Source: an uncultured Pelagibacteraceae bacterium
GTDB lineage: Bacteria; Pseudomonadota; Alphaproteobacteria; Pelagibacterales; Pelagibacteraceae
Direction of reading: 5' to 3'
Length of the DNA: 64,000 nucleotides
Assembly (NCBI GenBank): GCA_902583635.1
Contig: CACHWJ010000004.1
Coordinates: 21,643-85,642, forward strand
The notes beneath the pieces were generated by a model. That model made no database searches. It was not told the DNA's origin and worked only from the letters and a program-made list of their open reading frames with translations. Made by a program: the position numbers and the translations under genes. Below are positions 1 to 64,000 of this stretch, piece after piece (positions within the stretch are counted from its first letter, which is position 1; the number at the start of each line of letters is the position of its first letter).

Positions 1-2300
1 GCAATTGCTGCACCAGCCCATTGTTCAGTTGTTGAAACTACATTAACATTTAATTCAGGCCAAACAAGTTGTAGATAATACTCTAAATGTGAAAGGACAT
101 TGGCAGCTTGAGCTGTAGTAGTTGTCATATGATAATGATTTTCAGAAATTCTAGTTGTTGTTCCATCATCCATGACTATCCCATCTTCTCTAAGCATCAC
201 TCCATATCTTGCTTTACCAACTGGCAACTTTAACCAAGCATTTGTGTAAACTCTATTTAGCAGTTCTGCAGCATCAGGACCTTTGATATCAATTTTTCCT
301 AACGTGGTAACATCGCAAACACCAACATTCGTTCTAACATTTTTAGCTTCACGCTTAGATGCTTCAAAAAGAGTTTCGCTTCCTTGTTGATAATATCTTG
401 GTCTTAACCAAACTCCAGCATCAACAAATACTGCATTATTTTTTTCATGCCATGAATGCATAGGGGATTTACGAGTAGGTTTAGAATGTTGTCCAACTTC
501 TCTTCCTACAATTGCTCCAATAGATATTGGAGTGTATGGAGGTCTAAAAGTAGTATGACCTACTGCAGGTACAACTTTATTTTCAATATCTGAAACTAAT
601 TGTAGTCCATTCAAATTGCTTGTTTTACCTTGGTCGGTTGCCATTCCTAAAGTTGTGTATCTTTTAACATGCTCTATTGATCGATACCCTTCCTTTAAAG
701 CTATTTCGATATCTGAAACAGCAACATCATTTTGAAAATCTAAAAATCTCTTATAACTTTTTCCTTTAGGCAGGGGCACACACCAAAACTTATCATGTTG
801 AGAAGATTTTTTTTCAACTACATTTGGAAAAGAAATTTTATTATCGTTGTTTGTAATCTTTTTCGATAAATCTTGGCCAGCTATAAACGAATCTTTTAAC
901 GTTTCTTCTAATGTAAAAATCCCATTAGCAGCACCTAAGGTTGTTTCTTTCTGCTTAGATGTCCCAGGCACAAAGGCGTCAATTTCTTCCTTAAATTTAG
1001 TTTTATTTCCTGATTGTGAAGCTAGATGAATAGTTGGCGTCCAAAAACCTGAAACACAAATACAATCACACTTAATATTTTCTAGTGTTCCAAGTTGCTT
1101 TTTATCATCTGAAATTTTTGCTATATCTGCTGAACTTACTTTTTTGTATCCCTGTGCGGCAACAACAACATGCGAAAATTTTATTTTAATACCAAGATTA
1201 ATTGCTTCATCAATTATTTCTGATTGTGGATTAACTCTAGAGTCTAAAATAATTGGATTGACTCCATTTTTTTTAAATTCAATTGCTGTCTCATATCCAC
1301 TGTCATTATTTGTAAAAACTAACGGATTTTTACCGACTAACACTCCGTAAACTTTTAAATATTCTTTTGCTGCTGAGGACAACATCACGCCAGGAGTATC
1401 ATTATTCCCAAAAACCAGTGGTCTTTCAATTGATCCTGAAGAAATTAAAACCTCTTTTGCCCTAATATACCAAAGTCTTTGTTTTGGATGATATTTTTTT
1501 GTTTTTGGTAGATGATCGCTAACTTTTTCTGACATCACTAACATATTATGATCATAGTACCCAAAAACTTGAGATCTGTTTTTAACAACCACATTTGGCA
1601 TTTCTTTTAATTCAGAAATAATACTGTTTGCCCAATCCTCACCTGATTGATTTCCAATATTTACATCACTAGTTAACAGAGATCCTCCAAATCTTGGTTT
1701 ATCTTCAGCTAAGATTACTCTTGCACCATTTTTTGCAGCGGCATAAGCACTTGCTAAACCGGATGGACCAGAACCAGCAATTAATAAGTCACAATACTCA
1801 TATTTATGTTCATATCTCTCTTTATCATGTTTTGTAGAAGCAACACCTAAGCCTGCAGCTTTTCTAATAAAAGGTTCATAAACTCGATACCAAAAACTTT
1901 TAGGCCACATGAATGTCTTATAATAAAATCCTGCAGGTAAAAAAATTTTTAAAAAGTTATTTATTGCACCAATATCAAAATTTACACTTGGCCAACAATT
2001 TACACTTTTGGCTTCTAGTCCTTCAAAAAGCTCTTGCTCAGTAGCTTTAATATTTGGCTCTGTCTCATTATTTCTATAAAGTTGAACGATCGCATAAGGC
2101 TCATCTACCCCAGCTCCAAAAAACCCTCTTGGTCTATGATATTTAAAGCTTCTACCCACTAAATGTACTCCATTAGCAATTAAAGCAGATGCTAAAGTAT
2201 CTCCCTCGTAACCATAGTATTTTTTTCCGTTAAATTTAAATGATAATTTTTTATCTCTATTAATTAGACCACCATTTTCTAATCTAAATTTTTGAGTCAT
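1..2300 (-). CDS. soxA: Sarcosine oxidase alpha subunit family protein (N-methylglutamate dehydrogenase large subunit candidate), partial, truncated by window start
   Basis: Open minus-strand frame from ATG at 2300 to the window edge, not in the ORF track. Reads MTQKFRLENGGLINRDKKLSFKFNGKKYYGYEGDTLASALIANGVHLVGRSFKYHRPRGFFGAGVDEPYA... with an FAD-binding GSGPSGLASAYAAAKNGA motif; last residues ...LNVNVVSTTEQWAGAAIA. Follows soxB and soxD. Confidence 0.9.
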   Translation of the reverse strand, partial: MTQKFRLENGGLINRDKKLSFKFNGKKYYGYEGDTLASALIANGVHLVGRSFKYHRPRGFFGAGVDEPYAIVQLYRNNETEPNIKATEQELFEGLEAKSVNCWPSVNFDIGAINNFLKIFLPAGFYYKTFMWPKSFWYRVYEPFIRKAAGLGVASTKHDKERYEHKYEYCDLLIAGSGPSGLASAYAAAKNGARVILAEDKPRFGGSLLTSDVNIGNQSGEDWANSIISELKEMPNVVVKNRSQVFGYYDHNMLVMSEKVSDHLPKTKKYHPKQRLWYIRAKEVLISSGSIERPLVFGNNDTPGVMLSSAAKEYLKVYGVLVGKNPLVFTNNDSGYETAIEFKKNGVNPIILDSRVNPQSEIIDEAINLGIKIKFSHVVVAAQGYKKVSSADIAKISDDKKQLGTLENIKCDCICVSGFWTPTIHLASQSGNKTKFKEEIDAFVPGTSKQKETTLGAANGIFTLEETLKDSFIAGQDLSKKITNNDNKISFPNVVEKKSSQHDKFWCVPLPKGKSYKRFLDFQNDVAVSDIEIALKEGYRSIEHVKRYTTLGMATDQGKTSNLNGLQLVSDIENKVVPAVGHTTFRPPYTPISIGAIVGREVGQHSKPTRKSPMHSWHEKNNAVFVDAGVWLRPRYYQQGSETLFEASKREAKNVRTNVGVCDVTTLGKIDIKGPDAAELLNRVYTNAWLKLPVGKARYGVMLREDGIVMDDGTTTRISENHYHMTTTTAQAANVLSHLEYYLQLVWPELNVNVVSTTEQWAGAAI

Positions 2301-2570
2301 TTAAGAAATTTCCTCATCAGCTTTATATGTATTAAATATTTCATGAGTAGCAGTGTCTCTTTCCACCTTAATCCATTGTCTACATCCAGATAAATGCTGC
2401 CACAACTCTAAGTGCTTACCTCTTAAACTTTTTCGATTATAAACAAAGTTATCCCATTCTTCATCAGAGATTTCTTTATTAAGCTCAGGTCTTTTTACAC
2501 TAGCATCCCCACCATAAGAAAATTCATTTTGTGATCTCATCCCACAATGCGGGCATTTAATGTGAAGCAT
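2301..2570 (-). CDS. soxD: Sarcosine oxidase delta subunit family protein
   Basis: MLHIKCPHCGMRSQNEFSYGGDA... (CPHCG zinc motif) and ...HLSGCRQWIKVERDTATHEI, typical SoxD; sits between soxB and soxA. Confidence 0.92.
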   Translation of the reverse strand: MLHIKCPHCGMRSQNEFSYGGDASVKRPELNKEISDEEWDNFVYNRKSLRGKHLELWQHLSGCRQWIKVERDTATHEIFNTYKADEEIS

Positions 2571-3827
2571 TTAAGATATCCAGGTCTTAGTACCAAGTCC
2601 CTTTTCATCAATTAAGTATCCAGTACTAAATCGATTTAGACTAAATCCAGCATTCAGTTCGTGAACTCTATCTTGAGCGATTGTATGAGCGAATGTCCAA
2701 CCTGAAGCTGGCGTTGCTTTAAAACCACCATAACACCAACCACAGTTTAAATACAAACCATCAATATGTGTTTTATCTATAATAGGTGAACCATCCATTG
2801 ACATATCCATTATACCACCCCAAGTTCTAAGCATTTTCAATTTGCTTAAAAAAGGCATCATGGCAATTCCTTCTGTTAAAACATGTTGAAGAGTTGGTAA
2901 ATTTCCCCTTTGAGCGTAACTATTATACCCATCAAGGTCTCCACCCATTACCATTTCTCCTTTATCAGATTGACTTATGTAAAAATGACCTGCACCAAAA
3001 GTTACTACTCTATCTAAAATTGGTTTAACAGGCTCTGATACACATGCTTGAAGAAGGTGAGTTTCTATTGGCAAAGTCATATTTAACTTTTCAGCTAAAA
3101 TATTTGTGCTTCCAGCAACACATAATCCAACTTTTTTAGTTTTTATATTTCCTCGAGATGTTCTTATGCCATTAATCTTACCTGCTGTAATATCAAAACC
3201 AGTTACTTCACAATTTTGAATTATATCAACACCCATAGAGTCTGCTTGACGTGCGTAACCCCAAGCAACTGCATCGTGTCTTGCTGTACCTGCACTTGGC
3301 TGCATTAATCCACCAAAAATTGGAAACCTTACATTTTCTGAAAAGTCAGCCATTGGAATTATTTCTTTCACTTGTTCACGGTTTAACAAAACAGCATCAA
3401 TTCCATTTAATCTCATCGAATTTCCTCGTCTTGCGTAGGTATTCATTTGTGCATCTGAGTGTGCAAGATTAATAATTCCTCTAGGTGAGAACATCACATT
3501 ATAATTTAAATCCTGGCTCATTTTTCTCCACAGATCCATTCCAAATTCACTGAAGAGTGCGTTCTCATCATGCATATAGTTTGATCTAATTATCGTTGTA
3601 TTTCTTCCAACGTTTCCTCCACCTATCCAGCCTTTTTCGATAATTGCAACTTTTGTAATATTATGTTCTTTTGCAAGGTAATATGCAGTGGCAAGTCCAT
3701 GGCCTCCACCACCAATAATAACTACATCATATTCCTCTTTTGGGGTTGGATCCTTCCAAGCTAAATCCCAGTTTTCATGATTAGAAAATGCGTTTTTAAC
3801 TAAATTAAATATGGAGTATTTTTGCAT
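2571..3827 (-). CDS. soxB: Sarcosine oxidase beta subunit family FAD oxidoreductase
   Basis: DVVIIGGGGHGLATAYYLAKEHNITKVAIIEKGWIGGGNVGRNTTIIRSNY is a characteristic SoxB N-terminus; operon order B-D-A. Confidence 0.92.
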   Translation of the reverse strand: MQKYSIFNLVKNAFSNHENWDLAWKDPTPKEEYDVVIIGGGGHGLATAYYLAKEHNITKVAIIEKGWIGGGNVGRNTTIIRSNYMHDENALFSEFGMDLWRKMSQDLNYNVMFSPRGIINLAHSDAQMNTYARRGNSMRLNGIDAVLLNREQVKEIIPMADFSENVRFPIFGGLMQPSAGTARHDAVAWGYARQADSMGVDIIQNCEVTGFDITAGKINGIRTSRGNIKTKKVGLCVAGSTNILAEKLNMTLPIETHLLQACVSEPVKPILDRVVTFGAGHFYISQSDKGEMVMGGDLDGYNSYAQRGNLPTLQHVLTEGIAMMPFLSKLKMLRTWGGIMDMSMDGSPIIDKTHIDGLYLNCGWCYGGFKATPASGWTFAHTIAQDRVHELNAGFSLNRFSTGYLIDEKGLGTKTWIS

Positions 3828-3955
3828 TAATTAATTTTATAACAAAGAATATAAATAGTTCTTATTTTTTTTATATATATTTTTTAGAAGTTTCCAAATA
3901 TGACAAAAAAGGATAAGAAGTCTGCAACGATAACATATTATTTATAGGATTAATA

Positions 3956-5641
3956 ATGAGTGATGTTAAATCAGATATCCAAATAGCTCGAGAAGCAAAA
4001 ATGCAGCCTATAAATGAGGTATTAGCAAAGATAAATGTTCCAGATGAGAGTACTGCTTTCAGTCCAATGGGAAGACACATTGCAAAAATTAACCTGGAGT
4101 ATTTAGACACATTAAAAGATAAACCAGAAGGGAAACTAATTTTAGTAACTGCAATTACACCTACACCTGCTGGTGAAGGTAAAACCACTACTTCAGTTGG
4201 TTTAACTGATGGATTAAATAAAATTGGAAAAAAATCTATAGTCTGCTTAAGAGAACCAAGTCTTGGGCCTTCATTTGGGATGAAAGGTGGTGCTGCTGGA
4301 GGAGGTTATGCTCAAGTTGTTCCAATGGAGCAAATTAATTTACATTTTACTGGAGATTTTCATGCAATTACATCAGCTCATAATTTATTATCAGCATTAA
4401 TCGACAATCATATCTATTGGGGTAACAAATTAGGTATAGATGTAAGACGGATTGTTTGGAAAAGAGTTATGGATATGAATGACCGTTCATTAAGATCAAT
4501 AAATATAAATTTAGGAGGAGTAGCAAATGGTTTTCCTAGGGAAGACGGATTTGATATTACCGTTGCTTCAGAAATCATGGCAATTTTCTGCTTATCAAAT
4601 GATTTGGACGATTTAGAAAAAAGAATTGGCAATATTACAATTGCTTATACAAGAGATAAGAAACCAGTTTACGCGAAAGACTTGAAAGCACATGGTCCAA
4701 TGACTGTATTATTAAAAGATGCGATCAGACCAAATGTAACTCAAACATTAGAAAATAATCCTGCAATTATTCATGGTGGTCCTTTTGCAAATATTGCACA
4801 TGGATGTAACTCCGTTATAGCAACTAAAACTGGATTAAAACTTGCAGACTATGTTGTAACAGAAGCAGGTTTTGGTGCAGACCTTGGGGCAGAAAAGTTT
4901 TTAGATATTAAGTGCAGAAAATCTAAATTAAAACCGAGTTGTGTTGTCATCGTAGCAACAATTAGAGCTTTAAAAATGCATGGTGGTGTTGCAAAAGATG
5001 ACTTAAAAAATGAAAATGTTGATGCTTTAAAAAAAGGTCTGGTGAATCTTGAAAGACACATAGAAAATGTAAAAAAATTTGGATTACCTGTTGCGATTGC
5101 GGTTAATCATTTTATTAAAGATACAGATAGTGAAGTTAAAACTTTAATTGATTTTTGTGAAAACTTAGGGGTTAAAGCAAGTTTATGTACTCACTGGGCA
5201 AATGGTGGTGAAGGGACAAAAGAATTAGCAGCACACGTTGCTGATTTGTGTGAAAAAAAAGATGCCAGGTTTAATTTTCTTTATGAAAGTAAAACACCTC
5301 TGTTTAAAAAGATTGAGACAATTGCAAAAGAAATTTATAGAGCCGATGAAGTGATTGCTGATACAAGAATAAGAGATCAATTAAAAGGTTTTGAGGAGGC
5401 AGGCTATGGAGAATTGCCAATTTGTGTAGCAAAAACACAATACAGTTTTTCAACTGATCCAAATCTTAAAGGTGCACCAACAGGTCATGTTTTGCCTGTA
5501 AGAGAAATAAGACTTTCGTCAGGTGCTGAATTTATTGTTGTTGTTTGTGGAGCAATTATGACTATGCCGGGACTACCTCGTGTCCCTGCAGCAGACTCTA
5601 TAAAACTAAATGATAAGGGTGATATCGAAGGATTATTCTAA
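3956..5641 (+). CDS. fhs: Formate--tetrahydrofolate ligase
   Basis: [17 protein letters not shown]-loop and [38 protein letters not shown] are diagnostic. Confidence 0.96.
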
Positions 5642-6421
5642 ATTAAGGTAATTTAACCAATTTTCTAATTCCCTCATCCTAGAAATTTTATCAAGCTTCT
5701 TATTTTCACTTTCAATATGTTGTATGTGATTGTTAATTTCCTTCTCGTCACTAAAAGCTTCTTTTTTTAGTAGCTTCTCTTTTCTAAAAACAATAATGTT
5801 AATCATTTTGTTATAAGTAATTTCTGGATGATATTGAAGCCCCCAGATATCACAATCATTTACTTTAAAGTTTAAACCTTGAACTTTATTAATTGGATTT
5901 GAAGCTAATAATACAGAATTTTGTGGCATGGTAACTACTTCATCAAAATTAAAAGCAGGTGTATTAAATTTTTTTTTTTTATTTTTGTAAAGTGGATGGT
6001 TTAATCCCCTTTCATTTATTTCAATATCAACTGCAATTCCTTTATGTGAACCTTTAGTGCCTTTTTTGACCTCGCCTCCTGCAGCTGTGACAGCTACTTG
6101 CATACCCCAACATATTGCTAAGATTTTTTTGATTTTTTTTTGACATTCTTTCATAAACTGAATCTGTCTTCTGATTTCAGGAGTGTCGTTATAAATATTT
6201 AAGCTACTACCACCCCAAATAAGTCCATCATAACTGTTCAGATCGTCTATATTTTTAAATATATTTTCATCTGATGAAGGATTAACAACATCTGTAGTTA
6301 AATCTTTTGTGAAAAAACTAAGACTATCCCTCAAACTTTCAGTATGTGTTTGAATACCTGCAGATGAAAAATGTTGATTTTCTTCTCTCAAATTTCCTTC
6401 AACAATTAATATTTTTTTCAT
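5633..6421 (-). CDS. Class I glutamine amidotransferase-like protein (GMP synthase GATase-like)
   Basis: Nucleophile elbow AICWGMQ and downstream YHPE; 3' end overlaps fhs by 9 nt (convergent). Contains a 12-T homopolymer (5969-5980). Confidence 0.8.
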
Positions 6422-7578
6422 TAAAACAAATTTCCAGAAATGCTTTTTTCATACATTTCTTTCAAATCCTTTTGATTAATTTTTTTTGGGTTTCCTACAG
6501 TAGATGGATCTTCAAAAGCCATTAAAGAAAGTTCATCAAGATTAATATTATTACAGTCCATCACATCTGATAATTTATGAGGTATATTTAAATCTTTTCT
6601 TAAATCTAAAATCCATTCTAAAAAACTATCAAAACTTTTATTTACATTTAAATAATCACAAATTTCTAATATCTTGTGTTCTATTTCACTTTTATTAAAT
6701 GACAATACATATGGCATAAATATTGCATTTGATAAACCATGATGAATGTTAAACTTTGAGTTAACTGGATGACTTAAAGAATGAATAGCACCAAGGCCTT
6801 TTTGGAATGCAGTTGAGCCCATCGATGAAGCCGAGAGTAAACTCATTCTTGCTTCAATGTTTTTTCCATCTTTATAGGCAGTAATTAAATATTTTTTAAT
6901 TAATTTAATACCTTCAATTGCAATACCATTTGCCATTGGATGAAAACCTGGTGTACAAAACGCCTCAAGATTATGTGCTAGTGCATCCATGCCAGTAGCT
7001 GCTGTTAATCTAGGCGAAAGATCTAGAGTTAAAACTGGATCTAAAATAACAATTGATGGCAACATCTTTGGATGAAAAATAATTTTTTTAACAGCTGTAT
7101 CTTTATTTATAATTGCTGAAGCCCGTCCAGTTTCAGAGCCTGTTCCAGCAGTTGTAGGTATTGCTATAATACTTGGAATTTTAGAGCTTTCAGCTCTTTT
7201 CCAATAGTCTCCAATATCCTCAAAATCCCAAATTGGCCTTTCTTGACCACACATAAATGCTATTGCCTTACCAACATCAAGTGCACTTCCACCACCAATT
7301 GCTATTACACCGTCGCAATTAGATTTGTTATAGACTTTTACACCTTCATCTACATTTTGACCTATTGGATTTCCTGAAAAGTTTGAAAAAATTTCCAAAT
7401 TATTAAATTTTTTTTTTAAATTCTGTAATATACGTTTAATCATATCAAGATTAATTAAATCTTTATCAGTAACGAATAATGGATTTGATATTTTTAGATC
7501 TTGGCAGGCATCAACTAAATCATTGATCCTATTTTTGCCTACCCACATCAAAGTTGGGTAATTCCAATTATGTTTCAT
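6421..7578 (-). CDS. Iron-containing alcohol dehydrogenase
   Basis: GGGSALDVGKAIAF, PTTAGTGSETGRAS, MDALAHNLEAF; Fe-ADH family signature. Overlaps the next ORF by 1 nt (TAATG type). Confidence 0.9.
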   Translation of the reverse strand: MKHNWNYPTLMWVGKNRINDLVDACQDLKISNPLFVTDKDLINLDMIKRILQNLKKKFNNLEIFSNFSGNPIGQNVDEGVKVYNKSNCDGVIAIGGGSALDVGKAIAFMCGQERPIWDFEDIGDYWKRAESSKIPSIIAIPTTAGTGSETGRASAIINKDTAVKKIIFHPKMLPSIVILDPVLTLDLSPRLTAATGMDALAHNLEAFCTPGFHPMANGIAIEGIKLIKKYLITAYKDGKNIEARMSLLSASSMGSTAFQKGLGAIHSLSHPVNSKFNIHHGLSNAIFMPYVLSFNKSEIEHKILEICDYLNVNKSFDSFLEWILDLRKDLNIPHKLSDVMDCNNINLDELSLMAFEDPSTVGNPKKINQKDLKEMYEKSISGNLF

Positions 7579-7655
7579 AGTAAATAAAAAATTTATTTTT
7601 CTTTTTTTTGTAAGTAAGATATATTTATAGAATTATTAATGATAGGAAAATTTAG

Positions 7656-8987
7656 ATGTCTAAAGTAGCAATTATAGGTGCGGGTCCATGTGGTCTTTCG
7701 ATGTTAAGAGCATTTGAACATTTGGAAAATAAAGGTGAAAAAATACCTGAAATAGTTTGTTTCGAAAAACAAGATAACTGGGGTGGCCTTTGGAATTATA
7801 GCTGGAGAACAGGTTCTGACCAATATGGAGATCCAGTACCAAACAGCATGTACAGATATTTATGGTCAAACGGTCCTAAAGAATGTTTGGAATTTGCTGA
7901 TTATTCTTTTGATGACCACTTTGGTAAACCAATACCATCTTTTCCTCCTAGAGAAGTTCTATATGACTATATAGTTGGACGAGTAAGCAAAGGTAATTTA
8001 AAACATAAAATTAAATTTAATACTCGAGTTACAAATACCTCATTCAAAAATGACAAGTTTGAAATTAGCTATCAAGATAAAGCTAATAATAAAATTTTAA
8101 CTGAAAATTTTGATTATTTGGTTATTTCGACTGGTCATTTTTCTGTTCCTTTTATCCCAGAATATAAGGGGATGAATTCCTTTCCTGGAAGAATTATGCA
8201 TTCTCACGACTTTAGAGATGCCGAAGAATTCAGAGATAAAAATGTAATTGTTCTTGGCAGTAGCTATTCTGCAGAAGATGTTGCGCTACAGTGTAATAAA
8301 TATGGAGCTAAAAGTGTTACTATTGGTTATAGACACAATCCAATGGGATTTAAATGGCCCAAAGGTATGAAAGAAGTTCATTACTTAGATAAACTTGATG
8401 GTAAAAATGCAATATTCAAAGATGGAACAAAACAAGAGGCAGATGTCATAATTTTATGCACTGGTTATCTACATCATTTCCCATTTTTAGATGAAAGTTT
8501 AAAATTAAAAACTCATAATAGATTATACCCACCAAAATTATACAAGGGGGTAGTATGGCAAGATAATCATAAAATTTTATATTTAGGAATGCAGGATCAA
8601 TTTCATACTTTTAATATGTTTGATTGCCAAGCTTGGTATGCAAGAGACGTTATTATGGGTAAGATTAAAATGCCTAGTAATGATGAAATAGAAAAGGACA
8701 TTAACAAGTGGGTTGGTATGGAAGAAAAATTAGAAAATCCAGATCAAATGATAGATTTTCAAACAGAATATACTAAAGAACTTCATGAAATGTCAGATTA
8801 TCCTAATATAGATTTTGAATTAATTAGAAAACATTTCAAAGAGTGGGAGCATCATAAAGTTGAAGATATTCTAACTTATAGAAATAAATCCTTTTCTTCA
8901 CCTGTGACTGGTTCCATTGCTCCAATCCATCATACGCCTTGGGAAAAAGCAATGGACGATTCTATGAAAACTTTTCTGAATAAATAA
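7656..8987 (+). CDS. tmm: Flavin-containing monooxygenase, probable trimethylamine monooxygenase
   Basis: FAD motif IGAGPCG, FMO motif FPGRIMHSHDFRD (FxGxxxHxxx), NADP motif GSSYSAEDVA; bacterial Tmm-like length and sequence, plus methylamine gene context. Confidence 0.88.
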   Translation: MSKVAIIGAGPCGLSMLRAFEHLENKGEKIPEIVCFEKQDNWGGLWNYSWRTGSDQYGDPVPNSMYRYLWSNGPKECLEFADYSFDDHFGKPIPSFPPREVLYDYIVGRVSKGNLKHKIKFNTRVTNTSFKNDKFEISYQDKANNKILTENFDYLVISTGHFSVPFIPEYKGMNSFPGRIMHSHDFRDAEEFRDKNVIVLGSSYSAEDVALQCNKYGAKSVTIGYRHNPMGFKWPKGMKEVHYLDKLDGKNAIFKDGTKQEADVIILCTGYLHHFPFLDESLKLKTHNRLYPPKLYKGVVWQDNHKILYLGMQDQFHTFNMFDCQAWYARDVIMGKIKMPSNDEIEKDINKWVGMEEKLENPDQMIDFQTEYTKELHEMSDYPNIDFELIRKHFKEWEHHKVEDILTYRNKSFSSPVTGSIAPIHHTPWEKAMDDSMKTFLNK

Positions 8988-8990
8988 AAT

Positions 8991-9950
8991 TTAATATTTT
9001 ATTTTTAATTTTTTATTTTTTGTAATTGCATTTAATAATGCGATCATTAATGGAATTTTTTTAGGATTAATTTTCTTGAAAATATATGGAGCAATTTCAA
9101 AAGCAAGATCAGCTCCCTCAACTGTATCTTCTTTCATATATTTTCTCTTAGCTGATTTAAAAGTAAAACCTTTTCCAAGATATTCACCCATTTTACTATT
9201 TCTGCCACCAACTGCACTTACATAAAGATCTCCTATACCAGCAAGTCCATAAACAGTTTCCTTTTTCCCCTTAAAATGTTTAATTAAATAATCCATTTCA
9301 TTAATAGATTTTCTAAATAAAGCTGAAGATGTATTCTCACCTTGTCCTGATCCAATTATCATAGAATATATATTTTTAATAGCTGAAGAAAACTCTACAC
9401 CTCTAACATCAGTTGTATGTTCTGTCTTATAATACTTAGTGGATATTATCTTCCCAATATCTTTTGCTACCTTAATATTTTTATTCCCAATAACAGTGTA
9501 ACTCTTTATCTTTCGAGCAAGCTCTTTTGCTAAACACGGACCTTTTAAGACAGAAATATTTAGTTTATTGTTATTTTTAATAAGCTGTTCAGACATAGTA
9601 ATAATTCTTTTTGTTTTATCTAACTTTAGTCCTTTAGTAAGAACCAAAATAGGAGTTTTACTTTTAAGATGTGACAAATATTTACTAATTATTTCTATTC
9701 CTACAGAACTTACAGCTACAACTATAAGATCCCATTTTAAATTTAACATTTCAGGAACAAATTTTTTTGTTTTTATTTTTTTTGGTAAATTAATTTTTAA
9801 AGATGGATGAAACTTTTTTTTAAGATTTAATTTACTAATTAATTTAATATTATGTGGCTCAGAAAGTGTTACATGGTGTCTATTTTCAATTAAAGGAATA
9901 GAAAAAGCAGCTCCCATTGCTCCTGACCCTATAATCAAAATTTTTTTCAT
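8991..9950 (-). CDS. NAD(P)-dependent glycerol-3-phosphate dehydrogenase family protein
   Basis: MKKILIIGSGAMGAAFSIPLIEN...; KGPCLAKELARK; GLAGIGDLYVSAVGGRNSKMGEYLGKG is GpsA-like. The track start (10001) overlaps the neighbour; the ATG at 9950 is the better start. Confidence 0.85.
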   Translation of the reverse strand: MKKILIIGSGAMGAAFSIPLIENRHHVTLSEPHNIKLISKLNLKKKFHPSLKINLPKKIKTKKFVPEMLNLKWDLIVVAVSSVGIEIISKYLSHLKSKTPILVLTKGLKLDKTKRIITMSEQLIKNNNKLNISVLKGPCLAKELARKIKSYTVIGNKNIKVAKDIGKIISTKYYKTEHTTDVRGVEFSSAIKNIYSMIIGSGQGENTSSALFRKSINEMDYLIKHFKGKKETVYGLAGIGDLYVSAVGGRNSKMGEYLGKGFTFKSAKRKYMKEDTVEGADLAFEIAPYIFKKINPKKIPLMIALLNAITKNKKLKIKY

Positions 9951-9961
9951 TTTTAAAAAAA

Positions 9962-12115
9962 TTAGGCTATTCCTAAATGTTTCTTTCTTTTGCCAACCCA
10001 AGTTCTTATCAAATTGTCAAAAATTAACCCAATAAATGCTACACAAATACCTAATGTCAGACCAATACCTGCACCATTTTTATCAGATAAAGCTTTTAAA
10101 ATATATTGACCTAAGTCTTCTGTCCCAATGAAGGCTCCAATAATTACCATGAATAGAGCAAAAACTATTGTTTGATTTAAACCAAGCATCATGTGAGGAA
10201 AAGCTAATGGGAATTCAATTTTTGTTAATCGTTGAAACTTATTTACACCAGACATCGTTGCAGCTTCATGTAAACCTACTGGAACACTTCTAAAGCCTTC
10301 AATTGTATATCTAGTTGCAGGAATTGTAGCGTAAACAATCACAGCAATTAAAACTGATGTGTCTGTTATTCCAAATAACATCATTACTGGAATTAAATAT
10401 ACAAAAGATGGAAAGGTTTGAAATATATCACAAACTCCTAACATAAATTTTGCAGCCCTCTTACTTTGAAAACATAAGGTTCCAACTGTAAAACCAATTA
10501 AGCATGAAACTATAACTCCAAAAGTTGCCATGTATGTTGTAACCAATGCTCTGTCCCACCATGGACTAAGGGCTATAAATAAAGTTAACCCACATACTAC
10601 TAATGCTGATCTAATTCCACCAATTAAGTAACCAGCCCCAACTACTAAAACTATTGTAGCAACAGCAGGCATTCTCAAATAAAGCGCTCGCATTGGCTGT
10701 AATACCTCTTGAATTAACCATGTGTTAAATGCTTTTATATATACGAAGAATGTATCAAAGATCCAATCAACTCCTTTGTTCCAAAAATCTGCAGTTGATA
10801 TTCCTTTGTTGTGTGGAATTTCAAATAAATAATTGAATGTACCTTTGAACAAAAAAGTTCCAATATATGCAAGTATAATTCCTACAACAAACGCTCCTGC
10901 AAAAAATATAGCATTTTTATTCCTTTCGAAAAATGTAAGATTACCAAAATAGTCATTTTGTTTATTTGCCCAGGCTAAGGACATTTTATCTAATAATATT
11001 GCAATAAGACTAATACATAAACCTGCTTCTAAAGCTAATCCAATATTAAGCTGATTAAGAGCTAATAATAAATTGAATCCTAAACCTTTTGCTCCAATAA
11101 ATGCAGAGATAACCGCCATTGAAAAACAAACCATTATCACCTGATTAACTCCGATTAGTATATCTCTTCTAGCCGTAGGAATTAATACTTTGAACATTAA
11201 TTGCCAATTGTTACATCCACTCATTTTGCCGGCTTCAATTACTTCAGGTGGTATGGCTCTTAATCCTAGTAAAGTTAATAATATCATTGGTGGAATGGCA
11301 ACTATCATGGTTATAATCACTGCCGCATGATCACCTACTCCAAATAAAACTAGCGCAGGTACAAGAACTGCATATTGTGGCATGGTTTGCATAACCAAGA
11401 GAATTGGATAAAGAGCTTTTTCCACTCGTTTACTTTTAAATGCAGATATACCTAAACCTAGTCCAAATATAAAAGACAATGGCGCGGCAACTAAAATAAA
11501 CGATAAAGTTTGCATAGATGGTTTCCACTGACCAAAAATAGAAATGTAAACCATTGTTAATCCTGCGAAAATGGCTAAACCTTTACCACTCAATTTATAA
11601 GATAATATTGTGGCACCCGCTGCAACAATAGTCCATGGTAAACCTGGTAATTCTGCCCATGGATTTGCATCAATAAAATCCCAACTTGTAAATGCAACAA
11701 TAGTTTCTAATCCACCTAATAAAATCTCTCTAATTAACTCAATTATAAAGGTCATAAATGCAGTTAAATTTCTACTTATTTGTAAGAGAAGTGGTCTAGT
11801 TTTAAATTCTTGTGTATCTTCATTCCAAAACTCCATCGGCATCCAGTCGTTCATTAGGAAAAATAACGAGTCATTTATCCATATAGGTAACCATCCAAGT
11901 AACGGAGGTAATCTCCAAAAGACATCAAAAGCATAATACCTTACCTCCTTGCCAGCAAAAACAAAGGTGCTTTGATTGGGGTCTTTAACAAACTCTGCCT
12001 GACCTCTTATAAATTTATATGTTTCAGGAACTTCGATTGCAAAACATAATGCAAAAAAAACAATTAATAAAAACAACCACTGAAATATTTTTGGATTTTT
12101 TTTTAAAAATTCCAT
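9962..12115 (-). CDS. ABC transporter permease with two fused ProW-like permease domains (glycine betaine/TMAO type)
   Basis: 717 aa with two BPD permease domains (EAGKMSGCNNWQLMFKVLIPTARRDI and EAATMSGVNKFQRLTKIEFPLAFPHM); adjacent to ATPase and ProX-like binding protein. Fits the TMAO transporter TmoXWV pattern. Confidence 0.9.
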   Translation of the reverse strand: MEFLKKNPKIFQWLFLLIVFFALCFAIEVPETYKFIRGQAEFVKDPNQSTFVFAGKEVRYYAFDVFWRLPPLLGWLPIWINDSLFFLMNDWMPMEFWNEDTQEFKTRPLLLQISRNLTAFMTFIIELIREILLGGLETIVAFTSWDFIDANPWAELPGLPWTIVAAGATILSYKLSGKGLAIFAGLTMVYISIFGQWKPSMQTLSFILVAAPLSFIFGLGLGISAFKSKRVEKALYPILLVMQTMPQYAVLVPALVLFGVGDHAAVIITMIVAIPPMILLTLLGLRAIPPEVIEAGKMSGCNNWQLMFKVLIPTARRDILIGVNQVIMVCFSMAVISAFIGAKGLGFNLLLALNQLNIGLALEAGLCISLIAILLDKMSLAWANKQNDYFGNLTFFERNKNAIFFAGAFVVGIILAYIGTFLFKGTFNYLFEIPHNKGISTADFWNKGVDWIFDTFFVYIKAFNTWLIQEVLQPMRALYLRMPAVATIVLVVGAGYLIGGIRSALVVCGLTLFIALSPWWDRALVTTYMATFGVIVSCLIGFTVGTLCFQSKRAAKFMLGVCDIFQTFPSFVYLIPVMMLFGITDTSVLIAVIVYATIPATRYTIEGFRSVPVGLHEAATMSGVNKFQRLTKIEFPLAFPHMMLGLNQTIVFALFMVIIGAFIGTEDLGQYILKALSDKNGAGIGLTLGICVAFIGLIFDNLIRTWVGKRKKHLGIA

Positions 12116-12118
12116 AAT

Positions 12119-13150
12119 TTAATTTCCATTTTTCCTTCCACCAAAAACTGTATTAATTATCTTTGTAGGATTAATAGAGCCTATAATTTTATTATTACTA
12201 TCTATAACTCCTACAGTTTTTTCTTGAGTTAGAATTTTTTCAGCAACATTTTCAATAATCTCATCTTTTGAAACTGTTAAATCTCCTAAATTATCACTTG
12301 TAGATTGATCCATTACATCTTCAATTAACAAAACTTTTTCCCTTGGGACTTCTTCAGTAAATTTTCTCACATATTCAGTTGCAGGATTTAAAACTATTTT
12401 AGCAGGTGTATCTAATTGTTCAATTATACCATCCTTCATAATTGCTATTCGATCAGCTAGCTTTAAAGCTTCGTCAAAATCATGAGTGATGAACATTATA
12501 GTTTTTTGCAATTTATCTTGAAGTCTTAAAAACTCATCCTGCATTTCTTTTCGGATCAAAGGATCTAATGCTGAAAAAGGCTCATCTAAAAACCAAATAT
12601 CCGGCTCTACAGCTAAGGATCTTGCAATACCTACTCTTTGCTGTTGTCCACCTGAAAGTTCTCTTGGAAAATAGTTTTCCCTTCCGTCTAATCCAACCAA
12701 CTTAACCATATCCATTGCCTTACTAATGCTTTTATCAGTATTAATTCCTTTAATCTGTAATGGAAATGCTATATTTTCAACTACAGTTTTGTGCGGCAAC
12801 AACGCAAAGCTTTGAAAAACCATTCCCATTTTATTTCTTCTAAGATCAATAAGTTCTTTGTTGTTCAGCTCCAATAAATTTTGACCTTCTATAAAAATTT
12901 TTCCACCTGTTGCATCTGTTAGTCTTGAAATACATCTAAGCAATGTTGATTTACCCGACCCAGATAAACCCATCACAACCAACATTTCTCCTTTTGCTAC
13001 TTCAAAGGAAGCATTGTTAACTCCAACTATACATCCATTTTCTTGAAAAGTTTTTGCATCTACGTTTCCATTAGCTTCTTGGAGCATTTTTTTGGCATTC
13101 TCTCCAAAAATTTTGTAAACAGATTCACATTTAATAACTGTATCAGACAT
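12119..13150 (-). CDS. ABC transporter ATP-binding protein, glycine betaine/TMAO type (ProV-like, with C-terminal CBS-like region)
   Basis: GLSGSGKSTLLRCI Walker A, LSGGQQQRVGIARSLAVEPDIWFLDEPFSALDPLIR; C-terminal GVIDSNNKIIGSINPTKI. Confidence 0.92.
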   Translation of the reverse strand: MSDTVIKCESVYKIFGENAKKMLQEANGNVDAKTFQENGCIVGVNNASFEVAKGEMLVVMGLSGSGKSTLLRCISRLTDATGGKIFIEGQNLLELNNKELIDLRRNKMGMVFQSFALLPHKTVVENIAFPLQIKGINTDKSISKAMDMVKLVGLDGRENYFPRELSGGQQQRVGIARSLAVEPDIWFLDEPFSALDPLIRKEMQDEFLRLQDKLQKTIMFITHDFDEALKLADRIAIMKDGIIEQLDTPAKIVLNPATEYVRKFTEEVPREKVLLIEDVMDQSTSDNLGDLTVSKDEIIENVAEKILTQEKTVGVIDSNNKIIGSINPTKIINTVFGGRKNGN

Positions 13151-13216
13151 AAATTATTATTAAGTTATACGAAATTTAGTTGAATTAATATGTATATAAT
13201 GCTCGTCTCTCCTTAA

Positions 13217-13768
13217 TTAAAAATTTTTGATATAATAAATTCTAGTATCAATACCAGTACTCAAGAAACTTAACGCCTCCCCACTTACTTTAATTTCTTC
13301 ATCTACTCCAACATTGTTTCCACTAACTGTGAAACCTGCAAAACATTTATTTTTTTCTTCATCCCATTCAACAAATGTTTCATCAATTTTGTTGCCATTA
13401 ATTGTATAAATTTCATGCGCTCTAAAGTTAAGAAAATTAGCCCCCATTATCGCTCTTTGAGGAATAAGTTTTGTTGCTTTACAGACTTTCTCGTAAACAT
13501 CGACAGATAGTCTATGATGATCAGTTCCATCAAAAGCAACTAAAATTCCAGATGGCAGACTTGATATTAATTCATTTAATTTTCTTTCTTCTGCAATTCT
13601 TTCTTCTTCTATTTTCATCCTTTTTACTAAATCATCACCTTCTCCAAAAATATTGTTTAAAATAACAAATGATAAAATGATGATTAAGGTAATTATTATT
13701 AATCCACCAAACTGTCTAACCTGCTCTGGTAATTCTTTTAATTTGTTAAAATAATTTTCTTGAGACAT
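13217..13768 (-). CDS. Hypothetical single-pass membrane protein within the TMAO-type transporter operon
   Basis: MSQENYFNKLKELPEQVRQFGGLIIITLIIILSFVILNNIFGEG... one TM then soluble domain; ATG at 13768 overlaps the stop of the upstream MORN gene (TAATG), so preferred over the track start at 13795. Confidence 0.65.
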   Translation of the reverse strand: MSQENYFNKLKELPEQVRQFGGLIIITLIIILSFVILNNIFGEGDDLVKRMKIEEERIAEERKLNELISSLPSGILVAFDGTDHHRLSVDVYEKVCKATKLIPQRAIMGANFLNFRAHEIYTINGNKIDETFVEWDEEKNKCFAGFTVSGNNVGVDEEIKVSGEALSFLSTGIDTRIYYIKNF

Positions 13769-14145
13769 TATTCTTGTAGTTTTCCATTTTTCCAAATTCC
13801 TGATTTTTGCTTTCCATCAGCCCAAGTGAATGTTCCTTGACCATTCATAAAACCATTCGCCCACTCACCGTCATAAGTAGAACCATCTGGGAATGTTAAT
13901 AGTCCTTGTCCACTCCACACACTATTTTTAAATTCACCTTTATAGATATATCCATTTGGCCAAGTTTCTACTCCCTGACCTTGTTTCTTAGTTTCAACCC
14001 ACTCTCCTTCATAAGTAGTTTTATCAGTATAAACCCATTTTCCATATCCGTTTTCACAATTTCCCTCTTTACATCCAGTACTTCGTGCAAAAACTGATGA
14101 ACTAATAAAAAAAGTTAAAATTAAAAATAAAAAAATATTTTTCAT
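13768..14145 (-). CDS. MORN-repeat protein with signal peptide
   Basis: MKNIFLFLILTFFISSSVFA signal; repeats TTYEGEWVETKKQGQGVETWPNG, YIYKGEFKNSVWSGQGLLTFPDG, STYDGEWANGFMNGQGTFTWADG. Confidence 0.85.
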   Translation of the reverse strand: MKNIFLFLILTFFISSSVFARSTGCKEGNCENGYGKWVYTDKTTYEGEWVETKKQGQGVETWPNGYIYKGEFKNSVWSGQGLLTFPDGSTYDGEWANGFMNGQGTFTWADGKQKSGIWKNGKLQE

Positions 14146-14171
14146 TGGTTTATTTTATACAAAAATTAAAT

Positions 14172-14204
14172 AAAAAAAAATCCCCCCCAACATAGTTGGG
14201 AGAG
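14172..14204 (-). terminator. Rho-independent terminator-like hairpin downstream of the tmoX-like gene
   Basis: Minus strand: TCTCTCCCAAC-TAT-GTTGGGGGGGA followed by TTTTTTTTT (one G-U pair in stem). Confidence 0.75.
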
Positions 14205-14229
14205 ATTTATAAGTTTTATATTTTTAACC

Positions 14230-15183
14230 TTAATGATCGTGTGTAAATTCTTCCCACACTTTCTTATTATCGGCTAACCATTTTTTAGCTGCATCTTCAT
14301 GAGTCATCTTATCTAAATCAACTAAAGCTGCCATTGCTCCAATTTGACTTGTAGAAAATGACATTTTTTTGAAAACTTTAGCTGCATTTGGATGAGTTTT
14401 TGGAAAATCCTCATGTGCTGCTTTTTTCAGATAACCATCTGGAGAACCACATTTTCCATCTCCACCATCCTCTGGTCTGCAACCAGCAGTGTATGGAGGA
14501 AAGTCAATAAATGTAAAACCAGCACCATCTGTAAAGTTTGGTGTCCAATTGAAAATTATTGTTCCTCTTCCTTCTTTTTCAGCAGCTGCTAATTCAGCCC
14601 AAAGCGCATCTGCACTTCCAGCAAATTTAACCCACCAAAGGTCACCTAAACCTAAAGCATCAACCCTTTGTGGTATTAAATCACCATGCCAAGTTTGTGG
14701 ACCTTCTAACATTCTTCCTTTTCCATTTGGAGAGTCAGGTGTTGTAAAGTTTTTAGCACAGTCAGGATTTTTTAAAGCTGTCCAGTCTGGTAGACCAGGG
14801 CATAATCCTTTGTCTGTAACCCAGTTTGGGTACCCCATATCTTCAAGTGTTCTTGCTTCATGATCACCCATATCTATTAAACCACCTTTATCTAAAGCAG
14901 TTGTGAATGATTTACCAAATGCAGATTCCCACACTTCGTGTGATATAGTTACGTCTCCAATTCTAATTGACTCGTAAACTGCTTGTGAGTCAGCATTTAC
15001 ATATTTAACATTGTTACCCATGCTTTCGAAAATTCCACCAATAACATAAGCCATTACAATTTGACTTGACCAGTTATGAGTTGGGATTACGATGGGTTTT
15101 TTGCTATCTGCAGCGTTAGAAATTCCTGCAAAACTTACTACAGAAATTACAAGAGCAGACAATAATGATATTATTTTTTTCAT
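14230..15183 (-). CDS. tmoX: ABC transporter substrate-binding protein, glycine betaine/TMAO type (TmoX-like)
   Basis: Signal peptide MKKIISLLSALVISVVSFAGISNAA; ProX/OpuAC fold: PIVIPTHNWSSQIVMAYVIGGIFESMG..., GTIIFNWTPN; divergent from tdm and next to permease/ATPase. Substrate inferred from context. Confidence 0.8.
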   Translation of the reverse strand: MKKIISLLSALVISVVSFAGISNAADSKKPIVIPTHNWSSQIVMAYVIGGIFESMGNNVKYVNADSQAVYESIRIGDVTISHEVWESAFGKSFTTALDKGGLIDMGDHEARTLEDMGYPNWVTDKGLCPGLPDWTALKNPDCAKNFTTPDSPNGKGRMLEGPQTWHGDLIPQRVDALGLGDLWWVKFAGSADALWAELAAAEKEGRGTIIFNWTPNFTDGAGFTFIDFPPYTAGCRPEDGGDGKCGSPDGYLKKAAHEDFPKTHPNAAKVFKKMSFSTSQIGAMAALVDLDKMTHEDAAKKWLADNKKVWEEFTHDH

Positions 15184-15297
15184 TTTTTTCCCCTCGATTA
15201 TTAATATTAATTTTAAAGTATGTTCCGATTTAAAGGTATAGTCAACTCGTTTTCAGTATAATATGGTCACAATAAAAATAATTATAAAGCATTGATC

Positions 15298-17637
15298 ATG
15301 TTAGGAATTAGTAAAGAAATAAAATATCCAGGACTTAATATTTTACCACCAGGAGTTGAAAGGCATGTTGTAAATGGTGGTGGTCTTACTGCTTTTCATA
15401 TTTTCCCTGATGATGAGATAGAGATTATTAATAACGAAGGAAATCAAATTTGTGAAATTATATGTTTTAATAAAGACGGAAAATCAGATGTAGGTATTTT
15501 AAACCTTAAAAGTAACAACAATAAAAATTTTATTAGAGATATCTTAAGTAAAAAAGATGAAAGTATTCTAGCAACCAATTATCAACTTAAAAAACTAAAC
15601 TTAAATATTTCAGAATCAAAATCCTCGATATTATTTGATGTTGATACCCAAATTGGTGAAAAAATTAATTTAAAGTCTAAAGATAAATGTTTTGCAATAT
15701 TTGCAGCCCCCGGACAAGACATGGATGTTACAAAGCAAAATCCACCTACTGATTTAACTATTTATATTAAAAGAGCAAATATTATTAATGACAAAGAATT
15801 AAATGTTATTCCAAACCCTGTCTTTGAACCTTCGCACGAGGAAAATATAAATAAAGCAAGTAGTATATCTTATGAAGTTAAAGAAGGTGATTACATCCAG
15901 GTAATAAGTCCTACTGGAAGACAATGTTCAGACTTTGTAGCATTTGACACAAGGAAACTAGAAAAAGGAATTGAGAAAGGGTTGGATTGGCAAACAACAA
16001 GAACTTTCATGGGAAATACATTTCCAGGACCAGGATTATTTTCTAAATTTTATGATACTGACCACGAGCCTTTAGTGGAAGTAATTAGAGATACTGTTGG
16101 CAAACATGATACTTTTAATCTTGCTTGCACTTCGAAGTACTATGAGGATGCTGGTTATTTTGGTCATGCAAATTGCTCTGATAATCTTACAGAGAGTATG
16201 TCTAAATATGGCCTTCAAAAACAAAAAGGCTGGCATGCTATCAATTTATTTTTTAATACATCTGAAGGTGGATTAAACTCAGTTATTTCAGATGAGTCAT
16301 ATTCTCGTCCTGGTGATTATGTCATGTTTAGAGCATTAAAAGATTTAACTATTGGGACAACAGCATGTCCAAGTGATATAGATCCTTGTAATTCATGGAA
16401 TCCTACTAATATTTTTGTTAGAACATATGACAAAAAAAAAGAATTTACTAAATCATTTGCATTCAGGATGAAAACAGACTCTGAAAAAAAACTTACAAGA
16501 AATTCTGGCTTTTACGAGCGTACATCAAAGCTAACAAGAAACTTTATAGATGCTAGAGGTTTTTGGCTTCCAAATGACTATACAAAACATGGACTTGTCA
16601 ATGAGTATAACGCTTGCAGAAATGATGCAGTTTTAATTGATTTATCCGCATTAAGGAAATTTGAAATTATTGGTCCTGATGCAGAAGAATTGTTAAATTA
16701 TACACTTACTAGAAATGTTAAAAAACTGTCTGTAGGTCAAGTTGTTTATTCTGCTATGTGCTACGAGAATGGAATGATGTTTGACGACGGCACACTTTTA
16801 AGATTAAGTGAAAGTGGTTTTAGATGGATCTGTGGAGATGAATATGGGGGTGAATGGTTAAAAGAAATAGCAAAAAAGAAAAATTTTAACGCAAACATTA
16901 AAAATTCAACAGACCAAATAAGTAACGTTTCATTGCAAGGTCCAAAAAGTAGGAAAATTTTAAAAAAGATAATTTTTACACCTCCCACTCAACCGTCTAT
17001 AGATGAACTTGGATGGTTTAGATTTAGCATTTGCAGAATAGAAGATTTGCAAGGTATACCATTGATTGTTTCTAGAACTGGTTATACTGGTGAACTTGGA
17101 TATGAAATTTGGTGTCACCCTAAACATGCTCCTGAAGTCTGGGATAAATTAATGAAGGCGGGAGAAAAAGATGGTTTGATCCCTGCAGGATTTGGGGCTT
17201 TAGACAAACTTAGAATTGAGGCAGGATTAATTTTATTTGGTAATGAATTTGATGGTCAACAAGATCCTTTTGAAGCAGGTATTGGTTTTGCAGTTCCGTT
17301 AAAAACAAAAATGGAAGATTTTGTAGGTAAAGGTGAATTAATAAAAAGAAAAAATAATCCTCAAAAAAAACTTGTTGGGCTTGAGTTAGATGGTAAAGAG
17401 ATTGCAGGTCATGGTGACTGTGTTCATATTGGTAGATCTCAAATTGGAGTAATTACAAGTGGATGTCTATCCTCAACATTAAATAAAAATATAGCTTTGT
17501 GTAGAATGGATGTTCAATATTCAGAAATTGGAACAGAAGTCGAAGTTGGAAAAATTGATGGTCACCAAAAAAGAATAAGAGCAAAAGTAGTTGGATTTCC
17601 TTTTTATGATCCTACTAAGTCCAAAGTAAAATCATAA
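15298..17637 (+). CDS. tdm: DUF1989 (urea carboxylase-associated)-GcvT (aminomethyltransferase) fusion; probable TMAO demethylase
   Basis: N-terminal DUF1989-like domain (YIQVISPTGRQCSDFVAFDTR ... NLACTSKYYEDAGYFGHANCSDNL); C-terminal GcvT THF-binding domain (VSRTGYTGELGYEIW, GFGALDKLRIEAG). This is the described Tdm architecture. Track start 15292 is TTG; the ATG at 15298 is an alternative start in the same frame. Confidence 0.88.
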   Translation: MLGISKEIKYPGLNILPPGVERHVVNGGGLTAFHIFPDDEIEIINNEGNQICEIICFNKDGKSDVGILNLKSNNNKNFIRDILSKKDESILATNYQLKKLNLNISESKSSILFDVDTQIGEKINLKSKDKCFAIFAAPGQDMDVTKQNPPTDLTIYIKRANIINDKELNVIPNPVFEPSHEENINKASSISYEVKEGDYIQVISPTGRQCSDFVAFDTRKLEKGIEKGLDWQTTRTFMGNTFPGPGLFSKFYDTDHEPLVEVIRDTVGKHDTFNLACTSKYYEDAGYFGHANCSDNLTESMSKYGLQKQKGWHAINLFFNTSEGGLNSVISDESYSRPGDYVMFRALKDLTIGTTACPSDIDPCNSWNPTNIFVRTYDKKKEFTKSFAFRMKTDSEKKLTRNSGFYERTSKLTRNFIDARGFWLPNDYTKHGLVNEYNACRNDAVLIDLSALRKFEIIGPDAEELLNYTLTRNVKKLSVGQVVYSAMCYENGMMFDDGTLLRLSESGFRWICGDEYGGEWLKEIAKKKNFNANIKNSTDQISNVSLQGPKSRKILKKIIFTPPTQPSIDELGWFRFSICRIEDLQGIPLIVSRTGYTGELGYEIWCHPKHAPEVWDKLMKAGEKDGLIPAGFGALDKLRIEAGLILFGNEFDGQQDPFEAGIGFAVPLKTKMEDFVGKGELIKRKNNPQKKLVGLELDGKEIAGHGDCVHIGRSQIGVITSGCLSSTLNKNIALCRMDVQYSEIGTEVEVGKIDGHQKRIRAKVVGFPFYDPTKSKVKS

Positions 17638-17642
17638 ATTAA

Positions 17643-17993
17643 ATGCCAAAAGATAAAAAAACTCTTTTAAATTTTTGGGAAGATCAAATGAGAGAATCTC
17701 ATACTTCAAGTAATTATTTTTTTAGAAAATCACCTTCTCATTATCATATGATGTTATTAGTAATGTCTGCCTACAAAGAAAATAAGAAATTATCTGTTGA
17801 ACAGCTAAAAACTAAACTATTTAAAACATCCAGGCCAAAATCAGCTCTGATTATTAATGAAGCTTGTGAAAAAGGATTCTTTCATTTGGAGAAAACCTCA
17901 AAAGATCAAAGAATTAAGAATATTAAGCCAAGCGACTCTTTTATTAGAGAGTTCAATGAATACTTAACGACTCTTAAAAATATAAGCTATTAA
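17643..17993 (+). CDS. MarR/winged-helix-like transcriptional regulator
   Basis: 116 aa; LFKTSRPKSALIINEACEKGFFHLEKTSKDQRIKNIKPSDSFIREFNEYL resembles a MarR recognition helix and wing; 5 nt downstream of tdm. Confidence 0.65.
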   Translation: MPKDKKTLLNFWEDQMRESHTSSNYFFRKSPSHYHMMLLVMSAYKENKKLSVEQLKTKLFKTSRPKSALIINEACEKGFFHLEKTSKDQRIKNIKPSDSFIREFNEYLTTLKNISY

Positions 17994-18095
17994 GCACTTA
18001 TTTCTGCTAAGTTTAAAGTGTATATTTTATATATATACTTTTTAGTTCTAAAAATAATTATATCAATTATGATTTGTAAAAAATAAGATTTTGGT

Positions 18096-19421
18096 ATGTC
18101 ATTACCCACAAAAGCAAAAGTAGTAATTATCGGTGGTGGTATACATGGTTTGAGCACTGCTTGGAAACTATCAGAAACCTATAAAAACCCTGGAGATATT
18201 GTTGTTTTAGAAAAAAAAGACACTGCTTCAGGTGCTAGTGGAATTGCATGTGGTGTTGTAAGAAATAATTATTTTCAGCCAGCAATGAGAGAACTGATGG
18301 CTCATTCTGTTTCAGTTTGGGAAAGCGATCCTAAGGCTTTTAAATATAATGCAGTTGGATATTTACAAATTTCGCCTGAGGTTATGCATAAAGATGTTGC
18401 AAGTATTTATGAGCAACAAAAAGCTATTGGTTACGAGTCAGAATTTATTGAGGGTGAGAAAGATTGCATGAAATATATGAAAGGTATATTTGATGACTGG
18501 CAGGCCGAAGGTATTACTTCAGTTCTACACGAAAAAAAAGGTGGATATGCTTTTAATAAAGACTCTATTAAAGCTCTAGAAAATAAATCCACCAGCAATG
18601 GTGTACAGGTAATGAAAGGTGTTAAAGTGACAGGCTTTAAAAGAGGCAGTAATAGCAAAGCAGTTACTGGGGTTGAGACCAATAAAGGTACAATTGAATG
18701 TGAACAAGTAGTTGTTGGTGCAGGTCCATGGGCAAGAGATTTTTGGAATATGTTAGAGCTTCCGAAGATAGCAAAAATAAAAGGTAAAGACGGTAAGCTT
18801 CACGAAACCGATATGTGGAAATATTGGATGCTTCAAGAAGGAGTGATCGGAGTTGAGCCAGATTTTTTAAAAACAAATGATGGTAAGCAACCACCTGTAG
18901 TTCACGTAGACTCAACAGCACCATTATATTCAGATAAAACAAAAAAATTATTAACAGATAAAATTTGGGGAATTTATTATAAACCAGATATTGAAGGTTT
19001 AGGAGTTCAAGGAGGAACTTCTCCTTATATTGTAGATAAACATTTTGATGAGGTTAATGTAGATCCATATGGAATAGAGTCTCCCGAATACCAAACTACA
19101 GAAGCGTTTAATGAAATGTGGTGTTCGGCTTTAGCTCATTGTCAAAAAAGATTTGAGGGTAAATCTGACTTATATAGAAAAGGTCCATCAGGTGGACTTG
19201 GATGTATGACACCAGACTCTTTCCCAATATTTGATAGATTTTTAGAAAATGTTTATATGATAGCAGACGCTAATCACGGCTATAAAATGATTGGTGTAGG
19301 AGAGCTTGTTGCAAAAGAAATTCTTGGTACTGAGAGTGATTTATTAAAACCGTTTAGATACAACCGTTACGAGAAGGGAGAGCTTCACCCTACTTCGAAC
19401 AGTCCGTTCCCTTGGAGTTAA
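18096..19421 (+). CDS. FAD-dependent oxidoreductase (DAO/sarcosine oxidase beta-like)
   Basis: AKVVIIGGGIHGLSTAWKLSE ... EKKDTASGASGIACGVVRNNYFQPAMRELMA; DAO fold; directly upstream of gmaS-mgsABC. Confidence 0.88.
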   Translation: MSLPTKAKVVIIGGGIHGLSTAWKLSETYKNPGDIVVLEKKDTASGASGIACGVVRNNYFQPAMRELMAHSVSVWESDPKAFKYNAVGYLQISPEVMHKDVASIYEQQKAIGYESEFIEGEKDCMKYMKGIFDDWQAEGITSVLHEKKGGYAFNKDSIKALENKSTSNGVQVMKGVKVTGFKRGSNSKAVTGVETNKGTIECEQVVVGAGPWARDFWNMLELPKIAKIKGKDGKLHETDMWKYWMLQEGVIGVEPDFLKTNDGKQPPVVHVDSTAPLYSDKTKKLLTDKIWGIYYKPDIEGLGVQGGTSPYIVDKHFDEVNVDPYGIESPEYQTTEAFNEMWCSALAHCQKRFEGKSDLYRKGPSGGLGCMTPDSFPIFDRFLENVYMIADANHGYKMIGVGELVAKEILGTESDLLKPFRYNRYEKGELHPTSNSPFPWS

Positions 19422-19491
19422 ACTTCAAGCCTAGACACAAATAAATTTTTCAGCTACGTTTTAGAAAATTTATAATTGATTAAGGGGAAAA

Positions 19492-20961
19492 ATGACTGAT
19501 CTAGAAAAACATGTAAACCAGCCAGGTAGAGCAAAATTAGTAAAAAATGTAAGAGAAAAAATTAATGAATTAGGAATTACATATATTTATTATCAATTTA
19601 TCTCTGTTACTGGAAGAGTTGTTGGAAAAGGTATACCTGCTGATCATTGGGAAAGGACTGCAGAAAAAGGTTTTCAATTAGTTTATGGAGCAACAGCAAA
19701 TCTATTTTTAGATCGTCACAATAACTATATTGGATATGGACCTGAAGCAATGGAGCTGGTTGGAATTCCTGATCCAGAAACATTTGTTCAATTACCATGG
19801 GATAAGAGAGTTGGAAGAGTATTTGTTACTTGTTTTAGAAATAGAGAAGAAAGAAAAAATCCTGGAGGTCATTTAACTTCTGACTGTAGAGGAAATTTAC
19901 GAATATTTGCTGATGAGTTTAAAAAGAAACATGGTCTTGAGTTAAGAGTCGGTACTGAACCAGAAATGATGTGGTTGACAAAAAATGAAGACGGCACACC
20001 TACAGGAAAAGGTTTTTCAAAACCTTTCTGCTACCACATTGATCAGTTTGAGTCTTTAAGACCTGTATTTATGAGAGTAATCGAATATGCTAAGGCTATG
20101 GGTCTTGATATGATTCAAGGTGACCATGAAGATGCACCAGGTCAATTAGAGCTTAATTGGACATATGATAACGTTTTAAGGAATGCTGACAGGTTATCCA
20201 CCTACAGGCAAATTTGTGCACAAGTTGCAAGAGAGCATGGTTTAATAGCTTGTTTTATGACCAAACCGTTTATGGGAGTATCAGCAAGCGGATGCCATAC
20301 AAATATGTCTCTTTGGAAAGGTGGAAAGATAAAGGTTAACAAACTTGGAAATAAAAAATTACCAGGTGTCGAAGAAGTTTTTAGCTATGTAGAAGGTGGG
20401 ACCAACACTTTCATGCCTGATACTAAAGATATGCAACTGCCAGGAAAAGTGGGATTGCAATCGATTGCTGGAATTATGAAACATTTGCCTGCCTTGACTG
20501 CTTTAGGATCTTCAACAGTAAATTCTTATCGAAGACTTTGGGACCAGGGATTTTGGGCACCTGTTTATGCTGATTGGGGTTACCAAAACAGAACTTGTGG
20601 TTTAAGAGTTTCTGCGCCTGGAAGATTTGAATATAGATCTGTGGACTCAATGCACAATCCTTACTTACTAGGAGCAGCATTATTGAAAGCTTGTGATGAA
20701 GGTATATCAAAAAAAATGAAGCCAGCTGCGCCAGAATCTAGAAACATTTATGAAGCACAAAAAGCTGGTAAAGATGTTAAAAAACTTCCTTTAAGTTTAG
20801 GGGAAGCTTTGGATAGATTGGCAGAGGATGAAGTAATTAAATCTGCAATGCCAGATGAAATGTATAAGGTTTTCCATTGGTATAAAAATGATGAATGGGA
20901 AAGATTTTTAGGTGCAACAACCCAATGGGATCTGGATACTTATCTTGATTGTCTTCCATAG
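19492..20961 (+). CDS. gmaS: Glutamine synthetase family protein, probable gamma-glutamylmethylamide synthetase
   Basis: GS fold (VGTEPEMMWL, GDHEDAPGQLELNW, GVSASGCHTNMSLW, APGRFEYRSVDSMHNPYLLGAALL); immediately followed by MgsABC-type genes as in known methylamine clusters. Confidence 0.87.
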   Translation: MTDLEKHVNQPGRAKLVKNVREKINELGITYIYYQFISVTGRVVGKGIPADHWERTAEKGFQLVYGATANLFLDRHNNYIGYGPEAMELVGIPDPETFVQLPWDKRVGRVFVTCFRNREERKNPGGHLTSDCRGNLRIFADEFKKKHGLELRVGTEPEMMWLTKNEDGTPTGKGFSKPFCYHIDQFESLRPVFMRVIEYAKAMGLDMIQGDHEDAPGQLELNWTYDNVLRNADRLSTYRQICAQVAREHGLIACFMTKPFMGVSASGCHTNMSLWKGGKIKVNKLGNKKLPGVEEVFSYVEGGTNTFMPDTKDMQLPGKVGLQSIAGIMKHLPALTALGSSTVNSYRRLWDQGFWAPVYADWGYQNRTCGLRVSAPGRFEYRSVDSMHNPYLLGAALLKACDEGISKKMKPAAPESRNIYEAQKAGKDVKKLPLSLGEALDRLAEDEVIKSAMPDEMYKVFHWYKNDEWERFLGATTQWDLDTYLDCLP

Positions 20962-20986
20962 GTCATAAATAAAAGAAGGGTAAAAT

Positions 20987-21931
20987 ATGTGTGGTATAGC
21001 AGGTTTAATTCATAGAGGTAAATCCTCAAATGTTGGAAGTGAGCTCCAAGGCATGCTCCAAGCATTAAAACACAGAGGTGAAGACTCAACAGGTTATGCT
21101 TTATACGGAGATACGGATGGTAAAAATTTTATCATGCGTTTTAAAGTTGGAGAAAATGTTGGAGAAGGTAGTTCTTCAGTTATGGAAGATGTTTCTGTCT
21201 ACGATGAAAGAAAAAAAATTGTTGATCAAACTTTAGCCGAGATGGGTGCAAAAATTGTCAAAGAAGAAAGAACTCTCCCTTACTCATTAAGATATGAAAT
21301 TGATTTTGAAACTAAAGATTTATTAGATTTTTCTCAAAGAATTGAAAGTATCCCTGGAGTAGAGATATTATCAATGGGAAAATCTTTAGAAGTAATTAAA
21401 GATTTGGGAAACGCAAAAATGGTATGTGACAGATATAGTTTAGATAAACTTGTTGGAACACATGCTATTGGCCATGCAAGAATGGCAACAGAGTCTGGTG
21501 TAGATATTAAATCAGCCCACCCATTCTGGGGTTATCCTTTTAGTGATGTATCAGTTGTGCATAACGGACAACTTACAAATTATTGGAATAACAGAAGGGT
21601 TCTTGAGAATAAAGGAATGAGATTTATGTCAGAATGCGACTCGGAATTGATTGCGGTTTATATAGCACAAAAAATGAGAGAAGGAGCAAGTCTTGAGGAA
21701 GGAATGAAAGATTCTCTATCTGGGCTTGATGGTGTTTTTACCTATTTTGTTGCAACCAAAGACTCTTTAGGTATGGCAAAAGATACAATGGCAGCAAAAC
21801 CATTAGTGCTTTATGAGTCAGATGATTTAGTTGCAATGGGATCAGAAGAGATAGCGATAAGATCAGTATTACCACATGAAATTGACACTTACGATCCTTT
21901 TGATGGAGAGGTTAAAGTATGGCAAATATAA
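20987..21931 (+). CDS. mgsA: Class II glutamine amidotransferase; N-methylglutamate synthase subunit A-like
   Basis: N-terminal nucleophile MCGIAGLIHRG; LKHRGEDSTGYALYG; HPFWGYPFSDVSVVHNGQLTNY; followed by GXGXG and FMN glutamate-synthase modules. Confidence 0.87.
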   Translation: MCGIAGLIHRGKSSNVGSELQGMLQALKHRGEDSTGYALYGDTDGKNFIMRFKVGENVGEGSSSVMEDVSVYDERKKIVDQTLAEMGAKIVKEERTLPYSLRYEIDFETKDLLDFSQRIESIPGVEILSMGKSLEVIKDLGNAKMVCDRYSLDKLVGTHAIGHARMATESGVDIKSAHPFWGYPFSDVSVVHNGQLTNYWNNRRVLENKGMRFMSECDSELIAVYIAQKMREGASLEEGMKDSLSGLDGVFTYFVATKDSLGMAKDTMAAKPLVLYESDDLVAMGSEEIAIRSVLPHEIDTYDPFDGEVKVWQI

Positions 21932-22773
21932 AAACTATCGATAAAAAGTCCAAAGCCCAATCAATGGGTATGCATACTGAGGTTCTTACAGGAAGAACTC
22001 AGCAGAAGTTTTTTAATCCAGACGAGGCTGAAAACTTTTATTACTTTGGAACATACGATGTTGATTTTAATAAAAGAACAGACTTAGATGTAATGAATAT
22101 GTCTGCGCCTGAAGCTAATAAGGAAATAGATAACCTAATGAGCCAAGGATATGGAACAATTGTAATTAAAAATCCACAAGGTAAACATAGTTTAGGTGTT
22201 GGTATTTTAAATAAACTAAACTTAATTTTTGAGGGTAGTTTAGGGTATTTTGGAATGGGATCTTGTGATGGTCCAATCGTTAGAATTAATGGAAGAGTTG
22301 GTTGGTCATGTGCAGAAAATTTGATGGCTGGAAAAGTTGTTATTGAAAAAAATGCAGGTTCTTGTTTTGGAGCTGCTATTAGAGGTGGAGATTTAATCTG
22401 TAAGGGTAGTGTTGGTGCAAGAACCGGCATAGATATGAAAGGTGGCACTATTATTATTGGTGGAGATGCCGGTGCATTTACAGGCTTTATGATGCAAAGA
22501 GGAAGAATAATTATCCTTGGAGATGTTGGAATAAATCTAGGTGATTCTATGTATGATGGGACAATTTTCGTAGGTGGAGAAATTGGGTCATATGGTAGTG
22601 ATGCTGTAGATGCAGAATTAACATCTAGTGATCAAAATTGGTTAAGACGAAAACTAAAGGTTGCAGAAATAGGTGATGATTTTGACGTTAGCAAAATGAA
22701 AAAAATTGTAGCTGGTAAAAAACTTTGGAATTATGACAATTTAGAACCTACAGAGAAGAAGGGAGCAATTTAA
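21919..22773 (+). CDS. mgsB: GXGXG-domain protein (glutamate synthase C-terminal-domain-like); N-methylglutamate synthase subunit B-like
   Basis: Beta-helix Gly repeats: GGDLICKGSVGARTGIDMKGGTIIIGGDAGAFTGFMMQRGRIIILGDVGINLGDSMYDGTIFVGGEIGS. Overlaps mgsA by 13 nt. Confidence 0.88.
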   Translation: MANIKTIDKKSKAQSMGMHTEVLTGRTQQKFFNPDEAENFYYFGTYDVDFNKRTDLDVMNMSAPEANKEIDNLMSQGYGTIVIKNPQGKHSLGVGILNKLNLIFEGSLGYFGMGSCDGPIVRINGRVGWSCAENLMAGKVVIEKNAGSCFGAAIRGGDLICKGSVGARTGIDMKGGTIIIGGDAGAFTGFMMQRGRIIILGDVGINLGDSMYDGTIFVGGEIGSYGSDAVDAELTSSDQNWLRRKLKVAEIGDDFDVSKMKKIVAGKKLWNYDNLEPTEKKGAI

Positions 22774-24194
22774 TGCCTAAGAAAAAAAGTAAAAAAAATG
22801 TAAAAGTAAAATCAAATGGAAAAGGAGTTGGTGGAAAAGCTGACGTTCATGCACACGAAGATGGAAAAAGAAATAAAAGTTTATTAGGGCATAATGCTAT
22901 CTTCACTCCCGAAGTAATTGACGACATACATATTAAAGCACAGTTAGGAAGATACAGAATGCGTGGAATGGCATTAATGAAAAAAATTCCAACATTTGAT
23001 GATTTAGTTTTTCTACCAGGAACATTAACTAGATTTGTAATAGAAGGTTACAGAGAAAAATGTGAGACTAAAACAGTTATTGGTCCAAGATGTGAAAACC
23101 CAATTGAATTAGATATTCCAGTTTATATTACAGGTATGAGTTTTGGTGCACTTTCTTATGAAGCAAAAACTGCTTTAGCAAGAGGAGCAACCATGGCTGG
23201 AAGTGCTACCTGCTCAGGTGAAGGTGGAATGATACCTGATGAAAGAAGATATTCTGAAAAATGGTACTATCAATGTATTCAATCAAGATATGGTTTTAAT
23301 CCTCATCATGCTCAGTTAGCTGATGGAATAGAAGTTTTTATTGGACAAGGTCAAAAAGTTGGAATGGGTGGTCACCTTATGGGGCAGAAAGTAACTGACC
23401 AAGTTGCTGAAATGAGATCATTACCCTCTGGTATTGACCAAAGATCTCCTGCGAGACACCCTGACTGGTTAGGTCCGGACGATTTAGCTTTGAAGGTTGA
23501 AGAATTAAGACAACTCACAAAAAATAAAGTTCCAATTCAATTAAAACTAGGAGCTTCGAAAGTTTACGATGATGTACGTATGGCTGCAAAATGTGATCCT
23601 GACTCAATTTATTTAGATGGAATGGAAGGATCAACTGGAGCGGGACCACATATCGCTGCTGCAAACACTGGAATACCTGGAATTGCTGCTATTAGAGAAG
23701 CAAGAAGAGCAATAGATGATGTAGGCAAAACTGGAAAAGTTACTCTGATTTATGCTGGTGGTGTAAGAGATGGTGCGGACATGGCTAAAGCTTTAGCTTT
23801 AGGAGCTGATGCGATTGCTATTGGTACTGGATCAATGATTGCATTAAATTGTAACAAAGACATACCTGAAGCTAATTTTGAAAAAGAAATTGGTGTAAAA
23901 GCAGGAGAATGCTACCATTGTCACACAGGTCGTTGCCCAGTTGGAGTTGCTACGCAAGATCCAAAACTAAGAGCAAGATTAAATCCAGATGATGCTGCTT
24001 TAAGAGTTTATAATTATTTACATTCAATGACTTTAGAAGCTCAGTTATTGGCTAGAGCTTGTGGTAAAACAAATATTCACTCACTTGAGCCAGAAGATTT
24101 AGCTGCACTAACATCTGAAGCATCTGCTTTGGCAAAAGTTCCGTTAGCTGGAACAAATTATACAGTTGGAGTTGACAATTATCATAAAATCTAA
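22773..24194 (+). CDS. mgsC: FMN-binding glutamate synthase domain protein; N-methylglutamate synthase subunit C-like
   Basis: ISEGGMIPDERR-like (CSGEGGMIPDERRYSEKWYY), DGMEGSTGAGP, ALALGADAIAIGTGSMIAL, Fe-S loop CYHCHTGRCPVGVATQDP. Lys-rich N-terminal extension. Confidence 0.9.
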   Translation: MPKKKSKKNVKVKSNGKGVGGKADVHAHEDGKRNKSLLGHNAIFTPEVIDDIHIKAQLGRYRMRGMALMKKIPTFDDLVFLPGTLTRFVIEGYREKCETKTVIGPRCENPIELDIPVYITGMSFGALSYEAKTALARGATMAGSATCSGEGGMIPDERRYSEKWYYQCIQSRYGFNPHHAQLADGIEVFIGQGQKVGMGGHLMGQKVTDQVAEMRSLPSGIDQRSPARHPDWLGPDDLALKVEELRQLTKNKVPIQLKLGASKVYDDVRMAAKCDPDSIYLDGMEGSTGAGPHIAAANTGIPGIAAIREARRAIDDVGKTGKVTLIYAGGVRDGADMAKALALGADAIAIGTGSMIALNCNKDIPEANFEKEIGVKAGECYHCHTGRCPVGVATQDPKLRARLNPDDAALRVYNYLHSMTLEAQLLARACGKTNIHSLEPEDLAALTSEASALAKVPLAGTNYTVGVDNYHKI

Positions 24195-24202
24195 GTGTAA
24201 AT

Positions 24203-24613
24203 ATGGCTAAGAAAAAAGGAAAAAAAACATCTAGCAAAAAACAAGTAAGAGGTCAGTTAGGTAAGAAAAAAGAAACTGCAAGAGAAAAGATGATTGGCCA
24301 AACAATTGGTTATAGATATGATGTCAATCTTTTACCTGACTATAAAAAAATAACTCCTTTTTTAAAAAAATATATTGAAGCTATGGGATGGGATGATTTA
24401 AATTGGCTTGAGGATGTTCATATGGGTTATGAAGATGATAGACCTGCCGTATTTTGTAGGAATGCTAACGGATGGGTTACTATTCCAAAATCCATTAAAC
24501 TACCTAATAATCAACAAGATCGAGATATGATAGCTAGAGAGCTCTTAGTTAAGTTTCAAATGTCTCCTAAACATCCACTAGTTGATCTTAAAAAAGCCTA
24601 TTTAAAATTCTAA
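24203..24613 (+). CDS. Conserved-looking hypothetical protein with Lys-rich N-terminus, downstream of mgsC
   Basis: MAKKKGKKTSSKKQVRGQLGKKKETAREKMIGQTIGYRYDVNLLPDYKKITPFLKKYIEAMGWDDLNWLEDVHMGYEDDRPAVFCRNANGWVTIPKSI...; same strand, 8 nt after mgsC. No family recognised. Confidence 0.75.
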   Translation: MAKKKGKKTSSKKQVRGQLGKKKETAREKMIGQTIGYRYDVNLLPDYKKITPFLKKYIEAMGWDDLNWLEDVHMGYEDDRPAVFCRNANGWVTIPKSIKLPNNQQDRDMIARELLVKFQMSPKHPLVDLKKAYLKF

Positions 24614-24619
24614 GATCAC

Positions 24620-24640
24620 AATCAAGAGTTGATTTTATTT
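24620..24640 (+). terminator. Weak hairpin + T-rich tract after the mgs operon
   Basis: AATCAA-GAG-TTGATT followed by TTATTTT; AT-rich 6-bp stem. Confidence 0.35.
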
Positions 24641-24737
24641 TAAAATCTATTGTCCAGAGTAGGTTTTTAAATATTGTTTTATTTGTAACACCCCTAAAAA
24701 TTTCATAAAGTTTCTTAAACAAATATGGGGGTAAAAA

Positions 24738-26138
24738 ATGACTGATCAGTTAGGTGCTCTTACAACTATATTTACAGAATTTTACTACTGGGTAACAGTA
24801 GTACTGATGTTTTTAATTCACGTCGGTTTCTGTATGTACGAAGTTGGAGCATCAAGATACAAACACCACCAACATACCTTAATGAAAAACACAATGCTTA
24901 TACCTTTGGTAACAGTAACATGGTTTTTATTTGGTTGGTGGATTTATTGGGCTTTTCCAACAGGACCTGGACTAGCTCCATCAATAATGACAGAAAGCAC
25001 TGGACTCGTTTTAAGTGGTGGATTTGGAGGAAATGATCTTGCTAATCCAACTAATGCTCTTATGGCAGTAAATCTAAACGATCATATTATGGGTGTTTTC
25101 TGGGCGGCGTTCTTATTATTTTCATGGACTGCTGCTTCTATCGTTTCTGGGGCTATCATTGAAAGGATAACAACTTTTGCATTCGGAGTTTTAGCAATTG
25201 CAATTGGATCTGTTTTCTGGTCGATTGATGCTTCATGGGGATGGCACTTTGATGGGTGGATGTTAAAACTTTTAGGATATCATGATGCTTATGCGTCAGG
25301 TGTTATTCATGCTATAGCAGGTGGATTTGCACTGGGTGTTCTAATGGTTCTAGGACCAAGAATTGGAAAATTCTCATCGAGTGGTGAACCAAGAAACATA
25401 GGACCTAGAAATCCTTGGCTGGTTACTATTGGATTATTTCTAATTTATACTGGTTTCTGGGGATTTTATGCAGCATGTAATGTTCCAATTTATGACCTTG
25501 GGCCAGAGTATGGAATGGAAGGCGTAACATTCTGGACTGCAACTAACATCTATTTAACGCCTACTACATTAAGTGGAATAACTATGAACTTCTTAATGTC
25601 GTTATCAGGTGGATTGTTAGCTGGATATGTTATTGCAAAAGGTGATCCTTTCTGGACTTACTCAAGTGGACTAGCAGGTATAATATGTGCATCGGCTGGA
25701 AATGACTTATATCATCCAATTCAAGCTTTAATTATTGGTATGATTGGTGTTGTAATTTCCTACAAACTTCATTATTGGGTTGAGCGAAAATTCAAAATTG
25801 ATGATGCAGTTGGAGCAGTAGCTGTACATGGTTATGCAGGCTTTATCGGGCTTGTAATCTGTGGATTTGTTTTGAATGGTTATCCTTCATCTGGATATAG
25901 CGTTGGAGCTATGTTTGATGGATCAACTTACGCAACAATTAATCCATTAGGTCAATTTATAGGAGCAATAATAATGTTCGTAGTTCTTGGACTTATACCA
26001 GGATATATAATTGCTAGAGTTCTTAACGGAATGGGTAAATTAAGAATCCCACGTGAAGTTGAGATAGCAGGACTAGACTATGAAATGATGGAGACTGCAA
26101 AAGATGACGAAAAAGCAGTCGTATCGGCAACCAGGTAA
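24738..26138 (+). CDS. Ammonium transporter (Amt) family protein
   Basis: FLIHVGFCMYEVGASRYK, GVIHAIAGGFALGV and DDAVGAVAVHGYAGFIGLV (twin-His positions retained), about 11 hydrophobic segments. Confidence 0.9.
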   Translation: MTDQLGALTTIFTEFYYWVTVVLMFLIHVGFCMYEVGASRYKHHQHTLMKNTMLIPLVTVTWFLFGWWIYWAFPTGPGLAPSIMTESTGLVLSGGFGGNDLANPTNALMAVNLNDHIMGVFWAAFLLFSWTAASIVSGAIIERITTFAFGVLAIAIGSVFWSIDASWGWHFDGWMLKLLGYHDAYASGVIHAIAGGFALGVLMVLGPRIGKFSSSGEPRNIGPRNPWLVTIGLFLIYTGFWGFYAACNVPIYDLGPEYGMEGVTFWTATNIYLTPTTLSGITMNFLMSLSGGLLAGYVIAKGDPFWTYSSGLAGIICASAGNDLYHPIQALIIGMIGVVISYKLHYWVERKFKIDDAVGAVAVHGYAGFIGLVICGFVLNGYPSSGYSVGAMFDGSTYATINPLGQFIGAIIMFVVLGLIPGYIIARVLNGMGKLRIPREVEIAGLDYEMMETAKDDEKAVVSATR

Positions 26139-26149
26139 AGGAGAAAAAT

Positions 26150-26380
26150 ATGGCTACAGTATCAAACTGGATAGATCATCTAAATAAACCTGCAGAAGAG
26201 GTTGCTGGATCGGTTTATCCTGGAGCAGGATCTAGTGAATTTATACTAGTCCTATTGTTAATTGCTGTATGGATTGGATGGAGTGTCATCACAGATAAAT
26301 CTGAGAGGGAAGAACTTGATAGGTTATCTAGAAAAAGACACGGTGCAAACGATCATAAAAGCAATATTACCGATTGGTAA
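26150..26380 (+). CDS. Small single-pass membrane protein co-transcribed with Amt
   Basis: 76 aa MATVSNWIDHLNKPAEEVAGSVYPGAGSSEFILVLLLIAVWIGWSVITDKSEREELDRLSRKRH..., 11 nt after amt, RBS-like AAAGGAGAAA. Confidence 0.75.
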   Translation: MATVSNWIDHLNKPAEEVAGSVYPGAGSSEFILVLLLIAVWIGWSVITDKSEREELDRLSRKRHGANDHKSNITDW

Positions 26381-26394
26381 TTAAAAGAAAATTT

Positions 26395-26427
26395 GGGCGC
26401 TACTTGAATGTAGCGCCCTTTTTTTAT
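26395..26427 (+). terminator. Rho-independent terminator after the amt operon
   Basis: GGGCGCTAC-TTGAAT-GTAGCGCCC followed by TTTTTTTTT; perfect 9-bp GC-rich stem. Confidence 0.95.
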
Positions 26428-26439
26428 AATCTTATTATA

Positions 26440-26592
26440 ATGAGTGAAGATAAAAACGATGAGCTAAGACCAACTAAAATGAGAGGGGTTGCTTTTCCAA
26501 AAGCAAAGTATGGTGTAATTCTCGCAATTATCTTAATAGTTGTTGTAAATTTTATTTTATATAAGGAAACTATCTTTTCATTTTTTAAATAA
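26440..26592 (+). CDS. Small (50 aa) hypothetical membrane protein
   Basis: MSEDKNDELRPTKMRGVAFPKAKYGVILAIILIVVVNFILYKETIFSFFK; ATG at 26440 lies after the terminator, so preferred over the track start at 26374, which would span it. Confidence 0.6.
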   Translation: MSEDKNDELRPTKMRGVAFPKAKYGVILAIILIVVVNFILYKETIFSFFK

Positions 26593-26609
26593 TTGTGATA
26601 GCCTAGGTA

Positions 26610-27935
26610 ATGGCTAAAAACTTATTCAAAATAGCAAAGCAAAAAAAAATAAAATATTTCTTAATAAGCTTTGTTGATCTTTTTGGCGTACTCAGATCAA
26701 AACTAGTTCCAGCGCATGCTATTAAAGAAATGCAGACTGCAGGAGCAGGATTTGCTGGTTTTGCAGCTTGGCTAGATATGTCTCCCGCAGATAGCGATAT
26801 GTTTGGTATTCCAGATCCAGACAGTCTTATTCAATTACCTTGGAATAAAGAGGTGGGATGGCTTGCATCAGACTTATGGATGAATGGTAAACCTGTAGAA
26901 GCCTCTCCAAGAGTAATGTTAAAGAATCAAATTATGAAATTAAAAAATCAAAATTTAAAAATGAAATCAGGTGTAGAGTGTGAATACTTTTTAATTTCAC
27001 CTGATGGAAATTCTATTGCTGATATAAGAGATACTCAATCTAAACCTTGTTATGACCAATCAGCGTTAATGAGGAGATATGATTTAATTAAAGAAATTTG
27101 TGATTGCATGATTGAGATGGGATGGGGTCCTTATCAAAATGATCATGAAGACGCCAATGGACAATTTGAAATGAATTGGGACTATGATGATTGTCTAAAA
27201 ACAGCTGATAGACACACATTTTTCAAATATATGGTAAAAACCATAGCTGAAAAACATGGTTTGAGAGCAACCTTTATGCCTAAACCATTTGAAAACCTCA
27301 CAGGTAATGGCTGTCATGCTCACGTATCAGTTTGGGACGGAAAGAAAAATAAATTTTTAGATAAATCTGACAAGTTTGGACTAAGTAAAATGGCTTATAA
27401 TTTTTTAGGTGGAGTAATTAAAAACGCCTCTTCCCTATCTGCTTTCTTTAATCCAACAATAAATAGCTATAGAAGAATTAATGCACCTCCAACAAAATCT
27501 GGGGCATCATGGTCACCAAGCAGCATATCTTATACAGGCAATAACAGAACACATATGATAAGAATTCCAGATCCTGGTAGATTTGAATTAAGATTGATGG
27601 ATGGATCTGCAAATCCATATTTATTACAAGCAAGTGTATTAGCTGCTGGGCTATATGGATTAAAAAATAAAATTGATCCAGGAGAGCCTCTTACTTGTAA
27701 TATGTACACAGATTACAAAAAATATCCTAATTTACCTAAATTACCAAATGAACTTCAAGACTCGCTTGAACTTTTAAAAAATAACAAGGAAATGAATGAA
27801 GCTTTTGGAAAAGAAACAATTAATAGTTATATAAAACTTAGAAAATCTGAAATTAATGAATTTGATAATAAAGAAAACTTCGACAAGTCCAAACCTGTGA
27901 CGCAATGGGAAAGACAAAATACTTTAGACTGTTAA
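26610..27935 (+). CDS. Glutamine synthetase family protein (second paralog)
   Basis: GVECEYFLISPDGNS, YQNDHEDANGQFEMNWDYDDCLKTADRH, NGCHAHVSVWDG, PDPGRFELRLMDGSANPYLLQASVL; GS catalytic fold, distinct from the gmaS-like gene. Confidence 0.87.
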   Translation: MAKNLFKIAKQKKIKYFLISFVDLFGVLRSKLVPAHAIKEMQTAGAGFAGFAAWLDMSPADSDMFGIPDPDSLIQLPWNKEVGWLASDLWMNGKPVEASPRVMLKNQIMKLKNQNLKMKSGVECEYFLISPDGNSIADIRDTQSKPCYDQSALMRRYDLIKEICDCMIEMGWGPYQNDHEDANGQFEMNWDYDDCLKTADRHTFFKYMVKTIAEKHGLRATFMPKPFENLTGNGCHAHVSVWDGKKNKFLDKSDKFGLSKMAYNFLGGVIKNASSLSAFFNPTINSYRRINAPPTKSGASWSPSSISYTGNNRTHMIRIPDPGRFELRLMDGSANPYLLQASVLAAGLYGLKNKIDPGEPLTCNMYTDYKKYPNLPKLPNELQDSLELLKNNKEMNEAFGKETINSYIKLRKSEINEFDNKENFDKSKPVTQWERQNTLDC

Positions 27936-27936
27936 A

Positions 27937-29070
27937 GTGAAAAGTTTAAAAAGTATTAAAAGATGGACGCTAACAAAATCTTTAAAAAATAATAATTTCA
28001 GTTTTAAAAGAAATTATGTTTTAAAATTTGTCCCTTCTTTGCTGTTAACAAATGCTTTTAAATCAATTTCTAGATGGAAAAATTATAAGGCTACACCTTT
28101 AATTAAACTTGATAAATTACAAAAAAATTTAAATGTTAATAATGTTTTTTATAAAGATGAGTCCAAAAGATTTCATTTAAAATCTTTTAAAGCATTAGGA
28201 GGAGCGTATGCTGTTGAAAGAATATCTAAAGGAAAAAAAAATATAATTATTTCCTCAGCGACTGCTGGAAACCATGGAAGATCTGTTGCGTGGGGCGCAG
28301 AAAGATTAGGTTTAAAATGTAAAATCTTTGTTAGTCAATACGTAAGTGATTCGAGAGTTAAAGAAATTAAAAAATTTGGAGCTGAAGTTATAAGAGTTAA
28401 AGGTGATTACGAAAATTCACTTAATGAATGTAAAAAGTTATCGAAAAAAAATAATTGGAAAATTGTGCAAGATGTTGCTACAAGAGATTACAAATTAGTC
28501 CCTCAACTTACAATGGCAGGGTATTCTATAATGATAAGAGAAATATCTAAACAAACTAATCAATATATAACCCATATTTTTTTACAAGCCGGTGTCGGGG
28601 GCATGGCTGCTGGTGTTGTAGCTGGTGTTGCAAAATATTTTAAAAAAATTCCAAAAATTATAATTGTTGAGCCTGATAGAGCTGATTGTGTACTTCAGAG
28701 CGTTAAAATTAATAGACTTAAAAAAATTAAGATTAAAAAAGAAAGTATCATGGGCGGTATGTCATGTAATGAAATGTCATATATTCCTTGGCAAATATTA
28801 AAAAAAGCAAGTAATTGTTGTGTATCTGTAGGTGATCGGAATGTTGCCAAAACTGTAGCTATGCTTAAAGACAAAAAGTTCAGCAAAAATTCAATAATTG
28901 GTGGGGAATGCTCAACACCTGGAATTATAAGCCTAATTGGTGTTTGTAATAATTATAAGACTAAAAAACTCATTGAACTAAACGCAAAATCTAACGTTTT
29001 AGTAATAGGATGCGAAGGTAATGCAGATGTTAAACTTTACAAGCAACTGCTATCTAAAGGAAGAAAATAA
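27937..29070 (+). CDS. PLP-dependent diaminopropionate ammonia-lyase/threonine dehydratase-like enzyme
   Basis: GTG start; FYKDESKRFHLKSFKALGGAYAV (PLP Lys), SSATAGNHGRSVAWGAERLG, LQAGVGGMAAGVVAG. Confidence 0.85.
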   Translation: MKSLKSIKRWTLTKSLKNNNFSFKRNYVLKFVPSLLLTNAFKSISRWKNYKATPLIKLDKLQKNLNVNNVFYKDESKRFHLKSFKALGGAYAVERISKGKKNIIISSATAGNHGRSVAWGAERLGLKCKIFVSQYVSDSRVKEIKKFGAEVIRVKGDYENSLNECKKLSKKNNWKIVQDVATRDYKLVPQLTMAGYSIMIREISKQTNQYITHIFLQAGVGGMAAGVVAGVAKYFKKIPKIIIVEPDRADCVLQSVKINRLKKIKIKKESIMGGMSCNEMSYIPWQILKKASNCCVSVGDRNVAKTVAMLKDKKFSKNSIIGGECSTPGIISLIGVCNNYKTKKLIELNAKSNVLVIGCEGNADVKLYKQLLSKGRK

Positions 29071-29077
29071 AATTCAC

Positions 29078-30496
29078 ATGACAAAAAATGCAATATTTTG
29101 GATCAGGGAAGATTTTAGAATTGATTATAATCCCGCTCTTTCTTTTGCTAGTCAAAATCATGATAATGTTATTGGATTATTTATTTATAACAAAGCTGAT
29201 TATGATAAAAAACGAGAAGCACAAAAATGGTGGCTTTATAAATCTTTAGAAGAATTTAAATCAGAATTATCTAAATATAAAATAAATCTTCAAATATTAG
29301 AGGGAGATGAGCTACATGTGTTGTCAAAGATAAAAAAAAAGGACGATATTTCAGTTTATTGGAATAAAATATACGAACCAGATGTAATTGCTAAAGATAA
29401 AAAAATTAGAGATGCTTATCAAAAAAATGAAGTTCAATTTAAATATTTTAAAGGAAATATTTTAAACGAATTTCAAGAAGTAACTAAAAACGACGGAACA
29501 CCCTTTAAAGTATTTAGTCCATTTTGGAGAAATGCTGAACAAAAATATTTAAGCTTACCTCCAAGTAAAAATTATATTGTAAAAAAAAAGACAAAGTCAA
29601 TCACAGTTTTTAAAAATTGTATTGAACCTAAAGATATTTTGCCTAAAAAGAATTGGTATAAAAAATTTGAAGAATATTGGAAAGTTTCAGAAAGTGACTC
29701 TAAAAAAGTTCTTAATACTTTAATTGAAAAAAAAATTAAAAATTACGGAACGGCTAGAGATTATCCATCAGTTGAAGGTACATCAAAATTGTCTCCTTAT
29801 ATTAAACATGGTCAAATTCATGTAAGCACTATTTGGCAAAAGTGTAATGAAATTAAATCTAAAGGAATTGGCTACAGAAAATATATAAATGAATTAGGTT
29901 GGCGTGAGTTTTCACATAGTTTAATTAATTATTTTCCAGAATTTTTAAAAGGTAATTATAGAAAAGAATTTGATCGATTTCCTTGGGTAAAAAACGAAAA
30001 GTTTTTAAAAGCATGGAAATCAGGAATGACAGGCTATCCTATTGTAGATGCTGGAATGAGAGAGTTATACGAAACTGGATGGATGCATAACAGAATTAGA
30101 ATGGTAGTTGGTTCTTTTTTGGTTAAGCATTTGAGAATTAATTGGACTGAGGGTGAAAAACATTTCAGAAATTGTTTATTAGATTTTAATAAAGCAAATA
30201 ACGTAGCTCAATGGCAATGGGTTGCTGGTTGTGGAGCTGATGCTGCACCTTACTTTAGAATATTTAATCCGATTTTGCAGGGTGAAAAATTTGATAAAGA
30301 AGGTTTTTATGTGAAGAAATGGGTTCCAGAATTAAATAAAGTGCCTAATAAATTCATCCATAAACCTTGGGAAATGGAACACAAATATCAAGAAGCAATA
30401 AAGACTATAATAGGTAAAGATTATCCTAAACCTATTGTAATCCACGAAAAAGCAAGAGCTGCTGCTCTAGAGGCTTTTCAATCACTTAAGAAATAA
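29078..30496 (+). CDS. phr: Deoxyribodipyrimidine photolyase / cryptochrome family
   Basis: NAIFWIREDFRIDYNPAL, LGWREFSHSLINYFPEFL, WKSGMTGYPIVDAGMRELYETGWMHNRIRMVVGSFLVKHL, NNVAQWQWVAGCGADAAPYFRIFNP. ATG at 29078 preferred over the track start, which overlaps the upstream gene. Confidence 0.95.
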   Translation: MTKNAIFWIREDFRIDYNPALSFASQNHDNVIGLFIYNKADYDKKREAQKWWLYKSLEEFKSELSKYKINLQILEGDELHVLSKIKKKDDISVYWNKIYEPDVIAKDKKIRDAYQKNEVQFKYFKGNILNEFQEVTKNDGTPFKVFSPFWRNAEQKYLSLPPSKNYIVKKKTKSITVFKNCIEPKDILPKKNWYKKFEEYWKVSESDSKKVLNTLIEKKIKNYGTARDYPSVEGTSKLSPYIKHGQIHVSTIWQKCNEIKSKGIGYRKYINELGWREFSHSLINYFPEFLKGNYRKEFDRFPWVKNEKFLKAWKSGMTGYPIVDAGMRELYETGWMHNRIRMVVGSFLVKHLRINWTEGEKHFRNCLLDFNKANNVAQWQWVAGCGADAAPYFRIFNPILQGEKFDKEGFYVKKWVPELNKVPNKFIHKPWEMEHKYQEAIKTIIGKDYPKPIVIHEKARAAALEAFQSLKK

Positions 30497-30501
30497 ATGT
30501 T

Positions 30502-30527
30502 TTATTCACCAATAAAATGGTGAATAA
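30502..30527. terminator. Perfect 9-bp inverted repeat between convergent genes, overlapping the 3' end of yjbQ
   Basis: TTATTCACC-AATAAAAT-GGTGAATAA at the junction of the convergent phr and yjbQ genes; no strong U-tract on either side. Confidence 0.45.
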
Positions 30528-30921
30528 TTGTTCTATTTTGTGGCTCTAAACGATGTTCAAATAAATATAACCCCTGCCAAGTTCCAAGCAATAATTCAGT
30601 ATCTTGAATACTAAGAGAAATTTGATTGTTTGTTAATGCAGATTTTATATGTGCAGGCATATCATCTTTACCCTCAGTGGTGTGAATGTACAATTTATTG
30701 TTCATAGGTACTAGTTTGTCAAAATAATTTATTAAATCTGTTTGAACATCTGGATCAGCATTTTCTTGAACAATTAGGGATGCACTAGTATGTTGAATAC
30801 TTAAATTAAGCATCCCATCTTTAAACTTATTATTGTTAATCCACAGAATTGTCTGATTAGTGAATTCATACAACTTTTGACCAGAGGTACTTATTTTAAG
30901 ATTAAAGAACTCTTGCTTCAT
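30502..30921 (-). CDS. YjbQ/UPF0047 family protein
   Basis: LNLSIQHTSASLIVQENADPDVQTDL..., HTTEGKDDMPAHIKSAL, GTWQGLYLFEHR. Confidence 0.93.
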   Translation of the reverse strand: MKQEFFNLKISTSGQKLYEFTNQTILWINNNKFKDGMLNLSIQHTSASLIVQENADPDVQTDLINYFDKLVPMNNKLYIHTTEGKDDMPAHIKSALTNNQISLSIQDTELLLGTWQGLYLFEHRLEPQNRTIIHHFIGE

Positions 30922-31973
30922 TAATTTTTTTCCACAGATGTTAATTCATATAATCGACTAATAGTTCGTTTAAATGATTTTTCTAATAATCTTGATGAAG
31001 TAAATTGATCTATATTTTGTTCAGCAGTAACAGCTAAAGGAATATTTTTGTCATATATGACATCTATTAAAGTTATAAATCGTTGTTGTTGATTAGAATT
31101 AATATCATTAAATTGTGGAATATTATCAAGAGTAACAAATTTGCAATTTTTAATTATCTCCAAATAATCTTCAGCACCAAGGTTTCGATTACATAGATCA
31201 TCAAAATTAAATCTAGCTACTCCTTCATAAAAATGTTCTATTTTAAAATCTCTTCCCTTTACGCTAATTATTTTTGATAAATGATTTTTATCTTTTGTGA
31301 TAGTTCTAAAAAATTTATTTATTTTAAAATTAGTCTCTTGATTGAGAGGATAAAAATATCTTTGTTTTTGATTTTCATTTGATTTTCTATAATCGTCTTC
31401 TATTTTGAGCTCAATTTCAACAGAATGTTTCTCCATAATTTTTATAAAAGGTTTAAACTGATCTCTTTGAAGTCCATCTTTATAAAGTTCAGAAATTTTT
31501 GTATTAGACGTTAAAATAATTTTAATATTTTCTTTAAATATTTGCTCAAATAATTTTCCTAAAATCATTGCATCAACAATATTGGTAACTTGAAACTCAT
31601 CAAAATAAATTAATTTAGTTTTAAATTTTAAATCTTTTACAAATTGGTTGATTATATTTTCCTCATTATTTTCCTTTCTTTCATGTGCAAAATCATGAAA
31701 TCTTAGCATAAACTCATTGAAGTGCTGTCTTAATTTTTTTTCTTCTACTAAATCAAAAAAAAAATTTAAGATCATTGTTTTTCCAACACCAACACCTCCA
31801 TGTAAATAAAAAGCTAGTCTTGAATTATTTTTTGAAAAAAATTTATTTAAAATTGATTTATTAAAATTTAATTTATAATAACTTTTTAATTCGTCAATAA
31901 CAGTTAATTGATAAGAATTAATTTCTAAATTATTTTTTTCACAAAAATTTTGGAAAAGATTGTCTAAATTCAT
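30921..31973 (-). CDS. zapE: AFG1/ZapE-like cell-division ATPase
   Basis: FYLHGGVGVGKTMILNFFFD Walker A, LIYFDEFQVTNIVDAMILGKLFE, ILTSNTKISELYKDGLQRDQFKPFI. Confidence 0.92.
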   Translation of the reverse strand: MNLDNLFQNFCEKNNLEINSYQLTVIDELKSYYKLNFNKSILNKFFSKNNSRLAFYLHGGVGVGKTMILNFFFDLVEEKKLRQHFNEFMLRFHDFAHERKENNEENIINQFVKDLKFKTKLIYFDEFQVTNIVDAMILGKLFEQIFKENIKIILTSNTKISELYKDGLQRDQFKPFIKIMEKHSVEIELKIEDDYRKSNENQKQRYFYPLNQETNFKINKFFRTITKDKNHLSKIISVKGRDFKIEHFYEGVARFNFDDLCNRNLGAEDYLEIIKNCKFVTLDNIPQFNDINSNQQQRFITLIDVIYDKNIPLAVTAEQNIDQFTSSRLLEKSFKRTISRLYELTSVEKN

Positions 31974-32398
31974 TTTTTAGTTTTAAAGTCAATACCATAT
32001 TCTGATCTTGGTCCTTTACGTAATCCAAATGGACCAGAAATAAATATAGTTAATGGTCTTGTTCCTGGCTTAAGATCTACTCTATGCAAATTATTTGCTG
32101 ATCTAAAGCCAATATAACCAGGTGGTCTCCAGAATTTTCCTGTACTCAACGTCTCCCAATAACCATCTCTTAAAACTATTGTTATATAAGGAAAAGTGTG
32201 ATTATGCACACCATCACCGTGATCATCTGCTAGCATTTCATGTATTAATATATTGAATGGAAACCACTTTGGTCGATGTCGCATTAAAACATAATACCGA
32301 TTCATCCAAGGCTTGGCTTCATCAAATTTAGGATGAGAAGGACCCCTGTCTAATACAACTTTTTTTCTACCGATCTTTTCTAAAAATTTTAAGATCAT
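31970..32398 (-). CDS. Cupin-like hypothetical protein
   Basis: DDHGDGVHNHTFPYITIVLRDGYWETLSTGKFWRPPGYIGFRSANNLHRVDL; cupin-type His spacing. Confidence 0.6.
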   Translation of the reverse strand: MILKFLEKIGRKKVVLDRGPSHPKFDEAKPWMNRYYVLMRHRPKWFPFNILIHEMLADDHGDGVHNHTFPYITIVLRDGYWETLSTGKFWRPPGYIGFRSANNLHRVDLKPGTRPLTIFISGPFGLRKGPRSEYGIDFKTKK

Positions 32399-32400
32399 AT

Positions 32401-33699
32401 TTAATTATAGCGGACAATAGATCCATTTCTTATTAAAAATAAATTATTATTATATATAAATGGCTTAGAAACAAGATTAGAAGAAACTTTTTCTGTTGTA
32501 ATAATACTACCATTTTGTAAATCAACTACAATCAATTTGCCATCAGAATTGGTTAGATATAAATTTTTATTACCTATCGCAAATCCTATTGGGTAAATAT
32601 TTTTTCTTTTTTTTTGTTTGTAAATTTTAAAAAGATCGGTCACTCTGATTATATTTCCTTTATTCTTTTCTATTGCATACAAATAGCCTTCACTAGAAAC
32701 TGTGAAAATCAAATTTCCAGTTATCACAGGTGTAATATTAGATTTAATATCATTTATCCAGTTTGTTGTACCTGTTTTTACATCAATTGAATAAAATTCA
32801 TTTTTGTTATTTGATATAAAAATAGAATTACCATCTGAAACTAATTTTGAAGTTTTAAAATTATAAGTTTCATTTATAATACTGCTACTTTGCGTCGGTA
32901 ATTGCCAAATAATCAGACCACTCTCAATATCAACAGCAGTTATATCGCCAATAGAATTACTAAATACCACCATATTACCAATTATAATTAATGAATATTT
33001 AGAATTTGATATTGTTAAAGAATCTTCAGTTTGTAAGTTCCAACATTCCGACCCATCCTCTATTTTATAACATCTGAGGGTATTTTTATAATCTATAACA
33101 AAAAATTTATTTTTATGTTTTTTAATTTCTGAATTAAAAGGATAGGTATTATTTTTAGACCAATTGAGTTCACCAGTATTACTGTTTATAGAATAGTATT
33201 TTGCTATGCTGTCACTAATCAAAATACTTTCTCCATGTGAAATGAAATTTAATTTTGGATATAATTTTTTTTCAGTTTTAGAATAATGATTTTTTTTCCA
33301 TATGATTTTTTGATTTTCATTATACTTTAAGATTGATCCTTGTTTATCAAAAAATACAATGGTATTTCCAAGAAATAGTGGTTTTAAATTAATTTGATTT
33401 AATTCCTCTAGCTTAGAAAATTTATAACTTCCAATTTTTTCAAGTTCTCCTTTGTAACTTTGTGAGCCAAAATTATTTTGAGAATCAACAAATTTATTAT
33501 TTGTTATAATATTTGAAAGATCTATTTTTAAAAGTTGATTAAATTCTTGAACTTCTATTGTTTTTTCTTCAAATACTTTTTTTAACTTTGGTTGAGTTGA
33601 TAACTCTTTATCTTTATCTTTCCATATTCGTGAATTTTCGTTTAATGAACAATTGTTTATGAAAATAAGCGCTATAAATAAGATAACTAATCTATTCAC
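32401..33699 (-). CDS. bamB: Outer membrane assembly factor BamB-like PQQ/WD-type beta-propeller lipoprotein
   Basis: Lipoprotein-like N-terminus FINNCSLNE; repeated GxxxW motifs (NTGELNWSKNN, ESGLIIWQLPT, KTGTTNWINDI). Confidence 0.8.
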   Translation of the reverse strand: MNRLVILFIALIFINNCSLNENSRIWKDKDKELSTQPKLKKVFEEKTIEVQEFNQLLKIDLSNIITNNKFVDSQNNFGSQSYKGELEKIGSYKFSKLEELNQINLKPLFLGNTIVFFDKQGSILKYNENQKIIWKKNHYSKTEKKLYPKLNFISHGESILISDSIAKYYSINSNTGELNWSKNNTYPFNSEIKKHKNKFFVIDYKNTLRCYKIEDGSECWNLQTEDSLTISNSKYSLIIIGNMVVFSNSIGDITAVDIESGLIIWQLPTQSSSIINETYNFKTSKLVSDGNSIFISNNKNEFYSIDVKTGTTNWINDIKSNITPVITGNLIFTVSSEGYLYAIEKNKGNIIRVTDLFKIYKQKKRKNIYPIGFAIGNKNLYLTNSDGKLIVVDLQNGSIITTEKVSSNLVSKPFIYNNNLFLIRNGSIVRYN

Positions 33700-34297
33700 T
33701 CAAATCTCTATTCAATCTTTTGTCTGCTTGTAACCTTATATCTGGATTGGGGTTTTCTAAACCGATTATTTGATCGAAAAACTCTTTTGCCTTCTGATTT
33801 TGATCCTTAGCATAAAAATACTCAGCCATTAGGTATAAGGCATGTGATTTCCAAACACTTTTTGAATTAATTAATGGACTTAGTAAATTTAACAAATCGC
33901 CCTCTGACGATTGATCGGCATTAAAAAGAGCTTTTTTGTAAATCACTAAGTTTTTGATTTCATCATCTAAAGATGTTTGGTCAATCAAAATATCAAATAA
34001 CTCATTTATCTGCTTTTGATCTGTAATAAGTACATTATCAATTATAAAATAAAGTGACAAAGGAGAATAAGTTGGATCCTTTTCATTTATTATTTCAATT
34101 AGCTTAGTGGTAGTTTTTTCTTTATTATTTTCTGAATATTCAATTGTTACTAAATTAAAAGTATCTGAAACTCCTTGCTTTTTATTTATTTGATATTTAT
34201 CAAAACTATAAACACCAACAATTCCTACCAACAAAATTATAATTCCAAAAATTAATTTATTTTTATTACTTATAAAAAAAATTTTTAATTTTTTCAT
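33692..34297 (-). CDS. TPR-containing YfgM-like membrane protein
   Basis: N-terminal TM (KLIFGIIILLVGIVGVYSF) plus TPR-like C-terminus; immediately upstream of bamB, as commonly seen. Confidence 0.7.
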   Translation of the reverse strand: MKKLKIFFISNKNKLIFGIIILLVGIVGVYSFDKYQINKKQGVSDTFNLVTIEYSENNKEKTTTKLIEIINEKDPTYSPLSLYFIIDNVLITDQKQINELFDILIDQTSLDDEIKNLVIYKKALFNADQSSEGDLLNLLSPLINSKSVWKSHALYLMAEYFYAKDQNQKAKEFFDQIIGLENPNPDIRLQADKRLNRDLSE

Positions 34298-34339
34298 TTC
34301 TAGTTTTCGTATTTATAATTGATACGTCTTCATCCATAA

Positions 34340-37009
34340 TTAAATCATATTCCTTAATACATATTGTAATATCCCACCATTTTTATAATACTCCAGCTCA
34401 TTTTTAGTATCTATTCTACACAAAGTTTTGACTTTCTTCATTTCTCCAGATGCGTATTTAATTTCTACCATTACTTCGTCAGATGGTTTAATTCCTTTTT
34501 CAATATCAATAATACTTATTAATTCTGAACCTATCAAATTCAGATTTTTTCTATTAACTTCATTTATAAATTGTAAAGGTAAAACACCCATTCCAATTAA
34601 ATTAGATCTATGAATTCTTTCAAAACTTTCAGCTAATACTGCTTTAACTCCTAATAATTTTGTTCCTTTGGCAGCCCAATCTCTTGAGGAACCAGTTCCA
34701 TATTCTTTACCACCTATTACAATTAAATCAGTACCTCTTTTTTTATATTCCTCTACCGCATCATAAACAGATAAAACTTTTCCTTCAGGATATAATTTTG
34801 TAAATCCACCTTCAGTTCCTGGAGCCATTTCATTTCTTATTCTGATATTAGCAAAAGTTCCCCTCATCATTACTTCATGGTTTCCTCTTCTTGATCCATA
34901 TGAATTATAATCTTTTGGTAAAATCTGATGCTTCATGAAATACTCACCTGTTGGACTATCTTTTTGAATGCTTCCTGCTGGAGAAATGTGATCTGTTGTA
35001 ACCATATCACCTAATATTAACAAAGGTCTTGCATCTTTTATTTCTTTAAATCCCTCTGGCTCATCTGGCAATGAGTCAAAAAAAGGTGGTTTTTTTACAT
35101 ACGTTGAGCCTTTGTCCCAATTGTAAATACTGCTGTGATCAGTTTTAATTTTTTGCCATTGACTTGGTCCTTCTGAAACATTTGAATATCTATTAATAAA
35201 CATTTCTGCGTTTAAAGATTGTTTTAAAGTATTTTCAATTTCATCATTTGAAGGCCATATGTCTTTTAAATAAATGTCATTGCCATCTTTATCTTTTCCT
35301 AACGAATCTTTGTATAAATCAAATTCCATATGACCAGCCAAGGCATAGGCAACAACTAAAGGCGGTGATGCTAAATAATTACCTTTGATATGTGGAGAAA
35401 TTCTTCCTTCAAAGTTTCTATTACCCGACAAAACTGAGACTGCATAAATGTTTTCTTTTTGAATAGCCTGAACAATATTATCTGCTAATGGACCTGAGTT
35501 ACCAATGCAAGTAGTGCATCCATAACCTACTAAATTAAAGCCTAATTTATCAAGATAAGCATTTAGTCCAGCTTTAGCCAAGTAATCTGTAACGACCTGC
35601 GACCCTGGCGCTAATGAAGTTTTAACCCATGGCTTGACCTCCAATCCAAACTCTACTGCTTTTTTAGCTAACAAACCTGCTCCAATTAGAACATTTGGGT
35701 TTGATGTATTTGTACAAGAAGTTATTGCTGCAATAAGTATAGATCCATCTTTTATTTCAAAATCAGAATTTAAAACCTTTGCAACTGATTTTTCTTTTTT
35801 ATTGGTTGCTTCCTCTAATACTTTTTTAAATGATGTTGGTGCATCTGTTAATAAAACTTTATCTTGAGGTCTTTTAGGTCCTGAGATAGTTGGTACAATT
35901 GAAGACATATCCAAGATAAGTGTATCTGTAAAAACAATATCATTACTTGCCCATAGTCCCTGTTCTTTTGCATACTTCTCAACAATATCGACTGTGTGCT
36001 GATCTCTTCCTGAAAATTTTAAGTATTTTAAAGTCTCATCATCTATAGGGAAAAAACCACAAGTTGCTCCATATTCAGGAGCCATATTTGCTATAGTTGC
36101 TCTATCGGCAAGAGTTAAGTTTTTTAAACCTTCGCCGTAAAATTCAACAAATTTTCCAACAACCCCTTTGTCTCTTAACATCTTAACAACAGTTAAAACT
36201 AAGTCTGTTGCAGTAGTTCCTTCGGGCATTTTATTTTTAATTTCAAAACCTATTACTTCTGGAATTAACATTGATATAGGTTGGCCTAGCATTCCAGCTT
36301 CTGCTTCAATACCACCAACACCCCAACCTAAAACTGATAATCCGTTAACCATGGTTGTATGACTATCTGTACCAACTAAAGTGTCAGGAAAAAGATAATT
36401 CTCACCTTTAAATGACTCTGACCAAACTACTTTAGATAAATATTCTAAGTTTACTTGGTGACAAATTCCAGTTCCAGGAGGTACTATTCTGAAGTTATTA
36501 AAAGCTTGTTGTCCCCACTTTAAAAAAGAATACCTTTCTGCATTTCTTTCAAATTCGATATCAACATTTTTCTCAAAAGAATCTTCTTTAGCAGACTGGT
36601 CAACTTGAACTGAGTGATCAATTACGAGATCAACTGAAGATAATGGATTAATTGTGTTGGGATCTTTATTTTTATCTTTAACTGCTTCTCTCATTGCAGC
36701 TAAATCTGCAACTGCTGGAATTCCAGTATAATCCTGAAGTAAAACTCTTGCAGGTCGATAAGCAATCTCCGTATTTGATTTTTTTGTCTTTAACCAATTT
36801 TTAATAGAATCTATCTGATTTTTGTTTACTGATAAATCATCCTCATATCTTAGTAGATTCTCCAAGAGAACTTTTAAAGATTTCGGAAGTTTTGATATAC
36901 CCTCAAGGCCATTTTTTTCAGCCTCCATTAAAGAATAAAAATGATAATCTTTGTTATTTATTGAAATTTTTTTGAGTGAATTATATGAATTTTTGTTTCC
37001 TGGGGTCAT
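34340..37009 (-). CDS. acnA: Aconitate hydratase A
   Basis: VDQSAKEDSFEKNVDIEFERNAERYSFLKWGQQAF, VGTDSHTTMVNGLSVLGWGVGGIEAEAGMLGQP, ITSCTNTSNP, YGTGSSRDWAAKGTKLLGVKAV. Confidence 0.97.
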   Translation of the reverse strand: MTPGNKNSYNSLKKISINNKDYHFYSLMEAEKNGLEGISKLPKSLKVLLENLLRYEDDLSVNKNQIDSIKNWLKTKKSNTEIAYRPARVLLQDYTGIPAVADLAAMREAVKDKNKDPNTINPLSSVDLVIDHSVQVDQSAKEDSFEKNVDIEFERNAERYSFLKWGQQAFNNFRIVPPGTGICHQVNLEYLSKVVWSESFKGENYLFPDTLVGTDSHTTMVNGLSVLGWGVGGIEAEAGMLGQPISMLIPEVIGFEIKNKMPEGTTATDLVLTVVKMLRDKGVVGKFVEFYGEGLKNLTLADRATIANMAPEYGATCGFFPIDDETLKYLKFSGRDQHTVDIVEKYAKEQGLWASNDIVFTDTLILDMSSIVPTISGPKRPQDKVLLTDAPTSFKKVLEEATNKKEKSVAKVLNSDFEIKDGSILIAAITSCTNTSNPNVLIGAGLLAKKAVEFGLEVKPWVKTSLAPGSQVVTDYLAKAGLNAYLDKLGFNLVGYGCTTCIGNSGPLADNIVQAIQKENIYAVSVLSGNRNFEGRISPHIKGNYLASPPLVVAYALAGHMEFDLYKDSLGKDKDGNDIYLKDIWPSNDEIENTLKQSLNAEMFINRYSNVSEGPSQWQKIKTDHSSIYNWDKGSTYVKKPPFFDSLPDEPEGFKEIKDARPLLILGDMVTTDHISPAGSIQKDSPTGEYFMKHQILPKDYNSYGSRRGNHEVMMRGTFANIRIRNEMAPGTEGGFTKLYPEGKVLSVYDAVEEYKKRGTDLIVIGGKEYGTGSSRDWAAKGTKLLGVKAVLAESFERIHRSNLIGMGVLPLQFINEVNRKNLNLIGSELISIIDIEKGIKPSDEVMVEIKYASGEMKKVKTLCRIDTKNELEYYKNGGILQYVLRNMI

Positions 37010-37010
37010 G

Positions 37011-37604
37011 TTATAAATAAAAAGTTATTATGCTTAATAAAAGAAGCAGTGACATAACATAATTAAAATAATTAATATATTTCTGATTTGTCGCAAATTT
37101 CCTTATAAATTTACCCATAAATGTCCAAAGAGTAATACTGGTTACTGAAACAATCAAAGCTAAAATAATAATTTGAGTCGTAAAATTTACAAAATTTTCA
37201 CCAGGATCTAAATAAGTAGAAACAACGATAATTGATGCAATTACCCCCTTTGGATTTAAAAATTGAAAAATAAATGTGTTTATAAATTTCACAGGATTTT
37301 TGTCTTTATTTTCTACATTAGTAGATTTTGAAAATGAAATCTTGTAAGCCAAATAAATTAAAAATAGCGTTCCTAAATATTTCAATATTTCTTGGATTAA
37401 TGGATACAGTTTAAATATGTTGATTAACCCTAATGCAACGCACAACAAAAGAAAAGGGAAACCCAAAGTAACACCGATTATAAGAGGAATAGTTCTTTTT
37501 ATTCCAAAATTAAATCCAGAGTAAAATGCTATAAAATTATTTGGTCCAGGAGTAAATGCAGCTACAATTCCAAATAGAGTGATGGATAAAATTTCTGGAT
37601 GCAT
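37011..37604 (-). CDS. LysE/RhtB family amino-acid exporter
   Basis: ITLFGIVAAFTPGPNNFIAFYSGFNFGIKRTIPLIIGVTLGF; FLNPKGVIA. Confidence 0.9.
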   Translation of the reverse strand: MHPEILSITLFGIVAAFTPGPNNFIAFYSGFNFGIKRTIPLIIGVTLGFPFLLLCVALGLINIFKLYPLIQEILKYLGTLFLIYLAYKISFSKSTNVENKDKNPVKFINTFIFQFLNPKGVIASIIVVSTYLDPGENFVNFTTQIIILALIVSVTSITLWTFMGKFIRKFATNQKYINYFNYVMSLLLLLSIITFYL

Positions 37605-37607
37605 TTT

Positions 37608-37949
37608 CTATGCTATAGAAAGTCCATTCTCAGATTTTTGAGATGGGTGGACTAATATTACTTTTCCTTCTTTATCGATTGATCCAAGAATTAATACCTG
37701 AGAGACTACTCCAGCAATATTTTTTTCTGGAAAATTACAAACTCCAATAACTTGTTTTCCTTTTAAATTTTCCTCATTATAATAATGAGTTATCTGAGCT
37801 GAAGATTGTTTAATTCCAATTTCATCACCAAAATCAACCTTAACAACTAATGATGGTTTTCTTGCTTTTTCATTTTTCTGAACTGAAATTACTGTTCCAA
37901 CTCTAATATCAACTTTATCAAAAGTGTCGTAGGTTATTTGTTCTTTCAT
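37608..37949 (-). CDS. csaA: CsaA-like tRNA-binding domain protein
   Basis: FDKVDIRVGTVISVQKNEKARKPSLVVKVDFGDEIGIKQSSAQITHYYNEENLKGKQVIGVCNFP. Confidence 0.93.
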   Translation of the reverse strand: MKEQITYDTFDKVDIRVGTVISVQKNEKARKPSLVVKVDFGDEIGIKQSSAQITHYYNEENLKGKQVIGVCNFPEKNIAGVVSQVLILGSIDKEGKVILVHPSQKSENGLSIA

Positions 37950-37976
37950 ATAATTAATATATAATGAAATCTAAAT

Positions 37977-39167
37977 ATGAGTACAGAAAATAATTTAAAT
38001 GTTTTATTTGATAACTCAGTAAAGATTTTAACTGACTTAATAGCCTTTAAAACAATTTCAGGAGAAGACAACAATTCTCTAATTGATTACTGTGATAATA
38101 TATTGAAAAAATATGGTGCCACTTCTTTTAGAACTTTTGATGAAGATAAAAAAAGAGTTAATTTATTTGCAACAATAAAATCTAAAAAAACAAGTGATAA
38201 AAAACCTATAATTTTATCTGGACATACAGATGTAGTGCCAGTTTCAAAAGGTTGGTCCACAGATCCATTTAAGGCAACTATAAAAGGAGACAAACTTTAT
38301 GGGAGAGGGTCATGTGACATGAAAGGGTTTATTGCGTGCACATTAGCTTTTGCACCAATTTATTCAAAAGCTAACCTTGATAGAGATATTCATTTTTCTT
38401 TCACTTTTGATGAAGAAACTGCATGCCAAGGAGCCCCCATTCTCATAAAGGAATTAAAAAAAAGAGAAATTAAAGATGGAATTTGCATTGTTGGTGAACC
38501 TACAAATATGAAAATTATTGATGCTCACAAAGGGTGTTACGAATACACCACTTATTTTAAAGGTTTAGCAGGTCATAGTTCAACTCCACATAAAGGTGTA
38601 AGTGCTGTTGAATATGCTTCGAGATACGTAAATAAATTAATTGAATTAAGGAGTAAACTTAAAGATAGAGCCCCAAAAGACTCTATATTTGATCCTCCTC
38701 ATTCAACGCTTTCAATAGGGGGAATTTTTGGTGGAATTGCTCACAACGTGATTGCAGATAAATGTCATGTAAATTGGGAAACAAGACCAGTAGTTAAAGA
38801 AGATGCAGTATTTTTAAACCAGGAATTAGATAAATATGTAACTGAAGTTTTATTACCAGAAATGAAAAAAGTTTTTTCTAACTCTTCTATTGAAAAAAAA
38901 GTTATTGGAGAAATAATTGGATTTGATCGTAAAGATAAATCTGATGCTTGTGAATTAATTTCAAGTTTAACAGGCGATAACTCAAGACAGGTTGTTTCTT
39001 TTGGAACTGAGGCAGGTTTGTTTCAAGAAATAGGAATTAGTACAGTTGTTTGTGGACCAGGCTCTATTGAACAAGCACACAAAATTGATGAATTTATAAT
39101 ATTGGATGAATTAAAAAAGTGTTTGAAATTACTTGATGGAATTAAAGAAAAATCCTCTTTAAATTAA
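37977..39167 (+). CDS. argE: Acetylornithine deacetylase family M20 peptidase
   Basis: ILSGHTDVVPVSKGWSTDPF, LYGRGSCDMKGFIACTLA, FDEETACQGAP, IVGEPTNMKIIDAHKGCYEY. Confidence 0.88.
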   Translation: MSTENNLNVLFDNSVKILTDLIAFKTISGEDNNSLIDYCDNILKKYGATSFRTFDEDKKRVNLFATIKSKKTSDKKPIILSGHTDVVPVSKGWSTDPFKATIKGDKLYGRGSCDMKGFIACTLAFAPIYSKANLDRDIHFSFTFDEETACQGAPILIKELKKREIKDGICIVGEPTNMKIIDAHKGCYEYTTYFKGLAGHSSTPHKGVSAVEYASRYVNKLIELRSKLKDRAPKDSIFDPPHSTLSIGGIFGGIAHNVIADKCHVNWETRPVVKEDAVFLNQELDKYVTEVLLPEMKKVFSNSSIEKKVIGEIIGFDRKDKSDACELISSLTGDNSRQVVSFGTEAGLFQEIGISTVVCGPGSIEQAHKIDEFIILDELKKCLKLLDGIKEKSSLN

Positions 39168-40597
39168 CTCCAACCACCAACTGATTTTACCTCTAAAAAC
39201 TCTAGCAAACCCTCTTTACCAGCTTCTCTTCCAATACCAGAATGCTTAAAACCACCAAAGGGAGCGTCTACTGCAATACCTGCACCATTTACATCAACCA
39301 TTCCAGATCTTAATTTTCTGGCAAGTCTTCTGATTTTTTCAGGGTCTTTACTTTGAATATAATTCGTTAAACCATAATCAGTATCATTAGCAATTTCTAT
39401 TGCTTCTTCTTCAGTTTCAAATGGTATTACTGACAAAACTGGCCCAAATATTTCTGTTCGTGCTATTTCCATTTGATTATTGACGTCTGCAAATACAGTA
39501 GGTTTAACATAATAACCCTCATTCATACCATCTGGTTTTCCTGGTCCACCAGCAACTAATTTTGCACCATCGTCTATTCCTTTTTGGATTAACGTTTGAA
39601 TTTTATTAAATTGTGTTTCAGAAATTACAGGTCCAATATGTTCACCCTCTTTTTTTGGATCATCCACTTTAAATTCATTTGTGTATTTTTTTAGTCTTTC
39701 TATTGCTTCATCATAAATCGATTTTTCAACCAACATCCTTGTTGGAGCATTGCAAGATTGACCAGAGTTTCTAAAACATCTTAAGGCGCCTCTTTCAATG
39801 GCCTCTGGATCTGCATCTTTAAAGATAATATTTGCTCCCTTGCCACCTAATTCTAAACTAACCCTTTTAAAATCTTTTGCTGCATTTTGGGATATTAATG
39901 CACCCGCTCTAGTTGATCCTGTAAATGAGATCATATTTACATCTGGATGACTAGTTAAGGCATCACCAGTTGTTGCACCATCTCCATTTACTAAATTAAA
40001 CACACCTTTTGGAAATTTTGCTTCATCAATTAGTTCTGCAAGTATCATAGCTGAAAGTGGCGCTAATTCCGATGGTTTTAAAATCATAGTACAGCCAGAT
40101 GCTAAAGCTGGAATTACTTTTAATGTGACCTGATTCATAGGCCAGTTCCAAGGAGTAATTAAAGCACAAACTCCTTTTGGCTCATATATTAATCTTTGAT
40201 TTTTCGCATGCTCCCCTAATGGCTTTTCAAATTCAAACTCTTTTAGATATTTTATAAAAGATTTTGTGTGACTTGCGCCTGTTCCTGTTTGAAGTTTTGA
40301 TGCAAAATCCTTTGGCGCTCCCATTTCTTGAATAATGGCTTCTGTTATATCGTTCCATCTTTTCTTATATAAAGTGTAGAATGTTTCCAATAGAGCAATT
40401 CTGTACTCTCTTGTTGAATATCCCCAAGTTTTGAATGCTTCTTTAGCAGAGAGCACTGCATCATTAACATCATCTTTACCTCCAAGTGAAATTACTGCAC
40501 AAGCTTTTTCTGACGCTGGATTAATTACTTCAATATCGCTTTTTTTTTTTGGAGCAACCCAAGAACCATTTATATAAAAATTTCTTTTTTCTAACAT
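39164..40597 (-). CDS. NAD(P)-dependent aldehyde dehydrogenase
   Basis: ITPWNWPMNQ, SFTGSTRAGALI, LELGGKGANIIF, NSGQSCNAPTR. Confidence 0.93.
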   Translation of the reverse strand: MLEKRNFYINGSWVAPKKKSDIEVINPASEKACAVISLGGKDDVNDAVLSAKEAFKTWGYSTREYRIALLETFYTLYKKRWNDITEAIIQEMGAPKDFASKLQTGTGASHTKSFIKYLKEFEFEKPLGEHAKNQRLIYEPKGVCALITPWNWPMNQVTLKVIPALASGCTMILKPSELAPLSAMILAELIDEAKFPKGVFNLVNGDGATTGDALTSHPDVNMISFTGSTRAGALISQNAAKDFKRVSLELGGKGANIIFKDADPEAIERGALRCFRNSGQSCNAPTRMLVEKSIYDEAIERLKKYTNEFKVDDPKKEGEHIGPVISETQFNKIQTLIQKGIDDGAKLVAGGPGKPDGMNEGYYVKPTVFADVNNQMEIARTEIFGPVLSVIPFETEEEAIEIANDTDYGLTNYIQSKDPEKIRRLARKLRSGMVDVNGAGIAVDAPFGGFKHSGIGREAGKEGLLEFLEVKSVGGWS

Positions 40598-40617
40598 ATG
40601 AGAAAACTATCCTCTCT

Positions 40618-41577
40618 TTATGTTTTTGCAAACAAATTAGTTAATTCATACACTATTGTTGCTGCAGCTAGAGAAGTAACTTCTGCATGGTCATAAGCTG
40701 GAGAAACCTCTACAACATCAGCTGATACAAGTTTCAAACCTGATAAGCCTCTTAAAACATTTACCATCTCTCTAGTTGTCATCCCTGCGATTTCAGGTGT
40801 ACCTGTTCCAGGAGCAAAAGCAGGATCTAGCACATCAATATCAATTGAAAGGTATAATGGATTATCTCCAACTCTTTTTCTAATTCTTTCAGCTATTTTA
40901 TCTGTTCCATCAGTTTGAAATTCGTCACAATGAATTATTTTAAAACCAAAACTTTCATCATTTTTTATATCATCTCTGCTATAGAGTGGCCCTCGAATAC
41001 CAACATGCATTGAGGCATCATCTAAAAATAATCCTTCTTCTCTAGCTCTTCTAAATGGAGTTCCATGTGTATAAGGTGCACCAAAGTAAGTATCCCATGT
41101 GTCTAGATGAGCATCAAAATGTACTAAAGAGACTGGACCATTATTTTTTTTATTTATTGCTCTTAACAAAGGTACAGCAATTGTGTGGTCTCCACCTAAA
41201 CTAATTATACCACCTACTTTTTTTAATAAATCTGTAGCTCCTACTTCAATTTGTTTGATGGCTTCATCGATACTAAATGGATTACATGCTATATCACCTG
41301 CGTCAGCCACTTGTTGAATTTTAAAGGGCTCAACATCATAACTTGGATGATAATTTGTTCTTAAATGTCTAGAGGCTTGGCGAATACTTTGTGGTCCAAA
41401 TCTTGCTCCAGGTCTATAACTAGTTCCTGCATCAAAGGGTACACCTACTATTGCTACATCGCAGCTTTCAACGTCTCTTAACTCAGGCAATCTAGCAAAT
41501 GTAGACGGGCCTGCATATCTTGGAACTTTTGTGCCACTTACTGGCTGAATTGGATTTTTATTTTTTTCTTTTTTCAT
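40618..41577 (-). CDS. Ureohydrolase (agmatinase/guanidino-acid hydrolase family)
   Basis: GGDHTIAVPLLRAI, LVHFDAHLDTWDTYFG, YLSIDIDVLDPAFAPGTGTPEIAGMT; arginase-family Mn ligands. Confidence 0.9.
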   Translation of the reverse strand: MKKEKNKNPIQPVSGTKVPRYAGPSTFARLPELRDVESCDVAIVGVPFDAGTSYRPGARFGPQSIRQASRHLRTNYHPSYDVEPFKIQQVADAGDIACNPFSIDEAIKQIEVGATDLLKKVGGIISLGGDHTIAVPLLRAINKKNNGPVSLVHFDAHLDTWDTYFGAPYTHGTPFRRAREEGLFLDDASMHVGIRGPLYSRDDIKNDESFGFKIIHCDEFQTDGTDKIAERIRKRVGDNPLYLSIDIDVLDPAFAPGTGTPEIAGMTTREMVNVLRGLSGLKLVSADVVEVSPAYDHAEVTSLAAATIVYELTNLFAKT

Positions 41578-41631
41578 TTTATTTTAAAACTAAGTTAATA
41601 TTATCTAGCTTTATTCGTCTATAATAATCTA

Positions 41632-42363
41632 ATGAAATATATAATTTCTATAATACTAATATTTAATATTTCAGTAGTAAATGCGAATGAAATTTTTAAT
41701 TTGTTAAAAATCCCTAATTTAGAAATCTATAATACAAACAGTTTAAATGGATTAAAATATTTATATGCTGAGAGTAACTTTAAAATAGGATTAAAAAAAA
41801 ATATTTCTTGTAATAAATCAAAAAAAAAAGAATTAGATAAAAAATATCCAATTGTTGAAAAAAATTTAAACAAATATAAAGCAGATTTTTTAATTAAGAA
41901 TAATCTCAAATTCATTATTTTATGTGAAAATCTGACTGTTTCTTCAATTAACACTGGAGGAATACCAAACATTCTTAAAAGGTCATTAATCTTAGATATT
42001 AACTTCAATCAAAAATACTTTGAAAGAATGATCCACCATGAATTCTTTCATATGATACAAGCAAAGCACAACATGATATTTGATGAAGCTTTATGGTCTA
42101 AATTTAATAGAACATCTTTTAAATATGCAGAATGTTCAACTTGTTCAGATCGTACTGATCTTAGTATCTATAAAAATACAGATGGATTTTTAACAGAATA
42201 TTCAAAATCTATTCCTTCAGAGGATATGGCTGAAATTTTTTCCTTTCTTATGACCAATAAAAAATTAGTAGAAAAAAAAATTGAGAATGATTTAATTTTA
42301 AAAAATAAAGTTAAATATTTAGAAAAAAATTTAAAATTGATAGATAATAACTTTATATTTTAA
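41632..42363 (+). CDS. Secreted putative zinc metallopeptidase-like protein (HEXXH)
   Basis: Signal peptide MKYIISIILIFNISVVNA; MIHHEFFHMIQAK (HEXXH) with downstream PSEDMAEIFSFL Glu candidate. Confidence 0.65.
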   Translation: MKYIISIILIFNISVVNANEIFNLLKIPNLEIYNTNSLNGLKYLYAESNFKIGLKKNISCNKSKKKELDKKYPIVEKNLNKYKADFLIKNNLKFIILCENLTVSSINTGGIPNILKRSLILDINFNQKYFERMIHHEFFHMIQAKHNMIFDEALWSKFNRTSFKYAECSTCSDRTDLSIYKNTDGFLTEYSKSIPSEDMAEIFSFLMTNKKLVEKKIENDLILKNKVKYLEKNLKLIDNNFIF

Positions 42364-43007
42364 TGATTAAAAAAATAAAATCATCATTATCAGAAAAAAT
42401 ATTATTTACTTTTCTAATTTCATTAGCAGTTTTTACTTTTGGTTCTTTTTATTTAATTAAAAATAAATGTTTGTTTGTAAAAGAACTTGATTTAGATGAA
42501 CTTAAAATTAGTGATCCAAAAAATTTAGCTATTATGGATGTTGAGTGTGGAAAAGTTGCAATTGAACTTTATCCTCAAGTTTCACCTAAATCAGTTAAAA
42601 GATTTAAATATTTTATTAATTCAGGTTTGTATAATAATTCAGCATTTTATCGTGTTATAGAAAATACTTTGGTTCAAGCAGGTGATCTTGAGTTTGGTTA
42701 TCATGATAATATAAACTATTTTAAAATTGGAAGTGGTACTTCTAAGCTTGGTAAATTAAAATCAGAATTAAGTAATGATTACGAATTTAATGCAGGAACT
42801 GTTGCTATGGCCAGGGGTGAATTCGATACTGAGGATAGTGAATTCTTTATTATCTTAAAAGATATTCCTCTATACCAAGGAGAATATACACCAGTTGGTA
42901 AGGTAATCTTTGGCTTGGACGCTTTAAAAAAAATTAAAGTTGGTAATAAAACAGATTATGTATTACGACCTGATTATATTAAAGAATTTCAATTATTAGA
43001 ACACTAA
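42363..43007 (+). CDS. Cyclophilin-type peptidyl-prolyl cis-trans isomerase, membrane anchored
   Basis: N-terminal TM; VECGKVAIELYPQVSPKSVKRFKYFINSGLYNNSAFYRVIENTLVQAGDLE..., GTVAMARGEFDTEDSEFFI. Confidence 0.88.
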   Translation: MIKKIKSSLSEKILFTFLISLAVFTFGSFYLIKNKCLFVKELDLDELKISDPKNLAIMDVECGKVAIELYPQVSPKSVKRFKYFINSGLYNNSAFYRVIENTLVQAGDLEFGYHDNINYFKIGSGTSKLGKLKSELSNDYEFNAGTVAMARGEFDTEDSEFFIILKDIPLYQGEYTPVGKVIFGLDALKKIKVGNKTDYVLRPDYIKEFQLLEH

Positions 43008-45226
43008 TTAATTAAAGGTTTTCCAGTTGCAAGAGTATGCTTTATTCTTTCCTGAGTTTTAGGGGTTTCAATAAGCTTCATAAAAGCATCTAGCTCTAAT
43101 TTAAACAAATCGTCTTCTGAAAGTTGTTTATCTATTGATGTATCTCCGCCACTTAGCACATATGCTAATTCTTTAGCAACTACCATGCCGTGATCTAGTA
43201 TAACTTTATCATTGTAAAGTTTATCTAAAACTTTGTGCATTTCGCCTCTAACACTCTCACCTGGTAAATTGAATACTAATTCAGATGGTGATTTAAAATC
43301 TCGGTTTTCATCTAAAATTTGTTTTGATGCTTCGAGTAAACTATTTCTATTCATTATTTTTTTGTCTTCTGGTTTAAGGTATTTCAAAGGTTCTGCCTCC
43401 ACCGTTGAAGTTGCTGTCTTACCATAACCAATAATGTCAAAAACTTTTAATGGAGCAAAATGATGATCTTTTTTACTTTCTTCAGTATTCTGCCATCTTG
43501 CTAACATTTCTTTGCAACCACCACCAGCTGGTATCAATCCTACTATTGTCTCAACTAGACCAATTACAATATTCGTATGCGATGCAACAAAATTACTTTG
43601 CACAAGAACTTCAAAGCCTCCTCCCAAAGTTAAACCAGAAGGTGCAGATATCACAGGATATTTTGAATACTTAAGTTCTTTACAAGTTTCTTGAAAATAT
43701 TTAATGAATTTTTCAATAGATTTAAAATCTCTTTTATTTGCAAAATCCATCGTATAGCTTAGATTTACTCCTGCAGAGAATTGCATACTTTCATTAATAA
43801 TAATTAAAGGTTTATCAGTTGCTTTTTTTAAAGCATCCATTGAGTCATAATCTAGAGCGTTTGCCTTAGTGGTAAACTCAACAATATTATAATCTGGAAA
43901 TTTATAAATATTAGCAGAGCTATTTCCATCAATACTTTGAGCTTTCCTCTTGACCTTTCCTAATGTTTCAATTTTAGTATATTTTTGCCTTTCTCCATAA
44001 AAATTTTCATTTTTCGATTTTGCAAGATTTTCTAAAAATTTATTTCCCTCATAATTATCTATTTTATGAAAAAAATTTTCTACTCCAATTTCCTCTAGCA
44101 TCTCGAATGGTCCTTTAGACCAGTTAAAACCAAGTCTCATCGCTTCATCAATATCATTAAACTCATCTGTAATCTCAGGAACTAATGAAGATGAGTACTT
44201 AATTATTTTTGAAATCACTGACCAAGCATATTTTCCATACTTGTCATCTCGATTAATTAATTTTTTAAGATCAACTTTATCAGACTTAATATCAATTTTT
44301 TTACTCGGCGAGTAATCACCTGTTTCTAGATTTAGTGCCTCTAAAATTTTTTCACCTCCAACTTTATTTATTCTAAAAAAACCTCCTTTCCCTTTTCGAC
44401 CGGTATAACCAGTTTCAATTAATTTTTTAATTAAAGGGATTTCTTGTGCAACCTCATAGAATTTATCGGTTTTAGGTAATTCTTTAATAAAACTTTTTAA
44501 TACATCAGCCATTAAATCAATACCGATCAAATCGTATAAACCAAATACTCCTGTTTTAGGTATTCCCATAGGTCTTCCAAAAATTGCGTCAGCTTCTTCA
44601 ACAGTTAATTTCATTTTAAAGGCCTCGGTCATCGCTATTTGCATAGCATATACACCGACCCTATTTCCTAAAAAACCTGGGGTATCGTTACAGACTATGG
44701 CCCCTTTACCAAGTTCAATCTCACAAAATTTTTGAAGTGCATTTATTTTTTCTAAATCATTATTTTCATTTTTAACAATTTCTAACAAGCCCATATATCG
44801 AACAGGATTAAAGAAGTGTGTAATACAAAAGTCTTTTTTTTGTTCGTTAGTTAAATTCTGTGAAAGTACTTTAATTGGAATTGAGGATGTGTTCGAGGAG
44901 ACTATGGCACCATCTTTTCTAGACTTAAATATTTTATCATATATCTGATGCTTAATATCGATACGTTCAACAACTGCTTCAACTATCCAATCAGCTTCTT
45001 TAACAATATCAAAATCATCAGTAATATTTCCTACTTTAATGTTATTAATTTGAGATTTGTCTATCAGTAATGGTGGTCTTGATTTAAAAATTTTATCTCT
45101 AGCATTCGTACTTATTTCAGTGGTCAAATCTAGTAAAGTTACAGGAACATTTGCATTACATAAATGAGCAGCAATCCCACTACCCATAGTTCCTGATCCA
45201 ATAATAACTACTTTTTTGATTTCCAC
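43004..45226 (-). CDS. Bifunctional 3-hydroxyacyl-CoA dehydrogenase (N-term) / enoyl-CoA hydratase (C-term)
   Basis: GTG start; KVVIIGSGTMGSGIAAHLCNANVPVTLLD, FCITHFFNPVRYMGLLEIV; C-terminal crotonase-like SAGVNLSYTM...SAPSGLTLGGGFEVLVQSNFV. Confidence 0.88.
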   Translation of the reverse strand: MEIKKVVIIGSGTMGSGIAAHLCNANVPVTLLDLTTEISTNARDKIFKSRPPLLIDKSQINNIKVGNITDDFDIVKEADWIVEAVVERIDIKHQIYDKIFKSRKDGAIVSSNTSSIPIKVLSQNLTNEQKKDFCITHFFNPVRYMGLLEIVKNENNDLEKINALQKFCEIELGKGAIVCNDTPGFLGNRVGVYAMQIAMTEAFKMKLTVEEADAIFGRPMGIPKTGVFGLYDLIGIDLMADVLKSFIKELPKTDKFYEVAQEIPLIKKLIETGYTGRKGKGGFFRINKVGGEKILEALNLETGDYSPSKKIDIKSDKVDLKKLINRDDKYGKYAWSVISKIIKYSSSLVPEITDEFNDIDEAMRLGFNWSKGPFEMLEEIGVENFFHKIDNYEGNKFLENLAKSKNENFYGERQKYTKIETLGKVKRKAQSIDGNSSANIYKFPDYNIVEFTTKANALDYDSMDALKKATDKPLIIINESMQFSAGVNLSYTMDFANKRDFKSIEKFIKYFQETCKELKYSKYPVISAPSGLTLGGGFEVLVQSNFVASHTNIVIGLVETIVGLIPAGGGCKEMLARWQNTEESKKDHHFAPLKVFDIIGYGKTATSTVEAEPLKYLKPEDKKIMNRNSLLEASKQILDENRDFKSPSELVFNLPGESVRGEMHKVLDKLYNDKVILDHGMVVAKELAYVLSGGDTSIDKQLSEDDLFKLELDAFMKLIETPKTQERIKHTLATGKPLIN

Positions 45227-45262
45227 ACTAAGTTCTATATATGAAAAGTGTATTCAGGTAAA

Positions 45263-46117
45263 TTATCTATTTATTCCTCTTAATCTCTCAGATCTTCTTC
45301 TTAACAATTCTGCTGTGACTAAAATTAAAGTAGATAAAATAATTAAACATGTTGCAACTGCGAGAATAGTTGGACTTAGCTGCTCTCTTAAGCCTGTCCA
45401 CATTTGAACTGGAATAGTTGTATTCTCCAATCCTGCCAAAAATAATACAACAACAACTTCATCAAATGATGTAACAAACGCAAACAATCCTCCTGAAATT
45501 ACACCTGGAAGTATTAGAGGTAATGTAATTTTCATAAATGTATTAAATGGGTTGCTCCCTAAACTTGAGGCTGCTCGAGTTACACTATGATCAAAACCCG
45601 AAAGCGTTGCAGTAACTGTTATTACAACAAATGGAGTACCCAATATAATATGTGCCATAACTATTCCTGTATGTGTTGCAGCTAAACCAACTTTTGCCAT
45701 AAAAAAGAAAATAGCCACACCAGATATAATTAATGGAACAATCATTGGTGAGATTAAAACTGCCATAATCAAACCTTTATATGGCATATGTCTACTACTT
45801 AGACCTAAAGCAGCAAGTGTACCTAAAATAATTGATCCAATGGTTGCAAATATTGCAATTATAAAACTATTCTTAGCAGCTAGCCCCCATGGATTTTTTG
45901 TTCCATAAACCATTTCGTGATACCATCTAAATGAGAAAGCTTCAGGATCAAGTCTTTTCATTCCTTCAGAAAAAACCAAAAACTCTTCTGCATTAAATGA
46001 TAAAGGAAAAATTACAAATAAAGGTGCAATTAAAAAGAAAAACACAAAGGTGCAAATAGCAATATAAAAATAATGCCAAATTCTATATCGTGTTTCAGTA
46101 TAACTTGGTAATGCCAT
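45263..46117 (-). CDS. ABC transporter permease, spermidine/putrescine type (PotC-like)
   Basis: ALGLSSRHMPYKGL, EAA-like RAASSLGSNPFNTFMKITLPLILPGVISGGLFAFVTSFDE. Confidence 0.9.
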   Translation of the reverse strand: MALPSYTETRYRIWHYFYIAICTFVFFFLIAPLFVIFPLSFNAEEFLVFSEGMKRLDPEAFSFRWYHEMVYGTKNPWGLAAKNSFIIAIFATIGSIILGTLAALGLSSRHMPYKGLIMAVLISPMIVPLIISGVAIFFFMAKVGLAATHTGIVMAHIILGTPFVVITVTATLSGFDHSVTRAASSLGSNPFNTFMKITLPLILPGVISGGLFAFVTSFDEVVVVLFLAGLENTTIPVQMWTGLREQLSPTILAVATCLIILSTLILVTAELLRRRSERLRGINR

Positions 46118-46119
46118 AA

Positions 46120-47382
46120 TTAACCTAACTTAATATTATCAACTCCTACTAATTTGTTATAAATCCAATAAATTACTAAAACTCCTGATAACAACATTAA
46201 ACCCATTGCAGATGCAAAACTCCAATCCAATGTGGTTTTCATATGATATGCAATTTGATTACTTATCAGTGTTCCTGAAGCTCCTCCGACTAATGCTGGA
46301 GTAATATAATAACCAATTGCTAAAATAAATACTAATAAACATCCCGCACCAATACCTGGGATTGTTAACGGAAAGTATACTTTCCAAAATGCAACAAATG
46401 GAGTTCCACCTAAGGATTTACCTGCTCTCATTAAACTTGGGGATATTGTTTTCATAACACTGTAAAGCGGAAGAACCATGAATGGCAATAATATTTGAGT
46501 CATTGCAACATAGGTTCCAACTTTATTGTACATCATTTCTGGCCTGTTATCGTCTGCAACAAGACCAATCATTACAAAGAAATCATTTACTACTCCTTGT
46601 TGTTGTAGCAAAATCATCCAGCTAGCAGTTCTAACCAATAAAGATGTCCAAAAAGGTAATAGAACACATATCATTAAGAGATTACTGTACTTCATGGGTA
46701 ATGTTGCAAGTAGGTGAGCTATTGGATAACCCATCAAAAAACAAAAAATAGTTACAAACAATGCTATTTCTAAGGTTCTTAGCCAAAGTATTCTATGTAT
46801 TCGTCTATCTTCATCTACTTGTGCAATACTTCCGTCCGCCGCAAAATACATATCCATACCTTTTAAATATTTTGCCATAGTGTATGGAGGAGCGGTTCGT
46901 TTAATCGCTTGCCAATATTCTACATCTCTCCATCTTTTATGAACCTTCATTATTTGTTCTTTGATGCTTTGACTCTCATCAATTTTATTTCTTTTAATTT
47001 GTCTCATTAATTTTTTAGTAATGGAATTAAAACCATTTTTTTCTTTATTTAATCTTTGACCAAGTTTTCCTTGTGTTTGGTTTTCAATCAAAACTTTATA
47101 GTCTGAATAAAAACCAGCAAAAACTTCTTCGGAAGGTAATTCTTTTCCGTCCCATTTTTCCATCGCTTTAAAGGTTTTAGGAAGCATATTAGTAATCATT
47201 TTATCGTCTACACTTCTTGTAAACATCTCACCAATTGGAAAAACATATGTAATGAATAAGAATATTAGTAATGGAGCAACAAGAAGAAACGCTTTAATTT
47301 TGTTCTTCTTTTCCGCTTTTTTTAGACTGACCTCTAGTGGAATTCCGTCAGTTGTTAAAATCTGTTTTGTTTCTGAGCTCAT
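46120..47382 (-). CDS. ABC transporter permease, spermidine/putrescine type (PotB-like)
   Basis: LLPFWTSLLVRTASWMILLQQQGVVND, RAGKSLGGTPFVAFWKVYFPLTIPGIGAGCLLVFI. Confidence 0.9.
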   Translation of the reverse strand: MSSETKQILTTDGIPLEVSLKKAEKKNKIKAFLLVAPLLIFLFITYVFPIGEMFTRSVDDKMITNMLPKTFKAMEKWDGKELPSEEVFAGFYSDYKVLIENQTQGKLGQRLNKEKNGFNSITKKLMRQIKRNKIDESQSIKEQIMKVHKRWRDVEYWQAIKRTAPPYTMAKYLKGMDMYFAADGSIAQVDEDRRIHRILWLRTLEIALFVTIFCFLMGYPIAHLLATLPMKYSNLLMICVLLPFWTSLLVRTASWMILLQQQGVVNDFFVMIGLVADDNRPEMMYNKVGTYVAMTQILLPFMVLPLYSVMKTISPSLMRAGKSLGGTPFVAFWKVYFPLTIPGIGAGCLLVFILAIGYYITPALVGGASGTLISNQIAYHMKTTLDWSFASAMGLMLLSGVLVIYWIYNKLVGVDNIKLG

Positions 47383-47412
47383 AAAAAAAGGGCGGTTAGT
47401 TAATAACCGCCC
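47383..47412 (-). terminator. Hairpin plus U-tract between the binding-protein and permease genes
   Basis: Minus strand: GGGCGGTTA-TTAAC-TAACCGCCC then TTTTTTT, ending immediately at the ATG of the permease (47382). Confidence 0.85.
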
Positions 47413-47449
47413 TAAATATATTATATTAATTCAGTGTTTAAAACTGAAA

Positions 47450-48568
47450 TTATAGGCCTGCTTTCATAGCTTCCCATTTTTCACCAATCTCTGTTCCATT
47501 ATCTGCCCAGTAGAAAGGATCAACTAAGAAATATTTCTTAGTATTTGCAGGAGCCGTTGGCATTTGTGGCATCATTTCAGTTTTACCATCTTTATACCAA
47601 GGCTCATTAGCTTTGATAATTTCTAAAGATGATAATCTGTATGGAGCATATGCAATGTACTTCGCACTACCTGCTAACATTTCAGTGTTAGTCATCATAG
47701 CTAAAGCTTTTTTAGCATTTGCTTCATCTGGTCCACCCTTAACTAATGCAAAATACTCATAGTCAAGACCTTGACCATGCCATACTTGCTTAATTGGAGC
47801 GCCTTCCCCAATTTCTGCATTAAAGAATCTTCCGTTCCAACCAGTTGCCATCACAACTTCACCAGCAACTAATAGTTCTGGTGGTTGAGCACCTGCAGAC
47901 CAGAATACACATCCACCATTTGGATCTGTACAAAGTTCTTTAATTTTATTCATTGCTCTGTCAACACCGCCTTCTTCTTCAAGCTTTCTGTAAAGTAATT
48001 CTCCACCTTTACCCATATTTACGCCGTCAGCAGCTAAAGCAATTTCTAGATTTGTAAGAGCACTTTTGTAGATTGCTCTTTTACCTGGAAATTTTTTAGT
48101 GTTAAAAAAGTCTTTGATAGTTTTTGGTTCTTTACCATCAAAAGCTCTTGTATCAAAAGCATAGTTCCAAGAGTACAGAATGTTTCCTACTGCACACTCA
48201 CTTGGCATTGGAGCGAAGAAGTCTTCACTTGCAGGTGTTCCATCTGGAGCTGCTGGGAAGTCTTTGTCAAAATCAAATTTAACAAATATACCTTCGTCGC
48301 AACCATTAATAGTATCAAATGCAAATACATCGATAATATCCCAAGTTATAGCACCCGCCTCTTTTTGTGCTTTGATCTCTGATAATCCTCCAGAATAGTC
48401 AACCCAGTTGATATCAACTCCTAGAGCTGCTGCTGTTGGATCACCATACCCTTGTTTTTGAGAGTCTGTATATGCTCCACCCCAAGATGCTACAGTAACA
48501 GCAAAGGCTGAAGAAGTTACAGATACAACAAAAGAAAGAGCAAGTAACAATTTACTTAATTTTCTCAT
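47450..48568 (-). CDS. Extracellular solute-binding protein, spermidine/putrescine type
   Basis: Signal MRKLSKLLLALSFVVSVTSSAFA then VTVASWGGAYTDSQKQGYGDPTAAALG; ATG at 48568 with SD-like CGGAGGAA preferred over the track start at 48643. Confidence 0.9.
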   Translation of the reverse strand: MRKLSKLLLALSFVVSVTSSAFAVTVASWGGAYTDSQKQGYGDPTAAALGVDINWVDYSGGLSEIKAQKEAGAITWDIIDVFAFDTINGCDEGIFVKFDFDKDFPAAPDGTPASEDFFAPMPSECAVGNILYSWNYAFDTRAFDGKEPKTIKDFFNTKKFPGKRAIYKSALTNLEIALAADGVNMGKGGELLYRKLEEEGGVDRAMNKIKELCTDPNGGCVFWSAGAQPPELLVAGEVVMATGWNGRFFNAEIGEGAPIKQVWHGQGLDYEYFALVKGGPDEANAKKALAMMTNTEMLAGSAKYIAYAPYRLSSLEIIKANEPWYKDGKTEMMPQMPTAPANTKKYFLVDPFYWADNGTEIGEKWEAMKAGL

Positions 48569-48690
48569 TATTCCTCCGTTTAAACGTTTAATATAAATTA
48601 ATTTATATAAACAAATTACACCAAAATGGTTATTAAGAGTCAACAGCTTATAATGTTCTTATTCTTGCTTATACTTTGTTAATTGATTGT

Positions 48691-49776
48691 TTATTTTGGG
48701 TCTAAAGCCCTAGCGTCATAACTATTCCAGCCAATTTTAATATCTTGGTTGACCTTAAGCTCTAAATTAGATGTGGAGTTTGGTACTTTTAAAATAAATT
48801 CTGGGTTACCTAATAAATTTACTCTTACCCTCGTATGATCTCCATGATAAATTACCTCTTCTATCTTACCACTAAACATATTATCCATTTTTTCACTTGG
48901 ATCGATTAAAGCTCTCTCTGGCCTTAGAGATACAGTTGTTTTCTCTCCTTTAGATTTTACAGAAATAGCGTTAGACAATATTTCAGCATTTGATAATTTT
49001 ACTTTACATTTATCACCTGAAATATCTGATACTTCACCATTAAATGTATTATTTTCACCTATAAATTCTGCTACAAACGAATTTACTGGTTTTTCATATA
49101 GCTCTGCTGGATTAGATAGTTGTTGAACTTTTCCATCATTAAACACAGCAATTCTATTTGACATTGTTAATGCCTCACTCTGATCGTGTGTAACATAAAC
49201 CACGGTTACCCCAATGCTTTCGTGAATATGTTTAATTTCATATTGCATACTCTCTCTTAAATTTTTATCCAAAGCTCCTAAAGGTTCGTCCATCAAAACT
49301 ACCGCTGGATCAAAAACTAAAGCTCTAGCTACAGCTACCCTTTGTTGTTGTCCTCCTGATAGTTGTCCTGGCATCCTTGTTTCAAATCCATTAAGTGAGA
49401 CCATAGACAAAGCTTTATCAACTTTTTTATCAATTTCATCTTTTTCAATTTTTCTTACTCTTAAAGGGAAAGCTAGATTTTCATAAACAGTCATATGTGG
49501 AAATAGTGCATAATTTTGGAAAACCATTCCAATCCCTCTTTTGTGAGGTGGTATGTTAGAAATTATATTTCCGTCTAATAAAATCTCTCCGTTTGTAGGG
49601 GTTTCAAAACCAGCGAGCATCATCAAACAAGTTGTTTTGCCAGATCCAGAGGGACCAAGCATGGTAATGAATTCACCCTCAGCAATATCTAATTGAAGAT
49701 CTTTAACAACTAAAACTTTACCATCATAGCTTTTATCAACTTTATCAAATTTAACGAATTCTGGATTTTTAGACAT
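48691..49776 (-). CDS. ABC transporter ATP-binding protein, spermidine/putrescine type (PotA-like)
   Basis: MLGPSGSGKTTCLMMLAGFETPTNGEI, LSGGQQQRVAVARALVFDPAVVLMDEPLGALDKNLRE, C-terminal TOBE-like domain. Confidence 0.94.
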   Translation of the reverse strand: MSKNPEFVKFDKVDKSYDGKVLVVKDLQLDIAEGEFITMLGPSGSGKTTCLMMLAGFETPTNGEILLDGNIISNIPPHKRGIGMVFQNYALFPHMTVYENLAFPLRVRKIEKDEIDKKVDKALSMVSLNGFETRMPGQLSGGQQQRVAVARALVFDPAVVLMDEPLGALDKNLRESMQYEIKHIHESIGVTVVYVTHDQSEALTMSNRIAVFNDGKVQQLSNPAELYEKPVNSFVAEFIGENNTFNGEVSDISGDKCKVKLSNAEILSNAISVKSKGEKTTVSLRPERALIDPSEKMDNMFSGKIEEVIYHGDHTRVRVNLLGNPEFILKVPNSTSNLELKVNQDIKIGWNSYDARALDPK

Positions 49777-49821
49777 AAAGATGAATATAAAACATTTGTG
49801 GTAATAGAATTCAATAGCTAA

Positions 49822-50991
49822 TTAACTCTTAATATGAAGTTCTTTTGGGAAATTACAGAATAATTCAGAACCATTCTCAGTTACTCTAATTGCTTCAGAG
49901 GCTTCTACGCCCCAGTCACCAAATTGCATCACTGCTATCATATGAAAACAGACATTAGGCTCTAGAACGGTCATATCACCTTTGTATATATTTAGAGTAT
50001 GTTCGCCCCAATCTGGAGGATAGCCAATTCCAATTGAATATCCTGTTCTAGATTTTTTTTCTATTCCATATTTATCTAAAATTTTCCAAAATGCCTTAGC
50101 AACATCATCAGCAGTATTTCCAGGTTTGATAGCACTAATGCCAGAGTTCAAAGCCTCAATAGTTTTATTCATAGTATCAATTTTTGTTTGGTCAGGTTTT
50201 CCTAATAAAACTGTTCGAGCCATTGGAGCATGATATCTTTTATAAGTTCCTGATAACTCAATTATTGTAGCTTCCCCTTCAACAAATTTATCTTGGGATG
50301 CGGTCAAGTGAGATGCTGAAGTTCCTTTTCCTGTTGGTACTAAAGTTGCAATACTTGCATATTCTCCCCCAAATTCCTCAGTTCCATAAAATAATGATTT
50401 TTGAATTTCTCCAACTGCATCACACTGCCTTACACCAGGATTAATTACTTCCATTGCAGTTTTCATTCCTTTTTCAGAAATTTTTGCAGCAGATTTCATA
50501 TAAGTTATTTCAGCGTCTGATTTTACCAGTCTTGCCCAATTGACCAGACGATCACAATCTTTTATTTTAGCGTTAGGTAGACCTAATTTAATTTTTTCAT
50601 AGCAAAATGCTGTGAAATAATGTGCATCCATCTCTACACCAATTGATAGTTTGTCCCACTTTCTCTCTTTAATAATGTTAACTAAGTAATCATAAGGATG
50701 TTTTGGCCAGGTATGAATATAAGACTCATCATAAGCTATTATGTTTTCATTTTTTAAATAAGTTTTTAAGTAAGCTCCCCCTGCATCTTGAGCTCTTACA
50801 AAGCACAGTGGTTCTTCTGAATTAACATGTACAATAGCGCACTGTGCATAATAAAACGACCAAGCATCATAACCTGTTAAATAATTAAGGTTATTGGTGT
50901 CATGAGATATTAAAAGTTCAATGCCTTTGTCTTGCATCATGTATTGAACTTTCTTTAGTCTCTGTTTGTATTCTTCTTTTGTAAAATACAT
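49822..50991 (-). CDS. M24 Xaa-Pro peptidase family hydrolase, ectoine hydrolase (DoeA/EutD)-like
   Basis: LNYLTGYDAWSFYYAQCAIVHVNSEEPLCFVRAQDAGG, IGIGYPPDWGEHTLNIYKGD; creatinase/M24 fold resembling DoeA. Confidence 0.8.
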   Translation of the reverse strand: MYFTKEEYKQRLKKVQYMMQDKGIELLISHDTNNLNYLTGYDAWSFYYAQCAIVHVNSEEPLCFVRAQDAGGAYLKTYLKNENIIAYDESYIHTWPKHPYDYLVNIIKERKWDKLSIGVEMDAHYFTAFCYEKIKLGLPNAKIKDCDRLVNWARLVKSDAEITYMKSAAKISEKGMKTAMEVINPGVRQCDAVGEIQKSLFYGTEEFGGEYASIATLVPTGKGTSASHLTASQDKFVEGEATIIELSGTYKRYHAPMARTVLLGKPDQTKIDTMNKTIEALNSGISAIKPGNTADDVAKAFWKILDKYGIEKKSRTGYSIGIGYPPDWGEHTLNIYKGDMTVLEPNVCFHMIAVMQFGDWGVEASEAIRVTENGSELFCNFPKELHIKS

Positions 50992-51737
50992 TAATTTATT
51001 TGGAATAATTTACCAAATCCCTCTACTGAGTTATTTTTATTTATTTTAACAAGGGTATCCCAAATTAATGCCTGGTTGCTAGACAATACTGCAGTATTTA
51101 ATTTTTTTTCTAATTTATCTATAATGGGTAAAACTGGAAGAGCTGTACACGAAACAAACAGGGCATCAGCATTATTTAATTCAATGTTAGATAATACTTC
51201 ATACAAATAATTTTGATCAACTTTACCAATATCAAGATCAGACTCGATATCAAAATATGCATTAGATGTAATATCAAAACCCTCACTTTTAAAATACTCC
51301 AAAACCTCATCATTTAATTTCTTACTATAAGGTGTAAATAAACATATTTTATTAATATTCATTTTTTTTAATGCTGTAATTGCTGCTGTACTTGGTGTGG
51401 TAACATCTGCTTTTGGTTTTGCTGCCTTTACTTTTTTTTCAATTGATGAATGTCCAGCAGCAATAGTTCCTGAGGTACAACCATAAACTACACAATCTAG
51501 ATCCTGATCTGGTAAAATATCTTTTGTAGCTTCTGTAACCTTTTCTGACATTTTAATTAGGTTTTCCTTTGTTAATGGATTATAACTTTCAATTCGATTT
51601 ACAAAAAAATCAATATCTTTATCTTTAATTATGTTTATAAAATCCTTTTCAATCATTAAGTCGCTTGCAAGTGCTATCAAGCCGACTCTTGGATTTGATT
51701 TATTTACAAATTTAGGATCTATTTTTATTGAATTCAT
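50991..51737 (-). CDS. Asp/Glu racemase / maleate isomerase (EutA-like) family protein
   Basis: PRVGLIALASDLMIEKDF, CVVYGCTSGTIAAGHSSIEK, VTTPSTAAITALKKMNINKICLFTPY, ADALFVSCTALPVLPII. Confidence 0.82.
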   Translation of the reverse strand: MNSIKIDPKFVNKSNPRVGLIALASDLMIEKDFINIIKDKDIDFFVNRIESYNPLTKENLIKMSEKVTEATKDILPDQDLDCVVYGCTSGTIAAGHSSIEKKVKAAKPKADVTTPSTAAITALKKMNINKICLFTPYSKKLNDEVLEYFKSEGFDITSNAYFDIESDLDIGKVDQNYLYEVLSNIELNNADALFVSCTALPVLPIIDKLEKKLNTAVLSSNQALIWDTLVKINKNNSVEGFGKLFQIN

Positions 51738-51798
51738 ATTTTAAAAGGTGAATATATCAGAAGTTCTTTAATAATCATTAATATTAAAAAATAACGGC

Positions 51799-52665
51799 AT
51801 GAACATAAAAGACACCTTTGTTGCATCTTTAGTTCCTATCTTTTTAGGTTTTGGTTTCGTTATTGCAAAGCCTGCATTTGAATCTTTTCCACCAGTTTTA
51901 TTGATGGGATTACGATTTATGTTTGCTGCATCTATTTTGATTTGGTGGTTTCCAATACCTAGAGGCTATTTAAAAAAAATATTTATAGCATCCTTCATAG
52001 CAAATACTTTGCAATATAGTATAACCTACTCTGGCTTAAATTTAATTGACGCCTCAGCTGCAGTTCTTCTTGTTCAAACAGAGGTTCCATTTGGGGTTAT
52101 ATTTGCCTATTTAATGCTTAAAGAAAAACCAACGATAAGAGCGTTGATAGGTATGAGTATCGCTTTTATTGGTGTTTATATTTTAACAGGATCTCCTAAT
52201 TTAGATGGAAAGTTTATTGGTATTGGTCTTACTATCATAGGTTCAGCAACTTGGGCGCTTGGCCAGGTTTTGGTTAAACCATTGAGTAAAGAAATTAATC
52301 CATTGGCTTTGGTTGCGTGGTTAGCATTATTTTCAGCACCTATTTTAATTGTTTTTTCCTCAATATTTGACGGAAATACAATTAATTATTTAAGCAATGC
52401 TAAATTTGAACATTGGATTATTGCGATTTATATCGGTTTTATAATGCAGCCAATTACTTATGGATGCTTCTATTATGTTTTAAAAAATAATCCTTTATAC
52501 AAAGTACTTCCAATTGTAACTATGGGTATTCCACCAACAGGATTGTTGGCAGCTATTTTTCTACTTGGAGAAAAACCAACTCAAGAATTATTTATCGGTG
52601 GAGCAATAATTATAATTGGGGTAATTTTAATTGTTTTTACAAAAAATAAAAAAGAAGAGAATTAA
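51799..52665 (+). CDS. EamA/DMT family transporter
   Basis: Ten hydrophobic segments; VLLMGLRFMFAASILIWW, AAVLLVQTEVPFGVIFAYLMLKEKPTIRALIG. Confidence 0.9.
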   Translation: MNIKDTFVASLVPIFLGFGFVIAKPAFESFPPVLLMGLRFMFAASILIWWFPIPRGYLKKIFIASFIANTLQYSITYSGLNLIDASAAVLLVQTEVPFGVIFAYLMLKEKPTIRALIGMSIAFIGVYILTGSPNLDGKFIGIGLTIIGSATWALGQVLVKPLSKEINPLALVAWLALFSAPILIVFSSIFDGNTINYLSNAKFEHWIIAIYIGFIMQPITYGCFYYVLKNNPLYKVLPIVTMGIPPTGLLAAIFLLGEKPTQELFIGGAIIIIGVILIVFTKNKKEEN

Positions 52666-52681
52666 TTTAAAGTATTTTTAA

Positions 52682-53143
52682 ATGTTATTAAAAAGTTTTT
52701 CAGTTAAACAAGAGTGGGTTGACTATAACAATCATATGAATATGGCTTACTATGTTCTAATATTTGATCAAGCTTTGGAGGTTGCACTTGAAAATTTTAA
52801 AATGGGAGAAAGTTCAGCTAAAGATTTAAATAGAAGTACTATGGTAGTTGAAACAAACACTAAATATTTACGAGAAGTAAAGCAAGGTGAGGAAATAGAT
52901 ATTCATATGACTTATTTTGATCATGACAAGAAAAGGCTTCATATAAAAATGGAGATGATTGAAAAAAGTGAAAAAAAAATATCAGCAAACATAGAGTGGA
53001 TATCTCTATATATAGATTTAAAACAGAGAAAAGTCACCGAATTTGAGGAAGAAAAGTTAAAATTAATGGATAAGTTTATTGAGGATAATAAAACTAAATT
53101 CGTATCTGATGATCTTCTTTTTTCCTCAAAATTAAAGAAATAA
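52682..53143 (+). CDS. Thioesterase (hotdog-fold) family protein
   Basis: VKQEWVDYNNHMNMAYYVLIFDQALE is a 4HBT-type active-site motif. Confidence 0.8.
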   Translation: MLLKSFSVKQEWVDYNNHMNMAYYVLIFDQALEVALENFKMGESSAKDLNRSTMVVETNTKYLREVKQGEEIDIHMTYFDHDKKRLHIKMEMIEKSEKKISANIEWISLYIDLKQRKVTEFEEEKLKLMDKFIEDNKTKFVSDDLLFSSKLKK

Positions 53144-53183
53144 TTAAATATTACAAATTCTAATAATTTGATATAGGTGCCCA

Positions 53184-54140
53184 ATGAGCACCAATAATAA
53201 TCCTAAAGGTATTATTTTAATTGTTACTGCAATGACATTTTTTTCAATGCAGGATGCATTGATTAAATTTATTTATGAACAAGCAGCACTTTATGAAATT
53301 TTTTTTGGAAGATATTTTGTTGCAGCCATTTTACTGTTTGGATATATAAAATTTAGAAATCAGAAAGTTTCACTAAAAACTTACTATCCTTCTTTAACAG
53401 TACTAAGAGTTTTACTACACTTTATTGCGTTTTCTGCTTTTTTTATCTCATTAACTTACATGCCACTAGCAACTGCTAATGCACTTTTTTTTTCCTCTCC
53501 ATTTTTTGTGTCAATTTTTGCAAAAGTATTTTTAAAAGAATTTATTGGAATTAGAAGATGGTCTGCAATTATATTTGGCTTTATTGGAGTTTATATAGTT
53601 TTAAATCCTGATTTTTCTAACTTTGAATATAAAAATTTATTACCAGTTTTCTCTGCTTTTTTTTATGCAGCTTCTATGACTATTACAAAATATACCTCTG
53701 ATAAAGACGATGTTAATACACAATTATTTTATTTTTATCTTATTGCTATAGCCTTGTGTGTAATAATTTTTATTTTTATGGGGAATGGCCAATTTAATAA
53801 TTCGAATTTCGACTCAACAACTCAGTTTATTTTTAGAGAATGGTTTTCAAATATTGAGTATACTTGGAAGTTTATTTTATTTTTTGGTTTTGTTGCTTCT
53901 ATTGCATTTGTATGCATTTTTTCTGCTTATATTGTAGCGTCTCCATCCGTGGTATCACTTTTTGAATATTCTTTAATTATTATGTCTATGATACCAGGGT
54001 TTTTATTGTTCAATGAAATTCCATCTTTAAGAACATTTTTAGGTGTTGCTTGTATTATAGCTGCTGGGATTTATATATATGTAAGGGAAAAAGCTAGAGA
54101 TCAATATATTGCCACAAAAACACCTTTAAGAAGATCATAA
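53184..54140 (+). CDS. EamA/DMT family transporter
   Basis: GIILIVTAMTFFSMQDALIKFIYEQAALYEIFFGRYFVAAILL; ATANALFFSSPFFVSIFAKVFLKEFIG. Confidence 0.9.
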   Translation: MSTNNNPKGIILIVTAMTFFSMQDALIKFIYEQAALYEIFFGRYFVAAILLFGYIKFRNQKVSLKTYYPSLTVLRVLLHFIAFSAFFISLTYMPLATANALFFSSPFFVSIFAKVFLKEFIGIRRWSAIIFGFIGVYIVLNPDFSNFEYKNLLPVFSAFFYAASMTITKYTSDKDDVNTQLFYFYLIAIALCVIIFIFMGNGQFNNSNFDSTTQFIFREWFSNIEYTWKFILFFGFVASIAFVCIFSAYIVASPSVVSLFEYSLIIMSMIPGFLLFNEIPSLRTFLGVACIIAAGIYIYVREKARDQYIATKTPLRRS

Positions 54141-54268
54141 AATTTTATTGAAACTCTACTTCACTAATAATAAGGTTCAAGTATAGAACGATACATAACT
54201 CGTCGTTAAATTCATATTTACGAAAGTGGGATCAATCGTCTTAGATTTGATTATTTAAGGAGGTTCGA

Positions 54269-55435
54269 ATGAAGTTTGGATATTTTTGCAACACCACTAA
54301 CTGGGATCACAAACCCTATAAACAATTACTAGATGAAACAAAAGAGATAACAACTTATTGTGATAAAAATAATTGGGACTCTATTTGGTATACTGAGCAT
54401 CATTTTAATCATGAAGGTATGGAGTCTTGCACTAATCCATTAATGATGGGTGTTGATGCAGCTGCTAGAACTAAACAAATAAAAATTGGACAGGCATGCA
54501 ATGTTATTACATTTCATAATCCTTTAAGACTAGCTGAAGATATTGCTTTGTTAGATCAATTATCTAATGGTAGAGCTCTAATTGGTATTGGAAGAGGAAT
54601 TTATGGAAGAGAGGCAATGAATTTAAATAAAGAAGCTGATCTTAAGGATCAAGCAAAAAATTTTAGACTGTTTGAAGAATCTCTTACAATAATGAAAAAA
54701 GCATGGACTGAAGAATTTTTTAGTCATAAAGGTGAATTCTATACTTATCCATCACCAAATTTTGTCTGGCAACACGATATGAGTCCTCCAAACAAAGAAT
54801 TTGTAGATATTGAAACAAACGAGATGAAAAAAATAAGTGTGGTTCCAAAACCTAAACAAAGCCCACACCCACCAATTTGGCAAGTAGTAGATGGCGCGAG
54901 ATCAATTGAATGGGCTGCACAAAATGGTTTGAACACTATTATGTGGATACCTACTGTTAAAGCTCTCAAAAAAAGATTTGAAATATTCAGAGATGCAAAG
55001 TCAAAAACAGAGAACAGAGAAGTTCCCCTAGGCGAAGGTATATCTTTAGTAAGAGATATGTTTGTTGCAGAAACAATGGAAGAAGCTGAAAAATTAGCAG
55101 GTGAACATATTATAAATTATATGAGATGGGTTTGTCATTGGCGAGGATTGGGAAATCATATGGACCCAGGTGAAGAATTGCCAGAAACAAAACATAAATT
55201 AGATTTATTAAATTATGAATTTTTACATAAAAGAAATTTATTGTTTGGTACTCCTGAGTATGTTGTTAATAAAATTAATGAACTTAAATCAGAGTTGAAT
55301 TTGCAAAATCTCCAAGTTTGGTCTAACTTTCCTGGAATAGACCATGAAGCTTGTATGAGGAGTATTAAATTGTTTAATGACGAAGTAATTCCAAAAATAA
55401 ATTTAGATAGCTCTAATATAGAAAAAGCAAGTTAA
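54269..55435 (+). CDS. LLM-class flavin-dependent oxidoreductase (bacterial luciferase-like)
   Basis: DSIWYTEHHFNHEGMESCTNPLMM, IKIGQACNVITFHNPLRLAEDIALLDQLSNGRALIGIGRGI; strong SD AAGGAGGT. Confidence 0.93.
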   Translation: MKFGYFCNTTNWDHKPYKQLLDETKEITTYCDKNNWDSIWYTEHHFNHEGMESCTNPLMMGVDAAARTKQIKIGQACNVITFHNPLRLAEDIALLDQLSNGRALIGIGRGIYGREAMNLNKEADLKDQAKNFRLFEESLTIMKKAWTEEFFSHKGEFYTYPSPNFVWQHDMSPPNKEFVDIETNEMKKISVVPKPKQSPHPPIWQVVDGARSIEWAAQNGLNTIMWIPTVKALKKRFEIFRDAKSKTENREVPLGEGISLVRDMFVAETMEEAEKLAGEHIINYMRWVCHWRGLGNHMDPGEELPETKHKLDLLNYEFLHKRNLLFGTPEYVVNKINELKSELNLQNLQVWSNFPGIDHEACMRSIKLFNDEVIPKINLDSSNIEKAS

Positions 55436-56019
55436 TGAATTTAGAAATAAGAAAGTTTACAAAGTTTGTAGACAAAACTTATATTGAAGGTGGAAAAAAA
55501 GCTAAGGAACCAGTTTTATTAGTTTCTGTAGCTGCAGTTTTTAAAAATCCATGGCACGGGCAAGGTTTTGTTGAAGACCTTAGACCAACTATTTTAGATT
55601 TAGCACCTAAACTCGGGGATATGCTAGTGCCTGAATTAATTAAAGAGATGGGTTCACCTGATAAAATACTTGCATACGGAAAAGCTGGGGTTGTCGGGTT
55701 AAACGGAGAGATAGAGCATGCATCAGCATTTATACATACATTAAGATTTGGGAATAAATTTAGAGATGCTGTAGGCGGTACATCTTATTTAAGTTTTACA
55801 AATACAAGAGGACCGGCTGGTTCAAAAATATCAATTCCAATGATGCACAAAACAGACTCTGGTTTAAGACCATACTATTTAACTCATGAGTTCACAATTC
55901 ACGACGCACCATTTGATGACGAAGTTGTAATAGCTATAGGAGGTGCTTCAAGTGGAAGAGCTCATGCAAGAACAGGTGATAGATATCAAGATATGAAAGA
56001 GATGGGCATTAAAAATTAA
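55435..56019 (+). CDS. Amino acid synthesis (DUF1185) family protein
   Basis: MNLEIRKFTKFVDKTYIEGGKKAKEPVLLVSVAAVFKNPWHGQGFVEDLRPTILDLAPKLGDMLVPELI...; YGKAGVVGLNGEIEHASAFIHTLRFG. Confidence 0.75.
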   Translation: MNLEIRKFTKFVDKTYIEGGKKAKEPVLLVSVAAVFKNPWHGQGFVEDLRPTILDLAPKLGDMLVPELIKEMGSPDKILAYGKAGVVGLNGEIEHASAFIHTLRFGNKFRDAVGGTSYLSFTNTRGPAGSKISIPMMHKTDSGLRPYYLTHEFTIHDAPFDDEVVIAIGGASSGRAHARTGDRYQDMKEMGIKN

Positions 56020-56022
56020 AAA

Positions 56023-56808
56023 ATGCCTTATAATTTTGATAAAAGTCAAAATCATTATTATTTTAACAATAAAAATTCGGTTCCATTAATTTTTATACAC
56101 GGACTTGGATTAAATCAATCAATGTGGAAACCCCAAATTGATTTTTTTAAAAATAACTCTTTTGTAACATATGATCTTTTAGGACACGGAAAGACCCCTT
56201 TTGGTGAAAATATACTAACAATGAGAAAATTTGCTAGCCAATTATTAGTTTTGATTGAGAATTTGAAAATAGATAAATTTCATTTAATTGGTTTTTCTAT
56301 TGGAGCATTAGTTGCAATTGAGTTTGCTACAAACTATGAAAAATATTTAAATTCTTTGACTTTAATTTCTACAACTTACAAAAGGTCAAACAATGAAAGG
56401 CAAAAAGTAATTGATAGAGTAAATTTAGCAAAAAAAAATATGCCTATTTCCCAAATGGCAATGAAAAGATGGTTTTCTGACGACTATCTTAAAAAAAATC
56501 CTGATCTATATGAAGAATTCCTAATAACTCTCAACAAAGAGGGAGTTGACCAGGAGAATTTTATTAAAGCTTACGAATTATTTGCAAATTATAGAGATAG
56601 CCCAGAAAAAGTAAAAAAAATAAAAACTAACACCTTAATAATTGCAGGTTCAGAGGATACAGGGTCTACTCCAAATATGTCTAAAAATTTAAATAAAGAT
56701 ATTCAAAATTCGCGATATTTAGAAATTAAAAATGGTAAACACTTCACCACTATTGAATATGCAGATGAAGTAAATAATGCAATAATGAAACATTTAAATA
56801 ATGCCTGA
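56023..56808 (+). CDS. Alpha/beta hydrolase
   Basis: PLIFIHGLGLNQSMWKPQ, LIGFSIGALVAIEFA nucleophile elbow (S), IIAGSEDTGS, NGKHFTTIE. Confidence 0.92.
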   Translation: MPYNFDKSQNHYYFNNKNSVPLIFIHGLGLNQSMWKPQIDFFKNNSFVTYDLLGHGKTPFGENILTMRKFASQLLVLIENLKIDKFHLIGFSIGALVAIEFATNYEKYLNSLTLISTTYKRSNNERQKVIDRVNLAKKNMPISQMAMKRWFSDDYLKKNPDLYEEFLITLNKEGVDQENFIKAYELFANYRDSPEKVKKIKTNTLIIAGSEDTGSTPNMSKNLNKDIQNSRYLEIKNGKHFTTIEYADEVNNAIMKHLNNA

Positions 56809-58282
56809 ACTTAAAAAATATAAAATGTTTATAAATGGAGAGTGGGTAGACTCTGAAAGCAAAAAAACTTTTGAGACTTTGAACCCTGAAAACAATGAAC
56901 CATGGGCAATCGTACCTGAAGCAAGCGCAAAGGATGTTGACAGAGCCGTTAAAGCTGCACAAAAAGCTTTTGAAGGTGAATGGCCAAAATTACTTCCAAG
57001 AGATAGAGCAAAATTTTTAAGAGCAATTGCTGATCAGTTAAGAAAAAATGCTGAAATGCTGGGTGAGATAGAAACAATTGATACAGGAAAACTTTTTAGA
57101 GAGACAAAACAGCAAGCAGTTTATATTGCTGAATACTATGATTATTATGCAGGATTAGCCGATAAAGTTGAGGGCACGGTTCTTCCAATAGACAAACCTA
57201 ATGTGCAAGCGATAACGACAAGAATACCAATCGGTGTTGTTGCTGCAATCATTCCATGGAACTCTCAAATGTTTTTAACAGCAACTAAATTAGCACCAGC
57301 TCTAGCAATGGGAAATACTGTAGTTATAAAATCTTCAGAGCTTGCACCTGCAGTCTTATTTGAATTTGCAAAGCTTGTTGAAAAAACTGGAATACCTAAA
57401 GGAGTAGTTAATATCATTACAGGATTTGGTGATCCGTGTGGTAAAACTTTAACAACACATAATCTTGTTGAAAAAATTGCTTTTACCGGAGGACCAGAAA
57501 CTGCAAGACGTATCATTAAAAATTCAGCAGAAAATCTCTCAGAGGTAAGTTTAGAGCTTGGTGGAAAAAGTCCAGTAGCTGTATTTGACGATGCCGAACA
57601 AGAAAATGCAATTAACGGAATAACTGCTGGAATATTTGGTGCGAGTGGACAAAGTTGTATTGCAGGTTCAAGACTTTATATCCAAAAAGGAATTTATAAT
57701 GAATTTCTAGATAAACTTTCTAGCACAGCATCCAAAATAAAAATAGGAGCTCCAATGGATCTAGATACAGAGATGGGTCCTTTAAGTAATTTTAAACAAT
57801 TAGAAACAATTGAAAAAAATATAAAAGATACAATAGATCAAGGTGGAAAGATTAAATGTGGTGGTAAAAGAGATTCTTTTTCAAATAAAGGTTATTATTT
57901 CCCTCCAACAATTATTGAATGCGATAATCATAATCTGCCTACTGCAGAAAATGAATTATTTGGGCCTGTATTGTCAGTAATGAAATTTGATACTGAGGAT
58001 GAAGTAATTAGTAAAATGAACGATAATCAATATGGTTTATCATCTGGCGTTTACACAAGTAATTTATCCAGAGGGATGCGTGTTTCCAAAGCAATTAGAG
58101 CTGGAATTACTTTTGTAAATACCTATAGACTAATTTCACCTTCGGCTCCATTTGGAGGTATAAAAGATAGTGGTTACGGCAAAGAAGCTGGGATAGATTC
58201 TATTAAAGATTACACAAGAGTAAAAACGACCTGGTTTTATACATCTGATGAACCGTCATTAGATCCATTCTCAATTAGATAA
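56801..58282 (+). CDS. NAD(P)-dependent aldehyde dehydrogenase
   Basis: IPWNSQMFLTATKLAPALAMGNTVVIK, AFTGGPETARRI, LELGGKSPVAVF, GASGQSCIAGSR. Overlaps the hydrolase by 8 nt. Confidence 0.94.
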   Translation: MPELKKYKMFINGEWVDSESKKTFETLNPENNEPWAIVPEASAKDVDRAVKAAQKAFEGEWPKLLPRDRAKFLRAIADQLRKNAEMLGEIETIDTGKLFRETKQQAVYIAEYYDYYAGLADKVEGTVLPIDKPNVQAITTRIPIGVVAAIIPWNSQMFLTATKLAPALAMGNTVVIKSSELAPAVLFEFAKLVEKTGIPKGVVNIITGFGDPCGKTLTTHNLVEKIAFTGGPETARRIIKNSAENLSEVSLELGGKSPVAVFDDAEQENAINGITAGIFGASGQSCIAGSRLYIQKGIYNEFLDKLSSTASKIKIGAPMDLDTEMGPLSNFKQLETIEKNIKDTIDQGGKIKCGGKRDSFSNKGYYFPPTIIECDNHNLPTAENELFGPVLSVMKFDTEDEVISKMNDNQYGLSSGVYTSNLSRGMRVSKAIRAGITFVNTYRLISPSAPFGGIKDSGYGKEAGIDSIKDYTRVKTTWFYTSDEPSLDPFSIR

Positions 58283-58393
58283 ATCATTTTCTTGCGATAA
58301 ACTGCTTTAAAATATGATAATTTAGTCATTGAATATTTAAATTATTCATAATTAAATTAGCTTTTATAAATTGTTAACAATTAAAGAGGGAAT

Positions 58394-59620
58394 ATGGCAA
58401 AAAATAAAGGATTACTAATTGCAGTTGCTGTCGTAGTAGTTGCTGTAATTATATATTTTTCTACTCAACAATCAAAAGTTTCTAAAACTGGAGTTGGTGG
58501 AGAAATTAAAATGGGAATAATATTAGGTTTTACAGGTCCAATTGAATCTTTAACACCTGCTATGGCCGATTCAGCAGAACTAGCTTTTAAAGAAGCATCA
58601 GACTCTGGTTCATTATTGGGTGGAGCTACAATTTCACCAATGAGAGCAGACTCAACATGTGTTGACTCAGCAGCAGCAACGGCTGCAGCAGAAGGATTAA
58701 TTTCAGGTGGTGTGGCTGCTATTATGGGAGCTGATTGTTCTGGTGTAACGGGTGCTATTGCAACTAATGTTGCAGTTCCAAACGGTGTTGTGATGATTTC
58801 TCCGTCTGCAACATCTCCTGGTTTGACAACACTAGATGATAAAGGTTTCTTTTTTAGAACAGCACCTTCTGATGCAAGAGGTGGTCAAATCTTAGCTGAT
58901 ATTACAAAAGATAGAGGTATTAACAGTGTAGCAATTACTTATACAAATAATGACTACGGAAAAGGTTTAGCAGATGTTTATGAAGCTGCAGTAAAAGCAC
59001 ATGGAATAACAGTTACAACTGTTACAGCTCATGAAGATGGAAAAGCTGATTACTCATCTGAAGCTGCAACACTTGCATCAGCTGGAGGCGATGCTTTAAC
59101 TGTTATTGGTTATCTTGATCAAGGAGGAAAAGGAGTAATTCAAGCATCATTAGATGCAGGATCCTTTGACACATTCATTATGTCAGATGGTATGATTGGT
59201 CAATCTATAGTTGATGCTATTGGTGCAGATTTAGATAAATCTTTTGGATCTTTACCAGGTTCAACTGGAAAAGGTGCAGGAGTTTTTGCAGAAGTAGCAA
59301 AAACCGCTGGAATAGATTCATCTGGACCATACACCGGAGAGTCATATGATGCTGCTGCTTTGATTGTTTTAGCAATGCAAGCAGGTAATTCTGCAGATCG
59401 AGCTTCTATTGCAAAAAATGTAATGGATGTTGCTAATGCTCCTGGAACAAAAATTTATCCAGGTGAACTTAAAAAAGGATTAGATTTACTTGCTGAAGGT
59501 AAAAAAGTTAATTACGAAGGTGCCACAGGAGTAACTTTTACGGATGTTGGTGAAGCAGAGGGATCTTTTTTAGAAAAAGAAATCAGTGGTGGAAAATTTG
59601 AAACTGCTAAACAGAGATAG
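58394..59620 (+). CDS. Branched-chain-amino-acid-type ABC transporter substrate-binding protein (LivK-like)
   Basis: N-terminal hydrophobic segment; IKMGIILGFTGPIESLTPAMADSAELAFKEA; GVVMISPSATSPGLTTLDDKGFFFRTAPSDARGGQILADI. Confidence 0.9.
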   Translation: MAKNKGLLIAVAVVVVAVIIYFSTQQSKVSKTGVGGEIKMGIILGFTGPIESLTPAMADSAELAFKEASDSGSLLGGATISPMRADSTCVDSAAATAAAEGLISGGVAAIMGADCSGVTGAIATNVAVPNGVVMISPSATSPGLTTLDDKGFFFRTAPSDARGGQILADITKDRGINSVAITYTNNDYGKGLADVYEAAVKAHGITVTTVTAHEDGKADYSSEAATLASAGGDALTVIGYLDQGGKGVIQASLDAGSFDTFIMSDGMIGQSIVDAIGADLDKSFGSLPGSTGKGAGVFAEVAKTAGIDSSGPYTGESYDAAALIVLAMQAGNSADRASIAKNVMDVANAPGTKIYPGELKKGLDLLAEGKKVNYEGATGVTFTDVGEAEGSFLEKEISGGKFETAKQR

Positions 59621-59640
59621 TTTTAAATAATCTGAATATT

Positions 59641-59676
59641 AAAAAAACCCCGGTTGATCTTATGACCGGGGTTTTT
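59641..59676. terminator. Bidirectional rho-independent terminator between convergent livK and the livM operon
   Basis: AAAAAAACCCCGGT-TGATCTTATG-ACCGGGGTTTTT; perfect stem with A/T tracts on both sides. Confidence 0.95.
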
Positions 59677-59701
59677 ACCAATTAATAAATTATTACTTTT
59701 T

Positions 59702-59773
59702 TTAAAAGAACAAATATTTATCGGCTATATATAATGCCCAAGCAAAAGCGGCACCTAAAATTATATATTTCAT
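59702..59773 (-). CDS. Putative 23-aa hydrophobic micro-protein coupled to livM
   Basis: MKYIILGAAFAWALYIADKYLFF*; ATG 5 nt after the livM stop (TAATAACGATG), before the bidirectional terminator. Confidence 0.45.
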   Translation of the reverse strand: MKYIILGAAFAWALYIADKYLFF

Positions 59774-59778
59774 CGTTA

Positions 59779-61149
59779 TTACTTTATGTCTATTTTTTCA
59801 GGAAGTATACCTTTAGGTCTGTACCTCATAATTAATAATAGCCCTAAACCCATCATTAAAAATCTAAAATAAGGAACACTCTCAATTAAATGAACTTTAA
59901 GAGAATTCGTGGCTGGAATGCCAACTGTAAAAAAGTTTATTAAAAATAAAGCTATTGGAGCAGACTCAATCCATAAAAACCAAACTGCAAACCCTCCCAA
60001 TATAGCTCCAAAATTATTTCCACTTCCCCCAACAATAACCATAACCCATATCAAAAAAGTATATCTCATAGGTCTGTAACTTCCTGGGGTAAACAATCCA
60101 TCTTGTGTGACTAACATTGCTCCTGCAATTCCGACAATTGCTGAACCTAAAATAAAAATTAATAAATGCTGTTTAACAACATTTTTTCCCATAGCATTAG
60201 CTGCTTCCTCATTATCTCTAATGGCTCTCATCATCCTACCCCATGGAGAGTAAAGAGCCTTTTGTGTAAGGATTAATAAAATAATTACTACTATTAAAAA
60301 TAATCCTGAATAGCAAAGTTTTACAAAGACCGAAGAGCCTTCAATTACAAGTTGGTTTAATGTAGCTTGTCGATCAGATAAATTAGAGATTAATTCTAAT
60401 TTTCCAGAGTTAAATTTTTCAACCAAATTTATAAACCAATCTGTTGTTTGAAGATCTACTTCATAAGGAGCAGGCCTTTTAAGTCCAATTACATTTTTAA
60501 CACCTCTAGTTAACCAGTCCTCATGTTTTATAATTGCTATGACAATTTCTGAAATTAAAAGAGTAGCAATCGCTAAATAGTCTGCTCTCAAGCCTAAGGC
60601 TACTTTTCCAACAATAAACGCCAAACCTCCTGCAAAAAAAGCACCAACAATCCATGAAAAAATAATTGGTAATCCAAAACCACCTAAAAAACCAGTCTTG
60701 GCTGGATTAACTGCTTCAATAGCTTCTATACCTGGCTCTGCTGAAAATCTTATTAATAAAATTCCTGAGATAATTATTACAGCAATACTGTATGTTCTTA
60801 TTTTGGATTTATTAAATCTTTTTAAAATAAATCTTATTATTAATACCATTGCTATGATAAGCCAGAGAGACATCAGTATATCAAAACCTCCAGCGCTCCA
60901 TGCTTCTTGAACTGGATCAACAGAAATTAAAACTGCAGCTAGTCCTCCTAAAGCTGTATATCCCATGATTCCAAAATTTATTAATCCCGCATAGCCCCAT
61001 TGAATATTTGCGCCCATAGTCATAACTGCAGATATTAAACAGAGGTTAAAGATAGATAATGCAATATTCCAAGATTGAAAAATTCCAACCAATATTATTA
61101 AGGCCATCATAATACTGTATGCTGCAATTACATTTAAATTCTTTCTCAC
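59779..61149 (-). CDS. Branched-chain-type ABC transporter permease (LivM-like)
   Basis: ANIQWGYAGLINFGIMGYTALGG; SPWGRMMRAIRDNEEAANAMGKNVVKQHLLIFILGSAIVGIAGAM. Confidence 0.92.
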   Translation of the reverse strand: MRKNLNVIAAYSIMMALIILVGIFQSWNIALSIFNLCLISAVMTMGANIQWGYAGLINFGIMGYTALGGLAAVLISVDPVQEAWSAGGFDILMSLWLIIAMVLIIRFILKRFNKSKIRTYSIAVIIISGILLIRFSAEPGIEAIEAVNPAKTGFLGGFGLPIIFSWIVGAFFAGGLAFIVGKVALGLRADYLAIATLLISEIVIAIIKHEDWLTRGVKNVIGLKRPAPYEVDLQTTDWFINLVEKFNSGKLELISNLSDRQATLNQLVIEGSSVFVKLCYSGLFLIVVIILLILTQKALYSPWGRMMRAIRDNEEAANAMGKNVVKQHLLIFILGSAIVGIAGAMLVTQDGLFTPGSYRPMRYTFLIWVMVIVGGSGNNFGAILGGFAVWFLWIESAPIALFLINFFTVGIPATNSLKVHLIESVPYFRFLMMGLGLLLIMRYRPKGILPEKIDIK

Positions 61150-62156
61150 AATACTTTTCCTTTGAATATTCCTGATGGTCTATAAAGTAATACTATTACA
61201 AGTATCGAAAATGAAACCGCAAATTTATAATCAGTTGATAAAAGCTGAACTAAACTTTCCGGTTCCATGCTTTCAGGCAGTATGTACATAAAAAACTTTT
61301 TATAGGCATAGGTTAAAAATATCTCAGAAAAAGCAATGACATACCCTCCTAAAAATGCACCAAATGGATTTCCAATTCCACCTACAATGGCAGCTGCAAA
61401 TATAGGAAGCATATTATTAAAATAAGTGAACGGCTTGAAGCTTTTATCTAAACCGTATAAAGCCCCTCCAATAGTTGCTAATATTCCAGCGATTATCCAA
61501 GTGATCATTACAATTTTTTGAGGATCAATTCCTGATAGTAAAGCTAAGTCTTCATTATCTGAATAAGCTTTCATACTTTTACCTGTTTTAGTTTTATTTA
61601 AAAACCAAAATAGTAAAGATACTAGTATAATTGTAACCAGCACTGTGATTACCTGTGTTGATTTCAAAGCAAGCCCCTCATTAAATCCAGTTATCTCTTT
61701 GAATTCTCTAGCTTTAATTATAAATTTTTCGCCATCAAAAAATCTTTGATCTGAAGGCCCAATAATAATTCTAACTACTGCTTGTGTAACAAACATTACT
61801 CCAATACTAACCATAGCTAATTGAACAGGAGGACTTTTGTTTGTTCTATAATATTTGAAAACGAACTTATCTATACTTAGCATATAAAGGATCATAAAAA
61901 AAATTCCAAATGGAATTGCTAATAAAGCTGTAGGCAAAACTCCTAAAGAAATCCCAAGTGATTGAAAATACCAAGTAAATAGAATTGTAACCATTGTTCC
62001 AAAAGACATCATGTCTCCAGTTGCAAAATTAGCAAATCTTAAAATTCCATAAATTAGTGTAACAAATATTGCCCCTAAGGCTAATTGTGAACCATATGTT
62101 AAGGCCGGAATAAAAATATAATTTAGTAAAAGAATTAACGCATTTAGAAAGTCCAT
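61146..62156 (-). CDS. Branched-chain-type ABC transporter permease (LivH-like)
   Basis: LALGAIFVTLIYGILRFANFATGDMMSFGT; KAYSDNEDLALLSGIDPQKIVMITWIIAGILATIGGALYG. Confidence 0.92.
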   Translation of the reverse strand: MDFLNALILLLNYIFIPALTYGSQLALGAIFVTLIYGILRFANFATGDMMSFGTMVTILFTWYFQSLGISLGVLPTALLAIPFGIFFMILYMLSIDKFVFKYYRTNKSPPVQLAMVSIGVMFVTQAVVRIIIGPSDQRFFDGEKFIIKAREFKEITGFNEGLALKSTQVITVLVTIILVSLLFWFLNKTKTGKSMKAYSDNEDLALLSGIDPQKIVMITWIIAGILATIGGALYGLDKSFKPFTYFNNMLPIFAAAIVGGIGNPFGAFLGGYVIAFSEIFLTYAYKKFFMYILPESMEPESLVQLLSTDYKFAVSFSILVIVLLYRPSGIFKGKVL

Positions 62157-62157
62157 A

Positions 62158-62865
62158 TCAACCTCCTAGAAAAGAGCTTCTAACTCTTGAGTCGTTTAAT
62201 AATTCTTTTCCAGTTCCTGAATAACGATTTTCTCCAGTTACTAAAACATATCCCCTATCAGATATACTTAAAGCTTGTTTGGCATTTTGCTCAACCATTA
62301 AGATTGCAACATTAGTTTTTTTAACTTTGACAATATGATCAAAAAGCTCATCCATAACTATAGGTGAAACACCTGCAGTTGGTTCATCTAACATCAAAAC
62401 TGTTGGTTTAATCATTAAAGCTCTTCCTAATGCAACTTGTTGTCTTTGTCCGCCAGATAATTCTCCAACCATTTGATATCTTTTTTCTCTTAAAACAGGA
62501 AACAATTCATAAATTTCATCAATTATATTTTTTATTTCATTACTTAAAAGAAAAGCTCCCATTTCTAAATTTTCTTCAACAGTCATTCCTGAGAAAACGT
62601 TTTTAGTTTGTGGCACAAATGAAATTCCTTCTTTAACTCTATCTTGCGGGGAGAGTTTTGATATATCTTTACCATCTATTTTTACTGCACCAGATTTTAG
62701 ATTTAGTAAACCAAGCATCGCTTTCATAGCTGTGGACTTCCCGGCTCCATTTGGACCTAGAATAGATACTATTTCTCCTTTATTTACGTCTACTGAACAG
62801 GAATTAATAATATCTGGACCATTTCCATAGCCTCCAGTCATTTTTATTCCTTCAAAGTATGCCAT
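62158..62865 (-). CDS. Branched-chain-type ABC transporter ATPase (LivF-like)
   Basis: ILGPNGAGKSTAMKAMLGLLNLKSGAV, ELSGGQRQQVALGRALMIKPTVLMLDEPTAGVSPIVMDELF. Confidence 0.93.
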   Translation of the reverse strand: MAYFEGIKMTGGYGNGPDIINSCSVDVNKGEIVSILGPNGAGKSTAMKAMLGLLNLKSGAVKIDGKDISKLSPQDRVKEGISFVPQTKNVFSGMTVEENLEMGAFLLSNEIKNIIDEIYELFPVLREKRYQMVGELSGGQRQQVALGRALMIKPTVLMLDEPTAGVSPIVMDELFDHIVKVKKTNVAILMVEQNAKQALSISDRGYVLVTGENRYSGTGKELLNDSRVRSSFLGG

Positions 62866-63653
62866 TAATTATTTTCCCTTAATTTTGACCCTCTACCAAG
62901 ATAACTCTCAATAACTTTTTCATCTTTTTTTGCTTCCTCAACTGAACCTTCAAATAAAACAGATCCCTCAGCCATCACTATTACTGGATCACATAATCTT
63001 CCAATAAAGTCCATATCGTGCTCTATCATACAAAATGTATAACCTTTTTCTTTATTCAACTTTTCAATAGCTGTACCTAAATCTTTGAGCAAAGTTCTGT
63101 TAACACCAGCTCCAACTTCATCCAATAAAACTAATTTTGCTTCAACCATCATAGTTCTTCCAAGTTCTAGTAATTTTTTCTGTCCTCCAGAAAGATTTCC
63201 AGCAAGTTCATTGGATAAATGTTGAAGATTTAAAAATTCAACCACTTCTTTTGCTTTTTCCTTAATTATATTTTCTTCTTTAGCTACCAAACCCGGTTTA
63301 AATAATGCTGTAGTTAACTTTTCACCTGATTGATTTCCGGGAACCATCATTAAATTTTCTAAAACAGATAAATTAGAAAATTCATGTGCAATCTGGAATG
63401 TTCTGAGTAATCCTTTTGAAAATAATTCAAATGAAGGTACATTTGTTATATTTTCGCTATCAAAAATTACATCACCACTTGAAGATTTTAAATTTCCTGC
63501 AATCAAATTAAATAATGTTGTCTTACCAGATCCATTAGGTCCAATAATTCCTGTAATAGTACCTCTTGAAACTTTTAAAGAGCAATCTGAAACAGCCGCT
63601 AATCCACCAAAGTATTTTGATAAATTTTTAATTTCTAAAATATTTTCTGACAT
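62865..63653 (-). CDS. Branched-chain-type ABC transporter ATPase (LivG-like)
   Basis: IIGPNGSGKTTLFNLIAGNLKSSSGDVIFD, LSGGQKKLLELGRTMMVEAKLVLLDEVGAGVNRTLL. Confidence 0.93.
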   Translation of the reverse strand: MSENILEIKNLSKYFGGLAAVSDCSLKVSRGTITGIIGPNGSGKTTLFNLIAGNLKSSSGDVIFDSENITNVPSFELFSKGLLRTFQIAHEFSNLSVLENLMMVPGNQSGEKLTTALFKPGLVAKEENIIKEKAKEVVEFLNLQHLSNELAGNLSGGQKKLLELGRTMMVEAKLVLLDEVGAGVNRTLLKDLGTAIEKLNKEKGYTFCMIEHDMDFIGRLCDPVIVMAEGSVLFEGSVEEAKKDEKVIESYLGRGSKLRENN

Positions 63654-63658
63654 TCAGT

Positions 63659-64000
63659 CTATTTATTTAGTCTTCGATGAATGCTATTTAAAGTTTTTTC
63701 AAGTGATTTATAAAATCCAGCTTTTGATAACTCTTTAACACCTTGCTCGTTTAAACCTTTTGGAGTTTGAGACTCTTTGACCAAAAACTTTAAATTTTCT
63801 TTTGAATTATTAACTGCATCTTCAGATAAGGCTAAAAATAAAGATGTGATATATTTTTGAGCATTATGTCTTTTTACACCTCTTTTAACTAACCAATCAG
63901 TCATTACTCTTAATAATTCATAAAATGGAGCCATCATGCCAGAAGTTGTCCAAAAGTTAATTGAAGATTTTTCTTTTTTAATTTCAACAGTGGTTCCTAA
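63659..64000 (-). CDS. Pyrroline-5-carboxylate reductase-like C-terminal domain, partial (truncated by window end)
   Basis: The frame is open to 64000: LGTTVEIKKEKSSINFWTTSGMMAPFYELLRVMTDWLVKRGV...ESQTPKGLNEQGVKELSKAGFYKSLEKTLNSIHRRLNK; TPxGLNEQ resembles the ProC dimerisation domain. The track ORF (to 63937) is only an internal Met. Confidence 0.65.
   Translation of the reverse strand, partial: LGTTVEIKKEKSSINFWTTSGMMAPFYELLRVMTDWLVKRGVKRHNAQKYITSLFLALSEDAVNNSKENLKFLVKESQTPKGLNEQGVKELSKAGFYKSLEKTLNSIHRRLNK

Follow-up and report, generated by a model that had tools for sequence, protein, structure and literature searches.

The locus analysed here has its closest described counterpart in TgnABCDEF, the trigonelline degradation (Tgn) genes of Acinetobacter baylyi ADP1. 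An annotated tgn cluster in Acinetobacter sp. PK01 (NZ_CP094644.1) is arranged as GntR - DUF1185 - alpha/beta hydrolase (ABH) - tgnA reductase - tgnB luciferase-like (LLM) oxygenase - tgnC aldehyde dehydrogenase (ALDH); the record names the last three genes as the trigonelline monooxygenase components and the dehydrogenase that follows. According to a study of a different pathway, the A. baylyi protein TgnF is a homologue of DUF1185 and stimulates TgnE (PMC7913881). Operons with the order GntR - DUF1185 - ABH - flavin reductase - LLM - ALDH occur in rhizobia, Leisingera, Ruegeria, Chimaeribacter, and Acinetobacter, and a second arrangement of the same families is found in Agrobacterium, Mesorhizobium, and Thalassospira. 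A 2026 homarine study in Nature Microbiology reportedly describes an operon, homABCDER, in Rhodobacterales and SAR11.

SAR11 bacteria are the most abundant heterotrophs of the surface ocean. The window, i.e., the whole stretch of 64,000 nucleotides that was analysed, belongs to a 984-kb, 82% complete genome of SAR11 (Pelagibacteraceae). As in the Tgn system, genes for an LLM monooxygenase, an ALDH, an alpha/beta hydrolase, and a DUF1185 protein share one operon in the window. The first gene codes for an LLM-class flavin monooxygenase (54269..55435, 388 amino acids; Pfam Bac_luciferase PF00296, 2.8e-42), and is followed by genes for a DUF1185 (AA_synth) protein (55435..56019, 194 amino acids; PF06684, 2.1e-64), an alpha/beta hydrolase (56023..56808, 261 amino acids; Abhydrolase_1 PF00561, 5.7e-20), and an ALDH (56801..58282, 493 amino acids; Aldedh PF00171, 6.8e-160). 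The tight packing described in the sequence-only reading is borne out: all four genes lie on the plus strand, with a 1-nt overlap between the LLM and DUF1185 genes, a 3-nt gap between the DUF1185 and hydrolase genes, and an 8-nt overlap between the hydrolase and ALDH genes. A scan for promoters and terminators gave signals at no above-chance level, and among the NCBIfam matches listed none exceeded the model cut-off for any quartet protein.

The catalytic residues expected of these families are in place. Glu43-His44-His45 of the LLM is invariant and corresponds to the Glu-His-His motif of luciferase-type oxygenases, the Ser92-Asp212-His240 triad of the hydrolase is intact, and Cys286, Glu252, and Asn154 of the ALDH are all invariant. 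The AlphaFold model of the LLM (pLDDT 84) has RslO1, bacterial luciferases, and 3,6-diketocamphane monooxygenase as its top fold matches, and this predicted fold agrees with that of an FMN oxygenase. The sequence-only reading saw the quartet as catabolic, with a flavin monooxygenase that opens or oxygenates some compound and a hydrolase and an ALDH that process what results; judged from sequence, this description appears sound.

Two of the four proteins were found to resemble their Tgn counterparts closely. The ALDH is 52% identical to PK01 TgnC over 99% of its length, and in the ALDH tree it groups with Tgn-type and Parasedimentitalea enzymes and not with the SSADH or Agrobacterium type (support 93/91), which places it, by phylogeny, in the TgnC type. 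The DUF1185 protein is 55% identical to that of the PK01 tgn cluster; in the DUF1185 tree it falls inside a clade of 21 LLM-module proteins, apart from the tandem type (support 100/99), and can be assigned on these grounds to the TgnF kind, the comparison being with the PK01 protein and not with A. baylyi TgnF itself. The hydrolase is 26% identical to the PK01 hydrolase, with which it has a superfamily in common. At the level of sequence, the ALDH and the DUF1185 protein are thus homologous to parts of the Tgn cluster, and the hydrolase weakly so.

The oxygenase, in contrast, belongs to another LLM subfamily: it is 25% identical to annotated PK01 tgnB, and in the LLM tree it lies in a deep clade separate from the TgnB-type enzymes. 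Orthology of the window LLM to TgnB is ruled out by these two results, and ring opening is therefore not a property inherited by orthology. The cluster also differs from the Tgn system in its gene order and in lacking a TgnE-type SSADH and a GntR regulator. No flavin reductase gene, the counterpart of tgnA, was found in the window cluster, and a search for PF01613 flavin reductases detected none in the three complete quartet-bearing genomes, while controls were detected in 13 of 14 cases. Because the oxygenase is a different one and no reductase gene lies in the cluster, we do not file the quartet as a Tgn system; despite these differences, it probably works like one. The suggestion that the pathway is undescribed therefore stands in part only. 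The described trigonelline system is built from these families too, but the oxygenase differs from TgnB, which makes the pathway a Tgn variant and not an exact copy.

Degradation of trigonelline itself by a convergent oxygenase would account for the ALDH, DUF1185, and hydrolase families that the two clusters have in common. However, the part of the Tgn system that recognises the ring is the oxygenase, which here is not TgnB, the TgnE-type SSADH is missing from the cluster, and trigonelline occurs at only pM levels in ocean particles (PMC8269262); we regard this explanation as improbable.

The sequence-only reading drew an analogy to Rut-type pyrimidine degradation, with the neighbouring Liv-type transporter as a possible importer; cyclic amides would be another conceivable substrate of such a pathway. 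Both clusters combine an LLM oxygenase with an alpha/beta hydrolase, and RutD is among the weaker NCBIfam matches of the hydrolase. Its score of 76.7 bits, however, is far under the RutD cut-off of 238.5, the RutA model is not among the 25 NCBIfam matches listed for the LLM, the partners RutB, RutC, and RutF are missing from the cluster, and the Liv locus also occurs on its own (see below). These points count against the analogy, and a Rut-like function appears very improbable.

Outside SAR11, the Agrobacterium/Thalassospira-type clusters (L156, L153, L188) have the order flavin reductase - ALDH - LLM - ABH - carboxymuconolactone decarboxylase, with a DUF1185 gene nearby. They contain the same families as the window and their DUF1185 proteins are 53-55% identical to that of the window, but the LLM (about 28%) and the ALDH (about 40%) are more distant, and these clusters have a reductase and a regulator of their own. 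A closer relative was found in one alphaproteobacterial genome (G211), where the order is flavin reductase - LLM - DUF1185 - ABH - ALDH. The G211 proteins are 55% (LLM), 63% (DUF1185), and 52% (ALDH) identical to those of the window, and the G211 ALDH is 60% identical to TgnC. By these identities, G211 bridges the window quartet and the Tgn-type operons; within the taxonomic order to which G211 belongs, no other relative was found.

The loci studied were the best 80 of 502 matches, a sample that is therefore skewed to near relatives. In all 75 SAR11 loci that have the four genes, the order LLM - DUF1185 - ABH - ALDH is kept, so that the quartet is indeed conserved as a unit, and the tight spacing is kept likewise, an inserted gene described below excepted. 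The LLM is present in 61 of 297 Pelagibacteraceae genomes, and in about a third (42/127) of those that are at least 90% complete. Comparison of divergent copies yielded dN and dS values of 0.055 and 1.33 for the LLM, 0.062 and 1.73 for the DUF1185 gene, 0.145 and 1.26 for the ALDH, and 0.398 and 1.21 for the hydrolase, the fastest-changing gene of the quartet. All four genes are thus under purifying selection, which is weakest on the hydrolase. Together with the constant gene order, this puts the unit beyond chance. The quartet is an accessory, patchily distributed, conserved unit of SAR11.

The surroundings of the quartet point to a cassette larger than four genes. Genes for EamA1, a 4HBT protein, and EamA2 (an EamA/DMT transporter, PF00892; 53184..54140, plus strand) precede the LLM gene, and the block EamA1 - 4HBT - EamA2 - LLM - DUF1185 - ABH - ALDH (51740..58393) is located between a eutA-like gene and the gene for a LivK-like binding protein (SBP; 58394..59620, plus strand). 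The livM-H-F-G genes (59779-63653, minus strand) are convergent with the SBP gene. In two relatives without the LLM, the site is empty: in G493 (L186) the eutA-like gene directly adjoins the SBP gene and livMHFG, and in G297 (L185) one EamA gene lies between them. The block from EamA1 to ALDH has therefore been inserted, as a cassette, next to Liv genes that were already resident there. In the sample of loci (best 80 of 502 matches), the SBP gene adjoins the ALDH gene in 66 of 75 loci; since the SBP is present without the LLM in G207, G297, G493, and many other genomes, and since empty sites exist, this adjacency reflects the site and not necessarily function. The proposal that the Liv system may import the substrate is not supported by the same data, which rule it out as a dedicated importer and leave the SBP as a resident neighbour with no specific link to the quartet. 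EamA2, which in 70 of 76 loci of that sample (again from the best 80 of 502 matches) lies upstream of the LLM at a distance of no more than four genes, is better linked to the module than Liv, and is the best linked of the transporters. It had been overlooked in the sequence-only reading. The cassette region as a whole is a gene-rich insertion site. Taken together, the quartet belongs to a real, conserved, patchily distributed SAR11 cassette, a Tgn variant in which the oxygenase has been exchanged.

The substrate was considered in the light of what is reported about pyridinium betaines at sea. Homarine makes up as much as 3% of particulate carbon in the surface ocean, where it is far more abundant in particles than trigonelline, and TgnA/TgnB have been judged unlikely to act on it for steric reasons (PMC8269262). 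A homarine pathway would therefore call for a different oxygenase, and the difference in abundance makes homarine the preferred candidate substrate. Growth of the laboratory strain Ruegeria pomeroyi DSS-3 is weaker on homarine than on trigonelline (PMC8269262). Mgd is reported to be active in homarine catabolism (PMC13390433). The window contains a soxB-type gene, 41% identical to its counterpart beside the PK01 tgn cluster, and also a methylamine island.

By analogy, we propose that the quartet may open rings oxidatively in the manner of Tgn, but with a replaced oxygenase, and that it acts on an N-heterocyclic betaine, most plausibly homarine; we give this reading slightly less than an even chance. 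Its scheme is taken from the ring-opening chemistry of the trigonelline pathway, and we infer which substrate is used, all of the reactions, where the reduced flavin comes from, and the connection to N-methylglutamate. The LLM, which would receive reduced FMN from a reductase presumably encoded elsewhere, would oxygenate an N-methylated pyridinium betaine at the position beside its ring nitrogen, and ring opening would yield an unsaturated N-formyl/N-methyl aldehyde. This aldehyde would be oxidised to an acid by the TgnC-like ALDH, after which the hydrolase would cleave the N-formyl enamide. The DUF1185 protein may aid one of the dehydrogenase reactions, as TgnF is reported to do. If the substrate is homarine (N-methylpicolinate), as seems most plausible, the product could be passed to N-methylglutamate, methylamine, or glutamate; SAR11 has genes for C1 and methylamine metabolism. 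Should the cassette open homarine-like rings, it would link particular SAR11 lineages to a pool of carbon and nitrogen that is large and under-studied, supply a marker gene for this link, and provide an example of a degradation pathway re-aimed through an oxygenase swap only.

The same chemistry might already be known, if the quartet corresponds in SAR11 to the published hom operon. The two are alike in their probable substrate class and habitat; Mgd reportedly takes part in homarine catabolism, and the window has soxB/mgd-type and methylamine genes. The 297 SAR11 genomes yielded no close relative of the Tgn-type LLM of rhizobia and roseobacters, which makes the quartet the obvious hom candidate in SAR11; a distant second LLM (25-29%) is present in 12 of these genomes. 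On the other side, no orthologue of the window LLM was found in 249 genomes of a Rhodobacteraceae-like family (f23, named from its size and its close match to Leisingera and Ruegeria proteins), the best match being 33%, so any LLM in the hom operon of Rhodobacterales must be a different one. The 2026 study may cover the quartet already, but we consider identity with the hom operon rather doubtful.

Comparison of the SAR11 loci revealed two versions of the module. In the window version, nothing lies between the overlapping LLM and DUF1185 genes. In the second, a gene for a TPP-dependent enzyme is inserted between them (58 of 75 loci), and a 2OG-Fe(II) oxygenase gene is found upstream in 57 of 76 loci (both counts from the best 80 of 502 matches). 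The top NCBIfam matches of the TPP enzyme are sulfoacetaldehyde acetyltransferase (Xsc) and acetolactate synthase (ALS), both under the cut-off. A search of the window's genome, made at 82% completeness and with no positive control, found neither the TPP enzyme nor the 2OG oxygenase elsewhere. The two enzymes, which accompany most SAR11 copies, have no obvious role in the homarine scheme outlined above. A sulfonate pathway built of the LLM, the 2OG oxygenase, and the Xsc-like enzyme was considered and rejected for the window version, which is without two of the three parts; for the second version it is no more than conceivable.

The additional enzymes of the second version would fit a substrate of another class, a non-aromatic quaternary amine or other cyclic compound, on which the LLM would carry out a Baeyer-Villiger or dealkylating oxygenation, the products being taken by the ALDH and the hydrolase. 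The assignment of the LLM to a subfamily other than that of TgnB, and its top fold matches to luciferases and a type II Baeyer-Villiger enzyme, point the same way, as do the choline-dehydrogenase, carnitine, and Rieske genes that cluster nearby in relatives. The full set of proteins encoded close to the module outside the window's genome includes a choline-dehydrogenase-family GMC protein, a gamma-butyrobetaine-dioxygenase-like protein, carnitine dehydrogenase, GbcA/CntA-like Rieske oxygenases, and a choline-type ABC ATPase. As an argument by association, these neighbours, which often act on quaternary amines, agree with the betaine substrate of the main proposal without proving it. The TgnC-like ALDH and the TgnF-like DUF1185 protein, however, indicate Tgn-type intermediates, and on balance we think a substrate of this other class rather unlikely.

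Returning to homarine, a broader proposal would be that a new SAR11 oxygenase subfamily opens homarine or a relative on a Tgn-type chassis of ALDH, hydrolase, and DUF1185 protein, and that the commoner of the two versions, with its 2OG-Fe(II) oxygenase and Xsc-like TPP enzyme, is a further undescribed route; in this full form we hold it only tentatively and with considerable doubt. The LLM tree and the hydrolase tree, the latter with two ABH clades, divide largely by version. Mosaic loci (L016-L018) were also observed, in which the DUF1185 protein (97-98%), the ALDH (96%), and the LLM (98%; the LLM of L016 was not captured) are nearly identical to those of the window, while the hydrolase is only 46% identical.

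The hydrolase of the module (window 56023-56808) was 93-95% identical to its counterparts in close relatives and 46% identical to the hydrolase at three compared loci, L016-L018. Since the genes flanking this divergent hydrolase in L016-L018 were 96-98% identical to their window counterparts, sequence comparison suggests that local recombination was the source of the swap. A second version of the module, found at L179, L180, L147, L019, and ca. 58 SAR11 loci, carries a TPP enzyme (Xsc/ALS-like) between the LLM and DUF1185 genes, and a 2OG-Fe(II) oxygenase as its upstream part. In genome G414, the LLM copy (C12:5331-6474) is broken up by in-frame stops, and is possibly a pseudogene or else an assembly error.

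A second LLM-hydrolase pair (LLM2 and ABH2) was present in 12 of the 297 SAR11 genomes. It adjoins carnitine dehydrogenase and BKACE genes at L179 (14275-16086), and OpuAC-type betaine ABC transporters at L181 (5417-8728, where an ALDH is also found) and L182 (4109-5923).

The best model for the 4HBT thioesterase of the cassette (window 52682-53143) was the C-terminal part of carnitine 3-dehydrogenase, and at L179 and L180 a relative lies within a carnitine-type gene cluster. Divergent from the cassette are DoeA- and EutA-like genes of the ectoine family (49822-51737, both under the NCBIfam cut-offs), accompanied by an ABC transporter (45263-49776).

The window also contains a methylamine island (2571-27935), with soxB (2571-3827), trimethylamine monooxygenase (7656-8987, scoring above the cut-off), a TMAO demethylase-like gene (15292-17637, just below it), what we take to be GmaS/Mgs-like genes (19492-24194), and an ammonium transporter-like gene (24738-26138). 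The annotated trigonelline (tgn) cluster of Acinetobacter sp. PK01 is adjoined by soxBDAG/mgd-like genes, which are grouped there with folD and purU (L187, 2567-7724). Such a set would suit a homarine pathway as well, and the tgn label may include homarine operons.
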